IMG/VR virus record: IMGVR_UViG_3300014868_000003
Span: 1-43,959 of that record
Length of the DNA stretch: 43,959 nucleotides
DNA from: a virus
Strand: one strand, 5' to 3'
Below, in pieces: positions 1-43,959 of this stretch; the first letter of the stretch is position 1, and each line of letters starts with the position of its first letter. Below the pieces are notes generated by a model. The model was not told where the DNA came from, ran no database searches, and was given only the letters and a program-made list of their open reading frames with translations. The translations under genes were made by a program, and so were the position numbers.

Positions 1-183
1 CTGCACCTTGAGCGGGCCGGAATGGACGATGTGATCGGTCATTGGTTCATCCAGGGAGGCAAGATGCTGTTCGGCCACATCTGCGGCCAGAATGCCGATG
101 AAGTCGTGTCGTCAATCCTTAAAGTCGTGCGCGATCCAAGGCCGGATGCTGGCCCGAGACGAGAGGAACCTGCCAATGGCTGA
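1..183 (+). CDS. 3' part of small coiled-coil protein (junction-spanning gene)
   Basis: Frame 1 is open from the first base to a TGA at 181-183. The 60 readable residues end in a Pro/Arg-rich tail (VRDPRPDAGPRREEPANG). No start is seen here. The last gene of the window (from 43806) runs off the other end in a frame that joins this one if the shared 7 bases ctgcacc are merged, giving a 109-residue protein: a helical N-terminal half with an EAARVVLAALEQAE segment, then a mixed hydrophobic part with IGHWFIQGGKMLFGHICG. It overlaps the next gene by 8 bases (ATGGCTGA). Function unknown; the junction join is an inference. Confidence 0.55.
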   Translation: MHLERAGMDDVIGHWFIQGGKMLFGHICGQNADEVVSSILKVVRDPRPDAGPRREEPANG

Positions 184-718
184 TCACGATCCCACTCTCT
201 CGGCCCGTCAGGCGCTAGAGGCGGCGCTGACGGATGAAGTGCTGAACCGTGCGCTTGAGAAACGCGCCGATACCTATCTCGCCTCGTTGCGGTTGGAGGT
301 GTCCACGGCACTGCTCCCGGCGTTCGTGGCGCTCAGGCAGGAGCGAGACGAGGCGCGGGCCATGCTGATCTGCGACGTGTGCAACGGCAAGGGGCGCGTC
401 GATGAGACCACCGGCTGCGTCTGCGAAGGCGCGGGCACGATCACGGCCGCGTTGACGCACTCGCGCGAATGGCTGCTACGCCTCACGAAGCGCGATCAGG
501 AACACTACGCGGATCTGGACATGGAGAAGGCCCGTGCCGATCAGGCCGAATCCCGCCTCGCCGCCCTGGAGGGGGAGATCGCCGCGCTGCGACGTGCGTG
601 TTCAGCCGCGTTGGGCGAATTGTGGGCGACCTATGGGGAGAACGCCCGGACGTTGCCGTTGCTGATAAGGCTGGAGAATGCGCTCCCAGCGCCGCCGTCC
701 CCGTCGAGGGAGCCGTGA
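176..718 (+). CDS. coiled-coil protein with DnaJ-type CxxCxGxG knuckle
   Basis: 180 residues from ATG 176, preceded by a GAGAGGAA ribosome site and overlapping the upstream gene by 8 bases. The middle holds a cysteine knuckle, CDVCNGKGRV then CVCEGAGTI, which resembles one repeat of the DnaJ zinc-binding region (CxxCxGxG). Helices rich in Glu/Ala/Arg flank it (for example ALEGEIAALRRACSAALGEL), and the C-terminus is a Pro/Ser tail (LPAPPSPSREP). A similar tail ends the gene at 43177-43809, so the two may be distant paralogues. No function is recognised; a zinc-binding helper or regulatory protein is only a guess. Confidence 0.75.
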   Translation: MADHDPTLSARQALEAALTDEVLNRALEKRADTYLASLRLEVSTALLPAFVALRQERDEARAMLICDVCNGKGRVDETTGCVCEGAGTITAALTHSREWLLRLTKRDQEHYADLDMEKARADQAESRLAALEGEIAALRRACSAALGELWATYGENARTLPLLIRLENALPAPPSPSREP

Positions 719-849
719 TGAGCGACGACACTGTGAAACTCATAGCCGTGGCCGTGCTTGTGGTGCCGACGTTGTTGTTCTATGCCGTTGGCTGGTGGTT
801 GTGTAGTCGCGGCGCTTCGAGCACTCCGCGGGAACGGGGGAGAGGATGA
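718..849 (+). CDS. small single-span membrane protein
   Basis: 43 residues. ATG 718 overlaps the upstream stop (TGATG). Residues about 7-29 form one hydrophobic segment (LIAVAVLVVPTLLFYAVGWW) followed by a short Arg-rich tail (RGASSTPRERGRG), which by the positive-inside rule would face the cytoplasm. Its stop overlaps the next start (ATGA). Lone membrane peptides like this recur at 2748, 3206 and 34162. Function unknown. Confidence 0.6.
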   Translation: MSDDTVKLIAVAVLVVPTLLFYAVGWWLCSRGASSTPRERGRG

Positions 850-1172
850 GTGAGACAGCACCGAAAGGCGTTTACGTGTATCAGCCGGACCCGCCGCGGA
901 AGGACGGCCGGATGTTCGGGCTCGGCGGCTTGCCGTTTGGCACCATGAGCAAGGGACTCACCCGCGAGGAGGCCGATGCGTTCGCGGACGCGCTGAACGA
1001 CATCTGCTGGATGACGGAGCGGTGTGCGTCGTGCGGGCATCGGTTCGCGTTTGAATCGTCCGACTGTCCGCAATGCGATGAGAAGGCGGCCCCACCGTGG
1101 GAGATTCCTGAGACGTGGCCGGAACGCTGCGAGTGCGACCGCTGCGTAAATGCTCGGAAGAGGAGCCGATGA
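846..1172 (+). CDS. small zinc-ribbon protein
   Basis: 108 residues from an ATG overlapping the previous stop (ATGA). The N-terminal part has a short helix (LTREEADAFADALNDI). Next come CASCGHRF and CPQCDEK, a classic two-knuckle zinc ribbon, and then a second pair, CECDRC, near the basic C-terminus (NARKRSR). Four cysteines spaced CxxC-n-CxxC would bind one zinc; nucleic-acid or protein contact is likely but not shown. It belongs to a chain of overlapping small genes. Confidence 0.7.
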   Translation: MSETAPKGVYVYQPDPPRKDGRMFGLGGLPFGTMSKGLTREEADAFADALNDICWMTERCASCGHRFAFESSDCPQCDEKAAPPWEIPETWPERCECDRCVNARKRSR

Positions 1173-1480
1173 TGACGCCCCCGACGACGGCGGAGCTGCG
1201 GGTTGAGCCGATGGACCCTCAGCCGCCACGCGGGATTCGGTATCTGCTCGGGCGTGAGTCGTGGCTGGCCGAGTCCGCGCAAACGCCGCTACGGCTGCAT
1301 ATCGAACAGTGGGGCAACCTCGGGCCGATGGAATTGGACCCGACGATCACAGCGAACGCAGCCGGCTTTCGCGTGCGGTCGTTAGATATTCCGGCGCCGG
1401 AGTGGGCGCGAGGCTTTGCCACACGAGACGGTGTGCTCGTGTGGACGAGTGGAGCTCGCCACGGTGGAGATTTGCCATGA
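1169..1480 (+). CDS. hypothetical protein in small-gene operon
   Basis: 103 residues from tandem ATGs at 1169/1172; the first overlaps the previous stop (ATGA). The protein looks folded and soluble, with strand-like stretches such as IRYLLGRESWLAE and LRLHIEQWGNLGPMEL and no cysteine motif or membrane helix. The stop overlaps the next start (ATGA). No family recognised; translational coupling to both neighbours is the main support. Confidence 0.65.
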   Translation: MMTPPTTAELRVEPMDPQPPRGIRYLLGRESWLAESAQTPLRLHIEQWGNLGPMELDPTITANAAGFRVRSLDIPAPEWARGFATRDGVLVWTSGARHGGDLP

Positions 1481-2751
1481 GCCTGACGCGAGAAGAATTG
1501 GACGATGCGCTGGGGTTTCTCGACCGCGACTTCGCGGTAAAGATTCGCGTCGTCGATGCGGTGTTGGCCGCGCTCCGGTCCCAGCCCGCCCAGGAGCGGA
1601 GCGATCCGCTCGGTGCCGAACTCGCCCGGCAAGGACGCAGTGATCTACGTCCAGTAGCCGATGCGCTGCTGACGGCCATGCGCGCTGGACGGCCAGGATT
1701 GAATGCGCCGGTCGATGAGGATCGCACCCCGAGGTGTCTGGCGTGCTCACACTGGAAGCACCAGCCCAGCCGGTGCGTCGGCCAAGTTGGCCCTGATGAG
1801 CACGCCAACTATTACCGCTGCGGGTGTCGATACGGCGTCGAACCAAAGGCCACCACGGAGCCCTCCCCTGTCTCAGCCCCGCCCGCCCCGAGGGGAGAGA
1901 CGCCCGATACGCCCGCGTCAATCCGCGAACTAGCCGCCATCGTCGGCATCGGCGCACTCGGACAGCAGAGCGACAGCAACCGGGCCACGTTGAAAGCCGC
2001 CCACGATGCGCTGCGGCGCTATGCGGATCTCCTAGAGTCTCCCTTGCGATTGGCCGACGAAGCCCGCGCCATCGTGTTCGGGGAGCCCGCGCCCGCCCCC
2101 GCGGAGACGCCCGCGGAGACGACGCCGCCCGCCGCCCCGCTTCAGCACACGTTGAAAGTCTGGCCGCAGTTCTTCGCCGCGCTGGACTCAGGCGCGAAAG
2201 GCTTTGAGGTCCGCAAGGACGATCGCAACTTCCAGGTAGGCGATATATTGCGGCTGCGCGAGTGGAGCGAGGCAAGCGGCTACAGCGGCCGAGAGACTAC
2301 ACGAACCGTGAGCTACGTGCTGCGCGATTGGGCTGGGCTGTCGCCAGATTACGTTGTGATGAGCCTCAATCCACCGCTTCCACCGCCGAGCCCGGTGTCC
2401 CCAGAGGCGGACATCATCGCGGCGCAGGAAGCCCGCTGGGATGCCCCGCCGAGCCCGGTGGAGCCGCCGAAGGATGAGCCCGACGTCGCGTTCGCCTTGG
2501 ACCTCATGGACAAGATCGACGCGGGACTTGAACGGTTGGGCATAGCGCCACTGGACGCGCAGGCCGACGTGGAGCGCGAAGCCATCCGGGCGCATCTCTC
2601 GGCTAGAGTCGCGGAGTTGAAAGACAAGCTCGCCCAGACACCGAGCGATTGGGATCGGCTGACTGACCGGGCCGCGCTCGGCATGTTCCTGTCAGTGTTG
2701 GCGTCGGAACTCTCGCGGCTCACCTCCGTGCGAGAGGGAGAGGGACAGTGA
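1477..2751 (+). CDS. multidomain protein with DUF3850 (ASCH-like) domain
   Basis: 424 residues from ATG 1477 (ATGA overlap). Residues about 222-298 match the DUF3850 pattern, an ASCH/PUA-related fold proposed to bind RNA: TLKVWPQFFAALDSGAKGFE, then VRKDDRNFQVGDILRLREW, then a strand ending DYVVMSLNPP. Upstream are helices (LTREELDDALGFLD) and a cysteine cluster around residues 89-120 (CLACSHW, RCGCRYG) that may bind zinc. Pro/Thr-rich linkers separate the parts, and the C-terminus is helical. DUF3850 is usually a small stand-alone protein, so carrying it inside a 424-residue protein is unusual. RNA binding is inferred from the family only. Confidence 0.75.
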   Translation: MSLTREELDDALGFLDRDFAVKIRVVDAVLAALRSQPAQERSDPLGAELARQGRSDLRPVADALLTAMRAGRPGLNAPVDEDRTPRCLACSHWKHQPSRCVGQVGPDEHANYYRCGCRYGVEPKATTEPSPVSAPPAPRGETPDTPASIRELAAIVGIGALGQQSDSNRATLKAAHDALRRYADLLESPLRLADEARAIVFGEPAPAPAETPAETTPPAAPLQHTLKVWPQFFAALDSGAKGFEVRKDDRNFQVGDILRLREWSEASGYSGRETTRTVSYVLRDWAGLSPDYVVMSLNPPLPPPSPVSPEADIIAAQEARWDAPPSPVEPPKDEPDVAFALDLMDKIDAGLERLGIAPLDAQADVEREAIRAHLSARVAELKDKLAQTPSDWDRLTDRAALGMFLSVLASELSRLTSVREGEGQ

Positions 2752-2840
2752 TCGAAATCGGCCCGAACCTGATGCACGCGCTGGGTATGATCGCCGGCGC
2801 GATGGCTTTTGCCGTGCTCATGTGGGCAATTACGCGATGA
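2748..2840 (+). CDS. 30-residue single-span membrane peptide
   Basis: GTG 2748 overlaps the upstream stop (GTGA). The product, about 30 residues, is nearly all one hydrophobic helix (LGMIAGAMAFAVLMWAI) after a short polar start (IEIGPN) and ends in TR. It is supported by frame-consistent coupling to its neighbours and by similar tiny membrane ORFs at 718, 3206 and 34162. Function unknown. Confidence 0.45.
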   Translation: MIEIGPNLMHALGMIAGAMAFAVLMWAITR

Positions 2841-2881
2841 CGCCAATTGCGGTGCGAGAGGGAGAGGAGCCCGCCCGATGA
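2837..2881 (+). CDS. 14-codon bridging mini-ORF
   Basis: ATG 2837 overlaps the stop of the membrane peptide, and the TGA at 2879-2881 overlaps the next gene's ATG 2878; both junctions read ATGA. The 14-residue product (MTPIAVREGEEPAR) has no fold. It may simply carry ribosomes across the gap. A second 14-codon ORF with the same double overlap occurs at 42265-42309. Confidence 0.25.
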   Translation: MTPIAVREGEEPAR

Positions 2882-3198
2882 GTGAGCCCTTCGATCTCGC
2901 CAAGGTGAAAGCCAACGCGGCGCAGGCTGACGGTGCATTTATCGCTGACGTGGCTGGCTGTGAGTTGGGCGAACGCGAGGCGGATTACCTCGACACGGTG
3001 TTGCCCACTCGACTGCTCGCCCTGCACGCGGCGCTCGTCCGGTATCGGCAAGAACTAGTCACACGCTCCGGGCGGAAAGAGATCCATATGCCGCATTACG
3101 ACACGCCAGAAATACAGATGCAGGTCGCAGTTGTACGAGCCTCAGAACAGGCGGCTGCTGAGGCCCTGGCCGCCTTCGATCAGGCGGTGACGCTGTGA
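2878..3198 (+). CDS. helical hypothetical protein
   Basis: 106 residues from ATG 2878, with a GAGAGGAG ribosome site 8-15 bases upstream. The sequence is mostly amphipathic helix: DLAKVKANAAQADGAF, TRLLALHAALVRYRQEL and a final Ala/Glu-rich stretch (ASEQAAAEALAAFDQAV). No cysteine or membrane motif. It lies just before the terminase genes and could be an early/late boundary protein. No family recognised. Confidence 0.6.
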   Translation: MSEPFDLAKVKANAAQADGAFIADVAGCELGEREADYLDTVLPTRLLALHAALVRYRQELVTRSGRKEIHMPHYDTPEIQMQVAVVRASEQAAAEALAAFDQAVTL

Positions 3199-3205
3199 GG
3201 GATCC

Positions 3206-3295
3206 ATGCTGCCCGATTCCGAGACGCTCCCACTCCTGATCGCGGTGGGTATTGGCCTGCTCGGCGCCTGCGTCTGGCTGCTCTGGCCTGGCTGA
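3206..3295 (+). CDS. 29-residue single-span membrane peptide
   Basis: ATG 3206 has a GTGAGGGA ribosome-site-like stretch about 5 bases upstream, at the end of the preceding gene. The 29-residue product is one hydrophobic helix (LLIAVGIGLLGACVWLLW) after an acidic start (LPDSET). Function unknown; it resembles the other tiny membrane ORFs of this region. Confidence 0.45.
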   Translation: MLPDSETLPLLIAVGIGLLGACVWLLWPG

Positions 3296-3357
3296 CCCGA
3301 TGGGCTATCGGCACATCGCCTATATCGGCAAGTGCTAGAATACCGGCCAACGCCACC
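3296..3357 (+). promoter_or_regulatory. candidate promoter before the terminase genes
   Basis: This 62-base gap separates the small-gene operon from the packaging genes. It contains TGCTAGAAT at 3333-3341, an extended -10 (TGnTATAAT) with one mismatch. No good -35 is seen, which extended -10 promoters can tolerate. TATCGGC occurs twice just upstream (3306-3312 and 3323-3329). A late promoter here fits the gene order but is an inference. Confidence 0.3.
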
Positions 3358-3705
3358 GTGCCAAACAACGCCGGATCAACGGGCGGGGTCACGGGCCGCG
3401 GCTTTCTCCCCGGGCGTAGCGGCAATCTGAAAGGGCGCCCGCCGAGTATCGCAGCCCACCTGCAGAAGAAATACGGACGTGACGGGCAGAAGCTCATCGC
3501 GGAACTTCACACGCTCGCCTTCAAGAGCAAGACCGACAAAGTCCGCGTCCAGGCATTGGGCATGCTGCTCGACCGCGGCTGGGGACGCGCGAAGGAAACG
3601 GTTAGCATCGAGACGCCCGGGACGTTGCGGCTTGAGCACTCGGGCACCGACGAGCTGATGGCGCGGCTGCAGAAGTTGACGGACGCCCTGAGTCGCCGTC
3701 GATGA
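3358..3705 (+). CDS. terminase small-subunit-like protein (DUF5681-type)
   Basis: 115 residues from GTG 3358. The N-terminus has the glycine/proline pattern GFLPGRSGNLKGRPPS typical of DUF5681 proteins encoded next to phage terminases, followed by a helical region (GQKLIAELHTLAF, KVRVQALGMLLDRGWG). It probably recognises phage DNA and delivers it to the large subunit. The stop overlaps the terL start (ATGA), which strongly supports the role. The exact family assignment rests on the N-terminal motif. Confidence 0.7.
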   Translation: MPNNAGSTGGVTGRGFLPGRSGNLKGRPPSIAAHLQKKYGRDGQKLIAELHTLAFKSKTDKVRVQALGMLLDRGWGRAKETVSIETPGTLRLEHSGTDELMARLQKLTDALSRRR

Positions 3706-5192
3706 CGGTCGCCGAGTACGAGGCCATCGAACGCGAAGTCGACGCCATCGAAGCTGAACTCGCGCGCCGCTCCTTGCGGCAGTTCGTGGAGACGGCCTGG
3801 CCGTTCGTCGAGCCCGACGTCCCCTTCTGTAGCAACTGGCACATCGACGCCCTCTGTGCCCAACTCGAGCGGGTGAGCCGTGGCGAGATTGACCGGCTGT
3901 TAATCAACGTCCCCCCGGGCACGATGAAGTCGCTGATCGTCTCCGTGCTGTGGCCGGCGTGGGAGTGGGCGTCGAATCCCGCCCTCCGGTATCTGACCTT
4001 CAGCTATTCCGAGCAGTTGACGATTCGCGACAACCTCCGAGTCCGAGACATCCTGCAATCGTCCTGGTATCAACGGCACTTCCCTGGCACGGCCCTGCGG
4101 GCGGACCAGAACGCCAAGCTGCAATTCGACACGACGGCGTCAGGCTGGCGGCAAGCCTCATCGGTGGGTGGCCGCGGGACTGGCATGCACCCCGACCGGA
4201 TCATCATCGACGACCCGCACTCCGCGATGCAGGCGCACTCGGAGGCCGAGCGTATGGCCGTGTCCATGTGGGTGGATGGCACGGTGAGCAGCCGCGGCAT
4301 CGTCCGAGGCGTGGCCGTCGTCGTCATCATGCAGCGGTTGCATGAGCAAGACTTGTCGGGCTACCTGCTCGCCAAGGGCGGGTGGACGCACATCCGCTGG
4401 CCCATGCGGTACGAGCCGGACCGGCCGGACCCCTTGGACCCCAGGACCGAACGCGGGGAGCTGCTGTGGCCGGCGCTGTTCACCGAGGCCCGCGTGTCCC
4501 GCCTCGAGCGCGACATGGGGAGTTACGAAGCGGCTGGGCAGCTCCAGCAGCATCCGACGCCCCCCGAAGGCGGGCTCATCAAGCGGTCGTGGTGGAAGTG
4601 GTACCCGCCCGAAGATCCGCACCTGTTGGGCGCGTTGCGCGAGATCGTGATCTCCGTCGACACGGCCACGAAGGCGAAGGAAACGAACGACTATTCCGCG
4701 ATTGGCGTCTGGGGCAAGAACGGCGGGCCTGACGTCTACGGGCTTCGCATGCTCAGGGGCCATTGGGAGTACCCCGAACTCATCCGGCAACTGCTCGCCG
4801 TGCATGCGGACGTCAAAGTCCGGTGGCCGATGGTGCTCCCAACCGTGGTCGTGGAAGATGCGAGCGCGGGCCCGGAAGTCGTGGCCGAGTTGAAACGCCG
4901 GATTCCCGGGGTCATTGGCGAGCATCCGAAGGGCGACAAGGTCTCCCGGGTGCATGCCGTGCTGCCTGCCATCGAGGCCGGGAACGTGTGGCTGCCCGGG
5001 CGAGCTCTATCTGACGGCCGCCTCGACCGCAACATGATGAACCTCCCCGGGTGGGTCGATCCCTTCGTGGAAGAGTGCGCCGCGTTCCCGATGGGCGCGC
5101 ACGATGACCAGGTCGACCAGCTCTCGCAAGCCTTGCGCCGACTGTGCGCCCCCAGAACCGCTTTGGGCTTTGTCACCATGCCCGGACTGTAG
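3702..5192 (+). CDS. terL: terminase large subunit
   Basis: 496 residues; ATP-driven DNA packaging motor with a C-terminal nuclease. The Walker A-like loop NVPPGTMKS sits at 69-77 (the deviant form common in TerL), Walker B IIIDDP at 167-172 and the coupling region MQRLHEQDLSG at 210-220. The RNase H-fold nuclease starts with SVDTATKAKETNDYSA (318-333, catalytic Asp 320), has VVVEDASAG at 382-390 and ends with HDDQVDQ at 468-474. Length and order are normal for the family. ATG 3702 overlaps the small subunit gene. The portal gene follows after 9 bases. Confidence 0.95.
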   Translation: MTVAEYEAIEREVDAIEAELARRSLRQFVETAWPFVEPDVPFCSNWHIDALCAQLERVSRGEIDRLLINVPPGTMKSLIVSVLWPAWEWASNPALRYLTFSYSEQLTIRDNLRVRDILQSSWYQRHFPGTALRADQNAKLQFDTTASGWRQASSVGGRGTGMHPDRIIIDDPHSAMQAHSEAERMAVSMWVDGTVSSRGIVRGVAVVVIMQRLHEQDLSGYLLAKGGWTHIRWPMRYEPDRPDPLDPRTERGELLWPALFTEARVSRLERDMGSYEAAGQLQQHPTPPEGGLIKRSWWKWYPPEDPHLLGALREIVISVDTATKAKETNDYSAIGVWGKNGGPDVYGLRMLRGHWEYPELIRQLLAVHADVKVRWPMVLPTVVVEDASAGPEVVAELKRRIPGVIGEHPKGDKVSRVHAVLPAIEAGNVWLPGRALSDGRLDRNMMNLPGWVDPFVEECAAFPMGAHDDQVDQLSQALRRLCAPRTALGFVTMPGL

Positions 5193-5201
5193 AGACTCCC
5201 C

Positions 5202-6758
5202 ATGCCGAATCCCGGATCGTCGAAGCACGTCCACCCGCTCTATGCCACCTGGTCGCCGACGTGGCGCATGGCCTATGACGTTTACGAAGGCGCCGGCGGC
5301 TTTCTCGACCCGGACCGGCCGTACCTTGTGCCACACCCGCGCGAGTGGCTCGACCATTCCGTCACCGACACGACCACGGGCGGGATGAAGCCGAATCCCA
5401 ACCCGACGTCCCCGAGCCCGAAACTGAACATGCGCCGGAAGCTAGCGCGGTACGAAAACGTCGCCGGCATCCTGGTCGAGACGGTGGAAGGCCCGCTGTT
5501 CCGCACGCCCCCGACGCGGAGCTTCGCGTCCGAGACGCCGGATGCACGGCTCGACGCGTGGCTGGCGAACGTCGACGGGCTGGGCTCAAGCCTGGATCTA
5601 TTCCTCCACGACTCGTGGAACGTGGCGGCCGCGTTCGGGCACGCGATCATGCTGGCCGACAAGTCCAAGGTGGAACCGGGGACCGCGGCCGATACCCAGG
5701 GCCCGATGCTCTCCCGCTACACGCCGCTCGACATGATCGACTGGCTGGAGGACGACAAGGGGCAGCTCATCGCGGTCAAGCTCATCGAAGGCGTCACGCG
5801 GACGGGCTTCGACGTCAGCGCGAAGGTCACCGACCATCAGGTGCGCGTGGTCGACGAAGAGAAGTGGACACTGTACGACAAGGGCGGGAAACAGATCGAC
5901 CAGGCGGCCCACGGCTTCGGGCGGTTGCCGATTGTTATTCTCTACGGCCGGCGCCGCAAGCTGATCCCGCTCCTTGGCAAGCCCATCATGGGCGACCCCA
6001 TGCTGTACATCGACCTCTACAACCTGCAGTCCGAAGTCCGGGAGCTGCTCCGGAATCAGACCTTCGCGATCCTGAACGTGCCCACCGGGAAGGATTCGAC
6101 CGTCGAGCAGGAGACGGCGAAACTCGGGCGCCAGTCTGGGACGTCAAATGTCATGTTTTCGACCGAGCCGGCCAGCTTCATCGCGCCGCCGGAGACGAAC
6201 GTCGCCGCGTACCACGAGCACATCGACCGCCTCGGCCGCATGATCTATCGGCTTGTGGCTGTCCCGTGGGAGTCAGACAGCCGTGACTCGGAAAGTGCGG
6301 ATTCTCGCAAGTTGAAGCGGGCGGACCTTCACTCGGCCCTCGTGAGCTATACCGGCGAGATTCAACGGGCCGACGATACGCTGCTCGAGCTGGCCTACCG
6401 CGCGCTGTTCGGGGAGGACGGCTGGGAGAAAGCCCGCGACAAGGACGAGCCATCGACGTCGTACTCGCAGGACTTCGAGTTGCCCGACCTTGATGCCGTG
6501 GTGGAGCGGTGCTCGAAGGCGATCACGTTGGACCTGGGCGAGACGGCCACGAAGGAACTCAAGAAACAGACGGTGGCGCAGTTGTTGCCCCAGGTGAACG
6601 AGGACACGAAGACACAGATCCACGACGAGATCGACGCGATGAAGGTGCTGACGGCTGACGAGAAGCGGGCCGAGATGCTGGAGGCGAGTGCGGCGCGCAT
6701 GGGGGCGAGGCCGCCCATGAAGCCCGGTGAGCCGAAGCCGCCGGCGACGGTGCAGTAG
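5202..6758 (+). CDS. portal protein
   Basis: 518 residues from ATG 5202. Position directly after terL, length, and an N-terminal segment (HPLYATWSPTWRMAYDVYEG) fit the DUF4055-like portal group. The middle has the typical alternation of strands with a long helix (LYNLQSEVRELLRNQTF), and the C-terminus is helical and charged (DADE-rich, ending KPGEPKPPATVQ). It would form the dodecameric ring at the capsid vertex, dock the terminase and pass DNA. The stop and the next GTG share one base (TAGTG). Confidence 0.85.
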   Translation: MPNPGSSKHVHPLYATWSPTWRMAYDVYEGAGGFLDPDRPYLVPHPREWLDHSVTDTTTGGMKPNPNPTSPSPKLNMRRKLARYENVAGILVETVEGPLFRTPPTRSFASETPDARLDAWLANVDGLGSSLDLFLHDSWNVAAAFGHAIMLADKSKVEPGTAADTQGPMLSRYTPLDMIDWLEDDKGQLIAVKLIEGVTRTGFDVSAKVTDHQVRVVDEEKWTLYDKGGKQIDQAAHGFGRLPIVILYGRRRKLIPLLGKPIMGDPMLYIDLYNLQSEVRELLRNQTFAILNVPTGKDSTVEQETAKLGRQSGTSNVMFSTEPASFIAPPETNVAAYHEHIDRLGRMIYRLVAVPWESDSRDSESADSRKLKRADLHSALVSYTGEIQRADDTLLELAYRALFGEDGWEKARDKDEPSTSYSQDFELPDLDAVVERCSKAITLDLGETATKELKKQTVAQLLPQVNEDTKTQIHDEIDAMKVLTADEKRAEMLEASAARMGARPPMKPGEPKPPATVQ

Positions 6759-7621
6759 TGGGCGAGCTTCAGCGCCTGATCGCGCGCGCGAATCGCATGG
6801 CCGAGGCTGGGGAACTCGTCTCGGCACAGTTCGCCCGTGAACTCGCCCGCGTGTGGCGCGATGCCGAACGGCAACTGCGGCGGCTACTCGCTGAAGCCCG
6901 CCCTGACAGCCTGACGGCGGCGATCACGGCGACACGGGCTGTCGTGCTCCGCGATCAAGTCCGGCAAGCCTTGGCCTCAGCCGGCTACGATACGCTCGTC
7001 GCGGCCGCCACCCAAGCCAGCGCGGAAACGCTCATCCTGGCCCACCTGGGCGCCGCCGACGTCACGGAAATCGCGGCCCTGACCCAGGCCTCACAGGGCA
7101 CGCTCGAAGCCCTCCGACGCGTTGCCGCCACGGATCTCTTTCAGCAGGGGGACGAAGTCGCGACGTCGCTGTGGCGCTCGCTGGTGCAGCAGGTGTTTAC
7201 GACACGGCCCGCGCGAGAGATCGTGGACGACTTGGCGGACGCGCTCGACCATGAACTCGCCTCGGTGCAAACCCTGTTCGATACGCAGATGTCGATCTAC
7301 AGCCGGCAGGTCGAAGCCGTGGCGACTCAGGATCTCGGGCCTGACCAGCCGTATCTCTACGTGGGGCCGGCGGACGACCGGACGCGCGACTTCTGCCTGG
7401 AGTATCTCGGGCAAGTGCTGCCAAGGGCTGAGATCGAAGACCTCGACAACGGCCAGCTTCCCAACTCGTTTCTGACCGGCGGTGGTTTCAACTGCCGGCA
7501 TGCCTGGCTGGCGGTGGAATCCGAGGAATTACGGGCCCTGTCTGGCACGGACGAGCGGGCGCCTGAAGTGCGGCCGCTCGTCACACGGCAACGGGAACGA
7601 CGCCGGAAGCCTGCCGCCTGA
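6758..7621 (+). CDS. minor head protein, Mu gpF-like
   Basis: 287 residues from GTG 6758. The N-terminal half is helical (LARVWRDAERQLRRLLAEA). The C-terminal half has the Mu F/SPP1 gp7 head morphogenesis signature: VGPADDRTRDFCLEYLGQV, then NSFLTGGGFNCRHAWLAV, with two cysteines and a histidine conserved in that family. These proteins sit at the portal vertex and may protect or guide DNA. Gene order portal then gpF-like is standard. The basic C-terminus (RQRERRRKPAA) is disordered. Confidence 0.8.
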   Translation: MGELQRLIARANRMAEAGELVSAQFARELARVWRDAERQLRRLLAEARPDSLTAAITATRAVVLRDQVRQALASAGYDTLVAAATQASAETLILAHLGAADVTEIAALTQASQGTLEALRRVAATDLFQQGDEVATSLWRSLVQQVFTTRPAREIVDDLADALDHELASVQTLFDTQMSIYSRQVEAVATQDLGPDQPYLYVGPADDRTRDFCLEYLGQVLPRAEIEDLDNGQLPNSFLTGGGFNCRHAWLAVESEELRALSGTDERAPEVRPLVTRQRERRRKPAA

Positions 7622-7695
7622 CCCCTACGGGTAGCGTGAGTGTTCCACATGGAACGTCGGTATTGACATATCGGCTATACTGCGATTGCCCCCAG
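7622..7695 (+). promoter_or_regulatory. short gap with promoter-like elements
   Basis: The gap carries TTGACA (7663-7668) and TATACT (7676-7681), each close to a sigma-70 hexamer, but only 7 bases lie between them, so they cannot act together as a standard promoter. GTG 7636 could extend the next gene upstream, but the added residues look non-coding. Any regulatory role is uncertain. Confidence 0.2.
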
Positions 7696-7989
7696 ATGGT
7701 GACTATTGCCGTCTCGCGCAACTTTGGCCCGCTGACCGCGGTCGAACTCCTGACGCGCGAGGACTTCGCCGCGATTGGCCGTCTGGCCCGTGAACGGATC
7801 GTCCGCCGCACGCAACAGGGCCGCGACGAGCACGACCGTTCCTTCGTCCCGTACACCCCGGAATACGCCGCGCAGAAAGCCGCACTCGGGACGTCCGCGG
7901 GCGTCAATCTCCAACTGTCCGGCCAGATGTTGAACGCGATCACGGTGGAGCCCGATGCCAAGGGCGTCACGTTGAGCTTCTCGAGTTGA
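7696..7989 (+). CDS. gpG-like virion morphogenesis protein, N-terminal part
   Basis: 97 residues from ATG 7696; an upstream GTG at 7636 is possible but its extra residues look non-coding. The sequence SRNFGPLTAVELLTREDF, then YTPEYAAQKAA and LQLSGQMLNAITVEP, matches the N-terminal part of Mu gpG/HK97 gp10-type connector or head-completion proteins. Translation stops at TGA 7987-7989, exactly where the family continues with the YHQ..G...RPFFG region. That region is encoded immediately downstream in the +1 frame, so the gene appears frameshifted or split. Confidence 0.65.
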   Translation: MVTIAVSRNFGPLTAVELLTREDFAAIGRLARERIVRRTQQGRDEHDRSFVPYTPEYAAQKAALGTSAGVNLQLSGQMLNAITVEPDAKGVTLSFSS

Positions 7990-7990
7990 C

Positions 7991-8185
7991 ATGGCCCAGA
8001 CCTTGATCCAGCGCAGTCGGGCCAAGCGGCCGTCCGAAAAGGCGGCCTATCACCAGGTGACCGGCGCCGGCCAGTCGCGCGTGTTGCGGCCGTTCTTCGG
8101 CGTGTCGCCATCGGATGAAGCCGTGCTCATGACCGAAGTCGAGCGCCGTCTGGATACGAACCTTCGACGCCAACAGGGAATCTAG
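7991..8185 (+). CDS. gpG-like virion morphogenesis protein, C-terminal part
   Basis: 64 residues from ATG 7991, one base after the previous stop (TGACATG). It carries AAYHQVTGAGQSRVLRPFFG followed by SPSDEAVLMTEVERRL, the usual C-terminal block of gpG/gp10-like proteins. Reading through with a +1 shift near 7984-7990 would give SFSSDMAQTLIQRSR and one protein of about 162 residues. Possible explanations are a real split with coupled reinitiation, a mutation, or a one-base assembly error. Sequence from a related phage would decide. Confidence 0.6.
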   Translation: MAQTLIQRSRAKRPSEKAAYHQVTGAGQSRVLRPFFGVSPSDEAVLMTEVERRLDTNLRRQQGI

Positions 8186-8188
8186 CGC

Positions 8189-8932
8189 ATGCCCACCGTG
8201 CAGGTAGAAGTCAGCGACGACGGCAACGTGGGCACGCTGCCCGAAGCGTTACAGAAGCTCTTTGACGCGAAGTTCAACGAAGCCTTCGGCAAGGGCAAGG
8301 CCAAGGCCGCCGAGGAAGCGAAGTCGCAGATGGGCGATCCCGTCGAGCGCGAGCGGCTGAAGCTGCTCGAAGCCGAAAACTCCCGGCTCAAGGAAGCCGA
8401 GGCCCGCGCCAAGGGTGACGCGGTCGAAGCCGAGAAGATTCGGAATCAGCGGGAAGCACAGGAACGGGCGGACTGGCAGGCGAAGCTCGACGCCGCCGCG
8501 AAAGACATCGACCGGCGCACCACGCGCCTTCGAGAATTGACGGGCAAGGAAATCCGCGCCGCCGCGATGGCGGCCGGGGCTCGACCGGAATCCCTCGACG
8601 AACTCGAGGTGCTGCTGGGCGGGCGGATTGGACTGGATGACGCGCTCCAGGCGTTCGTACGGAACGCGCAAGACGCGGGCAAGCCCCTACTCGACAAAGA
8701 CGGCAAGTCGGTCTCCATCGAGGGTTTCGTCGGACAGTACTTGGCGGATCACCCCCACCACAAAGCGGCCCCAGGCGGGCGCGGCATGGGCGGGGGCGGC
8801 GGTCGGTCCTTGGCGGGCCAGCCGTTGTCGGGTGTCGCAGCGGACAAAGCTGCAGCACTCGAAGAGGTCGCCAAGCAACCCTCAGTCGCCAACGTGGCGC
8901 GCGCTTTCGGCCAAGTGGGCAGGAGCGCGTAA
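8189..8932 (+). CDS. capsid scaffolding protein
   Basis: 247 residues from ATG 8189, directly before the capsid gene. Long charged helices dominate (residues about 30-130, with repeated Glu/Lys/Ala/Arg), followed by a flexible Gly-rich section (GGRGMGGGGGRSLAG) and a short C-terminal helix (SVANVARAFGQVGRSA) that probably contacts the capsid protein. This architecture and gene order are typical of internal scaffolds, which guide shell assembly and then leave. No protease motif seen. Confidence 0.8.
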   Translation: MPTVQVEVSDDGNVGTLPEALQKLFDAKFNEAFGKGKAKAAEEAKSQMGDPVERERLKLLEAENSRLKEAEARAKGDAVEAEKIRNQREAQERADWQAKLDAAAKDIDRRTTRLRELTGKEIRAAAMAAGARPESLDELEVLLGGRIGLDDALQAFVRNAQDAGKPLLDKDGKSVSIEGFVGQYLADHPHHKAAPGGRGMGGGGGRSLAGQPLSGVAADKAAALEEVAKQPSVANVARAFGQVGRSA

Positions 8933-8944
8933 TGGAGTGCCGGC

Positions 8945-10105
8945 ATGGCCTTCGCAGGTCTCGCGTCGAACGAACTCAACACCGCCTCGCTCATTCAGCG
9001 TGACATCGCGGACCTGATCCGCACGCTGTCTCCGAAAGAAACCCCGATCCTCGATTGGCTCGGCGATGCGCCGGTCTCGGCGACCAGCATCAAGCACGAG
9101 TTCATCGAAGATCTGATGCCGCCCAACACGATCATCGCGTCCGTCGCCATCAGTTCGGCGGCCGTCGCCACCCCGATCGCGATTCAGGTGGCCCCGGCGG
9201 GCATCGGCAATGCCCTCTCCGTGGGCCAGTTGCTCCGCAACGAATCGGCGGCGCCCGAGGTCTACCAGATCACGTCGATCGTGGCCGGTGGCAACTCGAT
9301 CGTCATCTCGCGCGACTACAACGGGACGACCGTGGCGGGCTCACTGGCCGCGGGCGGGACGCTCTACGTGGGCGGGATGGCCTCGCTCGAGGGCGCGGAC
9401 CACAGCGGCTCGGACGTGCGACGGCTGGGCACGGCGCGCGCCAACACGGTCGGGCTCTTCCGTATGGAACTCGCGCAGTCGTCCACGACCGCCTCGATGG
9501 GTCAGGTCGGCAACGACAAGTGGGAAGGGCGCAAGGCCAAGGGGCTCATCGAGACGATGCGCCAACTGGAGAACGAAGTCGTCAAGGGCGTGCTGAACGG
9601 GACGAACTCGCTGGGCACGACCACGGCGACTCGCACCATGCAGGGCATTCAGGCGCAATTGACGTCGATCAACTCGACCATCGTGTCGGCGTCCTTCATC
9701 GCCAACCCGCATCTCTACATCGGCAACGTCTGGGAGTCGGTGTATGGCAACGGCGCGGCGACGACCGAGACGTGGGGCATCATCGCCGGCTCGACCTGGT
9801 TCAAGGCGCTGTCCGACCTGAACGACACGAAGGTCCAGGACACGAACGCCAGCGAGTTGTTCCAGCGTCGGATTCGCACGTATGCGGGTCCGTTCGGCGA
9901 GGCCGAGCTGTTCCTGTCCCGCGTGTTGCCGGCGACGGAGTTCCTCCTGGTACCGCGTGAGCGGCTGATCGTCCCGAATCTCGTCAATCGGTCCTTCACC
10001 TACGAGGACATGGCGAAGTCGGGCGACAACCAGAAGGGGCACATCGTGGGCGAGTACACGCTGGAGCTCTACCACCAGTCGGCGATGGGACGCGGCCACG
10101 CCTAA
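8945..10105 (+). CDS. major capsid protein (SU10/DUF5309-like)
   Basis: 386 residues from ATG 8945. N-terminal NTASLIQRDIADLIRTLSPK and PILDWLGDAPV lead into the HK97-type fold. The P-domain/spine helix region includes KAKGLIETMRQLENEVVKGV. The C-terminal part GEAELFLSRVLPATEFLLVP, then a segment ending in GEYTLELYHQSAMGRGHA, is typical of the SU10/DUF5309 capsid group. Position after the scaffold and before a terminator-like hairpin fits a highly expressed capsid gene. The family assignment comes from pattern recognition, not a search. Confidence 0.85.
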   Translation: MAFAGLASNELNTASLIQRDIADLIRTLSPKETPILDWLGDAPVSATSIKHEFIEDLMPPNTIIASVAISSAAVATPIAIQVAPAGIGNALSVGQLLRNESAAPEVYQITSIVAGGNSIVISRDYNGTTVAGSLAAGGTLYVGGMASLEGADHSGSDVRRLGTARANTVGLFRMELAQSSTTASMGQVGNDKWEGRKAKGLIETMRQLENEVVKGVLNGTNSLGTTTATRTMQGIQAQLTSINSTIVSASFIANPHLYIGNVWESVYGNGAATTETWGIIAGSTWFKALSDLNDTKVQDTNASELFQRRIRTYAGPFGEAELFLSRVLPATEFLLVPRERLIVPNLVNRSFTYEDMAKSGDNQKGHIVGEYTLELYHQSAMGRGHA

Positions 10106-10120
10106 TCGCTGACCGCCTGA

Positions 10121-10154
10121 CGGGAGCGTGGGAGACCCTGGGCCCACGCTCCCG
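10121..10154 (+). terminator. strong hairpin after the capsid gene
   Basis: A perfect 12-base inverted repeat (CGGGAGCGTGGG at 10121-10132, complement at 10143-10154) with a 10-base loop starts 16 bases after the capsid stop. The 3' side (gttcgattcg) lacks a clear U-run, so it may attenuate transcription or stabilise the 3' end of capsid mRNA rather than terminate fully. Confidence 0.6.
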
Positions 10155-10182
10155 GTTCGATTCGTCCAGGGGGAGCGCCCCG

Positions 10183-10407
10183 ATGCATCCGATTTTCGAG
10201 GAGATTCTGCGGGCGAAACTGCCGGTCCGGCCGGACGTCCTCCTTCGGTGGCAACGGGCCATCCGTTCGGAGATCGGCCCGCAGTTCGCCAAGCTCTCAG
10301 AACCGATTGAAGTGGAGTTCCACGTGGACTCGCGGAAGGTTGCCGAGGCGATCATGCCGGCGCTTCTGTCCACCGAATCACGAAAGAAGCGTGAGGTTTC
10401 GGCATGA
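10183..10407 (+). CDS. small hypothetical head-region protein
   Basis: 74 residues from ATG 10183, with GGGGGAG about 8 bases upstream. It is helical and charged: FEEILRAKLPVRPDVLLRWQ, then EPIEVEFHVDSRKVAEAIMP and a basic end (TESRKKREVSA). The phrase EVEFHVDSRKVAEAIMPALL resembles the short segment VQVFIGPRKLAEIIMPEL near the C-terminus of the tape measure gene (17209-19089), an interesting internal similarity. The stop overlaps the next ATG (ATGA). Function unknown. Confidence 0.65.
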   Translation: MHPIFEEILRAKLPVRPDVLLRWQRAIRSEIGPQFAKLSEPIEVEFHVDSRKVAEAIMPALLSTESRKKREVSA

Positions 10408-10934
10408 GGGGCTGGCGCTGCGACAACCTGTTCAGCAAGCGCACGACGGCGAAGACGGCCTCGAAGGCGCTCAATGCCGTGAGCAATGCCACGCTGACCG
10501 TGACGGCGGCCGCGTCAGGCTTCGACGGCAACCTGATCACCGTGGCCCTGGTCACCGGGGCCCCGACGATTGACGTCACGATGGCCGCGGTCCTCTCGGG
10601 CACGGCGATCACCGTGACGCTCGGGACGGATGGCGCTGGCGTCCTGGACGACACGAAGAACACGGGCACGCTCGTCGCCGCGGCGATTGACGCCTTGGCG
10701 AATGTGACGTGTACCACCAGTGGCACCGGGGCCGGCATCGTCGCGCCGGTAGCCTCGCAAGCCCTCGCCGGCGGCTCGGACGTCATGACCGTGCGGGATC
10801 TGGCGCGGAAGGCCAACGTGTCCGACCAGTTGATCCAGAACCTCGAGCGCGGCGGCAACTGCGAGGTCCACGAAGCGCAGCGGATCGCCGACGCCTTGTC
10901 CGAAACGGTCTCGTCCTTGGGGTCGGGCCTCTGA
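10404..10934 (+). CDS. beta-rich structural protein fused to an XRE-like HTH
   Basis: 176 residues from ATG 10404. Residues about 25-125 are Thr/Ala/Val/Gly-rich, with strands such as TLTVTAAASGFDGNLITVAL, like a head decoration or tail-tube-type beta domain. Residues 128-173 switch to a helix-turn-helix pattern: MTVRDLARKANVSDQLIQNL, then ERGGNCEVHEAQRIADALS, as in XRE-family domains. An internal ATG (10785) could start the HTH alone. In this context the domain may act in virion assembly or be a separately translated regulator. The stop shares one base with the next ATG. Confidence 0.6.
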   Translation: MRGWRCDNLFSKRTTAKTASKALNAVSNATLTVTAAASGFDGNLITVALVTGAPTIDVTMAAVLSGTAITVTLGTDGAGVLDDTKNTGTLVAAAIDALANVTCTTSGTGAGIVAPVASQALAGGSDVMTVRDLARKANVSDQLIQNLERGGNCEVHEAQRIADALSETVSSLGSGL

Positions 10935-13927
10935 TGCGTCTCCGGATCTGTTTCACGATCGATTCGGTCCCCTTCACGGCCTCCGTGATCGCGGGGATGA
11001 CCTCGCTCGGCGGGTCGGAGTCGGCGTGTCTCGGCCTCGCTCGGGCGCTGCAGGCGCGCGGGCACGACGTGCATATCTTCGTGAGCCAGCTCACGACGGA
11101 TGCGCCCGGAGTCGATCAGTACGGCGTCGGCTGGCACGCGATCGGCCAACTCGCGGGCTGGTCGACGCTCATGGATTGGGACGTGGCAATCGCGCTGCGT
11201 CAGCCGCAATTTCTGCAGCACGCCCCGGCAAAACTGCGCGTCCTTTGGGGGCAGGACTTGATGGCGAACCAGGCCATGCATCTCTACCAGATGAGCCTGG
11301 CCTGGACCTATGACGCGGTCGCCTACGTGTCCGACTTCCACCGGCATCAGTGGGAGGCAATCTCCCCGGAACTCGCCCCGCTCGGGTGGGTGACGAAGAA
11401 CGGCCACGATGCGAGGCTCGCCGCCGAGGCGCGCGCGGCCGCGGTCAAGAAGCCGCACCAGATCATCCACGTCTCCCGTCCGGAGCGCGGGCTGGCGCCG
11501 CTCCTGACCATGTGGCCGATGCTCAAGGCGAAGTATCCCAAGGCCACGCTCGCCCTTTGCCGCTACTCGTCCATGTATGACACGGCGGGCTGGGGCGCGA
11601 TCTGCGCGGAGTTCGACAAGGCCGTCGGGCAGATGAACCAGGAAGTCGGCGGGATCTCCTGGCTCGGCGAGCTCGGCAAGCCGGCGCTCTACAAAGCCAT
11701 CGCGGAATCGGCCGTCATGTGGTACCCGGGCGTGTCGACGTTCGGCGAGACGTCGTGCATCGCCGCGATCGAAGCGCAAGCGTGCGGGACACCGTTCGTC
11801 GGCTCCTACAAAGGGGCGCTCCCGGAAACCGTGCCGAGCGGCATCCTGATCCCTGGCATTGCGGAGTCCGACGAGGCGTATCAGTCAGCGGCGATCGCGG
11901 CCGTGATCGACATGCTGGACGGCTGCGCCAAACAGCAATTCGCCTATCGCCAGCGGGTCAACGACGGCCTCCGGCACGTCCAGGGCTACAGCTACGAAGC
12001 CGTGGCGGCCGAGTGGGAAGCGTTCATCCTGCAGAGCTTCGAGGCTCGCTACGCCCGCGAGAAGGCCGGCATCTTGCGCCGGCTGAAGCACGAAGACGAC
12101 TACGTGACCGCCCGGATCGTCGCCGAGGAGTTGGGCGACGTCGCCGAGCTGGCCGACTGCGACTCCGTTTTGACCGGGGAAGTCGCCCCCGAGGATTACG
12201 CGCGCCATGCGCTCGATCCGCTGCTCGAGTTGGGCGATACCCGCCTGAATACCGTCGTGAAGATGTTCGAGGGTTGCCAGCGGGTGCTCGACGTGGCCTG
12301 TGGCTCGGGGGCGTATCCCGTCGCCTTGGCCTTGGCCGACCCTACCAGGCACGTTGTGGCGGTCGACTACGCCGCGGGGAACATCGCCTCGGGGCGGCAT
12401 GCCGCCGAAGTCAAAGGCGTTGCGGATCGAATCACCTGGGCCGAAGGCTCGGCGTGGGACATGGCGAACCAGCGGCCGTCCGAGTGGCTGGCTGGGGCGC
12501 TGCAGACCGACGCGGGCACGTTCGACGGGCTGTGGTGTGGCGAGTTCCTGGAGCACGTTGTGGACTGCTCGGGGCTGGTCCGGACGCTCGATCGTCTGGT
12601 CACGCCCGGAGGACGAGTGGCCTACAGCGTGCCCCAGGGCCCGCTCCACAGCATCGCGACACGGCACATGGAGACCCATCGGTCGCACGTCCACCACTTC
12701 CGGCCGGCGGACTTGGCGGCGATCTTCGGGCAAAAAGCCGAGTACCGCGCCGTGGTCATGCCGTGGCTGCAAGGTGGGGCGCGTGGCGAAGCCCTCGGCA
12801 ACTGGATTCTGAGCTACCGCCGCGGGACGACGGACGATACCGGGATGCGGCCGCTTGACCGCCGGCGCCTGTTGCGCCCCTACGCCCGACTGACGGCCGG
12901 GATCATCACGAACGACGCCCTGGATCTGCGGCGCTGCCTCGACGCGATCTGGCCGGTAGTGGACGAGATTGTGATTGGCGACTGTGGGGCGCGTGCTGAT
13001 GACCTGGCCGCCATCGTGGCCGAGTTCCCCCGCAAGACGCGCGTGATCCACGTCGGGCCCGTGCCGGACCTGCACGGCGGATTCTCCGAAGCTCGGAATC
13101 GGGTGCTCGCCGAGGCGTCGGGCGAGTGGTTCCTGTGGATCGACTCTGACGAAGTCCTGTGTGGGGCGAGGGATCTGGGCAAGTACCTCGACGGGCCCAC
13201 GTTCCAGGGCTACGTCATCACCCAGAACCATCTCCACCTGGACGCCAGCATGACGCGGGACACGCCCGTCCGGCTGTTCCGGAAGCGGCCGGAGATCAAG
13301 TTCTACGGGTGCGTTCACGAACAGCCGCAGTGGAAGGACGCGAACGGCGAGATCCAGCCGGCACTGCAAGTGGCCGACGTCCAGATCGCGCACACCGGCT
13401 ACCTCTACGAAGGCATCCGCCGCGAGAAGTGCCTGACCCGGAATCTGCCGTTGCTCATCCGCGATCAGCAGGTCTTCCCCGAGCGCGAGTTGGGCAAGGT
13501 GCTCGTCTTGCGGGACTACGCGAATCTCGCCCTGTGGGCGCGTGAGCGGTCGGGTGGGAAACTAACCGACGAAATCAAGACCTACCAGGGCAAGGTGATC
13601 GGCCTGTTCGAGGAGAACTTTTTCGACCCGATGAACAAGTACCACGGCATCGCGCGCCCGTTCTACGAAGCGGCCCTGAAGGACGTCGCGGGCGCACTGC
13701 AAGTCGAAGTCGCGATCACGGGTGGACTGGCGCCTGACGGCCTGAACGGGACAAAAGGCGTCCCCGAACGGATCTGGGTCCGCAAGCCGGAACACCTTCG
13801 GACGCTGTTGGCCGGCCGCGTGGAAGCCATGTTGAAGCCGCTCGAGTCGACCGCGCCAGACATTGACGTTGAGCCGTGGCCGCCGGCGGTGGCGGTGGTT
13901 CCGGAACGAGAGGCGGTGTCCGCGTGA
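10934..13927 (+). CDS. trifunctional GT4 / SAM methyltransferase / GT2 protein
   Basis: 997 residues from ATG 10934 (TGATG overlap). Three enzymes appear in order. (1) A GT4-type glycosyltransferase, about 1-370: N-terminal ICFTIDSV, a Gly-rich TSLGGSESACLGLARAL loop, and an exact E-x7-E at E272/E280 in PGVSTFGETSCIAAIEAQAC. (2) A class I methyltransferase, about 430-630: motif I VLDVACGSGAYP (451-462), acidic VVAVDYA, then FDGLWCGEFLEHV. (3) A GT2 domain, about 650-830: LTAGIITNDALDLRRCLDAI, with a DxD-type motif at 737-739 in WFLWIDSDEV. Likely role: building or methylating a glycan on virion proteins or the host surface. Very large for a phage enzyme and set among head genes. Confidence 0.85.
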   Translation: MRLRICFTIDSVPFTASVIAGMTSLGGSESACLGLARALQARGHDVHIFVSQLTTDAPGVDQYGVGWHAIGQLAGWSTLMDWDVAIALRQPQFLQHAPAKLRVLWGQDLMANQAMHLYQMSLAWTYDAVAYVSDFHRHQWEAISPELAPLGWVTKNGHDARLAAEARAAAVKKPHQIIHVSRPERGLAPLLTMWPMLKAKYPKATLALCRYSSMYDTAGWGAICAEFDKAVGQMNQEVGGISWLGELGKPALYKAIAESAVMWYPGVSTFGETSCIAAIEAQACGTPFVGSYKGALPETVPSGILIPGIAESDEAYQSAAIAAVIDMLDGCAKQQFAYRQRVNDGLRHVQGYSYEAVAAEWEAFILQSFEARYAREKAGILRRLKHEDDYVTARIVAEELGDVAELADCDSVLTGEVAPEDYARHALDPLLELGDTRLNTVVKMFEGCQRVLDVACGSGAYPVALALADPTRHVVAVDYAAGNIASGRHAAEVKGVADRITWAEGSAWDMANQRPSEWLAGALQTDAGTFDGLWCGEFLEHVVDCSGLVRTLDRLVTPGGRVAYSVPQGPLHSIATRHMETHRSHVHHFRPADLAAIFGQKAEYRAVVMPWLQGGARGEALGNWILSYRRGTTDDTGMRPLDRRRLLRPYARLTAGIITNDALDLRRCLDAIWPVVDEIVIGDCGARADDLAAIVAEFPRKTRVIHVGPVPDLHGGFSEARNRVLAEASGEWFLWIDSDEVLCGARDLGKYLDGPTFQGYVITQNHLHLDASMTRDTPVRLFRKRPEIKFYGCVHEQPQWKDANGEIQPALQVADVQIAHTGYLYEGIRREKCLTRNLPLLIRDQQVFPERELGKVLVLRDYANLALWARERSGGKLTDEIKTYQGKVIGLFEENFFDPMNKYHGIARPFYEAALKDVAGALQVEVAITGGLAPDGLNGTKGVPERIWVRKPEHLRTLLAGRVEAMLKPLESTAPDIDVEPWPPAVAVVPEREAVSA

Positions 13928-14136
13928 TCTGCGACGTGTGCGGCATCGACGCGGTCGACAGCCTCGGGCACTGCAGCCATTGCGCCGAGACGCCGGTGGA
14001 GTCTCCCCAGGCGCCTGCCTACGCGCCGCCGCTCGGCAAGGTCGTGGTCCGTAAGGAGCGCAAGCCGAAGGTCACCCGTGACCCGTACAAACGGCGCACG
14101 ACGGCGGCGGTCAAGAAGGGCGGCAAGAAGCGATGA
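13924..14136 (+). CDS. small zinc-ribbon protein with basic tail
   Basis: 70 residues from GTG 13924, overlapping the upstream stop (GTGA). CDVCGIDAVDSLGHCSHC forms a CxxC...CxxC zinc knuckle, followed by a Pro linker and a strongly basic C-terminus (RKERKPKVTRDPYKRRTTAA, then KKGGKKR). It could bind nucleic acid or be packaged with DNA in the head. Stop and next start overlap (ATGA). No named family. Confidence 0.65.
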   Translation: MICDVCGIDAVDSLGHCSHCAETPVESPQAPAYAPPLGKVVVRKERKPKVTRDPYKRRTTAAVKKGGKKR

Positions 14137-14987
14137 GCTGGGCGCCCTCGGACCTCGTCAGCGATCAGGACTTGCTCGATTACGAGCGGACGATCCTGAC
14201 GACGTTCAATCAGAACGATTGGCAGCCACGACTCCGCAAGGCGCTCGAGGATTGGCTGTGGCCGCAACTCGAAGCGCGCGGCTACCCGATTGAACGCTTC
14301 CGGACGCGGTATGCGCCGAGCGAGGTCGTAGGGAGCACGTCCAGCGTGGACTCCGACGTGACCAGCGCGGCGGCCACCGAAAACGGGCTCGTCTTGTCAA
14401 CGATTCTGGCGGCCTCGTCTGACTCGCTCTACATCGGCCACGGCGAGGCGTTCCGGGGCCTGTCCGTGCGTATGACGACGACCGTCAATGCCATCGCCGG
14501 GGCGCTGTCTGTCGCCGCCTGGACGGACCGCTGGCAGCCGGTGAGCGAACTATCGGCGGCCGTCGTGGCCGCTGGCATTCCGTTCAGCCGTGGCGGCTCG
14601 CTGACCTGGACCGTGCCCTCTGGCCTCGTACGGCGGACGATCAACAGCCAGGGGCCGGCCTACTGGTCACGGCTGCAGCTCTCCGTGGCGCCCACGGCCG
14701 GAACGGCGATCGGGGCCGTGAGCGTGATCCGTCGCTCCCGCCTCTGTGCCCCGGTGACGTTGCGAACCTTGGCGCTGATCTTTCGGGAAGCGCCCATCGC
14801 CCAGGACGGCCCGTGGCAGGAGAAAGCGGCTTGGTACGAAGCGGAAGCCGCGACGGCCTTGGCGCGAGTGATTGACCAGATCGGCGGCGAGTTCGATACC
14901 GACGACAGCGACATCATCGACCCCGACGAAGCGAACCAGACCGCCGAGTCAGTGACGGGTGGCGGCTGGATGTTTGAGCGGTGCTGA
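14133..14987 (+). CDS. putative head-tail connector/structural protein
   Basis: 284 residues from ATG 14133. The start is helical (DLLDYERTILTTFNQNDWQP, RLRKALEDWLWPQLEA). The middle is Ser/Thr-rich beta sequence with AAATENGLVLSTILAASSDS and WTDRWQPVSELSAAVVAAGI. The end is helical and acidic (ATALARVIDQIGGEFDTDDS). Position between head and tail-tube genes suggests a virion connector or a small spike-like component. No specific family recognised. Confidence 0.55.
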   Translation: MSWAPSDLVSDQDLLDYERTILTTFNQNDWQPRLRKALEDWLWPQLEARGYPIERFRTRYAPSEVVGSTSSVDSDVTSAAATENGLVLSTILAASSDSLYIGHGEAFRGLSVRMTTTVNAIAGALSVAAWTDRWQPVSELSAAVVAAGIPFSRGGSLTWTVPSGLVRRTINSQGPAYWSRLQLSVAPTAGTAIGAVSVIRRSRLCAPVTLRTLALIFREAPIAQDGPWQEKAAWYEAEAATALARVIDQIGGEFDTDDSDIIDPDEANQTAESVTGGGWMFERC

Positions 14988-15409
14988 TGGCGACGACCGA
15001 AGACGCCATCGTTGACCGGGCGCGCGCGGTGCTCGCGGCGTTGGAGTACGACGAAGCGCAAGGGCTCGACTTGACCCGGCTCGCGGCCGGCACGCACGAC
15101 CGGCGGTTCACGGTGGGGTATCTCGGCCAGACGCCGCTCGGCCAGATCGGGCTCCAGGAAGAGGCGCGCGGGGCGCTCCTGATCAGCCTGACCGCGGCGA
15201 CGAATGAAGACCACCAGCCGGCGCGTCGGGCGCTGTGGGTGGGGAGTCGAGCAGTCTTGGCGGCCCTCGTGGAAGACGGCGCGGTGACGAGCGGGGAGTA
15301 CGCGGTCGAGGACGCGGGGCGGTCGGTGGAAATCGTGGCGCCGCCTGGGGCGGCCTTTCTGGAATGTCGGATGCGCGTGCCGATCAATTTTGAAGCCGCG
15401 TTGACGTAG
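14987..15409 (+). CDS. putative tail terminator/neck protein
   Basis: 140 residues from ATG 14987, sharing one base with the upstream stop (TGATG); a GTG at 14981 would add two residues. N-terminal helix (AIVDRARAVLAALEYDEAQG), then strands (HDRRFTVGYLGQTPL, ARGALLISLTAATNEDH) and a C-terminal sheet (VEIVAPPGAAFLECRMRVPI). Size, fold pattern and position just before the tail tube fit tail terminator or tail-completion proteins. The call is contextual. Confidence 0.55.
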   Translation: MATTEDAIVDRARAVLAALEYDEAQGLDLTRLAAGTHDRRFTVGYLGQTPLGQIGLQEEARGALLISLTAATNEDHQPARRALWVGSRAVLAALVEDGAVTSGEYAVEDAGRSVEIVAPPGAAFLECRMRVPINFEAALT

Positions 15410-15419
15410 GAGACGAATC

Positions 15420-16481
15420 ATGGCAGGAGTCACCGGCCGGGAAGTCAAAATCGCGTTCGCCAAGTTCGCGACGAACTCGTGGGGCGTGGCCGCCTCGGTC
15501 ACCCGCGGGGCCTACTTTCAGACGACCGGCGGGCTGCGTCTGCAGCCGATGCGCGTCAACGACGAAGCCTTCGGCCAGGCGTTTCTCGGCCGCGGGGATC
15601 TGGGCGACGTCACCCCGCCGGACCTGACGTGGGTCGGGCGCAGCCGGTACGACGACCACGGCTTCGTCCTCGATGCGCTCGCGATGGGCTCGCCCGTGGC
15701 GGCCACGCTGTCGAACTCGGCCGCCGGCCAAGTCGCGTCGTATCAACACATCATCGACCTCGCCGCGTCGACCGATGGGCTGGGGCTCACGGCCGCGGCC
15801 GACAAAGTCCTCTACGTTGACGAGTTGACCTCGGCCAAGGTCTTCGGCTTCGGCGAGACGGTGGGCGACGGCGGGGTCATGGATCGCAGCTACCGGCTGC
15901 TCGGCTCCAAGCCCACCAACATCTCGTCGATCAACACGCGGTCGACCGTGCATGGCGCGTCGTTCGTGCCGTTGGGGAATCGCGTGTTCCGGAATCAGGG
16001 CACGTTCCGTCTCAACGTCCAGGGCGGGAACTCGCTCGTCGCGGCCGACGCCATCAAGATCGAACAGTTCGAGTTCACCTTCGAGCGGCCCCAGGATGGG
16101 CCGCACGTCTTCTCGCAGGACTACATCTTCGAGCCGGCCGACAACGGCTTCCCGGTGGTGCAGTTCAAGGTGACGTATCCGCGGATGACGACAATCTCGG
16201 CGAGTTCGCTCTACGCGGCCTTGCGGACGAACCCGATCTTCAAGGCGGATCTGACGTTCAGCGGGGCCTTCATCAACTCAACCGACCAGTACAAGCGGGT
16301 GTACGAGTTCCCGCATGTGGAATTAGACGGATGGAACGGGGCCGACGTGTCCGGCGCCGAACAGGTCAAGCCCGAGGCGACCTTCACGGCCAAGCTGGCG
16401 ACGTCGAGCCCCGCCAACATGCCCTTCGTCAATCCGTTCCGGCTCACGCTGATCAACACGCACGCCGCCGCGGCGTTCTAA
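15420..16481 (+). CDS. major tail tube protein
   Basis: 353 residues from ATG 15420, with a GTAGGAGA site upstream. The protein is beta-rich: EVKIAFAKFATNSWGVAASV at the start, many Thr/Ser/Val strands, and a C-terminal domain (ADLTFSGAFINSTDQYKRVY). Position before a frameshifted chaperone pair and the tape measure is the standard place for the tail tube. The length is large for a tube subunit and suggests an added surface domain. No sheath gene is present, which argues for a siphovirus. Confidence 0.75.
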   Translation: MAGVTGREVKIAFAKFATNSWGVAASVTRGAYFQTTGGLRLQPMRVNDEAFGQAFLGRGDLGDVTPPDLTWVGRSRYDDHGFVLDALAMGSPVAATLSNSAAGQVASYQHIIDLAASTDGLGLTAAADKVLYVDELTSAKVFGFGETVGDGGVMDRSYRLLGSKPTNISSINTRSTVHGASFVPLGNRVFRNQGTFRLNVQGGNSLVAADAIKIEQFEFTFERPQDGPHVFSQDYIFEPADNGFPVVQFKVTYPRMTTISASSLYAALRTNPIFKADLTFSGAFINSTDQYKRVYEFPHVELDGWNGADVSGAEQVKPEATFTAKLATSSPANMPFVNPFRLTLINTHAAAAF

Positions 16482-16492
16482 CGGAGGATTTT

Positions 16493-16912
16493 GTGCCCGT
16501 TTCCCTGATGAAAGACGGCGACCTGATCGTCGTCAAGGATTCCGAGTTGGTCGCCGGGGGCGATCCGGACACGTCGTACTCGCTGCGTCCGCTCACGCGC
16601 GAGATCCGGAAAGAGATCCTCGCGAAGAATACGTCCCGTGTTCCGAACCGGCGGACGCATCAAATGGACGAGCAGATCGACGGCGAAGGAGTCGGCTGGG
16701 ATCTGCTCGACTACAGCCTCGTCTCCTGGGACGGGATCTTGTGGGACGGGCAGCCGGCGCCGTGCGAGCGCGACTACAAGCTGAAGCTCGATCCGACGCG
16801 CTCGGTGGCGCTGCTCGAAAAGGCGGGGCTGTCCCAGGTCATCGCGGCCGAGGTGGCGCGGCCAGAAACTTTTCGCGCGCCTGCAGCAATTCGCCGAGTG
16901 GTGGGTGAGTGA
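16493..16912 (+). CDS. tail assembly chaperone (gpG-like)
   Basis: 139 residues from GTG 16493, with a strong GGAGGA site. It includes VSLMKDGDLIVVKDSELVAG and REIRKEILAKNTSRV. It lies between tail tube and tape measure, where siphophages encode a chaperone made in two forms by ribosomal frameshifting. Near the end, ACT TTT CGC at 16868-16876 offers a +1 slip (TTT to TTC keeps tRNA-Phe pairing). The +1 frame reads FARLQQFAEWWVSEGR straight into the next ORF. The in-frame product ends at TGA 16910-16912. Confidence 0.75.
   Translation: MPVSLMKDGDLIVVKDSELVAGGDPDTSYSLRPLTREIRKEILAKNTSRVPNRRTHQMDEQIDGEGVGWDLLDYSLVSWDGILWDGQPAPCERDYKLKLDPTRSVALLEKAGLSQVIAAEVARPETFRAPAAIRRVVGE
16871..16874 (+). 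other. candidate +1 ribosomal frameshift site (TTT C)
   Basis: In the chaperone frame, TTT occupies the P-site with C next, so the Phe tRNA can re-pair on TTC after a one-base forward slip. Reading then continues at GCG 16875 through LQQFAEWWVSEGR to the stop at 17219, giving a gpGT-like protein of about 241 residues. A -2 shift would reach the same frame but no matching slippery run is seen. Confidence 0.5.
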
Positions 16913-17219
16913 GGGACGGATTACCCCGTGCTGTCAAACCTCCGACGAGGAGATCGTCAGGACCGACCCGAGCGTCTTCAACTGCGAGACGTGCGCGGTC
17001 CGGTCCGCCATCGAGGCGCTCGATTCCGTGAACGCCGAGGCGTGGGGACACTTCCGACGCCTCTGCACCCGCTTTCTCTTCGAGACCAAATCTACGCCGG
17101 TCGCGCTGGCACGGATCACCGAGTCTCTCGACGCCGAGGACTGCGCCGAACTCCTGCAGCGGTTCGCCATTCTGTACGACGCCTACTACCCGGTGAAGGT
17201 GGCTAACCGTGGCGCGTGA
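16905..17219 (+). CDS. tail assembly chaperone extension (gpT-like)
   Basis: Opens as an ORF at GTG 16905 (104 residues) but has no good ribosome site. Its frame is already open upstream inside the chaperone gene, where it encodes a convincing helix (FARLQQFAEWWVSEGR). It therefore most likely makes only the C-terminal part of a +1 frameshift fusion. Content: CCQTSDEEIV, CETCAVRSAIEALDSVNAEA (a CxxC pair) and helices LQRFAILYDAYYPV. It overlaps the tape measure start by 11 bases. Role: chaperoning the tape measure during tail assembly. Confidence 0.65.
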   Translation: MSEGRITPCCQTSDEEIVRTDPSVFNCETCAVRSAIEALDSVNAEAWGHFRRLCTRFLFETKSTPVALARITESLDAEDCAELLQRFAILYDAYYPVKVANRGA

Positions 17220-19089
17220 ACTCCAGATCCGGATCGAGGTGCAGGACAGTGCCGCGGCGCGCGCGGCGCTGGAGACCGTCGAGACCGGGCTGAAGCAAGT
17301 CGAGGAAGCCGGCGGGAAGACTGCGGCGAAGCTCGGCAACACGTCGTCGACCGATTCCAGTCCGACGCTCGTCGGCTCGATGAAGGCGTTCCGCAATGTC
17401 GCCGTCGGTCTTGGGCTCGGTGCCGCCGTGAGTCGCGTCGTGGAGTTCGGCGGACGGCTGACGGACCTCGCGGCGCAGACCGGCATCGGTGTTGAAGCGT
17501 TGCAGCGTCTCGACGCGGTCGGCCAGACGGTCGGTGTCGGGCTCGAGCAGGCGGCGCGCGGCGTCAACATGATGCAGCGGAATCTGGTCGGCGACGAAGG
17601 CGCACAAAAGGCGGTCGCTGGACTCGGCCTCGAAGTCGACGCGCTGCTCAAGATGAAGCCAGATGAGGCGTTCATTGCGATTGCGCGCGAGATCGCGAAG
17701 ATTCCCGACCCCGCCGAGCGCACGGCGACGGCGGTCGAAGTGCTCGGCCGGTCCGGGCAGCAGTTGCTCCCGTTGCTCCTGGCGGACATCGAGGGCATCG
17801 GCAACGGCGTCGAGGTCATGAATGCGAAGACGGTCGCCGGCCTCGACCAATGGGACGACAGTTGGGCCCGCATCAAGCAGATCGCCACGGCGTCGATCGG
17901 CAACGTCGTCGGGGCGTTCGGCTCATGGGAAGGCGCCGTGAAGCTCCTGATCGACATCAACCCCTTTCTCACGGAGTCGATGAAGACGCAGGCGAAGGAA
18001 GGCTTCGACAAGTTCAGGGTGGCCGTGGGCGAGGCCACGGTCTCGGTCAAGACGTTCTACGAAGACAGTAAAGCCTGGCTCGTCGACAAGTGGGTCGCCG
18101 TGCGCGACGGTTTCCGCGCCAACTGGCAGACGCTCGCCGGCTACGTGAAGACCGCGAAGGACGCCGTCATCGGCTACGCGCGCGAGTTGTATACCGGCGT
18201 CAAAACGTGGGTCGTGGATCGCTTCTCGGACATCGTCTCCGGCGTGAAAACGAAGATCGACGCGGTCACGGGATTCTTCCGCGACATGTACGACAAGGTG
18301 GTCGGCCAGTCCTACGTCCCCGACATGGTCCGCGGGATCGACCTGGAGTTTCAGAAGTTGGGCGGGATCATGGTCAAGCCCACGAAGATCGCGACGGACC
18401 AGGTCGTCGACACGTTCCGGTCGATGCTGCAGAACATTCAGGGGCTCTTCTCCAGTTTCGGCGCGTCCGTCAGTGGCTGGCTGCAAAGCATGGTCGCCGG
18501 CCCGATTGGCGGGGCCTTGGGCTCGATTGTCGGTCAGGTGATCTCCGGCCTCGGGAGCCTGCTCACGGGCGGCATTACCTCGCTCGTCAACATGGCCGTG
18601 CAACTCGTCTGGTCGGGCCTCAAGAAGATCGGCTCGGCGATTAAGGACTTTTTCAGTAGCACGACGGTCGAGGAAGTCAAAACCGGCTTTACCGAGCAGT
18701 TGGGCTTCGAGAATCGCGATGCGTTGTTCAAGGCGTTGCTCGATGCGAACCGGATGGATCTCATCAATCGGTTCTTCGAGGTCGACAACTCGAAGATGGG
18801 CACGAAGCTCCTGGGCGACTGGATGACGGACGTCCGGGCCGCGCTGGGCTTCGCCGGCGGGACAGACGGGCAGTTCCTCGACTTCGGACAGGGCCGCATG
18901 GCGATGCTCCACGGCGAGGAAGCCGTCGTGCGCCGTCAGGACAGCCAGGGGCTCGCCGAGGCGATTGCGGGGGCATTGGGCGGCAAGGTGGGCGGCGGGA
19001 CGGTGCAGGTCTTCATCGGGCCCAGGAAGCTCGCGGAAATCATCATGCCGGAACTCCCCGGCGTCGTGCGCCGGTACGGATTGGCGTAG
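17209..19089 (+). CDS. tail tape measure protein
   Basis: 626 residues from GTG 17209. The N-terminus is coiled coil (ALETVETGLKQVEEAGGKTA), then a TMP-like core (FGGRLTDLAAQTGIGVEALQ), long amphipathic helices and a hydrophobic stretch at about 430-470 (GGALGSIVGQVISGLGSLLT, SLVNMAVQLVW). Such segments in tape measures are linked to DNA ejection across the membrane. The C-terminal end contains VQVFIGPRKLAEIIMPEL. At roughly 0.15 nm per residue this would set a tail near 90-95 nm (family rule of thumb). Position and length support the call. Confidence 0.85.
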   Translation: MARELQIRIEVQDSAAARAALETVETGLKQVEEAGGKTAAKLGNTSSTDSSPTLVGSMKAFRNVAVGLGLGAAVSRVVEFGGRLTDLAAQTGIGVEALQRLDAVGQTVGVGLEQAARGVNMMQRNLVGDEGAQKAVAGLGLEVDALLKMKPDEAFIAIAREIAKIPDPAERTATAVEVLGRSGQQLLPLLLADIEGIGNGVEVMNAKTVAGLDQWDDSWARIKQIATASIGNVVGAFGSWEGAVKLLIDINPFLTESMKTQAKEGFDKFRVAVGEATVSVKTFYEDSKAWLVDKWVAVRDGFRANWQTLAGYVKTAKDAVIGYARELYTGVKTWVVDRFSDIVSGVKTKIDAVTGFFRDMYDKVVGQSYVPDMVRGIDLEFQKLGGIMVKPTKIATDQVVDTFRSMLQNIQGLFSSFGASVSGWLQSMVAGPIGGALGSIVGQVISGLGSLLTGGITSLVNMAVQLVWSGLKKIGSAIKDFFSSTTVEEVKTGFTEQLGFENRDALFKALLDANRMDLINRFFEVDNSKMGTKLLGDWMTDVRAALGFAGGTDGQFLDFGQGRMAMLHGEEAVVRRQDSQGLAEAIAGALGGKVGGGTVQVFIGPRKLAEIIMPELPGVVRRYGLA

Positions 19090-21078
19090 ATGGCGACCTA
19101 TGCCGTCACCATCAATGCGGTCACGCGCCAACTGCAAACGGGTTGGAGCATCGCCCATGTCATCAACGGCCTCGACGTGTTGACGGCCGATGTCCTCTCC
19201 CTCAATCGCGCCTACGTCCCCACGCTCGGCCACGCGATCATCATCACGGAAGACGGGACACCGATCTTCGGCGGGTTGATCGATCAGATCCACGAACGCG
19301 GCCACAAGAACAAGCCTGTCGATCACGTCGTCTCGGAAATCACGGCGAAGGGCTTCGCGCAGTACGCCCACCGGGTGCGCCTGACGGAGACCTTCGCGGC
19401 TGGCACAACGCTCAAGTCGGCGCTCGAAGTCATCGAGACCTACCTGACGGTCTTCGGGGTGAGCCTCGACGCGAGCCAGGTCAACGGGCCGAACCTCTCC
19501 GCGGACCTCGTCTTTGACGGCGTCCAGGTCAGCGAAGTCCTGAACCAGCTCACGGGCTTGACCGGCTACGTCTGGGAAATCGACGCCTCGAAAGAACTCC
19601 GGATGTACGACCCCGGCTCCGTGGCCGCGCCGTTCGATCTGACGGTGGCCGCGGGCATTGAGCGGGAAGACATCACGGTCGAGCGGAGCCGAGACAAGTA
19701 CTACAACCGGGTCGTCGTCAGGTTTGGTACGGGCCTCGTGGAAGTCACCGATACATTCACTGGTGACGGGTCAACGACCACGTTCGAGTTGAGCGTCCCG
19801 ATTGTCTCGTGGCGCGGCTACGTCACAAACAACGCCGTCAACGAAACGATCAGCCTCGTCGGCGGTGGGGGCACCTGGGAGTATGACCCCACGGCGCTCC
19901 CGTATCCGACGATCGAGCGCACGAGCGCCCCGGCGAATACCAACCCGATCAGCATCATCTATACCGGGCAATTCCCGGCAGTCGTCTCGGCCGAAGATGC
20001 GAGTTACGCCACTGACCCGAGCGAGTTGGTCGTGGCCGAGCCGACCGTCTTTAACCGGCTGCAAGCCCAGGCGATTGCGGATGCGCTGCTCGCCCGCTAT
20101 CTCGTCTCCACGGTGGAACTCGTCACGTTCGAGACGCGGGAGATCGGCGTCAAGCCGGGACAAAGCCTCGATATCACGGTCGCCGACCGCGGGATCTCCG
20201 GGACGTTCATGGTCTCGGAAGTCAACGTGCTCGCTGATGCGAACCTGAAGACGATCCGCACGGTGAAGGCGATCGGTGGGGACACGTTCCGCGGCTCATT
20301 CCGCAATCTCTACATCGACTGGCTCACGGATACCGGCGGGGGAGGCACGTCCACGGCAGGGCCGGCGCTGAGTAGCCCCGGCGCGTACGGGGCGATTCCC
20401 GCCTCGCCGGATCGGTCGGTGCAGTTCAACAACTCGGGAGCTTTCGGCGGTTCGTCGATGTTCCTATGGAAGGGCACGGCGACGTACAGCGGCTTCCCGG
20501 CGAATCTCCGCGTGGAGGTCGAGGACGAGTCGCGCTACAACATCGCGTTGGTCGGGCCCGATGCGACGTTCTGGGTCGGCCAGGTCTACAACAACGGGGA
20601 CATCATCTGGAACGGCGGACGCGATTACTCGGTCCTCTCATCGCGAGACATTTTGCACGACGCCGCCAGAGAGTTCATCGTCCGAGTCGGCAATCAATTC
20701 TCCGATGCCATCAAGCTCGAGGGACTGGTCGCCTGTCAAGGGCTGGCCGTTCAAGTCCTCCGCACCACGGCGACGACGTACACGATCGACACGACGGCCG
20801 GCACACCGTTGACCGTGCTGCTGTGTGTCGCGGACGGCGGCGCCATCACGGTCAACCTGCCGGCGCTGGCCGCCGCGTCGTCGAATCCGATTACCAGCGG
20901 ATACCGCGTGCTGTGCATTCGCAACGATGGGGCCTCGAATAATGTCACGGTCGACCCAGACTCGTCCGAGACGATCGACGGCACGACGACGTACACGCTG
21001 ACGCCTGGACAAAGCATCGCGATCTGTTCACTGACCGGCACCGGCGCCGGCTGGAAGGTATTGGCCTCGCACGGGTGA
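19090..21078 (+). CDS. tail hub/tip protein with C-terminal fibre-like domain
   Basis: 662 residues from ATG 19090, immediately after the tape measure. Residues about 1-390 look like a tail hub (gpD/gp27-type barrels): TYAVTINAVTRQLQTGW, ALEVIETYLTVFGVSLDASQ, RDKYYNRVVVRFGTGLVEVT, KPGQSLDITVADRGISGTFM. A Gly/Ser/Pro linker at about 410-425 leads to a beta-rich C-terminal part ending in TVDPDSSETIDGTTTYTLTP, a module also found in fibre and collar proteins. It probably closes the tail tube and carries receptor-contacting domains. Confidence 0.75.
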   Translation: MATYAVTINAVTRQLQTGWSIAHVINGLDVLTADVLSLNRAYVPTLGHAIIITEDGTPIFGGLIDQIHERGHKNKPVDHVVSEITAKGFAQYAHRVRLTETFAAGTTLKSALEVIETYLTVFGVSLDASQVNGPNLSADLVFDGVQVSEVLNQLTGLTGYVWEIDASKELRMYDPGSVAAPFDLTVAAGIEREDITVERSRDKYYNRVVVRFGTGLVEVTDTFTGDGSTTTFELSVPIVSWRGYVTNNAVNETISLVGGGGTWEYDPTALPYPTIERTSAPANTNPISIIYTGQFPAVVSAEDASYATDPSELVVAEPTVFNRLQAQAIADALLARYLVSTVELVTFETREIGVKPGQSLDITVADRGISGTFMVSEVNVLADANLKTIRTVKAIGGDTFRGSFRNLYIDWLTDTGGGGTSTAGPALSSPGAYGAIPASPDRSVQFNNSGAFGGSSMFLWKGTATYSGFPANLRVEVEDESRYNIALVGPDATFWVGQVYNNGDIIWNGGRDYSVLSSRDILHDAAREFIVRVGNQFSDAIKLEGLVACQGLAVQVLRTTATTYTIDTTAGTPLTVLLCVADGGAITVNLPALAAASSNPITSGYRVLCIRNDGASNNVTVDPDSSETIDGTTTYTLTPGQSIAICSLTGTGAGWKVLASHG

Positions 21079-21099
21079 GGCACGACTGAAGGGGACGAC

Positions 21100-21285
21100 A
21101 TGGGGTACTTCGTGCGCGGGTTGATTGCTCTCGTCGTGTTGGTGCTCGTCTTTGCGGCGATTCCGGCGATCGTCGGTCTCAGCGGGATCGGCGTGAATCC
21201 GCACCTGATCACGTTGATTCAGATTTGCGTGTGCGGGATCGCGTTGTTCTACGTCGTGTCGGGATGGCCGTCGAAGCCGGCATAA
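21100..21285 (+). CDS. two-span membrane protein, lysis cassette
   Basis: 61 residues from ATG 21100, with AAGGGGACG upstream. Two hydrophobic segments, VRGLIALVVLVLVFAAIPAI and LITLIQICVCGIALFYVVSG, form a hairpin with a short polar turn. It is the first gene after the tail hub and the first of several membrane genes leading to the endolysin. It could be a holin-like or envelope-stress component; which of the cassette's membrane proteins is the true holin cannot be decided from sequence alone. Confidence 0.6.
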   Translation: MGYFVRGLIALVVLVLVFAAIPAIVGLSGIGVNPHLITLIQICVCGIALFYVVSGWPSKPA

Positions 21286-21289
21286 CCCT

Positions 21290-21667
21290 ATGCAACAGGT
21301 CCGGACGCGGTGGCCGGTCGACATGGTGATACGCGGGTGGGTGTGCGTGGTCGTGAGCGTCAGTGTGCTGGCGGCCGTGGGCACGGGCCTCGTCGCGCAG
21401 TCGGCGCAGTCGATCTCCGAGCGCGTCTATGTGCTCACGCTCCGGGCCGACGACCACGCCCGCCGTTTGAACTCGCTCGAGGTCGCCAACGCCACCGAGG
21501 CCGCGGCAGGCTTGGGCACGCGCGTCGCCCTGCTTGAGGCGTCCATGACGGAAATCAAGTGGCTGTCTCGGACGGTGGCCGGGGGGTTTCTGGCCTACAT
21601 GGTCATGGGCTTCATGAACCTGCTCCGGCGCCGCAACGGGCACGGGTCCGGAGACGACGGACCGTGA
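21290..21667 (+). CDS. membrane protein with coiled-coil core, lysis cassette
   Basis: 125 residues from ATG 21290. One N-terminal hydrophobic segment (GWVCVVVSVSVLAAVGTGLV), then a coiled-coil stretch (DDHARRLNSLEVANATEAAA, LGTRVALLEASMTEIKWLS), then a second hydrophobic segment (VAGGFLAYMVMGFMNLL) and a basic tail. This layout resembles XhlA/spanin-like lysis accessory proteins. The stop overlaps the next GTG (GTGA). Confidence 0.6.
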   Translation: MQQVRTRWPVDMVIRGWVCVVVSVSVLAAVGTGLVAQSAQSISERVYVLTLRADDHARRLNSLEVANATEAAAGLGTRVALLEASMTEIKWLSRTVAGGFLAYMVMGFMNLLRRRNGHGSGDDGP

Positions 21668-21975
21668 CCAGCGCACGGGTCGTGCTCATCGCGTCCGGCG
21701 TTGGCCTCGTGGTGCTCGTAGCCTTGGCGCTACTGCAGGACGTCTCCGTGCGCCGGCTGATTGGTTGGACGTGGTTTCTCGCGATTCCGATCGGCGTGTG
21801 GCTGGGCCTCTTGAAACAGCGCACCGAAGCCCGCCTGCGCCGCGATCACGAAATGGAGATGGTCAAGGTTATTCGCAAGTTGGATCGCATGGTGACCACG
21901 GTCGCCGAAGAGTGGGGCGAACCCCAGGCGGTTGTGCGGGAGAAGCTGCTGGCGATTGTGAGGCAGGGGAAATGA
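21664..21975 (+). CDS. two-span membrane protein with helical tail
   Basis: 103 residues from GTG 21664. Hydrophobic segments VVLIASGVGLVVLVALALLQ and LIGWTWFLAIPIGVWLGLL are followed by a charged amphipathic tail (ARLRRDHEMEMVKVIRKLDR, MVTTVAEEWGEPQAVVREKL). The stop overlaps the endolysin start (ATGA), suggesting coordinated expression with lysis. A holin or antiholin-like role is plausible but unproven. Confidence 0.6.
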   Translation: MTSARVVLIASGVGLVVLVALALLQDVSVRRLIGWTWFLAIPIGVWLGLLKQRTEARLRRDHEMEMVKVIRKLDRMVTTVAEEWGEPQAVVREKLLAIVRQGK

Positions 21976-22331
21976 GCCGACGACTCGACGATCTCGATCC
22001 GCGGTTCAAGCCGAAGGCGATCGAACTGCTCGCGCGCTGCGTCGAAGCTGGCCTCATGGTGCTTGTCGTGGACACGCTCCGCACGCCCGCCGAACACGCG
22101 GAGAACTTGCGGCGCGGCGTGAGTTGGACGACGCGCTCGAAGCATCTCGACGGGCTGGCGATCGACATCGCGCCATTCGAGCAGTACTCCCTGCACGGCC
22201 CTGACAAGGTCCGGTGGGACGCGGGCGATCCGGTGTGGCTGCGGCTCGGGACGATCGGGGAAGGACTCGGGCTCCGGTGGGGTGGGCGCTGGGCTCAGAA
22301 GGACTACGGGCATTTCGAGTTCGTGGAGTAA
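21972..22331 (+). CDS. endolysin, M15-type peptidase
   Basis: 119 residues from ATG 21972 (ATGA). It matches the compact L-Ala-D-Glu endopeptidase/VanY-like M15 family: VVDTLRTPAEHAENLRRGVS, then SKHLDGLAIDIAP with zinc ligands H58 and D65, and a C-terminal WAQKDYGHFEFVE with H114 as third ligand and an acidic residue nearby. It would cleave the peptide stem of host peptidoglycan. There is no signal peptide, so export must rely on a holin. Length is typical of single-domain endolysins. Confidence 0.85.
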   Translation: MSRRLDDLDPRFKPKAIELLARCVEAGLMVLVVDTLRTPAEHAENLRRGVSWTTRSKHLDGLAIDIAPFEQYSLHGPDKVRWDAGDPVWLRLGTIGEGLGLRWGGRWAQKDYGHFEFVE

Positions 22332-22349
22332 CACGAGAGGAGCGTCACT

Positions 22350-22769
22350 GTGGACCCGGTCTATCAGGAAGTCATCAAAGTCGTTGGCGGCATCATCGCG
22401 TCGGCGCTCGGCATGTTGCTGATCTGGATTGCGACCCAGATGGCGAGAAAACTCGGCCTGTCCGTGAGCGCGGAGCAGCAGGCGCAACTGCAATGGTTCG
22501 CCCAGCAGGCCGCCAAAAAGATGGAGGAGATCGCGGCGGCGAAACTGAAATCCACGGGCGAGCGCATGACGCCGGCCGAGCAGATGGCTGGCGCGGTGGA
22601 AGCCGTCATGGAGAATCTGCCGCGCGTCGATGCCGCGAAGGCCGCCAGCGCGGTCACGGCGGCACTGCCGGAGCTCGGCATCGGCGCGTCGGGGCCGATC
22701 GCTGTGGCGGCGGCGAAGCCGGTCGTGTTGATGGCTCCCGCAAACCCTCAGCCGGCACCAGCGCCATGA
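22350..22769 (+). CDS. LLH-type holin-like protein
   Basis: 139 residues from GTG 22350, with GAGAGGAG upstream. A single N-terminal membrane helix (VVGGIIASALGMLLIWIATQ) is followed by an amphipathic Gln/Ala/Lys helix (SAEQQAQLQWFAQQAAKKME) and a helical body, ending in an Ala/Pro tail (PANPQPAPAP). One N-terminal membrane helix plus a coiled-coil-like body is the LL-H holin family layout. The location after the endolysin supports a lysis role. The stop overlaps the next ATG (ATGA). Confidence 0.65.
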   Translation: MDPVYQEVIKVVGGIIASALGMLLIWIATQMARKLGLSVSAEQQAQLQWFAQQAAKKMEEIAAAKLKSTGERMTPAEQMAGAVEAVMENLPRVDAAKAASAVTAALPELGIGASGPIAVAAAKPVVLMAPANPQPAPAP

Positions 22770-23008
22770 GCCCAGCGTTGGTGCCGATGCCGTCGCCGAT
22801 GAGCGCCAGTCTGCGGGCCTCGATTGACGCGGCAGTGAGGGCGGTTCCGTCGGGGAAACGTGGGCAGGCGACCGCGGCGGCGACGTTGCGAGGCGCGCAG
22901 TTCGAGGTCGGCTACAAGGCCAAGCCGTGGCTCAACCTCGGCGGCTACGCGGAGAAGTTGTGGGGCGGCGGCTTCGAGGCGGGCGTGAAAGCGACGGCGA
23001 CGTGGTGA
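22766..23008 (+). CDS. small hypothetical protein
   Basis: 80 residues from ATG 22766. It starts with Pro/Ser/Met-rich sequence, then a helix (SLRASIDAAVRAVPSGKRGQ) and a C-terminal run with alternating small and aromatic residues (FEVGYKAKPWLNLGGYAEKL, FEAGVKATATW) that looks like beta strands of an outer-membrane-like or amphipathic sheet. Such a pattern in a phage protein is odd. Stop overlaps the next GTG (GTGA). Function unknown. Confidence 0.5.
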   Translation: MSPALVPMPSPMSASLRASIDAAVRAVPSGKRGQATAAATLRGAQFEVGYKAKPWLNLGGYAEKLWGGGFEAGVKATATW

Positions 23009-23226
23009 ACAAGGTTCCAGGGCCTCCCCAACCGTTGACACGGGCCGCGATGTATACGCGCCCCGGAAGTCACACCTGGTCGTACGCGCTGCCCGTGCGC
23101 TTTCGCGGGGCCGAGCGCGTGCTGCCTGATGGGGAAGTCATCACGGCATGGCGCGGGGCCCTGCTCTACGTGCATCTCGATGAATACGGGCAGCCGGCCA
23201 GCGCGAGTCTCGGAGCGATGACGTGA
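23005..23226 (+). CDS. small hypothetical protein
   Basis: 73 residues from GTG 23005 (GTGA overlap); an ATG at 23050 is an alternative start. The sequence SYALPVRFRGAERVLPDGEV, then GALLYVHLDEYGQPASA, suggests a small beta barrel. Neighbours are the lysis cassette upstream and surface-protein genes downstream. No family recognised. Confidence 0.45.
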   Translation: MNKVPGPPQPLTRAAMYTRPGSHTWSYALPVRFRGAERVLPDGEVITAWRGALLYVHLDEYGQPASASLGAMT

Positions 23227-24242
23227 GACTGACTCCCCACGGCGATCCGCTGCTCGGCGTGGCGTCGAAGGTCTGCCCGATCAACGGCACGCGCAAGGCG
23301 TATCAGACGGGCGCGGACGCGACGGCGTGGCGGATCGAAACGGCCGAGTTCGACGGATCGAATCCGGTCACGGAAGCCGGCCACGGGGCGATCTGGCTCC
23401 GTGGCGGCGGCGGTGTTTGGGCGGTGCTCGGGCCAGGTGGCGTGCACGTCCGCGGCCGGCTCGGTCGTCCGCCTCAGCCTGGCGATGCCGTGAACCGTCC
23501 GGACTTGCCCAACGACGGCATCCTCGACGTCGGGCCGGACGGGATCGTCTACGTCACGAACTACCAGACGGGCGAGGACATCCGGGCCTACCACCCGGAC
23601 GCCCATAACCAGCCAGGCGGCGTCCGGCCGGTCCTGACGTTGTCGACCGCGCCGATCCTGTACGACGCCACGGGTGGCCCGCAGGTGTCGGCGCTACGCG
23701 GGCTTCGCCTCGCGTGGCTCGCTGGCTCCGTGCAGACGCACGGGCTGCCCAACTTCGTCGCGCGCGGTGAACACGTCAACAGCCTGCGCCTGGCCGAGAC
23801 GCCGGCTGGCCGGGTCTACATCGTGGAGCGTGGGTCGAACTGGCTCATGGTCCGGCCGATCGACTCGCTCGACGGCTGGCAGGTCGATGGCGACGGCGAG
23901 CATTTCTTCTCGCCCGATCTCGTGGCGCTCGACGACCTCTGGATCGTCGTGGGCTGGAGTCACACGCAAGGCGAAGGGCCTGAAGCGGGACGAACGCAGG
24001 ATATCGACGTGACGACGCCGCGCGCGCCGCTCGTGCGGCCGACGCCCCCGCCGGTCATTGAGCCGCCACCGGTGGAGCCGCCAGTCATTGAGCCTGAGCC
24101 ACCGCCTGTGGTGGAGCCTCCGATTGTGATTCCGCCGACGCCGCAACCGGAGCCGCCGCAACCGGAACAACCGATCAAGATCCCGTGGTGGCGGAAGGTG
24201 ATCGAAGCGATTCTCGGCGCGTGGTGGGAGGGACGGAAATGA
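23223..24242 (+). CDS. beta-propeller-like protein with proline-rich stalk
   Basis: 339 residues from GTG 23223 (GTGA overlap). Residues about 20-270 have repeated blade-like strands (GRVYIVERGSNWLMVRPIDS, LVALDDLWIVVGWSHTQGEG, DGIVYVTNYQTGEDIRAY), as in NHL/WD-type propellers. Residues about 275-320 are Pro/Glu/Val repeats (PPVIEPPPVEPPVIEPEPPP), a rigid stalk. The C-terminus is a short amphipathic Trp-rich helix (IPWWRKVIEAILGAWWEGRK). Head, stalk and anchor suggest a virion or membrane-linked binding protein. Confidence 0.65.
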   Translation: MRLTPHGDPLLGVASKVCPINGTRKAYQTGADATAWRIETAEFDGSNPVTEAGHGAIWLRGGGGVWAVLGPGGVHVRGRLGRPPQPGDAVNRPDLPNDGILDVGPDGIVYVTNYQTGEDIRAYHPDAHNQPGGVRPVLTLSTAPILYDATGGPQVSALRGLRLAWLAGSVQTHGLPNFVARGEHVNSLRLAETPAGRVYIVERGSNWLMVRPIDSLDGWQVDGDGEHFFSPDLVALDDLWIVVGWSHTQGEGPEAGRTQDIDVTTPRAPLVRPTPPPVIEPPPVEPPVIEPEPPPVVEPPIVIPPTPQPEPPQPEQPIKIPWWRKVIEAILGAWWEGRK

Positions 24243-24427
24243 TCTGGCTTCTGATTCTCGGGCTCGTGCTCATCGTGACGTATGAAGTCTGGGCCATTCG
24301 ACGCAAGGAGCCTGGCGACACGATCTCTGAAATCTTCTGGAAGGCGTCCAAGAAACCGCTCGTGCCGTTTCTCTTCGGCGTCCTTGCCGGTCATTTCGTC
24401 TGGCAGTCCGCTGGTTCCTGTCTGTGA
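24239..24427 (+). CDS. small membrane protein
   Basis: 62 residues from ATG 24239 (ATGA overlap). Hydrophobic N-terminus (MIWLLILGLVLIVTYEVWAI), a charged middle (RRKEPGDTISEIFWKASKK) and a second moderately hydrophobic segment (VPFLFGVLAGHFVWQ). It lies between two genes for likely extracytoplasmic proteins and could help export or membrane anchoring. Function not known. Confidence 0.55.
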   Translation: MIWLLILGLVLIVTYEVWAIRRKEPGDTISEIFWKASKKPLVPFLFGVLAGHFVWQSAGSCL

Positions 24428-24435
24428 GGCTCCCC

Positions 24436-26349
24436 ATGCACACGGCCATCCGATCCCTGTTCGCGCTCGTCGGGCTTGTCGTGCTCTGCCTTGAGGGCGG
24501 GGCGTATTGCACGCGCCTCCAGGCGCAGTCACTCCCGACGCGGCTACTGACGGAAGCCGATCTGATCCATCAGGGCTCGTTCACGGTGCCAGACATGGTG
24601 GATCTCGGTGTCCCGTGGGCGAACGGGGGAGCACCGCAGTACTGCGCCTATACGCAAGGCGTCATCGCCTACAACACGGCGAACAACTCGCTGTTCCTGG
24701 TCTGCCACGTCCACACGCAAACGGTGGCCGAGATTTCGATCCCGGCGCTCGGCGGACAAGCCACACAGTTGCAGGCGCCGCGTGATGTCACCGAAGGCCG
24801 TCTGAACAACACGCTGCAGCCACCTGGCGGGCCTGGAGGCTCGAAGCAGATCGGCGGGCTCGCCGTCATCAACGGCAAGCTCGTCATTACCGCGTTCGTC
24901 TACTACGATGCCGATCCCGACTTCCGCGCCATCAAGTCGCACTTTGTGCGTGGGCTGAGTGTCAGCGCACCGGGCACGGTGCAGGGGCCATTTCGGATCG
25001 GCAACATTCCGCCTGGGCCAGCGTTCTTCGCCGGCTACATGGGGCCGATTCCGACCGTGTGGCAGGCCGCACTCGGTGGCGATTTCTTCGCGGGTCAGTG
25101 CTGCCTTGGCATCGTGTCGCGGACGTCCTACGGGCCGAGCGTGTCGGCGGTGCTCAAGGCCAATCTCGCGTCGGGGCTCGATCCAGTGCCAGCGCAGCAT
25201 CTCGTGGGCTACCCGGAACCGACCGTCCTGTCGGCGTGGGATTCGACGGGGCCGCTGTTCAACGGCACGACGAATATGCGCGGCGTGCTCCTGCCTGAGA
25301 ACTCGGCCAGCGTGATCTTCTTCGGGTATCACGGCATGGGGCAGTTCATCTATCAGGGCGGCACGACGGCCTCACCCTATGAGCCGCACCTATGGTTCTA
25401 CAACGCCAACGACCTCGCGGCGGTGAAGGCGGGGACGAAGCAGTGGTACGAGCCGCGCCCGTATCGCACCGCGCGCCTGCCAGGCTTGCAGGAAGCGAGC
25501 ATCGGTGGCGTGACGCTGGACCCAGCCACCGGGCGAATCTATGTGGCCGAAAACTACGGCGACGGTGTGAAGCCGCGGATTCACGTCTTCACGATTAGCG
25601 GCGCACCGACGACGCCGCCACCGACGCCGACTGATACCGATGGGGACGGCGTGCCGGACTCGTCCGACGCCTGCCCGACCGTCTCAGGTCCAGCGCCGAC
25701 AGGCTGTCCGGTGACGCAGCCGCCGCCGACCGCGGACACGACGCCCCCTACGCTGAGTGTCGCGCTGTCATCGAGCACGGTCACGCTCGGCCAGTCGGTC
25801 GGGCTCACGGTGACGGCCAATGACGCCTCCGGGCTGCGGTGTATCGCGGTCACGCTGAACGGCGCCGATATCGTGCTCGCGCCGTCTGGCTTTACGTGCT
25901 TCTCCGCGACGTTGCCGCTGGTGGAAACACGGACCTGGACGCCAACAGCGGCTGGCACGTATCCGCTCGTGGTGACGACCCGCGACAACTCCGCGGCGAG
26001 GAATCAGGCCACCGTCACGGCGACAGTGACCGTCACGACCGCGCCGCCGCCACCACCGCAGACGCCCGATCCGATCTACGTCGTGACCGTGGCCCCGCCG
26101 ACGTCCTGCAGCTTCACCACGTCGGTTGACAAAGCGCCGGCTTCGCTGACTGGCACCGGGATCGGCGTGCAGTTCCAGCGCAGCCAGGACGGGCTCGCGT
26201 GGGTGAGCCACGGTAGCCGCGACACGGCCGCGCCGTTCACGCGCTCGGCTTCGCTGGCGAACCGTACCTGGTTCTTCCGTGCGGTCTGGTCGAGCGCCAC
26301 GGTGACCCTACCTCCGGTGGACATGGGCCGCAAGGACGGCTGTCAGTAA
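24436..26349 (+). CDS. secreted propeller-like protein with TSP3-like and Ig-like modules
   Basis: 637 residues from ATG 24436 (GAGG 6 bases upstream; GTG 24424, overlapping the previous stop, would add four). A signal-peptide-like start (SLFALVGLVVLCLEGG) precedes an AQS site. The first about 385 residues have propeller-like strands (TGRIYVAENYGDGVKPRIHV). DTDGDGVPDSSDACP, about 400 residues in, is a calcium-binding thrombospondin type 3-like repeat. Two Thr/Val-rich Ig-like parts follow (SVALSSSTVTLGQSVGLTVT). A phage gene with a Sec signal and TSP3 module is unusual: receptor-binding protein, exported lysogenic conversion factor, or host-derived gene. Confidence 0.6.
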   Translation: MHTAIRSLFALVGLVVLCLEGGAYCTRLQAQSLPTRLLTEADLIHQGSFTVPDMVDLGVPWANGGAPQYCAYTQGVIAYNTANNSLFLVCHVHTQTVAEISIPALGGQATQLQAPRDVTEGRLNNTLQPPGGPGGSKQIGGLAVINGKLVITAFVYYDADPDFRAIKSHFVRGLSVSAPGTVQGPFRIGNIPPGPAFFAGYMGPIPTVWQAALGGDFFAGQCCLGIVSRTSYGPSVSAVLKANLASGLDPVPAQHLVGYPEPTVLSAWDSTGPLFNGTTNMRGVLLPENSASVIFFGYHGMGQFIYQGGTTASPYEPHLWFYNANDLAAVKAGTKQWYEPRPYRTARLPGLQEASIGGVTLDPATGRIYVAENYGDGVKPRIHVFTISGAPTTPPPTPTDTDGDGVPDSSDACPTVSGPAPTGCPVTQPPPTADTTPPTLSVALSSSTVTLGQSVGLTVTANDASGLRCIAVTLNGADIVLAPSGFTCFSATLPLVETRTWTPTAAGTYPLVVTTRDNSAARNQATVTATVTVTTAPPPPPQTPDPIYVVTVAPPTSCSFTTSVDKAPASLTGTGIGVQFQRSQDGLAWVSHGSRDTAAPFTRSASLANRTWFFRAVWSSATVTLPPVDMGRKDGCQ

Positions 26350-27048
26350 ATGGCGGTTGCCTTCGACGCGATCTCGGCGCTGCAGTCCACGAACAATAAC
26401 CAGAATCCGTCGTGGACGCACACCCCTGTCGGCACCCCAACGGCGGCGGTCGTGTTTATTTGGGAGACGCGGCCAGGGACCATCGTGTCTGTCACCTACG
26501 GCGGCGCGGCCATGTCGCTGCTCGCGACTGCCGCTACCGACGTCGTCGCCTATGGCCTCGCCAATCCAGCGGCCGGCGCCCAGACCGTACAAGTGAACGG
26601 GAGTAGCACGCAGTTCCGGCCCAACTCCTTCTCGCTCACGTTCACCGGCACGCATCTGACGACGGCCTCGTGCTTCACGGATGTGCAGACTGACACCGGC
26701 ACGAGCGCGACGGCGGTCGATACGTTGACCATCACGAGTCAGACCGACGATCTTGTCGTCAACTTTGCGTGCGCTGAGTTGGCGCTGACCGATCTCGTGA
26801 TGAATGAGGGCGCAGACCAGACCGAGCGCGGCGAAGGATACGGTGGAAACCAGGAAACCAATCTCGCGGTGAGCACGCAACCGGGCGCGGCATCTGTCGC
26901 GATGGACTATTCATGGACCGGCGGCACGGCATCGCCGTGGCATCACATCGCCTTCAACATCGTGCAAGCGGCGGCTGGTGGCTCGATCTTGCTGTTCGTC
27001 TCGAAAGACATGGCGTCTCCGGTGGACATGCAGGACATGCGCGGATGA
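26350..27048 (+). CDS. beta-rich virion surface protein
   Basis: 232 residues from ATG 26350, directly after the preceding stop. The sequence is Thr/Ala/Gly/Val-rich throughout (VSVTYGGAAMSLLATAATDV, FSLTFTGTHLTTASCFTDVQ, DYSWTGGTASPWHHIAFNIV), typical of jelly-roll or Ig-like phage surface proteins. The stop overlaps the glycosyltransferase start (ATGA), so it may be a substrate of that enzyme. Exact role unknown. Confidence 0.55.
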   Translation: MAVAFDAISALQSTNNNQNPSWTHTPVGTPTAAVVFIWETRPGTIVSVTYGGAAMSLLATAATDVVAYGLANPAAGAQTVQVNGSSTQFRPNSFSLTFTGTHLTTASCFTDVQTDTGTSATAVDTLTITSQTDDLVVNFACAELALTDLVMNEGADQTERGEGYGGNQETNLAVSTQPGAASVAMDYSWTGGTASPWHHIAFNIVQAAAGGSILLFVSKDMASPVDMQDMRG

Positions 27049-28037
27049 CGTCAGCCCATATCGCCGTCGTGACGCCTGGGCGCTGTGGTCTGTATGAAAC
27101 CACGCGCGAACTCGTGTCGGGACTCCGCGCACGTGGCGTGGATGCGCGGCTGGTGGACCCGACGCGCGCGGAGAACAAGCTGCACCCGGAAGGCGCAGGG
27201 GACCGAGGCGCACCCTTCGCGGATCTGGCGTGGGCACTCACCGCCGACGTCATCGTGAACCATTCCGGGCTCGGCAAAGAACTCGAGGACTCCAAGCAAC
27301 CGATCGTCCACGTCGCGCACGGGCGTCCGCGCTCGTCGTTCCTGACGGAGAAGTCAGGGCACACGCCGATCTACTCGTATCACTACCACAAGAACCGAGA
27401 CGCGCGGTTCAAGGCGATCGTGACGTTCTGGCCGGAGCACGTCCCGTATCTGCAGGTGATGTTCCCTGACAAGAAAGTGGCGTGCGTGCCGGCGTCGGTC
27501 GACCTCGCCGCGTGGACGCCTGACGGGCCAAAGGGCTACGGCTTCCACGGCAAGAAGGGCCGGATCAATGTCGTCTGTGCGGACCCGTGGCGCGATGACG
27601 TCGACCCGTTCGTCGTGGTCAATGCCTTCGCCTTGTGGGCGCGAGAGATGAACGGCGCGAAGCTGCACCTGTACGGCGCGCACGTGAAGGAAAAGGGATG
27701 GGCCGTGCTGCTCAAGCGCGTGCAGGACGACGGCAATCTGGGCGAGGTCTGCGCCTGGGTGGATGGGCTCGAGCATGTCTACCGTGCGGCGTCCTTCGCC
27801 CTGTCCTCGAATCTGATCGCGACACGCACGATGCGCGAGGCGATGGCGTGCGGGTGTCCCGTGGTGCCGCTCGCTGGGCCGGTCCTTAACGGCTACCGGA
27901 CCGACTTCGCGCGGGCGCTCGACACGGATCGCGCCAGCGTACGTCGAGAGGCTGAGCGACGTTTCGACCCAGCCGTGACGGCCCAACAGTTCCATGACGT
28001 CTTACGCGCGGCCACGGCCGACCGGAGGCTCCCTTGA
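27045..28037 (+). CDS. GT4-type glycosyltransferase
   Basis: 330 residues from ATG 27045 (ATGA). Rossmann-like N-terminus (AHIAVVTPGRCGLYETTREL) with the Gly/Tyr loop of GT4 enzymes, then NHSGLGKELEDSKQ and IVHVAHGRPRS. The C-terminal donor-binding half has VYRAASFALSSNLIATRTMR followed by EAMACGCPVVPLAGPV, the usual GT-B signature. It would transfer a sugar from a nucleotide donor. Placed between surface and fibre genes, it likely decorates virion proteins, alongside the large fusion enzyme at 10934. Confidence 0.75.
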   Translation: MTSAHIAVVTPGRCGLYETTRELVSGLRARGVDARLVDPTRAENKLHPEGAGDRGAPFADLAWALTADVIVNHSGLGKELEDSKQPIVHVAHGRPRSSFLTEKSGHTPIYSYHYHKNRDARFKAIVTFWPEHVPYLQVMFPDKKVACVPASVDLAAWTPDGPKGYGFHGKKGRINVVCADPWRDDVDPFVVVNAFALWAREMNGAKLHLYGAHVKEKGWAVLLKRVQDDGNLGEVCAWVDGLEHVYRAASFALSSNLIATRTMREAMACGCPVVPLAGPVLNGYRTDFARALDTDRASVRREAERRFDPAVTAQQFHDVLRAATADRRLP

Positions 28038-30049
28038 AGCAAGAAATCCTGATCGGCCAAACCGACTACACGATCCCGATCTTGATCCGCGACACCGCTG
28101 GTGCTCCAAAGACCGGGCTGACCGAAGCCAGCGTGGATTTCGCGTACACGCGGTTTGAGACCGACAACGACGTCGTGATCACCGACGTCACGCCGGCAGC
28201 TCTGTCCGCGCTGACCGACGCCCACTCTGATTGGGGCTTCGAGGAAGTCCACGCGACAGACGCACCCGGACTCTACCGGCTTGACTGCGCTGACGCAATG
28301 TTCGCCACTGGCGCGTGGACGGTCGTGCTCACCGTCACTGGATCAGGTCTCGACCCAACGTCCGTTGAGTTCGTCCTGGTCTCCCACAGCCCGATGTCCG
28401 CTGTCAGCGACATCAAGTCGGAACTGACGAAGACCTACTCCGACACCACGATCATCGTCGTCAACACGTCCGACACGGAGTCGGCGCTCGTCAAGGTGTA
28501 CTCCGATACGACGGCGATCGAGGTGAATACCTCAGACACCGAAAGCGCGCTCGTGAAGGTGTATTCCGACACCACCAAGATCGAGTCCGACACGGCCGTC
28601 ATCGAAGTGAACACGTCCGACACGGAATCGGCCTTGGTGAAGGTGTATTCCGACACCACGAAAGTCGAATCTCAGGTCCTCGTGGTGAAGTCGGACACGT
28701 CTGATGTCATCTCGGCGCTGGTCAAGGTCTACTCCGATACCACCAAGATCGAGTCGGACACAGCCCACATTGAGTCGGACGCCGCCGCGATCGAGGTGGG
28801 CGTCAGCGATACCGAGTCGGCTTTGGTGAAGGTCTACTCAGACACCACGGCGATCGAAGCGGCTGGCGGTGCCCTGACGGCGGCTCAGGATTCCAAGCTC
28901 ACGAAGGTGACGTCGGACGTCGTGATTATTGGCTCTGACGTGCTGATCGTGAAGTCGGACACCTCGGACATCAAGAGCGCTCTGGTGAAGGTCTACTCGG
29001 ATACCACGAAGGTCGAAAGCGACACCGCGGCGATTGAGATCGGGGTGTCGGATACCGAGTCGGCCCTGGTGAAAGTCTACTCCGACACGACGGCCATCGA
29101 GGCCGGAGGCGGAGCGCTCACGGCCGCGCAAGACTCCAAACTGACCAAGGTCACGTCTGATGTCGTGATTGTCGGCTCCGATGTGCTCATTGTGAAGTCG
29201 GACACATCGGATATCCGAAGTGCCCTCGTCAAGGTGTACTCGGACACGACAGCGATCGAGGCGGGCGGCGGCGCCCTGACGGCGACGCAGGCGAGCCAGT
29301 TGGCGCGCGTGCAGAGCGATTCGATCCTGGCCGAAGGCAACATCTCGGATATCGAGTCGGCCTTGGTCAAGGTGTACTCCGACACCACCAAGATCGAAAG
29401 CGACGCGGCCGTCATTGAAGTGAACACGAGCGACACCGAGAGCGCCTTGGTCAAGGTCTACTCGGATACGACCAAGATCGAATCCGACGCGGCGGCGATT
29501 GAGGTGGGCGTCAGCGACACCGAAAGCGCGCTCGTCAAGGTCTATTCGGACACCACGAAGGTGGAATCACAGGTGCTCGTCGTGAAGTCGGACACGTCCG
29601 ATGTCATCTCGGCTCTCGTGAAGGTCTACAGCGATACGACGAAAGTGGAGTCGGACGCAGCTGTGATTGAGGTCAACACGTCCGATACGGAAAGCGCGCT
29701 GGTCAAGGTCTACAGTGACACGACGAAGATCGAATCGGACGTCGCCGCGGTGGAAGTTGGGGTCTCGGACACGGAATCGGCGCTGGTGAAGGTGTATTCG
29801 GACACCACGGCGATCCCCACGGCCGCCGACAACGCAACCGGCTTGCTCGATCTCGCGGCCGGCGTCGAAACCGGCCTAACGTTCCGCCAGGCCATGCGGC
29901 TGATCGCCGCGGCGGAAGCCGGCAAGTTGAGCGGCGCCGCCACGACGACGATCGTGATCCGCAACGCCATCGCCGACTCGAAGGACCGAATCACGGCCAC
30001 GGTAGACGCCTCGGGCAATCGCAGCGCGATTACCGTGGACTTGACGTAG
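28034..30049 (+). CDS. repetitive tail fibre protein
   Basis: 671 residues from TTG 28034, overlapping the previous stop (TTGA). Residues 1-about 120 form a beta domain (ILIGQTDYTIPILIRDTAG, WTVVLTVTGSGLDPTSVEFV). Residues 150-592 hold 14 copies of SALVKVYSDTT separated by variable 10-40 residue spacers (KIESDTAVIEVNTSDTE and similar), a heptad-like pattern suited to a trimeric coiled stalk. The C-terminal about 75 residues (TGLTFRQAMRLIAAAEAGKL, TATVDASGNRSAITVDLT) match a domain commonly closing phage fibres. It probably reaches the host receptor. Confidence 0.8.
   Translation: MKQEILIGQTDYTIPILIRDTAGAPKTGLTEASVDFAYTRFETDNDVVITDVTPAALSALTDAHSDWGFEEVHATDAPGLYRLDCADAMFATGAWTVVLTVTGSGLDPTSVEFVLVSHSPMSAVSDIKSELTKTYSDTTIIVVNTSDTESALVKVYSDTTAIEVNTSDTESALVKVYSDTTKIESDTAVIEVNTSDTESALVKVYSDTTKVESQVLVVKSDTSDVISALVKVYSDTTKIESDTAHIESDAAAIEVGVSDTESALVKVYSDTTAIEAAGGALTAAQDSKLTKVTSDVVIIGSDVLIVKSDTSDIKSALVKVYSDTTKVESDTAAIEIGVSDTESALVKVYSDTTAIEAGGGALTAAQDSKLTKVTSDVVIVGSDVLIVKSDTSDIRSALVKVYSDTTAIEAGGGALTATQASQLARVQSDSILAEGNISDIESALVKVYSDTTKIESDAAVIEVNTSDTESALVKVYSDTTKIESDAAAIEVGVSDTESALVKVYSDTTKVESQVLVVKSDTSDVISALVKVYSDTTKVESDAAVIEVNTSDTESALVKVYSDTTKIESDVAAVEVGVSDTESALVKVYSDTTAIPTAADNATGLLDLAAGVETGLTFRQAMRLIAAAEAGKLSGAATTTIVIRNAIADSKDRITATVDASGNRSAITVDLT
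28481..29809 (+). repeat. 14-copy SALVKVYSDTT coding repeat
   Basis: Each copy encodes the same 11 residues exactly but uses different synonymous codons (for example ctcgtcaaggtgtactcc, ctggtgaaggtctactcg). Protein identity with DNA divergence suggests purifying selection on the repeat while avoiding recombination between copies. Spacer type alternates among Lys-Ile/Val-Glu-Ser, Ala-Ile-Glu-Val-Asn and Gly-rich variants. Confidence 0.85.
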
Positions 30050-30053
30050 CGCC

Positions 30054-30272
30054 ATGTGGCCGCTGGAGTATTTCAACCCGCGGTATTGGGCGGGGCGGTA
30101 CTGGCCGAAGGTCGGGGCCAACACGGTCGCCGCGGCGGGCGACGACGTCACGACGTCGAATGCCTACTTCCGGCGCACGGCCACGAGCGAGCGCGTGGGC
30201 TTCGCGCGCACCCGGGCCAGTGAGATCGCGGTGTATCGGCGGGACGTGACGACAGGCAACGCGGAGCGGTGA
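30054..30272 (+). CDS. small hypothetical tail-region protein
   Basis: 72 residues from ATG 30054. It begins with an aromatic-rich stretch (MWPLEYFNPRYWAGRYWPKV), then Ala/Thr-rich beta-like sequence and a basic end. It follows the fibre gene and precedes a BppU-like gene, so it may be a fibre cap or assembly factor. No family recognised. Confidence 0.5.
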   Translation: MWPLEYFNPRYWAGRYWPKVGANTVAAAGDDVTTSNAYFRRTATSERVGFARTRASEIAVYRRDVTTGNAER

Positions 30273-30275
30273 CTT

Positions 30276-30659
30276 ATGGCAACGACCTCGGATGTGAAAG
30301 TCGGCGATATCGGGACGGTGTACCGCCTGCCGACGTACGACAACGACCTCGCGGAGTCGAACTTCGACCCGTCAGCGGCGACGACGAAGCAACTCATCTT
30401 CCGCATGCCCGGGGCGTCAGGGTTGCTCACACGGACGGCGACGGCCGCTCAGGTGACGATTGGCGGGGCGTCGATCTGGTGCCTCACGTATACCGTGCTC
30501 GCCGCCGACGTGGTGGCCGGTGGCTTTCACCAGGAGCCGGGGAAGATCACGATCGAGGGCTATCTGGAGTTCAGCAGCGCCCAGAAGTGGAGTTCCAGCC
30601 TGGTCACGAAGGATCAGCAGGAGCGGGAATTGCGGGTGGTGGCGCGGCTCAGTCAGTAG
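30276..30659 (+). CDS. BppU-like N-terminal-domain tail protein
   Basis: 127 residues from ATG 30276. It carries the immunoglobulin-like pattern seen at the start of baseplate upper proteins: IGTVYRLPTYDNDL, KQLIFRMPGASGLLTRTATA, IWCLTYTVLAADVVAGGFHQ, GKITIEGYLEFSSAQKWSSS. In this family the domain attaches receptor-binding parts to the tail tip. It ends only 1 base from the converging integrase operon, so it closes the late region. Confidence 0.6.
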   Translation: MATTSDVKVGDIGTVYRLPTYDNDLAESNFDPSAATTKQLIFRMPGASGLLTRTATAAQVTIGGASIWCLTYTVLAADVVAGGFHQEPGKITIEGYLEFSSAQKWSSSLVTKDQQERELRVVARLSQ

Positions 30660-30660
30660 C

Positions 30661-30789
30661 TCACCGCGGATAGCCTGGGTCGTAGGGCTGGCTGAAGTCG
30701 CAGAATGTGGCGATCAGGGCCCCGAGCAGGATCAAGATGGCTGGGCCGTAGGCGATGAGGCGAGTCCCGAAGAGGCGTAGCGCGTTCAT
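30661..30789 (-). CDS. small membrane protein after integrase
   Basis: 42 residues on the minus strand. The start (ATG, 30789-30787) overlaps the integrase stop (ATGA), so it is coupled to integrase translation. One hydrophobic segment (LIAYGPAILILLGALIATFC) follows a basic start (MNALRLFGTR). It could be a lysogeny-associated membrane protein such as an exclusion or toxin-like factor; no family is recognised. It converges on the late operon with only 1 base between stops. Confidence 0.5.
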   Translation of the reverse strand: MNALRLFGTRLIAYGPAILILLGALIATFCDFSQPYDPGYPR

Positions 30790-31964
30790 GGAGTCTCCCT
30801 GAGCGTGTCCAAGTAGTCCGCCCACGTCTGCATCAACACGGTCCGTTGGGGCAGGTAGCGGGCGCGATTATACGCGGCCCCGAGTGGCCCAGGCGCCGCG
30901 TGCGCGAGCTGGACTTCGATCACGAATGGGTCCGCGTGCAACTGCTCGGCCAGGAGCGTCCGCGCCGTCGCCCTGAATCCGTGGGCCGTCATCGCGTGCT
31001 TGTCATAGCCCAGCCGTCGTAAGGCGGCGTTCAGGGTGTTATTTGACATCGGACGGGCAGACGTCCGCACGGCGGGGAAGATGTACCGCCCCTTGCCGGT
31101 GAGCGCGGCCGCGGTCTCGAGGACGGCGATCGCCTGACTGGACAGGGGCACCAAGTGGGCCGCCTTCTGTTTCATCCGAGCCGCGGGAATCCGCCACAGC
31201 TTCCCCGCCGTGTCGACGTCCTTCCACTCGGCCAGCCGCAACTCCCCAGGGCGGACGAACACGAGCGCAGCGAACTGCAGAGCAGCCCTGACCAGCGGCG
31301 TACCCTCCAGGCTATCGATCGCCCGGAGCAGGGCCCCGACCTCACGCGGGTCGGTGACCGCCGCATGGTGGCGCACCGCCGGCGCCGTCGCGAGGGCCCC
31401 TTTCAGGTCGGCCGTCACGTCTCGAGCCGCCCACCCGTGCGCCACGGCGTACCTCAGGACTTGCGAGCAGACGGACTTCGCCCGTCTGGCGGTCACCGGC
31501 GTCTCGCTGGCCGTAGCGAGCGCGGCGAGGACGTCCGCCGGCGTCAGGCTCCCCACGGGCCGATGGCCCAGCGACGGGATCAACACGCGCTCGAGCAGCC
31601 ACCGGGAGCGCGTCTCCGTGCGCGGGGCGAGTGAGCGCGCGCGGCCGGTCAGCCACGTCCGTCCCACCGCGGCAAACGTGGTATCGGCGTTATGGCGGCC
31701 TTTGGCGTGGCGCCGGCGCTCAGCGGGGTCCTCGCCTGCCGCGACGAGTCTGCGCGCCTCCTGGAGCCGCTCACGGGCTTGCAGAAGCGTCACGTCGTCG
31801 TACAGGCCGAGTGTCAGCGTCTTCTGCCGGCCGCCGATCGCGTAATTGTAGCGCCATGACTTCGCGCCCTTCAGACTGACATAGAGGTAGAGCCCGCAGC
31901 CGTCGCCCAGCTTGTAGGGCTTGGCCTTCGGCTTCGCGGCTCTGACAGCGAGGTCAGTCAGCAT
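30786..31964 (-). CDS. int: tyrosine integrase (P4-like)
   Basis: 392 residues; catalyses site-specific insertion of the phage genome. N-terminal DUF4102 arm-binding domain (KPYKLGDGCGLYLYV, SWRYNYAIGGRQKTLTLGLY), a core-binding domain (about 95-190) and a catalytic domain with R238 (FVRPGELRLAEW), the HGFR box H328/R331 (AHGFRATARTLLAE), H355 (LAHA) and probable nucleophile Y365 (GAAYNRARYL). P4-family integrases usually target tRNA genes; no tRNA or attachment core could be read here. A palindrome overlaps its start codon (see 31964-32003). Confidence 0.9.
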   Translation of the reverse strand: MLTDLAVRAAKPKAKPYKLGDGCGLYLYVSLKGAKSWRYNYAIGGRQKTLTLGLYDDVTLLQARERLQEARRLVAAGEDPAERRRHAKGRHNADTTFAAVGRTWLTGRARSLAPRTETRSRWLLERVLIPSLGHRPVGSLTPADVLAALATASETPVTARRAKSVCSQVLRYAVAHGWAARDVTADLKGALATAPAVRHHAAVTDPREVGALLRAIDSLEGTPLVRAALQFAALVFVRPGELRLAEWKDVDTAGKLWRIPAARMKQKAAHLVPLSSQAIAVLETAAALTGKGRYIFPAVRTSARPMSNNTLNAALRRLGYDKHAMTAHGFRATARTLLAEQLHADPFVIEVQLAHAAPGPLGAAYNRARYLPQRTVLMQTWADYLDTLRETP

Positions 31965-32003
31965 GGTATTTCCGGACGCGGGCCGGATCTGGCCGAAATA
32001 CCA
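31964..32003 (-). promoter_or_regulatory. inverted repeat over the integrase start
   Basis: TGGTATTTC (31964-31972) pairs with GAAATACCA (31995-32003). In the integrase mRNA the hairpin would enclose the GGAA ribosome-site region and touch the start codon. It could repress integrase translation or be a protein-binding operator. Loop 22 bases. Confidence 0.45.
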
Positions 32004-32043
32004 CAGCGGATGCCATGCCGTGAGGGCGGCTTGAGGCGGATAC

Positions 32044-32147
32044 GGGCGGACCGTGGCGCACCATTACGGACGCAGAGTGTAGCTTAGAATTAGCCGTCTG
32101 ATGCTGGCTGGCGAACAAGGGCGGACGCTGGCGCACGGTGGCGAACA
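32044..32147. other. attP-like region with arm-type direct repeats
   Basis: TGGCGCAC/TGGCGAAC occurs four times in one orientation: 32054-32062, 32109-32117, 32129-32137 and 32139-32147, spaced 55, 20 and 10 bases. GGGCGGAC plus the repeat recurs as a 19-base unit (32044-32062 and 32119-32137; 3 mismatches). Position just upstream of integrase and 10-base helical spacing fit integrase arm-binding sites. A short AT-richer stretch between the repeat groups (tagcttagaattagcc, about 32080-32095) is a candidate core. The crossover sequence cannot be proved without the bacterial attB. Confidence 0.5.
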
Positions 32148-32175
32148 TAGGGTCTGGCGTCCCCATCGGGATCGA

Positions 32176-32340
32176 TCAACCGCGATCTTCTGGCGGCTTT
32201 TCGTCTGGTGGCGCGTCGATACCATGCCGGATGCCATGACCCGGCTGGCGCTTGGCTTGCCACCTGTCGATCGCTCGCTGGATCACGCGGTCGAGCGTGA
32301 CGCGCGCGAGGCGCCGGAATCGCAGGATCTTCGCCGTCAC
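32176..32340 (-). CDS. small basic hypothetical protein, lysogeny operon
   Basis: 54 residues on the minus strand from GTG at 32340-32338, overlapping the upstream ORF's stop (GTGA). Rich in Arg/Lys with a short helix (KILRFRRLARVTLDRVIQRA) and a His/Pro/Asp tail. It could be an excisionase-like or DNA-binding peptide given its position beside the arm repeats, but size and charge are the only evidence. Confidence 0.4.
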   Translation of the reverse strand: MTAKILRFRRLARVTLDRVIQRAIDRWQAKRQPGHGIRHGIDAPPDEKPPEDRG

Positions 32341-32504
32341 GCCGGCGGCGCCCGATGCCGGCTGGCTTGCGCCATGCGGGCCACGATCGCGAGGTAGCAG
32401 CCCGCGCCGACGAGCGCGACTCCGTCCGTCGCCGTGCCGGCGCGCAGCACGCCGAACAGGACCGCCAATCCGCCGATGAGGACGAGCCAGGTGTGGGTCT
32501 TCAT
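32337..32504 (-). CDS. small membrane protein, lysogeny operon
   Basis: 55 residues on the minus strand from ATG 32504. Two hydrophobic stretches (HTWLVLIGGLAVLFGVL, GVALVGAGCYLAIVARM) separated by a short polar turn. Stop overlaps the next start (GTGA). Prophage-expressed small membrane proteins often block superinfection, which would fit a repressor-operon location; this is inference. Confidence 0.5.
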   Translation of the reverse strand: MKTHTWLVLIGGLAVLFGVLRAGTATDGVALVGAGCYLAIVARMAQASRHRAPPA

Positions 32505-32518
32505 CACAGCTTCATCAG

Positions 32519-32728
32519 TCAGCGTTTCCGACGCCTCTGGTCATCGAGTGAGGTGACTTTAGCCCGCGCCTCCCCCCGATCGTCACGACCCTGTAACGAC
32601 GCGCTGTCTGTCCTGTCCACCGAGTCATATCGGCTGCGTGCAGCCCGGTTCCTAGGGTCATGGAAGGGGAGCACGCCACGAGCCTCCGTCAAGTGCGACC
32701 GCGCTGGACGCGGCCGGGGCGTCGTCAC
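32519..32728 (-). CDS. small Arg/Asp-rich protein coupled to repressor
   Basis: 69 residues on the minus strand from GTG 32728-32726, overlapping the repressor stop (GTGA). The sequence is Arg/Asp/Ser-rich and likely disordered (SVDRTDSASLQGRDDRGEAR, VTSLDDQRRRKR). A following small membrane gene starts 14 bases on. It may be a genuine short regulator or read-through coding space; coding support is moderate. Confidence 0.35.
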   Translation of the reverse strand: MTTPRPRPARSHLTEARGVLPFHDPRNRAARSRYDSVDRTDSASLQGRDDRGEARAKVTSLDDQRRRKR

Positions 32729-32988
32729 CTGACGGATCGCCGTCCCGGTGACCCCCGGGTACTGAAGTAGGCGTCGAACTCAGTCTCGACGTCATGGAGT
32801 AAGTCCCGCCACGGGCAACCCAGCGCGGTCGCCAGCGCCTCCACGGTCTCCGGGCGAGGCGGGAAACGCCGCTGCTCCAGGCTCGAGACGGTGGACTGGC
32901 CTTTGTGGCCCAGCCGCTCGGCGAGCTGCTCCTGGGTGAGCTTCGCTTTCTTGCGGGCGGCGATGAGCGCGTCCCCGAAGGTCCGCAT
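32725..32988 (-). CDS. XRE-family repressor (CI-like)
   Basis: 87 residues on the minus strand from ATG 32988 (an upstream GTG at 33009 is also possible). It is a complete HTH_XRE domain: FGDALIAARKKAKLTQEQLA, ERLGHKGQSTVSSLEQ, then FPPRPETVEALATALGCPW. A short acidic/basic tail replaces a CI protease domain, so SOS-type autocleavage is unlikely. It is divergent from a Cro-like gene across an AT-rich operator region, the layout of a lysis-lysogeny switch. It heads the minus-strand lysogeny operon. Confidence 0.8.
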   Translation of the reverse strand: MRTFGDALIAARKKAKLTQEQLAERLGHKGQSTVSSLEQRRFPPRPETVEALATALGCPWRDLLHDVETEFDAYFSTRGSPGRRSVR

Positions 32989-33009
32989 GAGCGCAGAGGC
33001 TAAGCCCAC

Positions 33010-33090
33010 AAGCCCCTATCTGTCAAAGAGTTAGATAATGCAATTATTCGCTTGACAGGGATATCGGCGTTATAGGAATATCTGCACACG
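33010..33090. promoter_or_regulatory. divergent repressor/Cro operator-promoter region
   Basis: This 81-base gap is the most AT-rich intergenic stretch noted. It contains an inverted repeat CTGTCAA (33020-33026)/TTGACAG (33052-33058), GATAAT at 33034-33039 and TTGACA at 33052-33057; the last could serve as a -35 for the Cro-like gene, but the best downstream -10 is not well spaced. The repeats are candidate repressor half-sites. Confidence 0.5.
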
Positions 33091-33300
33091 ATGAAAGCGG
33101 TCTCGCGACGACTCAAGGTGCTCCGGGCTGACAAGGACATTACGCAGCGGGACGTGGCGCGCAAAGCCAACATGCCGCTCCTGCGGTACTGGGAAATCGA
33201 AAACGGCTATCGCGAGCCGGACGATTCAGAGAAGGCGCGGATCGCTGGCGTGCTCGGCGCGACGGCCGACGAGGTCTTCGGCGAAGCGGTGGCGTCATGA
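33091..33300 (+). CDS. Cro-like XRE regulator
   Basis: 69 residues from ATG 33091. Single HTH_XRE domain: RRLKVLRADKDITQRDVARK, then ANMPLLRYWEIENGYREP and EKARIAGVLGATADEVFG. Divergent from the repressor and first in the rightward early operon, the usual place for Cro or an early anti-repressor. Its end overlaps a small minus-strand ORF by 6 bases. Confidence 0.75.
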   Translation: MKAVSRRLKVLRADKDITQRDVARKANMPLLRYWEIENGYREPDDSEKARIAGVLGATADEVFGEAVAS

Positions 33301-33366
33301 CCAGGACAGCCACGCGGCGAGACCGATCAGGCAGAGCGATGCGAGCGCGATCAGACAGTCCGTCAT
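33295..33366 (-). CDS. 23-residue membrane peptide, minus strand
   Basis: ATG at 33366-33364 overlaps the stop of the upstream minus ORF (ATGA). The peptide is one hydrophobic helix (LIALASLCLIGLAAWLSW). The plus-strand reading over the same bases uses many AGA/AGG/CGA codons, while this reading has GC-rich third positions, so the minus reading is favoured. Function unknown. Confidence 0.35.
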   Translation of the reverse strand: MTDCLIALASLCLIGLAAWLSWS

Positions 33367-33527
33367 CGGCCCGCCAGCGCGCGCTCAAGTTGGCGGCAGG
33401 CGTGACGCAGGCGCCGGCGCGCGGCAATGACCTTTCGCAGGGCCCGGGTCACAGCGACCGAATCGGGCACGGGCTCTGCGCGCTGGTGGGGGCGTTTCGT
33501 TGCGGTGTCGAGGGTGAGGCTCGGCAT
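33363..33527 (-). CDS. small helical protein, minus strand
   Basis: 54 residues from ATG 33527-33525, whose bases nearly coincide with the start of the plus-strand gene at 33526. A C-terminal basic helix (VTRALRKVIAARRRLRHACR) suggests nucleic-acid or protein binding. Third-position GC is high throughout. It overlaps the next minus ORF by ATGA. Whether this or the opposing 78-residue plus ORF (33297-33533) is real cannot be settled by eye. Confidence 0.4.
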   Translation of the reverse strand: MPSLTLDTATKRPHQRAEPVPDSVAVTRALRKVIAARRRLRHACRQLERALAGR

Positions 33528-33879
33528 GGCTGAGAGTCTCAACCGCCGCGCCGCCGACCGCCACGTCATGCTTCGTGACGTCCGGCCGGAAATGGCGAAA
33601 GTGGGCCTGAGCGACGTCAATGCCGTTGACGTGCGGCGGCTGGTGGCCGCGGCGTTCAAGACCGCGATCCGCCTCTGCGATTGGGATATCGACAAGACGA
33701 CCGCGGACAAGCTCGATATTCACGCCTCCGATCTGACGCGCTGGTGTTCAGGCGAAAGGCCGGTGCAGATCGACAAGGTCATGGCTGTGTCGCCACTCAA
33801 CGGGCATTTCTCGCTGGCGCTGTTCAAGTTGTCGGGGGGCCGCGTCGAGATCGTCGCGCGCATGGAGCACACGGCATGA
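33526..33879 (+). CDS. putative early HTH-type regulator
   Basis: 117 residues from ATG 33526. The middle reads like a compact phage HTH: FKTAIRLCDWDIDKTTADKL, then DIHASDLTRWCSGERPVQID, then LNGHFSLALFKLSGGRVEIV. The spacing resembles the CII/HTH domain in which a conserved Trp precedes a short recognition helix. It overlaps the AlpA-like gene (ATGA), so the two are co-expressed. A role in early transcription is likely. Confidence 0.5.
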   Translation: MAESLNRRAADRHVMLRDVRPEMAKVGLSDVNAVDVRRLVAAAFKTAIRLCDWDIDKTTADKLDIHASDLTRWCSGERPVQIDKVMAVSPLNGHFSLALFKLSGGRVEIVARMEHTA

Positions 33880-34073
33880 ACGACGACGCCTTGCTCCCGG
33901 TGAAGGACGTCTGTAAGCGCGTCGGGCTTGGCCGGACGCGGATCTATGAACTCTGCCGCGCGAAGCGGTTCCCACAGCCGACGTTGATCGGATCGTCGGC
34001 CCGGTGGAGTGCAAACGAGATCAACGGGTGGATCGCGGATCGGTTGGCCGAGAGGGAAGCGAGGACCGCATGA
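33876..34073 (+). CDS. AlpA-type MerR-like regulator
   Basis: 65 residues from ATG 33876 (ATGA overlap). A complete AlpA/excisionase-like winged HTH: LLPVKDVCKRVGLGRTRIYE, LCRAKRFPQPTLIGSSARWS, ANEINGWIADRLAERE. AlpA proteins activate integrase or act as excisionases in prophages. Here it sits in the early lytic operon rather than beside int, so either role is possible. Confidence 0.75.
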   Translation: MNDDALLPVKDVCKRVGLGRTRIYELCRAKRFPQPTLIGSSARWSANEINGWIADRLAEREARTA

Positions 34074-34165
34074 GCCGAATGAACGTCACACACAACGGCA
34101 TGACCTGGGCAGTGAGCGAGGCCGACTTGCTCGTGCTTCTGCGCTGGATGCGGCGGGCCGCGTGA
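34070..34165 (+). CDS. 31-residue hypothetical peptide
   Basis: ATG 34070 overlaps the upstream stop, and the stop overlaps the next GTG (GTGA). The product has a short helix (SEADLLVLLRWMRRAA). Coupling on both sides is the only support. Confidence 0.35.
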   Translation: MSRMNVTHNGMTWAVSEADLLVLLRWMRRAA

Positions 34166-34323
34166 CGACGCTCCTGATGTGGACCGCGCTGGCCGTCGTG
34201 CTCGGCAGTCTGGCCGCGTTGATGCTGCTGCGCTGGCTGTTCGGAGGCGATCGCTCGCCGTTCGATTACTACCCGGATCTCCCCACAGAGGACCGGACGC
34301 CCTGGGAAGGCGAATCGCACTGA
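34162..34323 (+). CDS. single-span membrane protein
   Basis: 53 residues from GTG 34162. One hydrophobic helix (LLMWTALAVVLGSLAALMLL) then an acidic, Pro-rich cytoplasmic or periplasmic tail (DRSPFDYYPDLPTEDRTPWE). An early-expressed small membrane protein could alter the host envelope or block other phages; no family match. Confidence 0.5.
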   Translation: MTTLLMWTALAVVLGSLAALMLLRWLFGGDRSPFDYYPDLPTEDRTPWEGESH

Positions 34324-34331
34324 AACGGAAA

Positions 34332-34351
34332 GGCCCGGGTGCAACCGGGCC
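34332..34351 (+). other. short GC hairpin between early genes
   Basis: GGCCCGG (34332-34338) pairs with CCGGGCC (34345-34351) around gtgcaa. No U-run follows on the plus strand, while the minus strand would read a T-rich tail. It may attenuate early transcription or be a structured 5' leader for the next gene. Confidence 0.4.
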
Positions 34352-34370
34352 AGTCAGGAGAGATCAGGTG

Positions 34371-34832
34371 ATGCGAAGCAGTCTAGCACGGCAGGCGTGG
34401 GAAGTCGCCGCCACGATGAACGAGGCGCAGCGCGGTGCGCTGGAGGAAATCATGCCAGCGCCCTTGCCGCCGAAAGCGCCGAACGTGATCGCCGAGGCGA
34501 TGGTGGAGCGGGCCGTGAACAAGCTGGCCGACCACCTGAGCGCGCTCGACAACGCGCCATATGGCTTGGAGGGCGTGGCGCTGGAGACGATGCCCGAGGA
34601 CTACCGGCTGAAGCTCGTCAACGACGCCACGGTGATCTACACGTCGCGCAATCCGCGGCTCCGGGCCAACGCTGAGTCCCGCGTCGTGCAGCGCATTCTC
34701 AACCGGGAGGAAGCGGCGCACGAAGAGCGCGGCGAGGACTTCACCGAGGCCGAACGCCAGCGCGTGGAACAGATCGCGTCTGAGGCCCTGCACTTGCTCA
34801 CGCGGGAACTGTTGCGGGAGGCCGGCCGATGA
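34371..34832 (+). CDS. helical early protein beside ERF
   Basis: 153 residues from ATG 34371; a GTG at 34368 is better spaced from AGGAG (34356-34360). Helical throughout (LARQAWEVAATMNEAQRGAL, AMVERAVNKLADHLSALDNA, ERQRVEQIASEALHLLTREL). The stop overlaps the ERF gene (ATGA). Its position suggests a recombination accessory or single-strand DNA-binding helper. No named family. Confidence 0.55.
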   Translation: MRSSLARQAWEVAATMNEAQRGALEEIMPAPLPPKAPNVIAEAMVERAVNKLADHLSALDNAPYGLEGVALETMPEDYRLKLVNDATVIYTSRNPRLRANAESRVVQRILNREEAAHEERGEDFTEAERQRVEQIASEALHLLTRELLREAGR

Positions 34833-35614
34833 GCCCTGTCACCCAACCGGAACTCTCGCCCGTGGTGGACTTGGAAGTCCGGCCGAAGGGCGAAGCCTTG
34901 CAGGCGACCGTGGAGAGCGGTCTGACGATCTTCGAGCGCATGGCCCGCGATCCCTCGGTGGACGTGGACAAGCTGGAACGCCTGATGCAGATGCACGAGC
35001 GGGCAACGGCGCGGTTCGCGGAGGAACAGTTCAACGGGGCGATGACGTCAGCGCAGACCGAGATGCGCCAGATCGCTACGGACGCCTACAACCCGCAGAC
35101 GAAAAGCAAGTACGCCACCTACGCGAAGCTGGACTCGGCCCTTCGTCCGCTCTACACGCGCCACGGCTTCGGCCTGTCATTCGACACGGCGGAAAGCCCG
35201 CTCCCTCAGCATGTCCGCGTCCTCTGTTACGTGACCCATAACCAGGGCCACGCGCGGACCTACAAGGCGGACATTCCGGCGGACGGCAAGGGGGCCAAGG
35301 GCGGCGACGTGATGACGCTCACGCATGCCTTCGGGGCGGCGACGGCCTACGGGATGCGCTACCTGCTCAAGATGATTTTCAACGTCGCGATCGGGGAGGA
35401 AGACCGCGACGGCAACATGCCGAGAGAGACGGCGGACCCGCCGGCCGGATATGAGAAGTGGTTTACCGAGTTCAAGCTGACGGCGCCCAACGGGCTCGCG
35501 GCGTTGACGCTGTTCTTCCAGGGCGGGAAGCCGGAGTATCGCGACTTCCTGACGAAGCACGACGCGGCGCGCAAAGCCGAAATCCAGGCGGCTGCCCGAA
35601 AGGCTGGGCGCTGA
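34829..35614 (+). CDS. ERF-family single-strand annealing protein
   Basis: 261 residues from ATG 34829 (ATGA). The ERF core is visible: FNGAMTSAQTEMRQIATDAY, YATYAKLDSALRPLYTRHGF, MTLTHAFGAATAYGMRYLLK. ERF proteins anneal complementary single strands for RecA-independent recombination or to circularise phage DNA. Next comes a YqaJ-type exonuclease gene, the usual partner. The C-terminal helical tail (EIQAAARKAGR) is variable in the family. Confidence 0.85.
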   Translation: MSPVTQPELSPVVDLEVRPKGEALQATVESGLTIFERMARDPSVDVDKLERLMQMHERATARFAEEQFNGAMTSAQTEMRQIATDAYNPQTKSKYATYAKLDSALRPLYTRHGFGLSFDTAESPLPQHVRVLCYVTHNQGHARTYKADIPADGKGAKGGDVMTLTHAFGAATAYGMRYLLKMIFNVAIGEEDRDGNMPRETADPPAGYEKWFTEFKLTAPNGLAALTLFFQGGKPEYRDFLTKHDAARKAEIQAAARKAGR

Positions 35615-36273
35615 TGAGGATTCACGACGTCGCCCAGCGATCCGAGGAATGGCGGTTGCTTCGGTTGGGCCGGCTGACTGGATCGCGGGCGAAGGACGCG
35701 CTCGCCACCATCAAGTCGGGCGAGGCCGCCGCGCGCCGGGATCTGCGGATGCAGTTGTGCATCGAGCGGCTGACCGGCATTCCCACCGAGAACGGCTACG
35801 TCAACGCGGACATGCAGTGGGGCATTGACCACGAGGCCGAGGCCATCGCCGCCTACGAGGCGCTGTCCGGTGCCCTGGTGGAGCCGATCGGCTTCTGTGA
35901 ACACGACGAGTGGATGGCCGGCACGTCGCCGGACGGCTTCGTGGGCGACGACGGGATCTTGTCCGTGAAGTGCCCACGTTCTGCGAATCACGCCGGCTAT
36001 CTCCGCGGCGGCGTCGAACCGCGTGAGCACGCCGCGCAGAACACGCACGAGCTCTGGCTGACCGACCGGAAGTGGATCGATTTCGTCTCGTTCGACCCGA
36101 GGATGCCGGACGGCTTGCGGCTGTTCGTGGTGCGATGCACGAGGACGCGCGATCAGATCGGCGCCTACGAGGTGAACGTCCACAACTTCCTGGCCGAAGT
36201 AACCGTCGAGGAACAAGCCTTGCGGACGCTGGCGGGAATGCAGTGGCGAGCGGCGGCCGAGGCCACGGCATGA
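35614..36273 (+). CDS. YqaJ-like exonuclease with altered active site
   Basis: 219 residues from ATG 35614 (TGATG overlap). Family features: SEEWRLLRLGRLTGSRAKDA, WGIDHEAEAIAAYEALSG, and the catalytic Asp region GTSPDGFVGDDG. In relatives the last acid sits in an E-x-K box (typically VEIKCP), but here the strand reads ILSVKCP, with Ser in place of Glu. The change needs three base substitutions (tcc versus gag/gaa), so it is not a simple sequencing error. It may be inactive, or use another acid. Partner of the ERF protein upstream. Confidence 0.7.
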   Translation: MRIHDVAQRSEEWRLLRLGRLTGSRAKDALATIKSGEAAARRDLRMQLCIERLTGIPTENGYVNADMQWGIDHEAEAIAAYEALSGALVEPIGFCEHDEWMAGTSPDGFVGDDGILSVKCPRSANHAGYLRGGVEPREHAAQNTHELWLTDRKWIDFVSFDPRMPDGLRLFVVRCTRTRDQIGAYEVNVHNFLAEVTVEEQALRTLAGMQWRAAAEATA

Positions 36274-36713
36274 ACTTCCTAGGGCTCGTCACCGAGGACG
36301 GCGCCAAGCTCGTCTTGGACAAGCCCGACGTCTACCGCGAGTACATCAAGAAGTTCGCGGCCGATGAAGTCGTGGTGTCCGTCAAGAGGAAGCCCCGCGG
36401 CCAAGGGACGCAGCAGCTTCGGTACTACCGCGGCGTCGTTGTGCCTGACATCGCGGAAGCCTGCGGCTACTCAGACCCAGACGATTACCAGTCCGTGCAT
36501 GAGGCGATGGCCTGGAAGTTCCTGCGGTTGCCCGATGGGCCGTTTGGGGAGCCGCGGCGCCGCTCCACGTCCAAGTCGGATCTCACCCTGGACGAGATGA
36601 CGCGCTTTCTCGATCAGGTGATCACGTTTGCCGAGACGACGATCCCCGGCTGCCGCGTGCGCCGGCCAGAGGAAGTCGAGATGGACAACACCGTCGATCA
36701 GGAGTGGATATGA
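36270..36713 (+). CDS. NinB-like recombination-associated protein
   Basis: 147 residues from ATG 36270 (ATGA overlap). The layout resembles NinB/DUF1367-type proteins: LRYYRGVVVPDIAEACGYSD, DDYQSVHEAMAWKFLRLPDG, TLDEMTRFLDQVITFAETTI. Such proteins sit in phage recombination loci and affect branched DNA. The assignment is by pattern and context only. The stop overlaps the next ATG. Confidence 0.45.
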   Translation: MNFLGLVTEDGAKLVLDKPDVYREYIKKFAADEVVVSVKRKPRGQGTQQLRYYRGVVVPDIAEACGYSDPDDYQSVHEAMAWKFLRLPDGPFGEPRRRSTSKSDLTLDEMTRFLDQVITFAETTIPGCRVRRPEEVEMDNTVDQEWI

Positions 36714-36910
36714 AATGCGAAGCCTGCGGCCGCGTCCTCCAGCCCGGAGACGAGCGCGAACGCTACGAACGCGGCGACCGGGATCAGCCGTCCTACTCGG
36801 AGCCCTGTTGCCGGTTCTGCCATAGCTCCGAGGACGATCTCGATCGGCTGCGAGACGCGCGCTACGACGTCCTGATGAGCGAAGCGGCGGAACAGGGGTG
36901 GGCTCGCTGA
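36710..36910 (+). CDS. small zinc-ribbon protein
   Basis: 66 residues from ATG 36710 (ATGA). CEACGRVL and CCRFCHSS form a zinc ribbon in the first 40 residues; the rest is a charged helix (DDLDRLRDARYDVLMSEAAE). One of many CxxC proteins in this genome. It shares a base with the following HNH gene. Confidence 0.6.
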   Translation: MKCEACGRVLQPGDERERYERGDRDQPSYSEPCCRFCHSSEDDLDRLRDARYDVLMSEAAEQGWAR

Positions 36911-37254
36911 TGGCGACGACGGCCCGCATTCAACAGACGCGGCTGGACGCGAAGCGCGCGAAGGCCCGAGCGGAGGCCCGGACGTGGCTCGACGTCTGCC
37001 GCGCCGTGAACGTCCGCGATAACTACACCTGTCGCTCGTGCGGGCGGCGATGCGTCCAGACGTTGACCGTGCAGGATGACCGACTAGAGCACCACCACGT
37101 CATCCCGAAGTCGAAGGGCGGCCCGGACACGACGGCGAACGTCTGCATCCTGTGCCTCCAGTGCCACGACGAACGGCACGTCAAGCGGACGCTGCACATC
37201 AGCGGCGATGCCAACGGCGAATTGACGATTCAGCATAACGCGGTGCTCCGATGA
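36910..37254 (+). CDS. HNH endonuclease
   Basis: 114 residues from ATG 36910. Zinc ligands CRSCGRRC (C41/C44) and CILCLQC (C82/C85) flank the HNH core EHHHVIPKSKGGPDTTANVC, where the first His residues (61-63) hold the catalytic base. A basic N-terminal helix (RLDAKRAKARAEARTWLDV) probably contacts DNA. HNH enzymes next to terminases help packaging, but this one is in the early replication/recombination block, so a role in DNA processing is equally likely. Confidence 0.8.
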   Translation: MATTARIQQTRLDAKRAKARAEARTWLDVCRAVNVRDNYTCRSCGRRCVQTLTVQDDRLEHHHVIPKSKGGPDTTANVCILCLQCHDERHVKRTLHISGDANGELTIQHNAVLR

Positions 37255-37290
37255 TCCGGGGCGTCAGCGTCAGGAGGGGACGGTAGCGCA

Positions 37291-37482
37291 ATGGCAAAGC
37301 ATACGCAGCGAATCCAGCCCGACGATCTCGTGTGGTTCGATTGGAATGGCTTCAGGTGCGTAAGCCCGGTTCTGGCCGTCAATCGCACGACCGTCCGCGT
37401 GGCGGTATCAGCGGGCGAGCGACTTCTAGACAAGGCCCGCATTCTTGAGCACGACCCTGCGCCCAAACGAGGCCGCCCGTGA
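37291..37482 (+). CDS. small beta-barrel-like hypothetical protein
   Basis: 63 residues from ATG 37291, with AGGAGGGG about 12 bases upstream. Alternating strands (LVWFDWNGFRCVSPVLAVNR, TTVRVAVSAGERLLDKARIL) suggest an SH3- or Tudor-like barrel. It overlaps the next GTG (GTGA). Function unknown. Confidence 0.5.
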   Translation: MAKHTQRIQPDDLVWFDWNGFRCVSPVLAVNRTTVRVAVSAGERLLDKARILEHDPAPKRGRP

Positions 37483-37682
37483 TCCGCCGTCTCCTGCGCG
37501 CCCTGTTCGGCTGCCGCCACGACTACACCTACTCGGAGCGTCGGGATCTGCATGGCGTGCCCGTCATGCACCGGGTTTGCTGGAGTTGCGGCCATGCAAG
37601 CCCCACCCTGCGCCGCGTGCCCTCGGAGCATCGACGGGCGTATGACGTCGGCGCCGTGAAGCCGTTGAGGATCATCAAGTGA
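37479..37682 (+). CDS. small CxxC-containing protein
   Basis: 67 residues from GTG 37479. Basic N-terminus (MIRRLLRALFGCRHDYTYSE) with one Cys-His pair and CWSCGHASP downstream, possibly one zinc site (C..H/C..C). The C-terminus is basic and aliphatic (VGAVKPLRIIK). Stop overlaps the following GTG. No family. Confidence 0.5.
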   Translation: MIRRLLRALFGCRHDYTYSERRDLHGVPVMHRVCWSCGHASPTLRRVPSEHRRAYDVGAVKPLRIIK

Positions 37683-38011
37683 ACCTGTTCGACCTGGCCG
37701 AGCGGCAGATCGCGGACACGTCCTTGGAGGCGTATCGGAAGATCCTGCCGACGCTCACGCGCAGCGAGATCGCCGTCTTCCTCGCGCTCTGCGATCTCTG
37801 CGAACGGTACGAGAACGCCACAGGCGGGGAACTCGCGATCGTCATGGGCACGCGGGAAACGTCCACGCGCCCACGACTGAACGGCCTGGAGAAAAAGGGT
37901 TGGATCGAGAAGACGGCGGCGCGGCCGAGTCGCGCGAAGTTTGAAGGCACGGCGCACGGATACCGGCCAGTCGTGCCACGCGCCGCAGTGGAGCGAATGC
38001 AGACAGCGTAA
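37679..38011 (+). CDS. winged-helix DNA-binding protein
   Basis: 110 residues from GTG 37679. The middle is a MarR-like winged helix: LTRSEIAVFLALCDLCERYE, ELAIVMGTRETSTRPRLNGL, EKKGWIEKTAARPSRAKFEG. Such domains occur in phage replication initiators and regulators. It lies two genes before the O-like replication gene and may regulate or assist replication. Confidence 0.65.
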   Translation: MNLFDLAERQIADTSLEAYRKILPTLTRSEIAVFLALCDLCERYENATGGELAIVMGTRETSTRPRLNGLEKKGWIEKTAARPSRAKFEGTAHGYRPVVPRAAVERMQTA

Positions 38012-38110
38012 TCACAGCACGATCCGAGGGCGCGGCACGCGAACAGACTCCCCACGAGCCGCGCAATGGGAGCCTCGGTAGCACGACGGAGTTAGTTAGG
38101 CGGCGGTCGG
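38012..38110 (+). promoter_or_regulatory. 99-base gap before the low-GC cargo gene
   Basis: No ORF overlap here, unlike the tightly packed operon around it. The 3' half (gttagttagg, gttgttagacg) is less GC-rich. No clear sigma-70 pair or terminator was found. It likely marks the edge of an inserted gene. Confidence 0.3.
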
Positions 38111-38659
38111 TTGTTAGACGTTGATATTGTCAAGGCGGCAATAAAAGAGGCCCATGAATACGTCGCTGTGAACATCACGAGGTTGATGTTTTGGACGTTC
38201 AACTTTGAGCTCGCCCCGCATTCTCCGCTCGAGACAAAAGTAGAGAGCCCCGCCGAGGCAGTCTTCCTAATCTGGTGGCTTGCTCACCAGTACAGCGAAC
38301 CCTCAGACCCGTATCGGCTCAAGAAGCAAGTCGAGGTCAAGGCCGGCGAGAAAAGCTATCGCTTCGACTTTGTTGTCACCGTCGAAGAGGTATTCGGCGT
38401 GGAGGGCGAACAACTTCCGGTGGCTGTTGAAATCGACGGACATGCCTTCCATGAGAAGACGCGCGATCAGGTGTCTTACCGGAATAAGCGCGACCGTGAC
38501 CTGCAAGTCGCAGGCTATCAAGTTCTCCACTTCTCCTACAGCGAGCTCGTCAAAAACCCGATCGCCTGCGTCGAGGAAGTTCACGCCGCTGCGAGCTCAG
38601 CCCATGAGCGCATCTCATACGACAGATGGCAGAAGTCGAAGTCTGAGGGCAAGAACTGA
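38111..38659 (+). CDS. PD-(D/E)XK endonuclease-like cargo protein
   Basis: 182 residues from TTG 38111; no better in-frame start with a ribosome site is seen. The C-terminal half matches DUF559/Vsr-like PD-(D/E)XK nucleases: YRFDFVVTVEEVFG, LPVAVEIDGHAFHEKTRDQV, YRNKRDRDLQVAGYQVLHFS. E-I-D-G-H after a strand and a Lys-Arg-Asp box fit the catalytic core. GC is near 55% in sampled lines against mid 60s around it, and the gene sits alone after a 99-base gap. It looks recently acquired: a phage defence, host-takeover or repair nuclease. Confidence 0.65.
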   Translation: MLDVDIVKAAIKEAHEYVAVNITRLMFWTFNFELAPHSPLETKVESPAEAVFLIWWLAHQYSEPSDPYRLKKQVEVKAGEKSYRFDFVVTVEEVFGVEGEQLPVAVEIDGHAFHEKTRDQVSYRNKRDRDLQVAGYQVLHFSYSELVKNPIACVEEVHAAASSAHERISYDRWQKSKSEGKN

Positions 38660-39492
38660 TGGGCACCGCGCGCTTCGACGACGGCACGATCGATTGCCCG
38701 AAGTTCGACGTCGCCGGCCCTGTGGCCTCGTGGATGTGGTTCTGTGGCGTCCTCTACTGTCGGCGGGCTCTGACGGACGGCTTCGTCCCGAAGTCCAAGG
38801 TGCCGACGCTCGTGCCGGCCATCTCTACCAATGCCGCCTTCAGGAGCGCCGCGAAGTTGGTAGAGGCTCGGCTGTGGCACGACGCCGTGGGCGGCTATCA
38901 GATTCACGACTACTTGGACTGGAATCCTAGCAAGGCCGCGATGACGGAATACCGGCGCCGTGACCGTGAGCGCAAGCATGGCAAGCACGGAATCCACGAG
39001 CCGGAGTCGAATGGATTCCATGCGGAATCCGAACGGATTCCAAGTGACTCGGCTAACGCACGCGCGGAGCGCGGGGGCGCGAAGTCAGAGTCAGAGTCAA
39101 AGCCAGAGTCAAAGGCAAAGTCAGAGACAGAGCCCACCGGGTTCGACGGATTCTGGAAACGGTATCCCAACCGCAAGGCCAAGGCCGGCGCGTTGAAGGC
39201 ATGGAACCGGATCAAGCCTAGCCCGGCGACGATTGTGGCGATTCACGAGGCCCTGGACTGGCAGGTCCGCAGTCAGTCGTGGACGAAGGATCTCGGTCAG
39301 TTTGTGCCGTTGGGTCAAACCTACCTGAACGGGCGCCGCTGGGAAGACGAGGCGCAACATGCGCCAGAACCGCCTAATCGCGGCGAACGCTGGTATGAGC
39401 AGTGCGAGCGGCTGGGCCACGAGCCGCGCTGTCCAGGGCATCTCGAGCACGGCATCAGGGTCGCCAAGGACGCGCAGGCGGTCACGGCATGA
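38659..39492 (+). CDS. lambda O-like replication protein
   Basis: 277 residues from ATG 38659 (sharing a base with the upstream stop). An N-terminal region with DNA-binding-like helices (RSAAKLVEARLWHDAVGGYQ) is joined by a Ser/Glu/Lys linker to a C-terminal domain widely found in phage replication O/DnaT-like proteins: GFDGFWKRYPNRKAKAGALK, then QSWTKDLGQFVPLGQTYLNG. Like lambda O, the gene contains iteron-like DNA repeats in its middle, a likely origin. No helicase is encoded, so host DnaB would be recruited. Confidence 0.75.
   Translation: MGTARFDDGTIDCPKFDVAGPVASWMWFCGVLYCRRALTDGFVPKSKVPTLVPAISTNAAFRSAAKLVEARLWHDAVGGYQIHDYLDWNPSKAAMTEYRRRDRERKHGKHGIHEPESNGFHAESERIPSDSANARAERGGAKSESESKPESKAKSETEPTGFDGFWKRYPNRKAKAGALKAWNRIKPSPATIVAIHEALDWQVRSQSWTKDLGQFVPLGQTYLNGRRWEDEAQHAPEPPNRGERWYEQCERLGHEPRCPGHLEHGIRVAKDAQAVTA
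38989..39130 (+). other. putative replication origin iterons inside the O-like gene
   Basis: GGAATCC/GGATTCC occurs four times: 38989-38995, 39013-39019, 39024-39030 and 39035-39041; the last three start exactly 11 bases apart, so they lie on one helix face in alternating orientation. They are followed at about 39080-39130 by a purine-biased repeat of agtcag/agtcaa. This mirrors lambda, whose origin lies in the O gene with iterons next to a melting region. Confidence 0.55.
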
Positions 39493-39686
39493 CGCGGCTG
39501 GCTGGTCCGGTCATCGTGGCGGTCATGTCTGAGGCGCTGAAGCACTTCGGGAGGATCACGCCGGAGAACAAGGCCGAGGTCTTGGCGTGGGTGCGGAAGC
39601 GAGCGCGAGACGTGGTGGGCGGGGCCGAGGTGCGGGAGTTTCGGCCGCGGGACTTCGACGCCAAGGCCAGGGCGGCGGGGGAATGA
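39489..39686 (+). CDS. small helical hypothetical protein
   Basis: 65 residues from ATG 39489 (ATGA). A helix-rich protein (VIVAVMSEALKHFGRITPEN, AEVLAWVRKRARDVVGGAEV) with a basic C-terminus. It follows the O-like gene and could be a helicase-loader-like helper, but no family is recognised. Its stop overlaps the transposase-like gene start (ATGA). Confidence 0.5.
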   Translation: MTRLAGPVIVAVMSEALKHFGRITPENKAEVLAWVRKRARDVVGGAEVREFRPRDFDAKARAAGE

Positions 39687-40529
39687 GCGGCCGGAAGATG
39701 TGTCCTTCGTGCGAGATCCGCTGGCCTTGGTGAGCGCATCACTGTCCGCAAGGGCGGCTACTACCGCTGCAACCAGTGCCAGGAGGATTTCACGGTCCGC
39801 ACTGGCACGATCTTCGAGCGGTCGCACATCCCGCTCCACAAGTGGGTCTACGCCATGTATCTGGTCGTGACGGCCCGCAAGGGCATCTCCTCGATGCAAC
39901 TGTCGAAGGAAATCAGCGTCACCCAGAAATCGGCGTGGTTCATGCTCCACAGGCTCCGTGAGGCGTGTGGCGGGAACTTCAAGAAGTTGAAGGGCATCAT
40001 CGAGATCGATGAGACCTACGTCGGCGGGAAGGAACGGAACAAGCACGAACGAGACAAGCTCAAAGCCGGTCGTGGGCCGGTTGGCAAGACGCCAGTCGTC
40101 GGCATGCGCGAGCGGGGCAAGGGTGGAAGGACGCTCGCGTTCGTCGCGGCGGATGTGGACCTGCCCACAGTCCACACCGCCATCTACCAGCACGTCGAAC
40201 AGGGCTCGACGCTGCACACCGACGACGCGCCGGTCTACGACGGCATCGGTGGCCTGTTCTTCAACCACGCGACGGTCAACCACACGGCGAAGGAATACTC
40301 GCGCGATGGCGTGACCACGAACAGCATCGAGAGCGTGTTCGCGGTTCTGAAGCGCGGCATCCTCGGCACGTTCCACCACATCAGCCGGAAGCACACCGGC
40401 CGCTACGTTGACGAGTTCGCGTTCCGGCTGAACGAAGGCAACTGCGCCGTTCACACGCTCGACAGGCTCGACAGTTTCATCCGTGGCTCGGCCCGGAAAC
40501 GCCTGACCTACGCGAGACTGATCGCCTAG
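39683..40529 (+). pseudogene. ISXO2-like (IS1595-type) transposase with frameshift
   Basis: ATG 39683 overlaps the upstream stop (ATGA) and begins with the first half of a zinc ribbon (MCPSC). It stops at 39728-39730. The rest of the protein is open in the +1 frame: YYRCNQCQEDFTVRTGTIFE (39760s onward), then HKWVYAMYLVVTARKGISSM, IIEIDETYVGGKERNKHERD, LHTDDAPVYD and TTNSIESVFAVLKRGILGTF. The DD(E/N) set fits IS1595 transposases. No terminal inverted repeats are seen, and the ATGA coupling shows it behaves as a phage operon gene. First ATG in the open frame is 39855, which would lose the zinc ribbon. Confidence 0.7.
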
Positions 40530-40540
40530 AGGAGTTACAG

Positions 40541-40756
40541 ATGCCGACTGACCCGCAATGCACCGGACCATTTTCAGATGCCTTCGAGTGCCCGGTTCAC
40601 GATCCGCGCAAACGGGTGTCCGCGCCCAAATCGGACAGAGCAGAAGTATCTGAACAGAAGAAAGAACTCCAGCGATTGCGCGCGAAGGTCGCGATTCTGA
40701 CGCGCGCCCGCGATCACTGGAAGCGCCTGGCAGATCGGTATTTCAAGGAGAAATAA
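40541..40756 (+). CDS. small coiled-coil protein
   Basis: 71 residues from ATG 40541, with GAGGAG about 6 bases upstream. The first half has a Cys/His/Pro stretch (CTGPFSDAFECPVHD) and the second a heptad-like basic helix (QKKELQRLRAKVAILTRARD). It starts the run of small genes that continues across the window junction. The next gene shares its last base (TAATG). Confidence 0.55.
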   Translation: MPTDPQCTGPFSDAFECPVHDPRKRVSAPKSDRAEVSEQKKELQRLRAKVAILTRARDHWKRLADRYFKEK

Positions 40757-41298
40757 TGAATCCCCTTTGGCAGCGACTGCATCTTCCGCCGCAAGTACGC
40801 GAGCACACCTGTAACTACCCGCTCGAATCCTGCTGGCGCTGTTCCCACGACGAAGCACTAGCGACACTCCAAGCTGGGCTGTCCCACGACGACCAACCGA
40901 GCGAACAAGGCTACACGCTCTTGCTCTGGCAATGCCCGAGCTGTGATCAGTTTTACCCCCATCCGCACGCGCCGGATTGTCAGCGTCGGGATGGTGTCAA
41001 GCGCGGTATCAACGCCGATATGCACCCTTGCTACTGTCCATGCGGCTGTGACGATGGGCGGATAGGGCCTAAGTCGGTCTGCATGCTCTGCGAAGTTCGG
41101 GAGTCCTGCCGTGAACTGCGCGCTGCGCGAGAAGCGACGGTTGCTGAAGCGATTAAGTGGTTGCAGCGAATTGAGACGAAGCACGGCGAGGACGTGCTGA
41201 TCTATTTCGACTGTCCGAAATGTGCAGCAGCCTTCACGCCAACGACGTTGGCGACCGCAGCGGTCCACGTCGGCACGAAGGACAAGGAGCGGCCATGA
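40756..41298 (+). CDS. cysteine-rich multi-zinc protein
   Basis: 180 residues from ATG 40756. It contains five cysteine groups: CNYPLESCWRC, CPSCDQF, CYCPCGCDDG, CMLCEVRESC and CPKCAAAF, enough for two or three zinc sites, plus a helical segment (ELRAAREATVAEAIKWLQRI). Dense zinc clusters suggest nucleic-acid or RNA polymerase binding, as in some phage transcription modulators. The stop overlaps the next ATG. Unrecognised family. Confidence 0.6.
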   Translation: MNPLWQRLHLPPQVREHTCNYPLESCWRCSHDEALATLQAGLSHDDQPSEQGYTLLLWQCPSCDQFYPHPHAPDCQRRDGVKRGINADMHPCYCPCGCDDGRIGPKSVCMLCEVRESCRELRAAREATVAEAIKWLQRIETKHGEDVLIYFDCPKCAAAFTPTTLATAAVHVGTKDKERP

Positions 41299-41489
41299 AC
41301 TGTCCCATGTGCGGAGAACTGTGGGACCGGCAGAAGTGCCAGTCGTGCGGTTGGAAAGAGCCTCCACGGGCGTTGCAAGCCTTCGCTGATGTGGTGCTGG
41401 CCTACAAGCCGAAGGCCCGTAGTAAGCCAGCCGTCCAGCGGAAACGACGCCGGACCATCCTGCAAAAACAGAGGAAACCGAAGGCGTAA
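41295..41489 (+). CDS. small zinc-ribbon protein
   Basis: 64 residues from ATG 41295 (ATGA). NCPMCGELWDRQKCQSCGWK is a compact zinc ribbon, followed by a basic tail (KARSKPAVQRKRRRTILQKQ). RNA or DNA binding is plausible. It is followed by a frameshifted HNH gene. Confidence 0.55.
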   Translation: MNCPMCGELWDRQKCQSCGWKEPPRALQAFADVVLAYKPKARSKPAVQRKRRRTILQKQRKPKA

Positions 41490-41515
41490 CGTGCTTACAG
41501 AACTGCACGGGAGTC

Positions 41516-41765
41516 ATGTATATAGTTCCCCTATGTTCGGCAATACGTGGACGGGCACAGGCAAGGGCAACTTGTTCATCGTTTGGTCATGCAGAAGCTG
41601 TTGGGGCGAGCGCTATTGCCAGGCGAGAGCGTTCACCACATCAACGGAATCAAGGATGACAACAGGCCGGAGAACTTGGAACTTTGGGTCAGGTCGCACC
41701 CCAGTGGGTGCCGTGTTCACGATTTGGTCGCGTTTGCAAGATCGATTCTCGCGCGCTACGGCTAG
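41516..41765 (+). pseudogene. HNH endonuclease gene with one-base frameshift
   Basis: ATG 41516 encodes MYIVP and then reaches CCCC at 41528-41531. One extra C puts the HNH sequence in the +1 frame; with CCC the protein reads on as [12 protein letters not shown] to a complete HNH domain: [35 protein letters not shown], then a basic tail ending in [11 protein letters not shown]. As it stands the frame is open only from GTG 41547 (72 residues). CCC-C is also a recognised +1 slippery sequence, so programmed shifting is possible. Otherwise a mutation or assembly error. Confidence 0.6.
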
Positions 41766-41813
41766 CTTCATCGGCGCGCAGTTGATCGCGGCACTGCGTC
41801 AGGAGCGTGTGGC

Positions 41814-42002
41814 ATGAGGCTGACCTGTGCGAACGGCTCCCGGTGGACGGCTCGAGGCTGCGGGCCATGTCGTGGGTGTGTCAAAGAAGCCGCGGAACTC
41901 GCGCGTCAGTTCGCGGTGGATCGGCTGCTCGGCCTCTACGACGACGACGGTTATTCACCCGAGGATCGACGCGCGCAGCAGCGACGGAGCGAGGCGGCAT
42001 GA
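41814..42002 (+). CDS. small Cys-rich/helical protein
   Basis: 62 residues from ATG 41814. Begins with RLTCANGSRW and CGPCRGC, a tight cysteine cluster, then a helix (KEAAELARQFAVDRLLGLYD). The stop overlaps the next ATG (ATGA). Unknown function; one more in this genome's series of small zinc-type proteins. Confidence 0.5.
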   Translation: MRLTCANGSRWTARGCGPCRGCVKEAAELARQFAVDRLLGLYDDDGYSPEDRRAQQRRSEAA

Positions 42003-42268
42003 GGCACCCCGACGACGTGGTGTACAGCGTCACGCTGACGCCTGACGAGCAGGACTTCGCGGAGCACATGATGCAGCTCACGGGGATCGCGGCGCCGTCC
42101 GACTTTCTGCGGCTGGGCTTGTTCCATTTGGCGAAGCACCTGGACGTCCCGATCGGGAACGCGATCTTTGCGCTGACGGGCGCACGGCCGATCAGGCTGA
42201 CGCGCGAGGAACGCTCCGCGATCATGAAGGCGCGGCGCGCGCAGGCAGAACAGGCGCGTACGGCATGA
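41999..42268 (+). CDS. hypothetical helical protein
   Basis: 89 residues from ATG 41999 (ATGA overlap). The start (VVYSVTLTPDEQDFAEHMMQ) then LTGIAAPSDFLRLGLFHLAK and LTREERSAIMKARRAQAEQA suggest a ribbon-helix-helix-like fold with a basic tail. It could be a small repressor. Stop overlaps a bridging 14-codon ORF. Confidence 0.5.
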   Translation: MRHPDDVVYSVTLTPDEQDFAEHMMQLTGIAAPSDFLRLGLFHLAKHLDVPIGNAIFALTGARPIRLTREERSAIMKARRAQAEQARTA

Positions 42269-42309
42269 CGTGGCGTCTCTCCCGCGCCTCCGCGAGCCAG
42301 TGGGCATGA
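42265..42309 (+). CDS. 14-codon bridging mini-ORF
   Basis: ATG 42265 overlaps the upstream stop (ATGA) and TGA 42307-42309 overlaps ATG 42306 of the nuclease gene. Product MTWRLSRASASQWA. Same length and double-overlap architecture as 2837-2881. Likely a translational relay rather than a functional protein. A GTG at 42270 would instead extend the nuclease. Confidence 0.25.
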   Translation: MTWRLSRASASQWA

Positions 42310-42659
42310 AGGCCACAAGCGGGATCGACTTCGCGTTGCAGTGCAAAGCGGCAGGCCTTCCGTTGCCCGTGCTGGAGCTTCGCTTTCACCCGTTGCGGCG
42401 CTGGCGGTTTGACTTCGCGTGGATCGATCAGGGGCCGCGGAACCGCGTGGCGTTGGAAGTGGAAGGCATCGTGTATCCGAAGCAAGGCGAGCGCGAGTAT
42501 CGGGCGGGCGGACGACACGCCAGTATTCGCGGACTTCGCGAGGACATCGAGAAGTATCTGGCCGCGGCGGAATTAGGCTGGACGGTCATTCGCTGTTTGC
42601 CTGAGCACATCGACAACGGGCGGGCGCTCAGTGTCATGGAAGCGTGGTTTCAGCGATGA
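42306..42659 (+). CDS. VRR-NUC-like endonuclease
   Basis: 117 residues from ATG 42306. Compact PD-(D/E)XK nuclease pattern: ELRFHPLRRWRFDFAWIDQG, NRVALEVEGIVYPKQGE, GGRHASIRGLREDIEKYLAA, GWTVIRCLPEHIDNGRAL. The D of WRFDFAW and E-V-E after a strand are the catalytic acids. Related phage proteins are small Holliday-junction or nick-processing nucleases. Acts in DNA processing before packaging. Confidence 0.7.
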   Translation: MKATSGIDFALQCKAAGLPLPVLELRFHPLRRWRFDFAWIDQGPRNRVALEVEGIVYPKQGEREYRAGGRHASIRGLREDIEKYLAAAELGWTVIRCLPEHIDNGRALSVMEAWFQR

Positions 42660-42877
42660 AAACAGCAGCGGACGCCCGGTGGACGGCGCTCAGACGGTGG
42701 CTGCGGAAAGAAGCGGCGTCGTATGTGGCGGTGGCGAACAGTCACAAGCCAGACAGCTATGCTCGCGCGGCGTGCGTGCAGGCGACATACGCGCTTGATC
42801 ATGCGCTTGACGAAATGACTCGGCTCTCCCGTGCGAGCGGGCCGCGATCGAGGACAGGAGCGAAGAAGCATGGCTGA
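42656..42877 (+). CDS. small helical hypothetical protein
   Basis: 73 residues from ATG 42656 (ATGA). Two amphipathic helices (ARWTALRRWLRKEAASYVAV, ACVQATYALDHALDEMTRLS) and a basic tail. Overlaps the next ATG by 8 bases (ATGGCTGA). Function unknown. Confidence 0.5.
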   Translation: MKTAADARWTALRRWLRKEAASYVAVANSHKPDSYARAACVQATYALDHALDEMTRLSRASGPRSRTGAKKHG

Positions 42878-43184
42878 TATGACGCTGGAGTTCAGACGCA
42901 AAGCACCACCACGAAGCGGAGGAGTGATGACACTGTCAGACGCCAAGGCGATCGTCCGAAACGGAGGCGCGGCGGCTGACTTTGCCGAAGCTGCCCGCCT
43001 CGTGCTGGCGGCGCTGGAGCAGGCCGATCTCGGCAAGCTCAACACAACGCGACTCAGCCGGGTAACGCTCGTGGACGATGATCGCGGCGGGCGAGTCTAT
43101 GAACGGCGCGACATTGCCGTGATCGCGATGGTTCAGGACGACGGACGCACGTTGAAAGTGTTCGTGGGAGGCAAACGTGGCTGA
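42870..43184 (+). CDS. hypothetical protein with duplicated AARLVLAALEQA segment
   Basis: 104 residues from ATG 42870; ATG 42927 is a second choice. The middle (FAEAARLVLAALEQADLGKL) is nearly the same as the segment in the junction-spanning gene (EAARVVLAALEQAE), and the DNA is a 44-base imperfect repeat. The C-terminus is a small sheet (RDIAVIAMVQDDGRTLKVFV). Overlaps the next GTG (8 bases). Confidence 0.55.
   Translation: MADMTLEFRRKAPPRSGGVMTLSDAKAIVRNGGAAADFAEAARLVLAALEQADLGKLNTTRLSRVTLVDDDRGGRVYERRDIAVIAMVQDDGRTLKVFVGGKRG
42984..43027 (+). repeat. 44-base direct repeat, copy 1
   Basis: Matches 43878-43921 with 3 mismatches in 44 bases, including an uninterrupted 26-base block (gtgctggcggcgctggagca then ggccga). 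It encodes AEAARLVLAALEQA. Both copies are in coding frame in neighbouring paralogous genes, so it reflects duplication or gene conversion. Confidence 0.85.
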
Positions 43185-43809
43185 CGATTTCGAGGCCCGC
43201 GCCCGACAGGTGATCGAGGGGCGGCTGACGGATGTGCTGTCCGATCGCTCGCTGGCGCTGATGTTTGAGGACGCGGGCATGCGGCTCAGGCCGTGCGACG
43301 GCCAGGACTTGCGCGATGAACTCGTGCCGGCGCTCGTCAACGTCCTCGCCCCCGACTATGCGGCGCTGCAACAGGAACTCGCACGAGAGCAGCGCGCGAA
43401 GGTGCATGCGTTCGCGGAATTGGAGGCGATTCGAGCCGCGCTTGACGGCCAGCCAGTGTCGGACTTCATGGAGAACTTCGAGGTCGTGCGCGCAGCCGTT
43501 GACGCGCGATATCTCAGGGAGCAGGCCGAGGCCCGAGCCGCCCAGGCGGAGCAGGAACGGGACGACTACCGAGAAGCCTTCGAGGAATGGCAGGCACGCG
43601 CGGAAGCCGCCGAGCGTCTCGTCGCGGAGCCGCGGGAGCCGGGGAGGTGGCCGCCGATCAGTTTGGCCTTGGACGCCAGCGAGGAGATGCTGCTCGGCTT
43701 CGTGACGTTGCACCCGGAGGCGATTGAGGACGGTATCCGCGCGGCCTTCGCAGCGTTGCGCCGTGATTTGTTGCCGCCGGTGCCCTCCCCGGCGAGCGAG
43801 GCCCCATGA
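43177..43809 (+). CDS. long coiled-coil hypothetical protein
   Basis: 210 residues from GTG 43177. The N-terminal part is helical (ARARQVIEGRLTDVLSDRSL). The centre is a coiled coil (YAALQQELAREQRAKVHAFA, QAEARAAQAEQERDDYREAF). The tail is Pro/Ser-rich (LPPVPSPASEAP), like the tail of the gene at 176. Probably oligomeric; function unknown. Stop overlaps the last ATG (ATGA). Confidence 0.6.
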   Translation: MADDFEARARQVIEGRLTDVLSDRSLALMFEDAGMRLRPCDGQDLRDELVPALVNVLAPDYAALQQELAREQRAKVHAFAELEAIRAALDGQPVSDFMENFEVVRAAVDARYLREQAEARAAQAEQERDDYREAFEEWQARAEAAERLVAEPREPGRWPPISLALDASEEMLLGFVTLHPEAIEDGIRAAFAALRRDLLPPVPSPASEAP

Positions 43810-43959
43810 CGCTGGAAAAGGCGCGCGAAGTCTTGGCGAAGTTGGCGCGGCGCGATGATCGCGATCCTGACGATCAGGCCGAAGCCGCCCGCGTGGTGCT
43901 GGCGGCGCTGGAGCAGGCCGAACGGGAGTTAGATCAGGCGCGCGGGCATGTGCTGCACC
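43806..43959 (+). CDS. 5' part of small coiled-coil protein (junction-spanning gene)
   Basis: ATG 43806 overlaps the previous stop (ATGA); the frame stays open to the window end (LEKAREVLAKLARRDDRDPD, then AARVVLAALEQAERELDQAR). With the shared terminal ctgcacc merged, it continues in frame into 1-183. The AARVVLAALEQA block is the second copy of the 44-base repeat. Confidence 0.55.
   Translation, partial: MTLEKAREVLAKLARRDDRDPDDQAEAARVVLAALEQAERELDQARGHVLH
43878..43921 (+). repeat. 44-base direct repeat, copy 2
   Basis: Second copy of the repeat at 42984-43027, inside the junction-spanning gene. Spacing between copies is 894 bases, a multiple of 3, and both are read in the frame giving VLAALEQA. 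Confidence 0.85.

Follow-up and report, generated by a model that had tools for sequence, protein, structure and literature searches.

What does a phage do with one gene that codes for two glycosyltransferases and a methyltransferase, and why does this gene sit among those for the virion? The question is raised by an IMG/VR virus record (IMGVR_UViG_3300014868_000003), whose 43,959 nucleotides, analysed as a whole, we call the window. The phage of the window is probably siphovirus-like and temperate, the latter being suggested by a phage integrase gene. The initial annotation had described one 997-residue ORF with a GT4 domain, a SAM methyltransferase (MT) domain and a GT2 domain. We find that this fused enzyme belongs to the core genes of an uncultivated phage lineage, and we consider it probable that it acts in the cytosol, is expressed late and glycosylates a protein of the virion, with the major capsid protein (MCP) or the major tail protein as the likeliest acceptor.

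Three catalytic domains in one chain

The ORF at 10934-13927 on the plus strand has zero internal stops over its 997-aa translation, P0001. As had been noted from the start, it is coupled to its neighbours by overlaps. In a TGATG junction, one base belongs both to the stop of the upstream ORF (10404-10934) and to the enzyme ATG, and the following ORF (13924-14136) overlaps the enzyme stop by 4 nt in a GTGA junction. No promoter- or terminator-like site was detected between the MCP gene and the major tail gene. The first description of the gene as lying between head and tail genes was right about the structural cassette, but needs a correction in detail: the gene follows the MCP gene and two small genes, and further genes separate it from the putative major tail gene (Table 1). 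Among the relatives compared, the protein encoded at 10404-10934 has a full-length match only in locus L010, and the probable major tail protein has no Pfam match.

Table 1. Coordinates of genes, enzyme domains and catalytic motifs in the window
Feature	Position	Strand	Basis
TerL	3702-5192		
Portal	5202-6758		
MCP, SU10-type; conserved partner of the enzyme and candidate acceptor	8945-10105	+	Pfam SU10_MCP E 2.4e-38, co-occurrence
Small conserved ORF between MCP and enzyme	10183-10407	+	Matches at same place in relatives
Thr-rich putative virion protein with C-terminal HTH	10404-10934	+	Stop overlaps enzyme start by 1 nt
Trifunctional GT4-methyltransferase-GT2 enzyme P0001, 997 aa	10934-13927	+	
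GT4 (GT-B) glycosyltransferase domain, residues 1-375	10934-12058	+	Pfam, Foldseek MshA/PimA
GT4 catalytic E272	11747-11749		
GT4 catalytic E280	11771-11773		
Class I SAM methyltransferase domain, residues 431-635	12224-12838	+	Pfam, phmmer
MT motif I, residues 451-462	12284-12319		
GT2 (GT-A) glycosyltransferase domain, residues 646-845	12869-13468	+	Pfam, phmmer, Foldseek
GT2 D737-x-D739	13142-13150		
GT2 H795-E796	13316-13321		
C-terminal helical and small beta region, residues 846-997	13469-13924	+	AlphaFold2 secondary structure
70-aa CxxC/basic ORF	13924-14136	+	Overlaps enzyme stop by 4 nt
Conserved structural-module gene after enzyme (g14133), no assigned function	14133-14987	+	Matches in relatives
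Probable major tail protein, candidate acceptor	15420-16481	+	Position upstream of TMP; syntenic in relatives
Tape measure (TMP)	17209-19089		
Phage integrase	30786-31964		

The proposal that this ORF combines three activities is upheld by Pfam, AlphaFold2 and Foldseek, and the middle and last thirds, on which it could have failed, come out as a methyltransferase and a GT2. Matches to PF13692, PF13489 and PF00535 all lie above the curated cut-offs. The AlphaFold2 model of P0001, based on 17 homologues, has a mean pLDDT of 87.8 and a pTM of 0.85, and the best PDB sequence match of the whole protein is GmaR (phmmer, E 1.8e-13). The motifs named at the outset are all present, namely the E-x7-E pair E272/E280, methyltransferase motif I VLDVACGSGAYP and the DxD-type motif WIDSDE with D737 and D739.

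In the N-terminal part a pair of GT4-type Pfam domains spans residues 26-307, including Glyco_trans_1_4 at residues 179-307 (E 1.6e-6). Foldseek matches this part to MshA, PimA, GlgM and BshA in the PDB. The GT-B fold and the presence of E272 and E280 in 32/32 proteins place it in CAZy family GT4 (retaining GT-B).

The central domain is recognised as Methyltransf_23 at residues 449-602 (E 8.6e-11). Judged by sequence, it belongs to the class I SAM methyltransferases, with PF13489/PF08241 above cut-off and D453, G457, G459 and D478 kept in 32/32 proteins. In phmmer the middle third matches 3bus and the D-glucose O-methyltransferase 6uv6, and a sugar hydroxyl is a plausible target for the methyl group.

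For the third domain, Glycos_transf_2 is found at residues 660-741 (E 1.4e-6), and its assignment to CAZy GT2 (GT-A) agrees with PF00535 above cut-off, with D737 and D739 in 32/32 proteins and with the Foldseek fold. The closest PDB structures to this part of the full model are the ThuS/SunS peptide glycosyltransferases (E 1e-14). When the GT2 third was folded alone from 31 sequences (pLDDT 90.6), ThuS and SunS were again found at E about 1e-16 to 1e-14, with the next family at 6e-8. The domain is not a SunS equivalog, as it scores 44.7 bits against the TIGR04195 cut-off of 350. The N-terminal domain of GmaR transfers GlcNAc to flagellin (PMC9638930), and enzymes of the ThuS/SunS type glycosylate peptide Cys or Ser (PMC12457901). 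With GmaR nearest in sequence and ThuS/SunS nearest in structure, the acceptor of the GT2 domain is likely to be a protein or polypeptide. The modelled region that follows, residues 846-997, is likely to serve in acceptor binding or as a scaffold.

A constant fusion under purifying selection

Relatives of the locus were gathered first with the MCP as bait and then through alignments. The carriers are two MAG contigs and a large number of contigs from uncultivated phages, and the lineage with the fusion consists of uncultured soil and sediment phages. We do not name a host from the two MAG contigs (Xanthobacteraceae and Nitrospira), which are phage-like contigs in bins. All three domains are found in one ORF in 103 fetched loci, and their order is always GT4-MT-GT2. 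The three activities never occur as separate genes in any of these loci, nor is the enzyme ever split into unrelated genes. Several contigs are near-duplicates and the loci are thus partly non-independent: clustering of the 103 leaves 44 proteins at 99.9% identity, 38 at 95% and 16 at 50%. Searches of 50,697 annotated phage records and 72,556 plasmids gave no full-length relative, and the plasmids contained partial, single-domain matches only. At E<1e-3, relatives of the TerL have nothing but the terminase in common with the window, with a single GT4 match in L009 as the exception, and the full enzyme is absent from them.

Of 80 MCP loci, 9 end too near the MCP gene to tell whether the enzyme follows, which leaves 71 testable. 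The enzyme starts within 2.5 kb downstream of the MCP gene in 61/71. Three further loci (L094, L097 and L098, with MCPs 32-33% identical) seemed to lack it, but this absence proved false, since the gene has been relocated and its relative lies elsewhere in the same record. The enzyme is missing from seven testable loci, which are L096 and L099 (fragmentary contigs, MCP 30%) and L104-L108 (MCP 26-29%), so only where MCP identity is 30% or less. The phage of L161 has an MCP from another family (phrog_29), and there a homologue with 32% identity is flanked by a connector gene and a gene resembling tape measures. The upstream 350-aa gene of L161, considered as a tail protein, gave no match to P0004.

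Residue conservation was scored in 32 non-redundant proteins that are 35-62% identical to the window protein. Invariant in 32/32 are G27-S28-E29, R182, R185, E272, C275 and E280 in the GT4 domain, D453, C456, G457, G459, D478, E537, E540 and H541 in the MT domain, and R721, N722, D737, D739, E740, H795, E796, H820, G822, Y823, K832, R836 and N837 on the GT2 side. Less strict positions are D683 (28/32) and H588 (20/32). Between pairs at 71-98.6% identity, dN/dS is 0.009-0.35 for GT4, 0.06-0.42 for MT and 0.03-0.18 for GT2, and all three domains are under purifying selection. The ORF is therefore genuine and not a product of chance, having homologues in dozens of phage contigs, invariant catalytic residues and dN/dS far below 1.

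In L013 the gene is interrupted in frame between S274 and C275, inside the E-x7-E motif and with a Cys at +1. The interruption contains the domains Intein_splicing and HNH_3, at scores slightly below the curated cut-offs. An intron was considered, but an Rfam search of the window and L013 returned no match, and the element is an intein. Inteins typically occupy the most conserved active sites.

The methyltransferase is less constant in L113/L114 and L162. Here the MT motifs are lost (DFASGVEG and LIISPRAD), EFLEH is replaced by GYLES and CALEI, and the glycosyltransferase motifs examined are intact. These two lineages appear to have given up methylation and to have kept both glycosyltransferases. 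The earlier idea that the enzyme builds and caps a methylated glycan fits all the evidence, with the reservation that, to judge from this decay, the cap seems dispensable and not universal.

Candidate acceptors and competing roles

In the scheme that we infer, from its protein acceptor and virion target to its step order, sugar identities and methyl position, the C-terminal GT2 (GT-A, metal/DxD) would place a first sugar from a host nucleotide-sugar donor on a Ser, Thr or Cys side chain. The N-terminal GT4 (retaining GT-B, E-x7-E) would add a second sugar, and the central methyltransferase would methylate a sugar hydroxyl and so cap the chain. What results is most likely a short glycan with a methyl cap, borne by a protein of the virion. 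By fusion, all three steps would take place on a single polypeptide close to the growing product, with the activities at equal stoichiometry and translated together with the head genes. This machine had been called self-contained, which is right only in part: there are no nucleotide-sugar synthesis genes among the ORFs scanned, and the donors would therefore come from the host.

The initial annotation named both the virion and the host surface as sites of the glycan. Of the two, a virion protein is the better supported, in that the enzyme is a core gene beside the MCP, is kept when relocated, has a GT2 resembling protein glycosyltransferases and shows no hydrophobic segment of membrane strength (best 19-residue Kyte-Doolittle mean 1.38). 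The glycosyltransferase gene lies within, or is tied to, the virion structural module. For host-surface modification, in which an infected cell or lysogen would have its LPS, capsule or flagellar glycans altered (superinfection exclusion, serotype conversion), one can point to the integrase with its suggestion of a temperate phage, to bacterial GT4 relatives that make surface glycans or small glycosides and to the action of a GmaR-type GT2 on flagellin. Multidomain glycosyltransferases can also make cell-surface glycans, which counts against a virion target. However, the enzyme is encoded in the late structural operon, overlaps its neighbours by 1 nt and 4 nt and has no promoter-like site to itself. 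It also behaves as a core gene among nearly all relatives of the MCP, whereas morons are typically swapped. Gtr-type lysogenic conversion involves a membrane-embedded glycosyltransferase with flippase partners, whereas P0001 has no transmembrane segment and no flippase-type partner was seen. We regard a role at the host surface as unlikely.

Modification, during infection, of a small molecule or of a host protein such as flagellin or a defence protein would reduce the structural location to a question of timing. ThuS and SunS make glycocin peptides, and the methyltransferase matches include small-molecule O-methyltransferases (6uv6), both of which would suit such an inhibitor or metabolite role. 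Yet the tie to the MCP persists across MCP identities of ~31-83% and the gene is retained on relocation, which would be unexpected, and we find this role decidedly improbable. Least probable is DNA hypermodification, in which the glycosyltransferases and the methyltransferase would act on phage DNA bases. Phage-encoded glycosyltransferases are credited with this activity (Pyle et al. 2024, as cited in PMC12619734), and a cyanophage 'DNA alpha-GT' is a weak structural match, at rank 49. Such enzymes come with companion nucleotide-modification genes, but no base-hypermodification gene is present among the window ORFs scanned, a set that leaves out some small ORFs. Moreover, the gene sits in the head cassette and its GT2 domain is closest to protein and peptide glycosyltransferases.

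If a virion protein is glycosylated, which one is it? Over all taxa, evolutionary distances of the enzyme and the MCP correlate with rho 0.84, which might have singled out the MCP as the acceptor. In a common set of 25 phages the value drops to 0.75 and two tail-side genes reach 0.73 each, and the enzyme is tied about equally to the MCP, g14133 and the major tail protein. The correlations show co-inheritance with the structural module and do not single out an acceptor. A stronger version of capsid glycosylation, which we think rather doubtful, is that the fused enzyme is an obligatory capsid-maturation factor and that assembly or stability depends on a methyl-capped disaccharide carried by the shell protein. 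If this were true, glycosylation would be a core step of bacteriophage morphogenesis and no mere optional decoration.

Related systems and wider meaning

Virion glycosylation in phages is known from few systems, and there it relies on separate glycosyltransferase genes. Glycans on the capsid and tail tube of mycobacteriophages have been reported (PMC12619734). The mycobacteriophage Corndog (cluster O) resembles the window phage in having an O-methyltransferase and glycosyltransferases inside the virion structural operon (gp35-gp38), for which modification of the capsid by methyl and glycan groups was proposed (PMC4351075); according to citing papers, virion glycosylation was reported by Freeman et al. 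2023. The difference is that Corndog has four separate small genes between portal and protease, whereas the window has one 997-aa chain that follows the MCP. When the phage collection, in which no Corndog record was found, was searched with the protein, no mycobacteriophage was among the matches listed. Phage ctKR88 (MW202524) carries a GT2-TPR-GT4 fusion and separate glycosyltransferase and methyltransferase genes directly downstream of its MCP, but differs in domain order, in having the methyltransferase on separate genes and in its distant MCP.

A single-chain parallel is A064R of PBCV-1, in which two glycosyltransferases precede a methyltransferase (GT-GT-MT) and which elongates and methylates glycans of the capsid (PMC7826918, citing Speciale et al. 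2020). Like our enzyme, it joins two glycosyltransferases and a methyltransferase in one viral polypeptide, and its known activity is to methyl-cap the glycan of a major capsid protein. It is described, however, from a eukaryotic chlorovirus, as 638 aa long with rhamnosyltransferases that elongate an existing N-glycan, and its GT-GT-MT order is found in none of the 103 loci with all three domains in one chain. Among bacterial proteins, the C. difficile type B flagellin GT2 has PF00535 fused to the methyltransferase domain PF08241 and was proposed to add and methylate protein sugars (PMC5207246), but it has two domains, no GT4 and a place in a flagellin pathway. GmaR and SunS/ThuS, the nearest relatives of the GT2 domain, are single-glycosyltransferase proteins without MT or GT4.

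The kind of system is therefore already known, while a single-chain GT4-MT-GT2 enzyme as the core gene of a phage lineage appears to be new within the collections and open-licence papers searched, the latter holding no description of this exact phage fusion. Its presence as a core head-module gene across an uncultured lineage suggests that phages have glycosylated their virions for longer and more widely than isolates reveal, and that bacteriophages and chloroviruses reached one-chain capsid-glycan synthases separately. The enzyme might also serve as a single-gene reagent, open to testing, with which a protein glycan could be made and methyl-capped in the bacterial cytosol. The lineages with a decayed methyltransferase and both glycosyltransferases offer a natural experiment on the role of the cap.

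Variants of the enzyme in related phages

In one relative (L013), the fused GT4-methyltransferase-GT2 enzyme is interrupted by an in-frame intein with an HNH domain, which lies between S274 and C275, within the GT4 catalytic motif. In L113, L114 and L162 the methyltransferase domain has decayed, with the GT4 and GT2 motifs intact.

Genes beside the enzyme and the major capsid protein

The ORF preceding the enzyme joins a small HTH_3 domain to a Thr-rich virion-type domain, and its HTH part is found again among the head genes of relatives, in some as several copies. The ORF following the enzyme overlaps its stop codon (GTGA) and encodes 70 residues; its product contains a pair of CxxC motifs and has a tail rich in Lys and Arg.

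Downstream of the major capsid protein, phage ctKR88 (L109, MW202524.1) carries a GT2-TPR-GT4 fusion together with more GTs and methyltransferases. This set is a glycosylation island and represents a parallel case. Shortly past the capsid protein of L094, two PI3/4-kinase- or HipA-like kinase ORFs lie side by side, and these may be kinases of virion proteins; this phage retains the enzyme at another place.

Other domains in the window

Upstream of the terminase, an ORF of 496 residues contains an internal DUF3850 domain. A Vsr-like nuclease domain (MTES_1575/DUF559) is also found, as is an ISXO2/IS1595-type transposase domain within the right-hand gene region of the phage.

Coordinates of the features in the window and in related phage loci
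Locus	Position	Feature
Window	1261-2751	DUF3850 ORF
Window	10404-10934	HTH_3/Thr-rich ORF
Window	13924-14136	CxxC ORF
Window	38111-38659	Vsr-like nuclease domain
Window	39855-40529	Transposase domain
L012	6813	HTH
L013	5645-6402	Intein
L020	1604/2518/2721	HTH
L024	4532	HTH
L027	3933/4157	HTH
L030	7575	HTH
L094	10686-12458	Kinase-like ORFs
L109	1656-11414	GT/methyltransferase set
L113	1468-4530	Decayed methyltransferase
L114		Decayed methyltransferase
L162	5944-8760	Decayed methyltransferase

What the first reader, a model, noticed from the sequence alone, without database searches (positions are those of the whole stretch)
16493..17219. +1 frameshift (TTT C) in the tail chaperone pair
The upstream frame contains ACT TTT CGC, and a +1 slip lets tRNA-Phe re-pair on TTC. 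The +1 frame then reads FARLQQFAEWWVSEGR into the downstream ORF, a clearly structured helix, whereas that ORF alone lacks a ribosome site. Most known chaperone pairs use -1 shifts, so +1 would be less common.
Basis: partly seen in the sequence, partly recalled or inferred. Interest (0 to 1): 0.6.

Follow-up and report, generated by a model that had tools for sequence, protein, structure and literature searches.

The report
Phage tail-chaperone +1 ribosomal frameshift
In a family of uncultured viruses the ribosome most likely slips one base forward near the end of one tail-building gene so that it can read on into the next, at the same short signal that has been described in influenza A virus and a few salt-lake viruses.

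Summary
Upstream ORF G (GTG 16493..16912) contains ACT TTT CGC at 16868-16876; the +1 frame (open 16785..17219) encodes the second half, T. A motif-blind HMM comparison of relatives found by their tail-tube gene gave 45 contigs with both parts: 42 have T in the +1 frame of G and 3 in the -1 frame. All 42 (28 distinct junctions) have exactly one in-frame UUU_C in the last 60 nt of G, and 41 of 42 read UUU_CGN. Conservation switches frame exactly at that codon. In 15 of 28 junction types the +1 frame has no ATG/GTG/TTG before the conserved T domain. G resembles known tail assembly chaperones. The three exceptions carry -1 heptamers, so shift direction differs inside one homologous chaperone family. 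UUU_CGN is the motif of influenza A PA-X and plant amalgaviruses, and it was already proposed for HF1-group halovirus tail chaperones, so this is a new, far better supported member of a known kind. No product has been measured; efficiency and host are unknown.

The parts
16483..16487 (+). GGAGG, Shine-Dalgarno-like, 5 nt before the G start codon
   Evidence: read
16493..16912 (+). G ORF: major (0-frame) tail assembly chaperone, GTG start, 139 aa
   Evidence: relatives' G match phrog_313 'Tail assembly chaperone' (7 of 9 members of A4, best 9.8e-08; the window's own G has no hit); fold like 3klu and 2ob9
16868..16876 (+). shift site ACT_TTT_CGC (E-, P- and A-site codons); P-site UUU re-pairs with UUC 16872-16874
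   Evidence: TTT_C in 42 of 42 +1 contigs, TTT_CGN in 41 of 42
16872..17219 (+). T region read in the +1 frame: 115 aa, all-helical, invariant Cys cluster; predicted G-T fusion 241 aa
15420..16481 (+). major tail (tube) protein gene by position; used to find relatives without using the motif
   Evidence: no PHROG/Pfam name
17209..19089 (+). tape measure protein gene, overlapping the end of T
   Evidence: phrog_1535 5.1e-14 and other tape-measure families

Best explanation
16493..17219 is a G / G-T tail assembly chaperone gene expressed by programmed +1 ribosomal frameshifting. Most ribosomes read G to TGA 16910. A minority slip forward one base while tRNA-Phe holds UUU (16871) in the P site and CGC is in the A site: the tRNA re-pairs on UUC, GCG is decoded next, and a 241-residue G-T fusion is made. 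By analogy with lambda gpG/gpGT, many G and few G-T coat the tape measure protein and T recruits the tail tube protein. Shown: reading frames, conservation of the frame switch and of the site, chaperone-like G. Inferred: the slip itself, its minority share, and the job of the fusion.
For: (1) T is in the +1 frame of G in 42 of 45 contigs that hold both parts, found motif-blind with HMMs of G and T. (2) In all 42 there is exactly one in-frame TTT_C in the last 60 nt of G; 28 distinct 84-nt junctions; A-site codons CGC 19, CGT 3, CGG 3, CGA 2, CCA 1; E-site TCC 13, TCG 10, AGC 2, TCA 1, ACT 1 (window), ACG 1. (3) In 13 types anchored without gaps, frame-0 conservation stops after Phe-Arg and +1 conservation starts at the same Phe, with invariant Leu at +9 and Trp at +30. 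(4) 15 of 28 types, the window among them, have no ATG/GTG/TTG in the +1 frame up to the site; the next one lies 10 to 190 nt inside T. (5) The first T helix starts at residue 2, so GTG 16905 (T residue 12) would remove most of it. (6) G fold: 3klu (YqbN) Z 6.7, rmsd 4.3, 90 aligned; 2ob9 (HK97 chaperone) Z 6.1, rmsd 5.8, 90 aligned; phage chaperones incl. Mu FS-gp41 in BFVD. (7) Synteny tube-G-T-tape measure. (8) Published: UUU_Ynn is +1-prone in bacteria (PMC5009743) and UCC_UUU_CGU shifts +1 with a sequenced junction peptide (PMC3498833).
Against: No peptide, reporter or ribosome-profiling data. No stimulator was found: RNAalifold gives 0 pairs for 14 junctions, and the GAGG-like words at about -18 (21 of 28 types) are mostly what the conserved peptide gives (simulated mean 17.1, P 0.04; GGAGG alone P 0.11). 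TTT_CGN also occurs inside other predicted genes (20 in 47,609 codons), so the site alone may shift weakly. CGC, the commonest A-site codon, is also the commonest Arg codon of these genes (373 of 907), so a rare-codon pause does not explain it. G of the window alone has no PHROG or Pfam hit, and its model is of middling confidence (pLDDT 73.7). 3 of 45 homologous pairs use the -1 frame instead.
Confidence: 0.92

Rival explanations
1. Two separate proteins: T is translated on its own by reinitiation at GTG 16905, which overlaps the G stop (GTGAGTGA).
For: The GTG overlaps the G stop in the window. 13 of 28 junction types have some ATG/GTG/TTG upstream in the +1 frame, e.g. ATG at -8 in L005.
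Against: 15 of 28 types have none up to the site; in L014 the first is 190 nt into T. Start positions are not conserved, whereas the reading from the slip codon on is. GTG 16905 falls inside the conserved first helix and has no Shine-Dalgarno-like sequence.
Confidence: 0.04
2. Same fusion by another slip: -2 slippage, slippage at the E-site codon, or RNA-polymerase slippage.
For: -2 and +1 give the same frame; phage 9g is reported to use -2 at CCCUUUUUUU (PMC4276943, passages).
Against: tRNA-Phe has no good pairing on a -2 codon such as CUU or CGU, but pairs perfectly on UUC. The E-site codon varies (six codons) while TTT C does not. The T run is only 3 to 4 bases, too short for usual transcriptional slippage (general knowledge).
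Confidence: 0.03
3. Sequencing or assembly indel that splits one gene.
For: Metagenome contigs can carry indels (general knowledge; no call supports it here).
Against: The same +1 relation at the same codon in 42 contigs with 28 different junction sequences; frame-0 Phe-Arg is conserved up to a stop 12 to 39 nt downstream.
Confidence: 0.005

Closest known systems
HF1-group halovirus tail chaperone pair (HF2, HSTV-2)
   Same: Same gene pair and direction; [quoted passage not shown] Checked here: HSTV-2 TCC_TTT_CGC 24 nt before the stop; HF2 AAG_TTT_CGC 9 nt before it.
   Different: Archaeal myoviruses. Their G and T proteins give no significant hit to the G and T HMMs of this family (best E 0.19).
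Influenza A PA-X frameshift, UCC_UUU_CGU
   Same: UUU_C P-site, CGN A-site, UCN E-site (here TCC/TCG/TCA in 24 of 28 types); no evident stimulators (PMC3498833 and PMC5009743).
   Different: Eukaryotic ribosome, RNA virus, unrelated product.
Plant amalgavirus UUU_CGN motif
   Same: All four CGN codons occur at the A site in both (PMC5052127, passages).
   Different: Eukaryotic RNA viruses; ORF1+2 fusion.
Lambda gpG/gpGT and HK97-type tail chaperones
   Same: Gene order, overlap of two ORFs before the tape measure gene, G-part fold (2ob9).
   Different: -1 slip on heptamers (for lambda); the T domain shows no match here.
YopN-TyeA +1 frameshift (Yersinia, UUU_UGG)
   Same: Proposed bacterial UUU_Y +1 site.
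   Different: Disrupting that site did not stop hybrid formation (PMC3789692, passages).

Membership tests
Frameshifted tail assembly chaperone (G/G-T) pairs | two overlapping ORFs between tail tube and tape measure genes | tested here: met
   frames
Frameshifted tail assembly chaperone (G/G-T) pairs | G part related to known chaperones | tested here: met
   phrog_313 in 7 of 9 A4 members, not the window itself; BFVD chaperones (15 hits with E<=0.001, several so named); 3klu Z 6.7 and 2ob9 Z 6.1 stand above the next rows of 4.1 and 2.2. Z is under 8, so moderate.
Frameshifted tail assembly chaperone (G/G-T) pairs | T part related to known T domains | tested here: inconclusive
   no PHROG/Pfam family for the window T, BFVD best E 1.5, PDB best Z 3.5
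Frameshifted tail assembly chaperone (G/G-T) pairs | slip site near the end of G, conserved in relatives | tested here: met
Frameshifted tail assembly chaperone (G/G-T) pairs | fusion protein made in minority and needed for tails | not testable with these tools
   needs proteomics or genetics
UUU_CGN class of +1 shift sites | UUU_C at the P site | tested here: met
   42 of 42 +1 contigs
UUU_CGN class of +1 shift sites | CGN at the A site | tested here: met
   41 of 42 contigs; exception L029 CCA
UUU_CGN class of +1 shift sites | UCC (or UCN) at the E site; helpful, not required, in influenza, so not a defining feature | tested here: not met
   the window has ACU; in the family UCC is in 13 and UCN in 24 of 28 types
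HF1-group halovirus chaperones | sequence homology of G or T | tested here: inconclusive
   no significant HMM match; folds not compared

The most novel reading that the evidence does not exclude
One homologous chaperone family has switched shift direction while keeping the fusion: 28 types use +1 at UUU_C(GN) and 3 use -1 at A_AAA_AAA, A_AAA_AAC and C_CCA_AAC at the same junction. UUU_CGN would then be a recurrent device, used in phage-like siphoviruses, haloarchaeal myoviruses and eukaryotic RNA viruses, that works on very different ribosomes without a rare A-site codon or an evident stimulator. The direction travels with the chaperone cassette: the tube of L052 (-1) nests among +1 phages.
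Probability: 0.55. Interest if true: 0.7.

Novelty: new member of a known kind. Interest (0 to 1): 0.55.

Why it matters
+1 sites are hard to recognise, and the role of the CGN codon after UUU is an open question (PMC3498833, PMC5052127). This family gives a large natural alignment in which UUU_C never changes, all four CGN codons occur and the common CGC dominates, which argues against the rare-codon explanation. Homologous pairs with -1 sites give a matched comparison for testing whether only the ratio of G to G-T matters. It also offers a rule for annotating such pairs in metagenomic phages.

Tried and rejected
Direct searches with the window's own G or T found nothing: viral contigs, phages tblastn. 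Phages tblastn with the window tube (17), the L009 G and tube (53, 54) and the L036 T (103), and plasmids with the L036 tube (102), also found nothing. Genome contigs gave nothing with the window tube (22) and one MAG contig with A6 (57). 397 genomes of that MAG's order (tube) and 385 of its class (T) gave only the MAG itself, so the host stays unknown.

A conserved RNA stimulator was sought and not found. An upstream Shine-Dalgarno-like stimulator looked strong (21 of 28 types, against 7.7% of 2,800 control windows) but was largely explained by the conserved peptide when synonymous codons were resampled, so I do not claim it.

A reading of UCC enrichment at the E site (13 of 28 types; 156 of 981 Ser codons in the same genes) is only suggestive, because six of the 13 belong to one close clade. 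G at +4 is confounded by the +1 frame, where residue 2 is mostly Ala.

No fold in the PDB or BFVD lists matched T clearly; absence there is no proof of a new fold. A last scan with the two -1 tubes found no further -1 member, so the -1 set is 3. L003 shares only the tape measure and was left out of all counts.

Dropped before counting: 4 of 50 contigs end before the junction (L066, L078, L081, L083), and L059 ends before T. The product of TTT frequencies (10^-10.6) treats related types as independent and is not used as a probability.

Literature: (UUU_CGN, frameshift, phage) found no paper, and the listings did not show UUU_CGN for bacterial tail chaperones; the halovirus paper came out. Papers seen in passages only, unless said otherwise. 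Most subscription papers are not in the library.

Full report
What is there. The window is a 43,959-base virus record, 65% G+C. After a tail-tube-like gene (15420..16481) comes G, GTG 16493 to TGA 16910-16912 (139 codons), with GGAGG five bases before its start. The +1 frame is open from 16785 to 17219 and is followed, with overlap, by a tape measure gene at 17209 (phrog_1535 5.1e-14). In G the codons ACT TTT CGC lie at 16868-16876. Reading TTC at 16872 gives FARLQQFAEWWVSEGRITPCC..., and the fusion has 241 residues.

Relatives. The window's G and T find nothing directly, so I used the tube gene, which makes the search independent of the motif. Scans of viral contigs and genome contigs gave 50 contigs in all: the window, 48 viral contigs and one contig of a MAG labelled Xanthobacteraceae. 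Four end before the junction. In the other 46 I located G and T by HMMs built from 14 sequences (A8, A7), without asking for a slip site. One (L059) ends before T. Of 45 with both parts, T lies in the +1 frame of G in 42 and in the -1 frame in 3.

The site. All 42 +1 contigs have exactly one in-frame TTT_C in the last 60 nt of G. They represent 28 distinct 84-nt junctions. A-site codons by type: CGC 19, CGT 3, CGG 3, CGA 2, CCA 1 (L029). E-site codons: TCC 13, TCG 10, AGC 2, TCA 1, ACT 1 (the window), ACG 1. The G stop follows TTT by 12, 15, 24 or 39 nt. Elsewhere, TTT_CGN occurs 20 times in 47,609 codons of predicted genes and 3 times in 9,864 tube codons; TTT makes up 17% of Phe codons in these genes. 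The types share ancestry, so I give no P value.

Conservation switches frame at the site. In 13 types aligned without gaps on TTT, frame 0 is conserved up to Phe-Arg (Phe 13 of 13, Arg 12 of 13) and then decays. The +1 frame is weakly conserved before TTT and has invariant Phe, Leu (+9) and Trp (+30) after it. In 15 of 28 types no ATG, GTG or TTG stands in the +1 frame up to the site, and the next lies 10 to 190 nt into T. The T model (mean pLDDT 90.3) is all helical, with its first helix at residues 2-13. Independent translation from GTG 16905 would lose most of that helix.

What the proteins are. G of relatives matches phrog_313 'Tail assembly chaperone' in 7 of 9 members tested, best 9.8e-08; the window's own G does not. 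The G model (pLDDT 73.7) is closest to YqbN 3klu (Z 6.7, rmsd 4.3, 90 aligned) and the HK97 chaperone 2ob9 (Z 6.1, rmsd 5.8, 90 aligned), and to phage chaperones in BFVD, Mu FS-gp41 among them. T has conserved cysteines (CC...C..C) and no clear fold match.

How it most likely works. tRNA-Phe (anticodon GAA) reads UUU, and with CGC in the A site it re-pairs on the overlapping UUC. This is the model argued for influenza A, where the junction peptide was sequenced and efficiency was about 1% (PMC3498833, results section, part 1 of 2). UUU_Ynn is described as especially +1-prone in bacteria (PMC5009743, passages). Here the commonest A-site codon, CGC, is also the commonest Arg codon of the genes, so a slow rare codon is an unlikely cause. 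I found no conserved RNA structure, and the GAGG-like words upstream are mostly explained by the peptide. By analogy with lambda, G-T should bridge tape measure and tube; that is inference.

Direction switch. L052, L079 and L082 have homologous G (E 6.5e-14, 4.3e-07, 2.3e-12) and T (3.3e-19, 3.9e-19, 1.1e-15) but in the -1 relation. At the junction stand GAA AAA AAA CCC (A_AAA_AAA), GCA AAA AAC (A_AAA_AAC) and GAC CCA AAC (C_CCA_AAC), all of -1 type. In a G+T tree of 31 sequences the three form one side of a branch (100/99). In the tube tree L052 sits with +1 phages, beside L068 (100/100), which suggests the chaperone cassette was exchanged. The trees are unrooted, so which direction came first is not shown; three loci are few and a last scan found no more.

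Compared with what is known. HF1-group haloviruses were already proposed in 2020 to shift +1 at TTT-CGC in the same gene pair (PMC7230728, passages). I checked HSTV-2 (TCC_TTT_CGC) and HF2 (AAG_TTT_CGC); neither has detectable sequence similarity to this family in G or T. The influenza and amalgavirus sites have the same UUU_CGN core. In PRFect's training data forward sites are 350 against 2,368 backward (preprint passages). So the kind is known. New here are the family, the breadth of conservation and the homologous -1 pairs. My literature searches found no report of UUU_CGN in bacterial tail chaperones, but they cover only open papers, and the host domain of this family is itself not established.

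Verdict. The functional claim remains unmeasured.

Noticed in passing
L052:4264-4499, L079:4376-4641, L082:4542-4681: Homologous chaperone pairs with T in the -1 frame and heptamers A_AAA_AAA, A_AAA_AAC, C_CCA_AAC.
   Followed up: yes
L029:1639: The only +1 member whose A-site codon is not CGN (UUU_CCA).
   Followed up: partly
L005:8611 (also L016): An ATG in the +1 frame 8 nt before TTT, with GGAGG just upstream: this pair could also start T independently.
   Followed up: partly
window 10709-13927: A 1072-residue protein between head and tail genes with glycosyltransferase, methyltransferase and second glycosyltransferase domains.
   Followed up: no
window 39855-40529: An ISXO2/IS1595-type transposase domain (1.3e-48) inside the phage record.
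   Followed up: no
window 30786-31964: Tyrosine integrase on the minus strand: probably a temperate phage.
   Followed up: no
window 34829-35614: ERF-type recombination protein.
   Followed up: no
L003:5121-5752: A tape-measure relative with a different small ORF pair just before it, the second in the -1 (or +2) frame; not homologous by eye.
   Followed up: no
window 16929-16994: T carries invariant cysteines (CC...C..C), a possible metal site or disulphide set.
   Followed up: no
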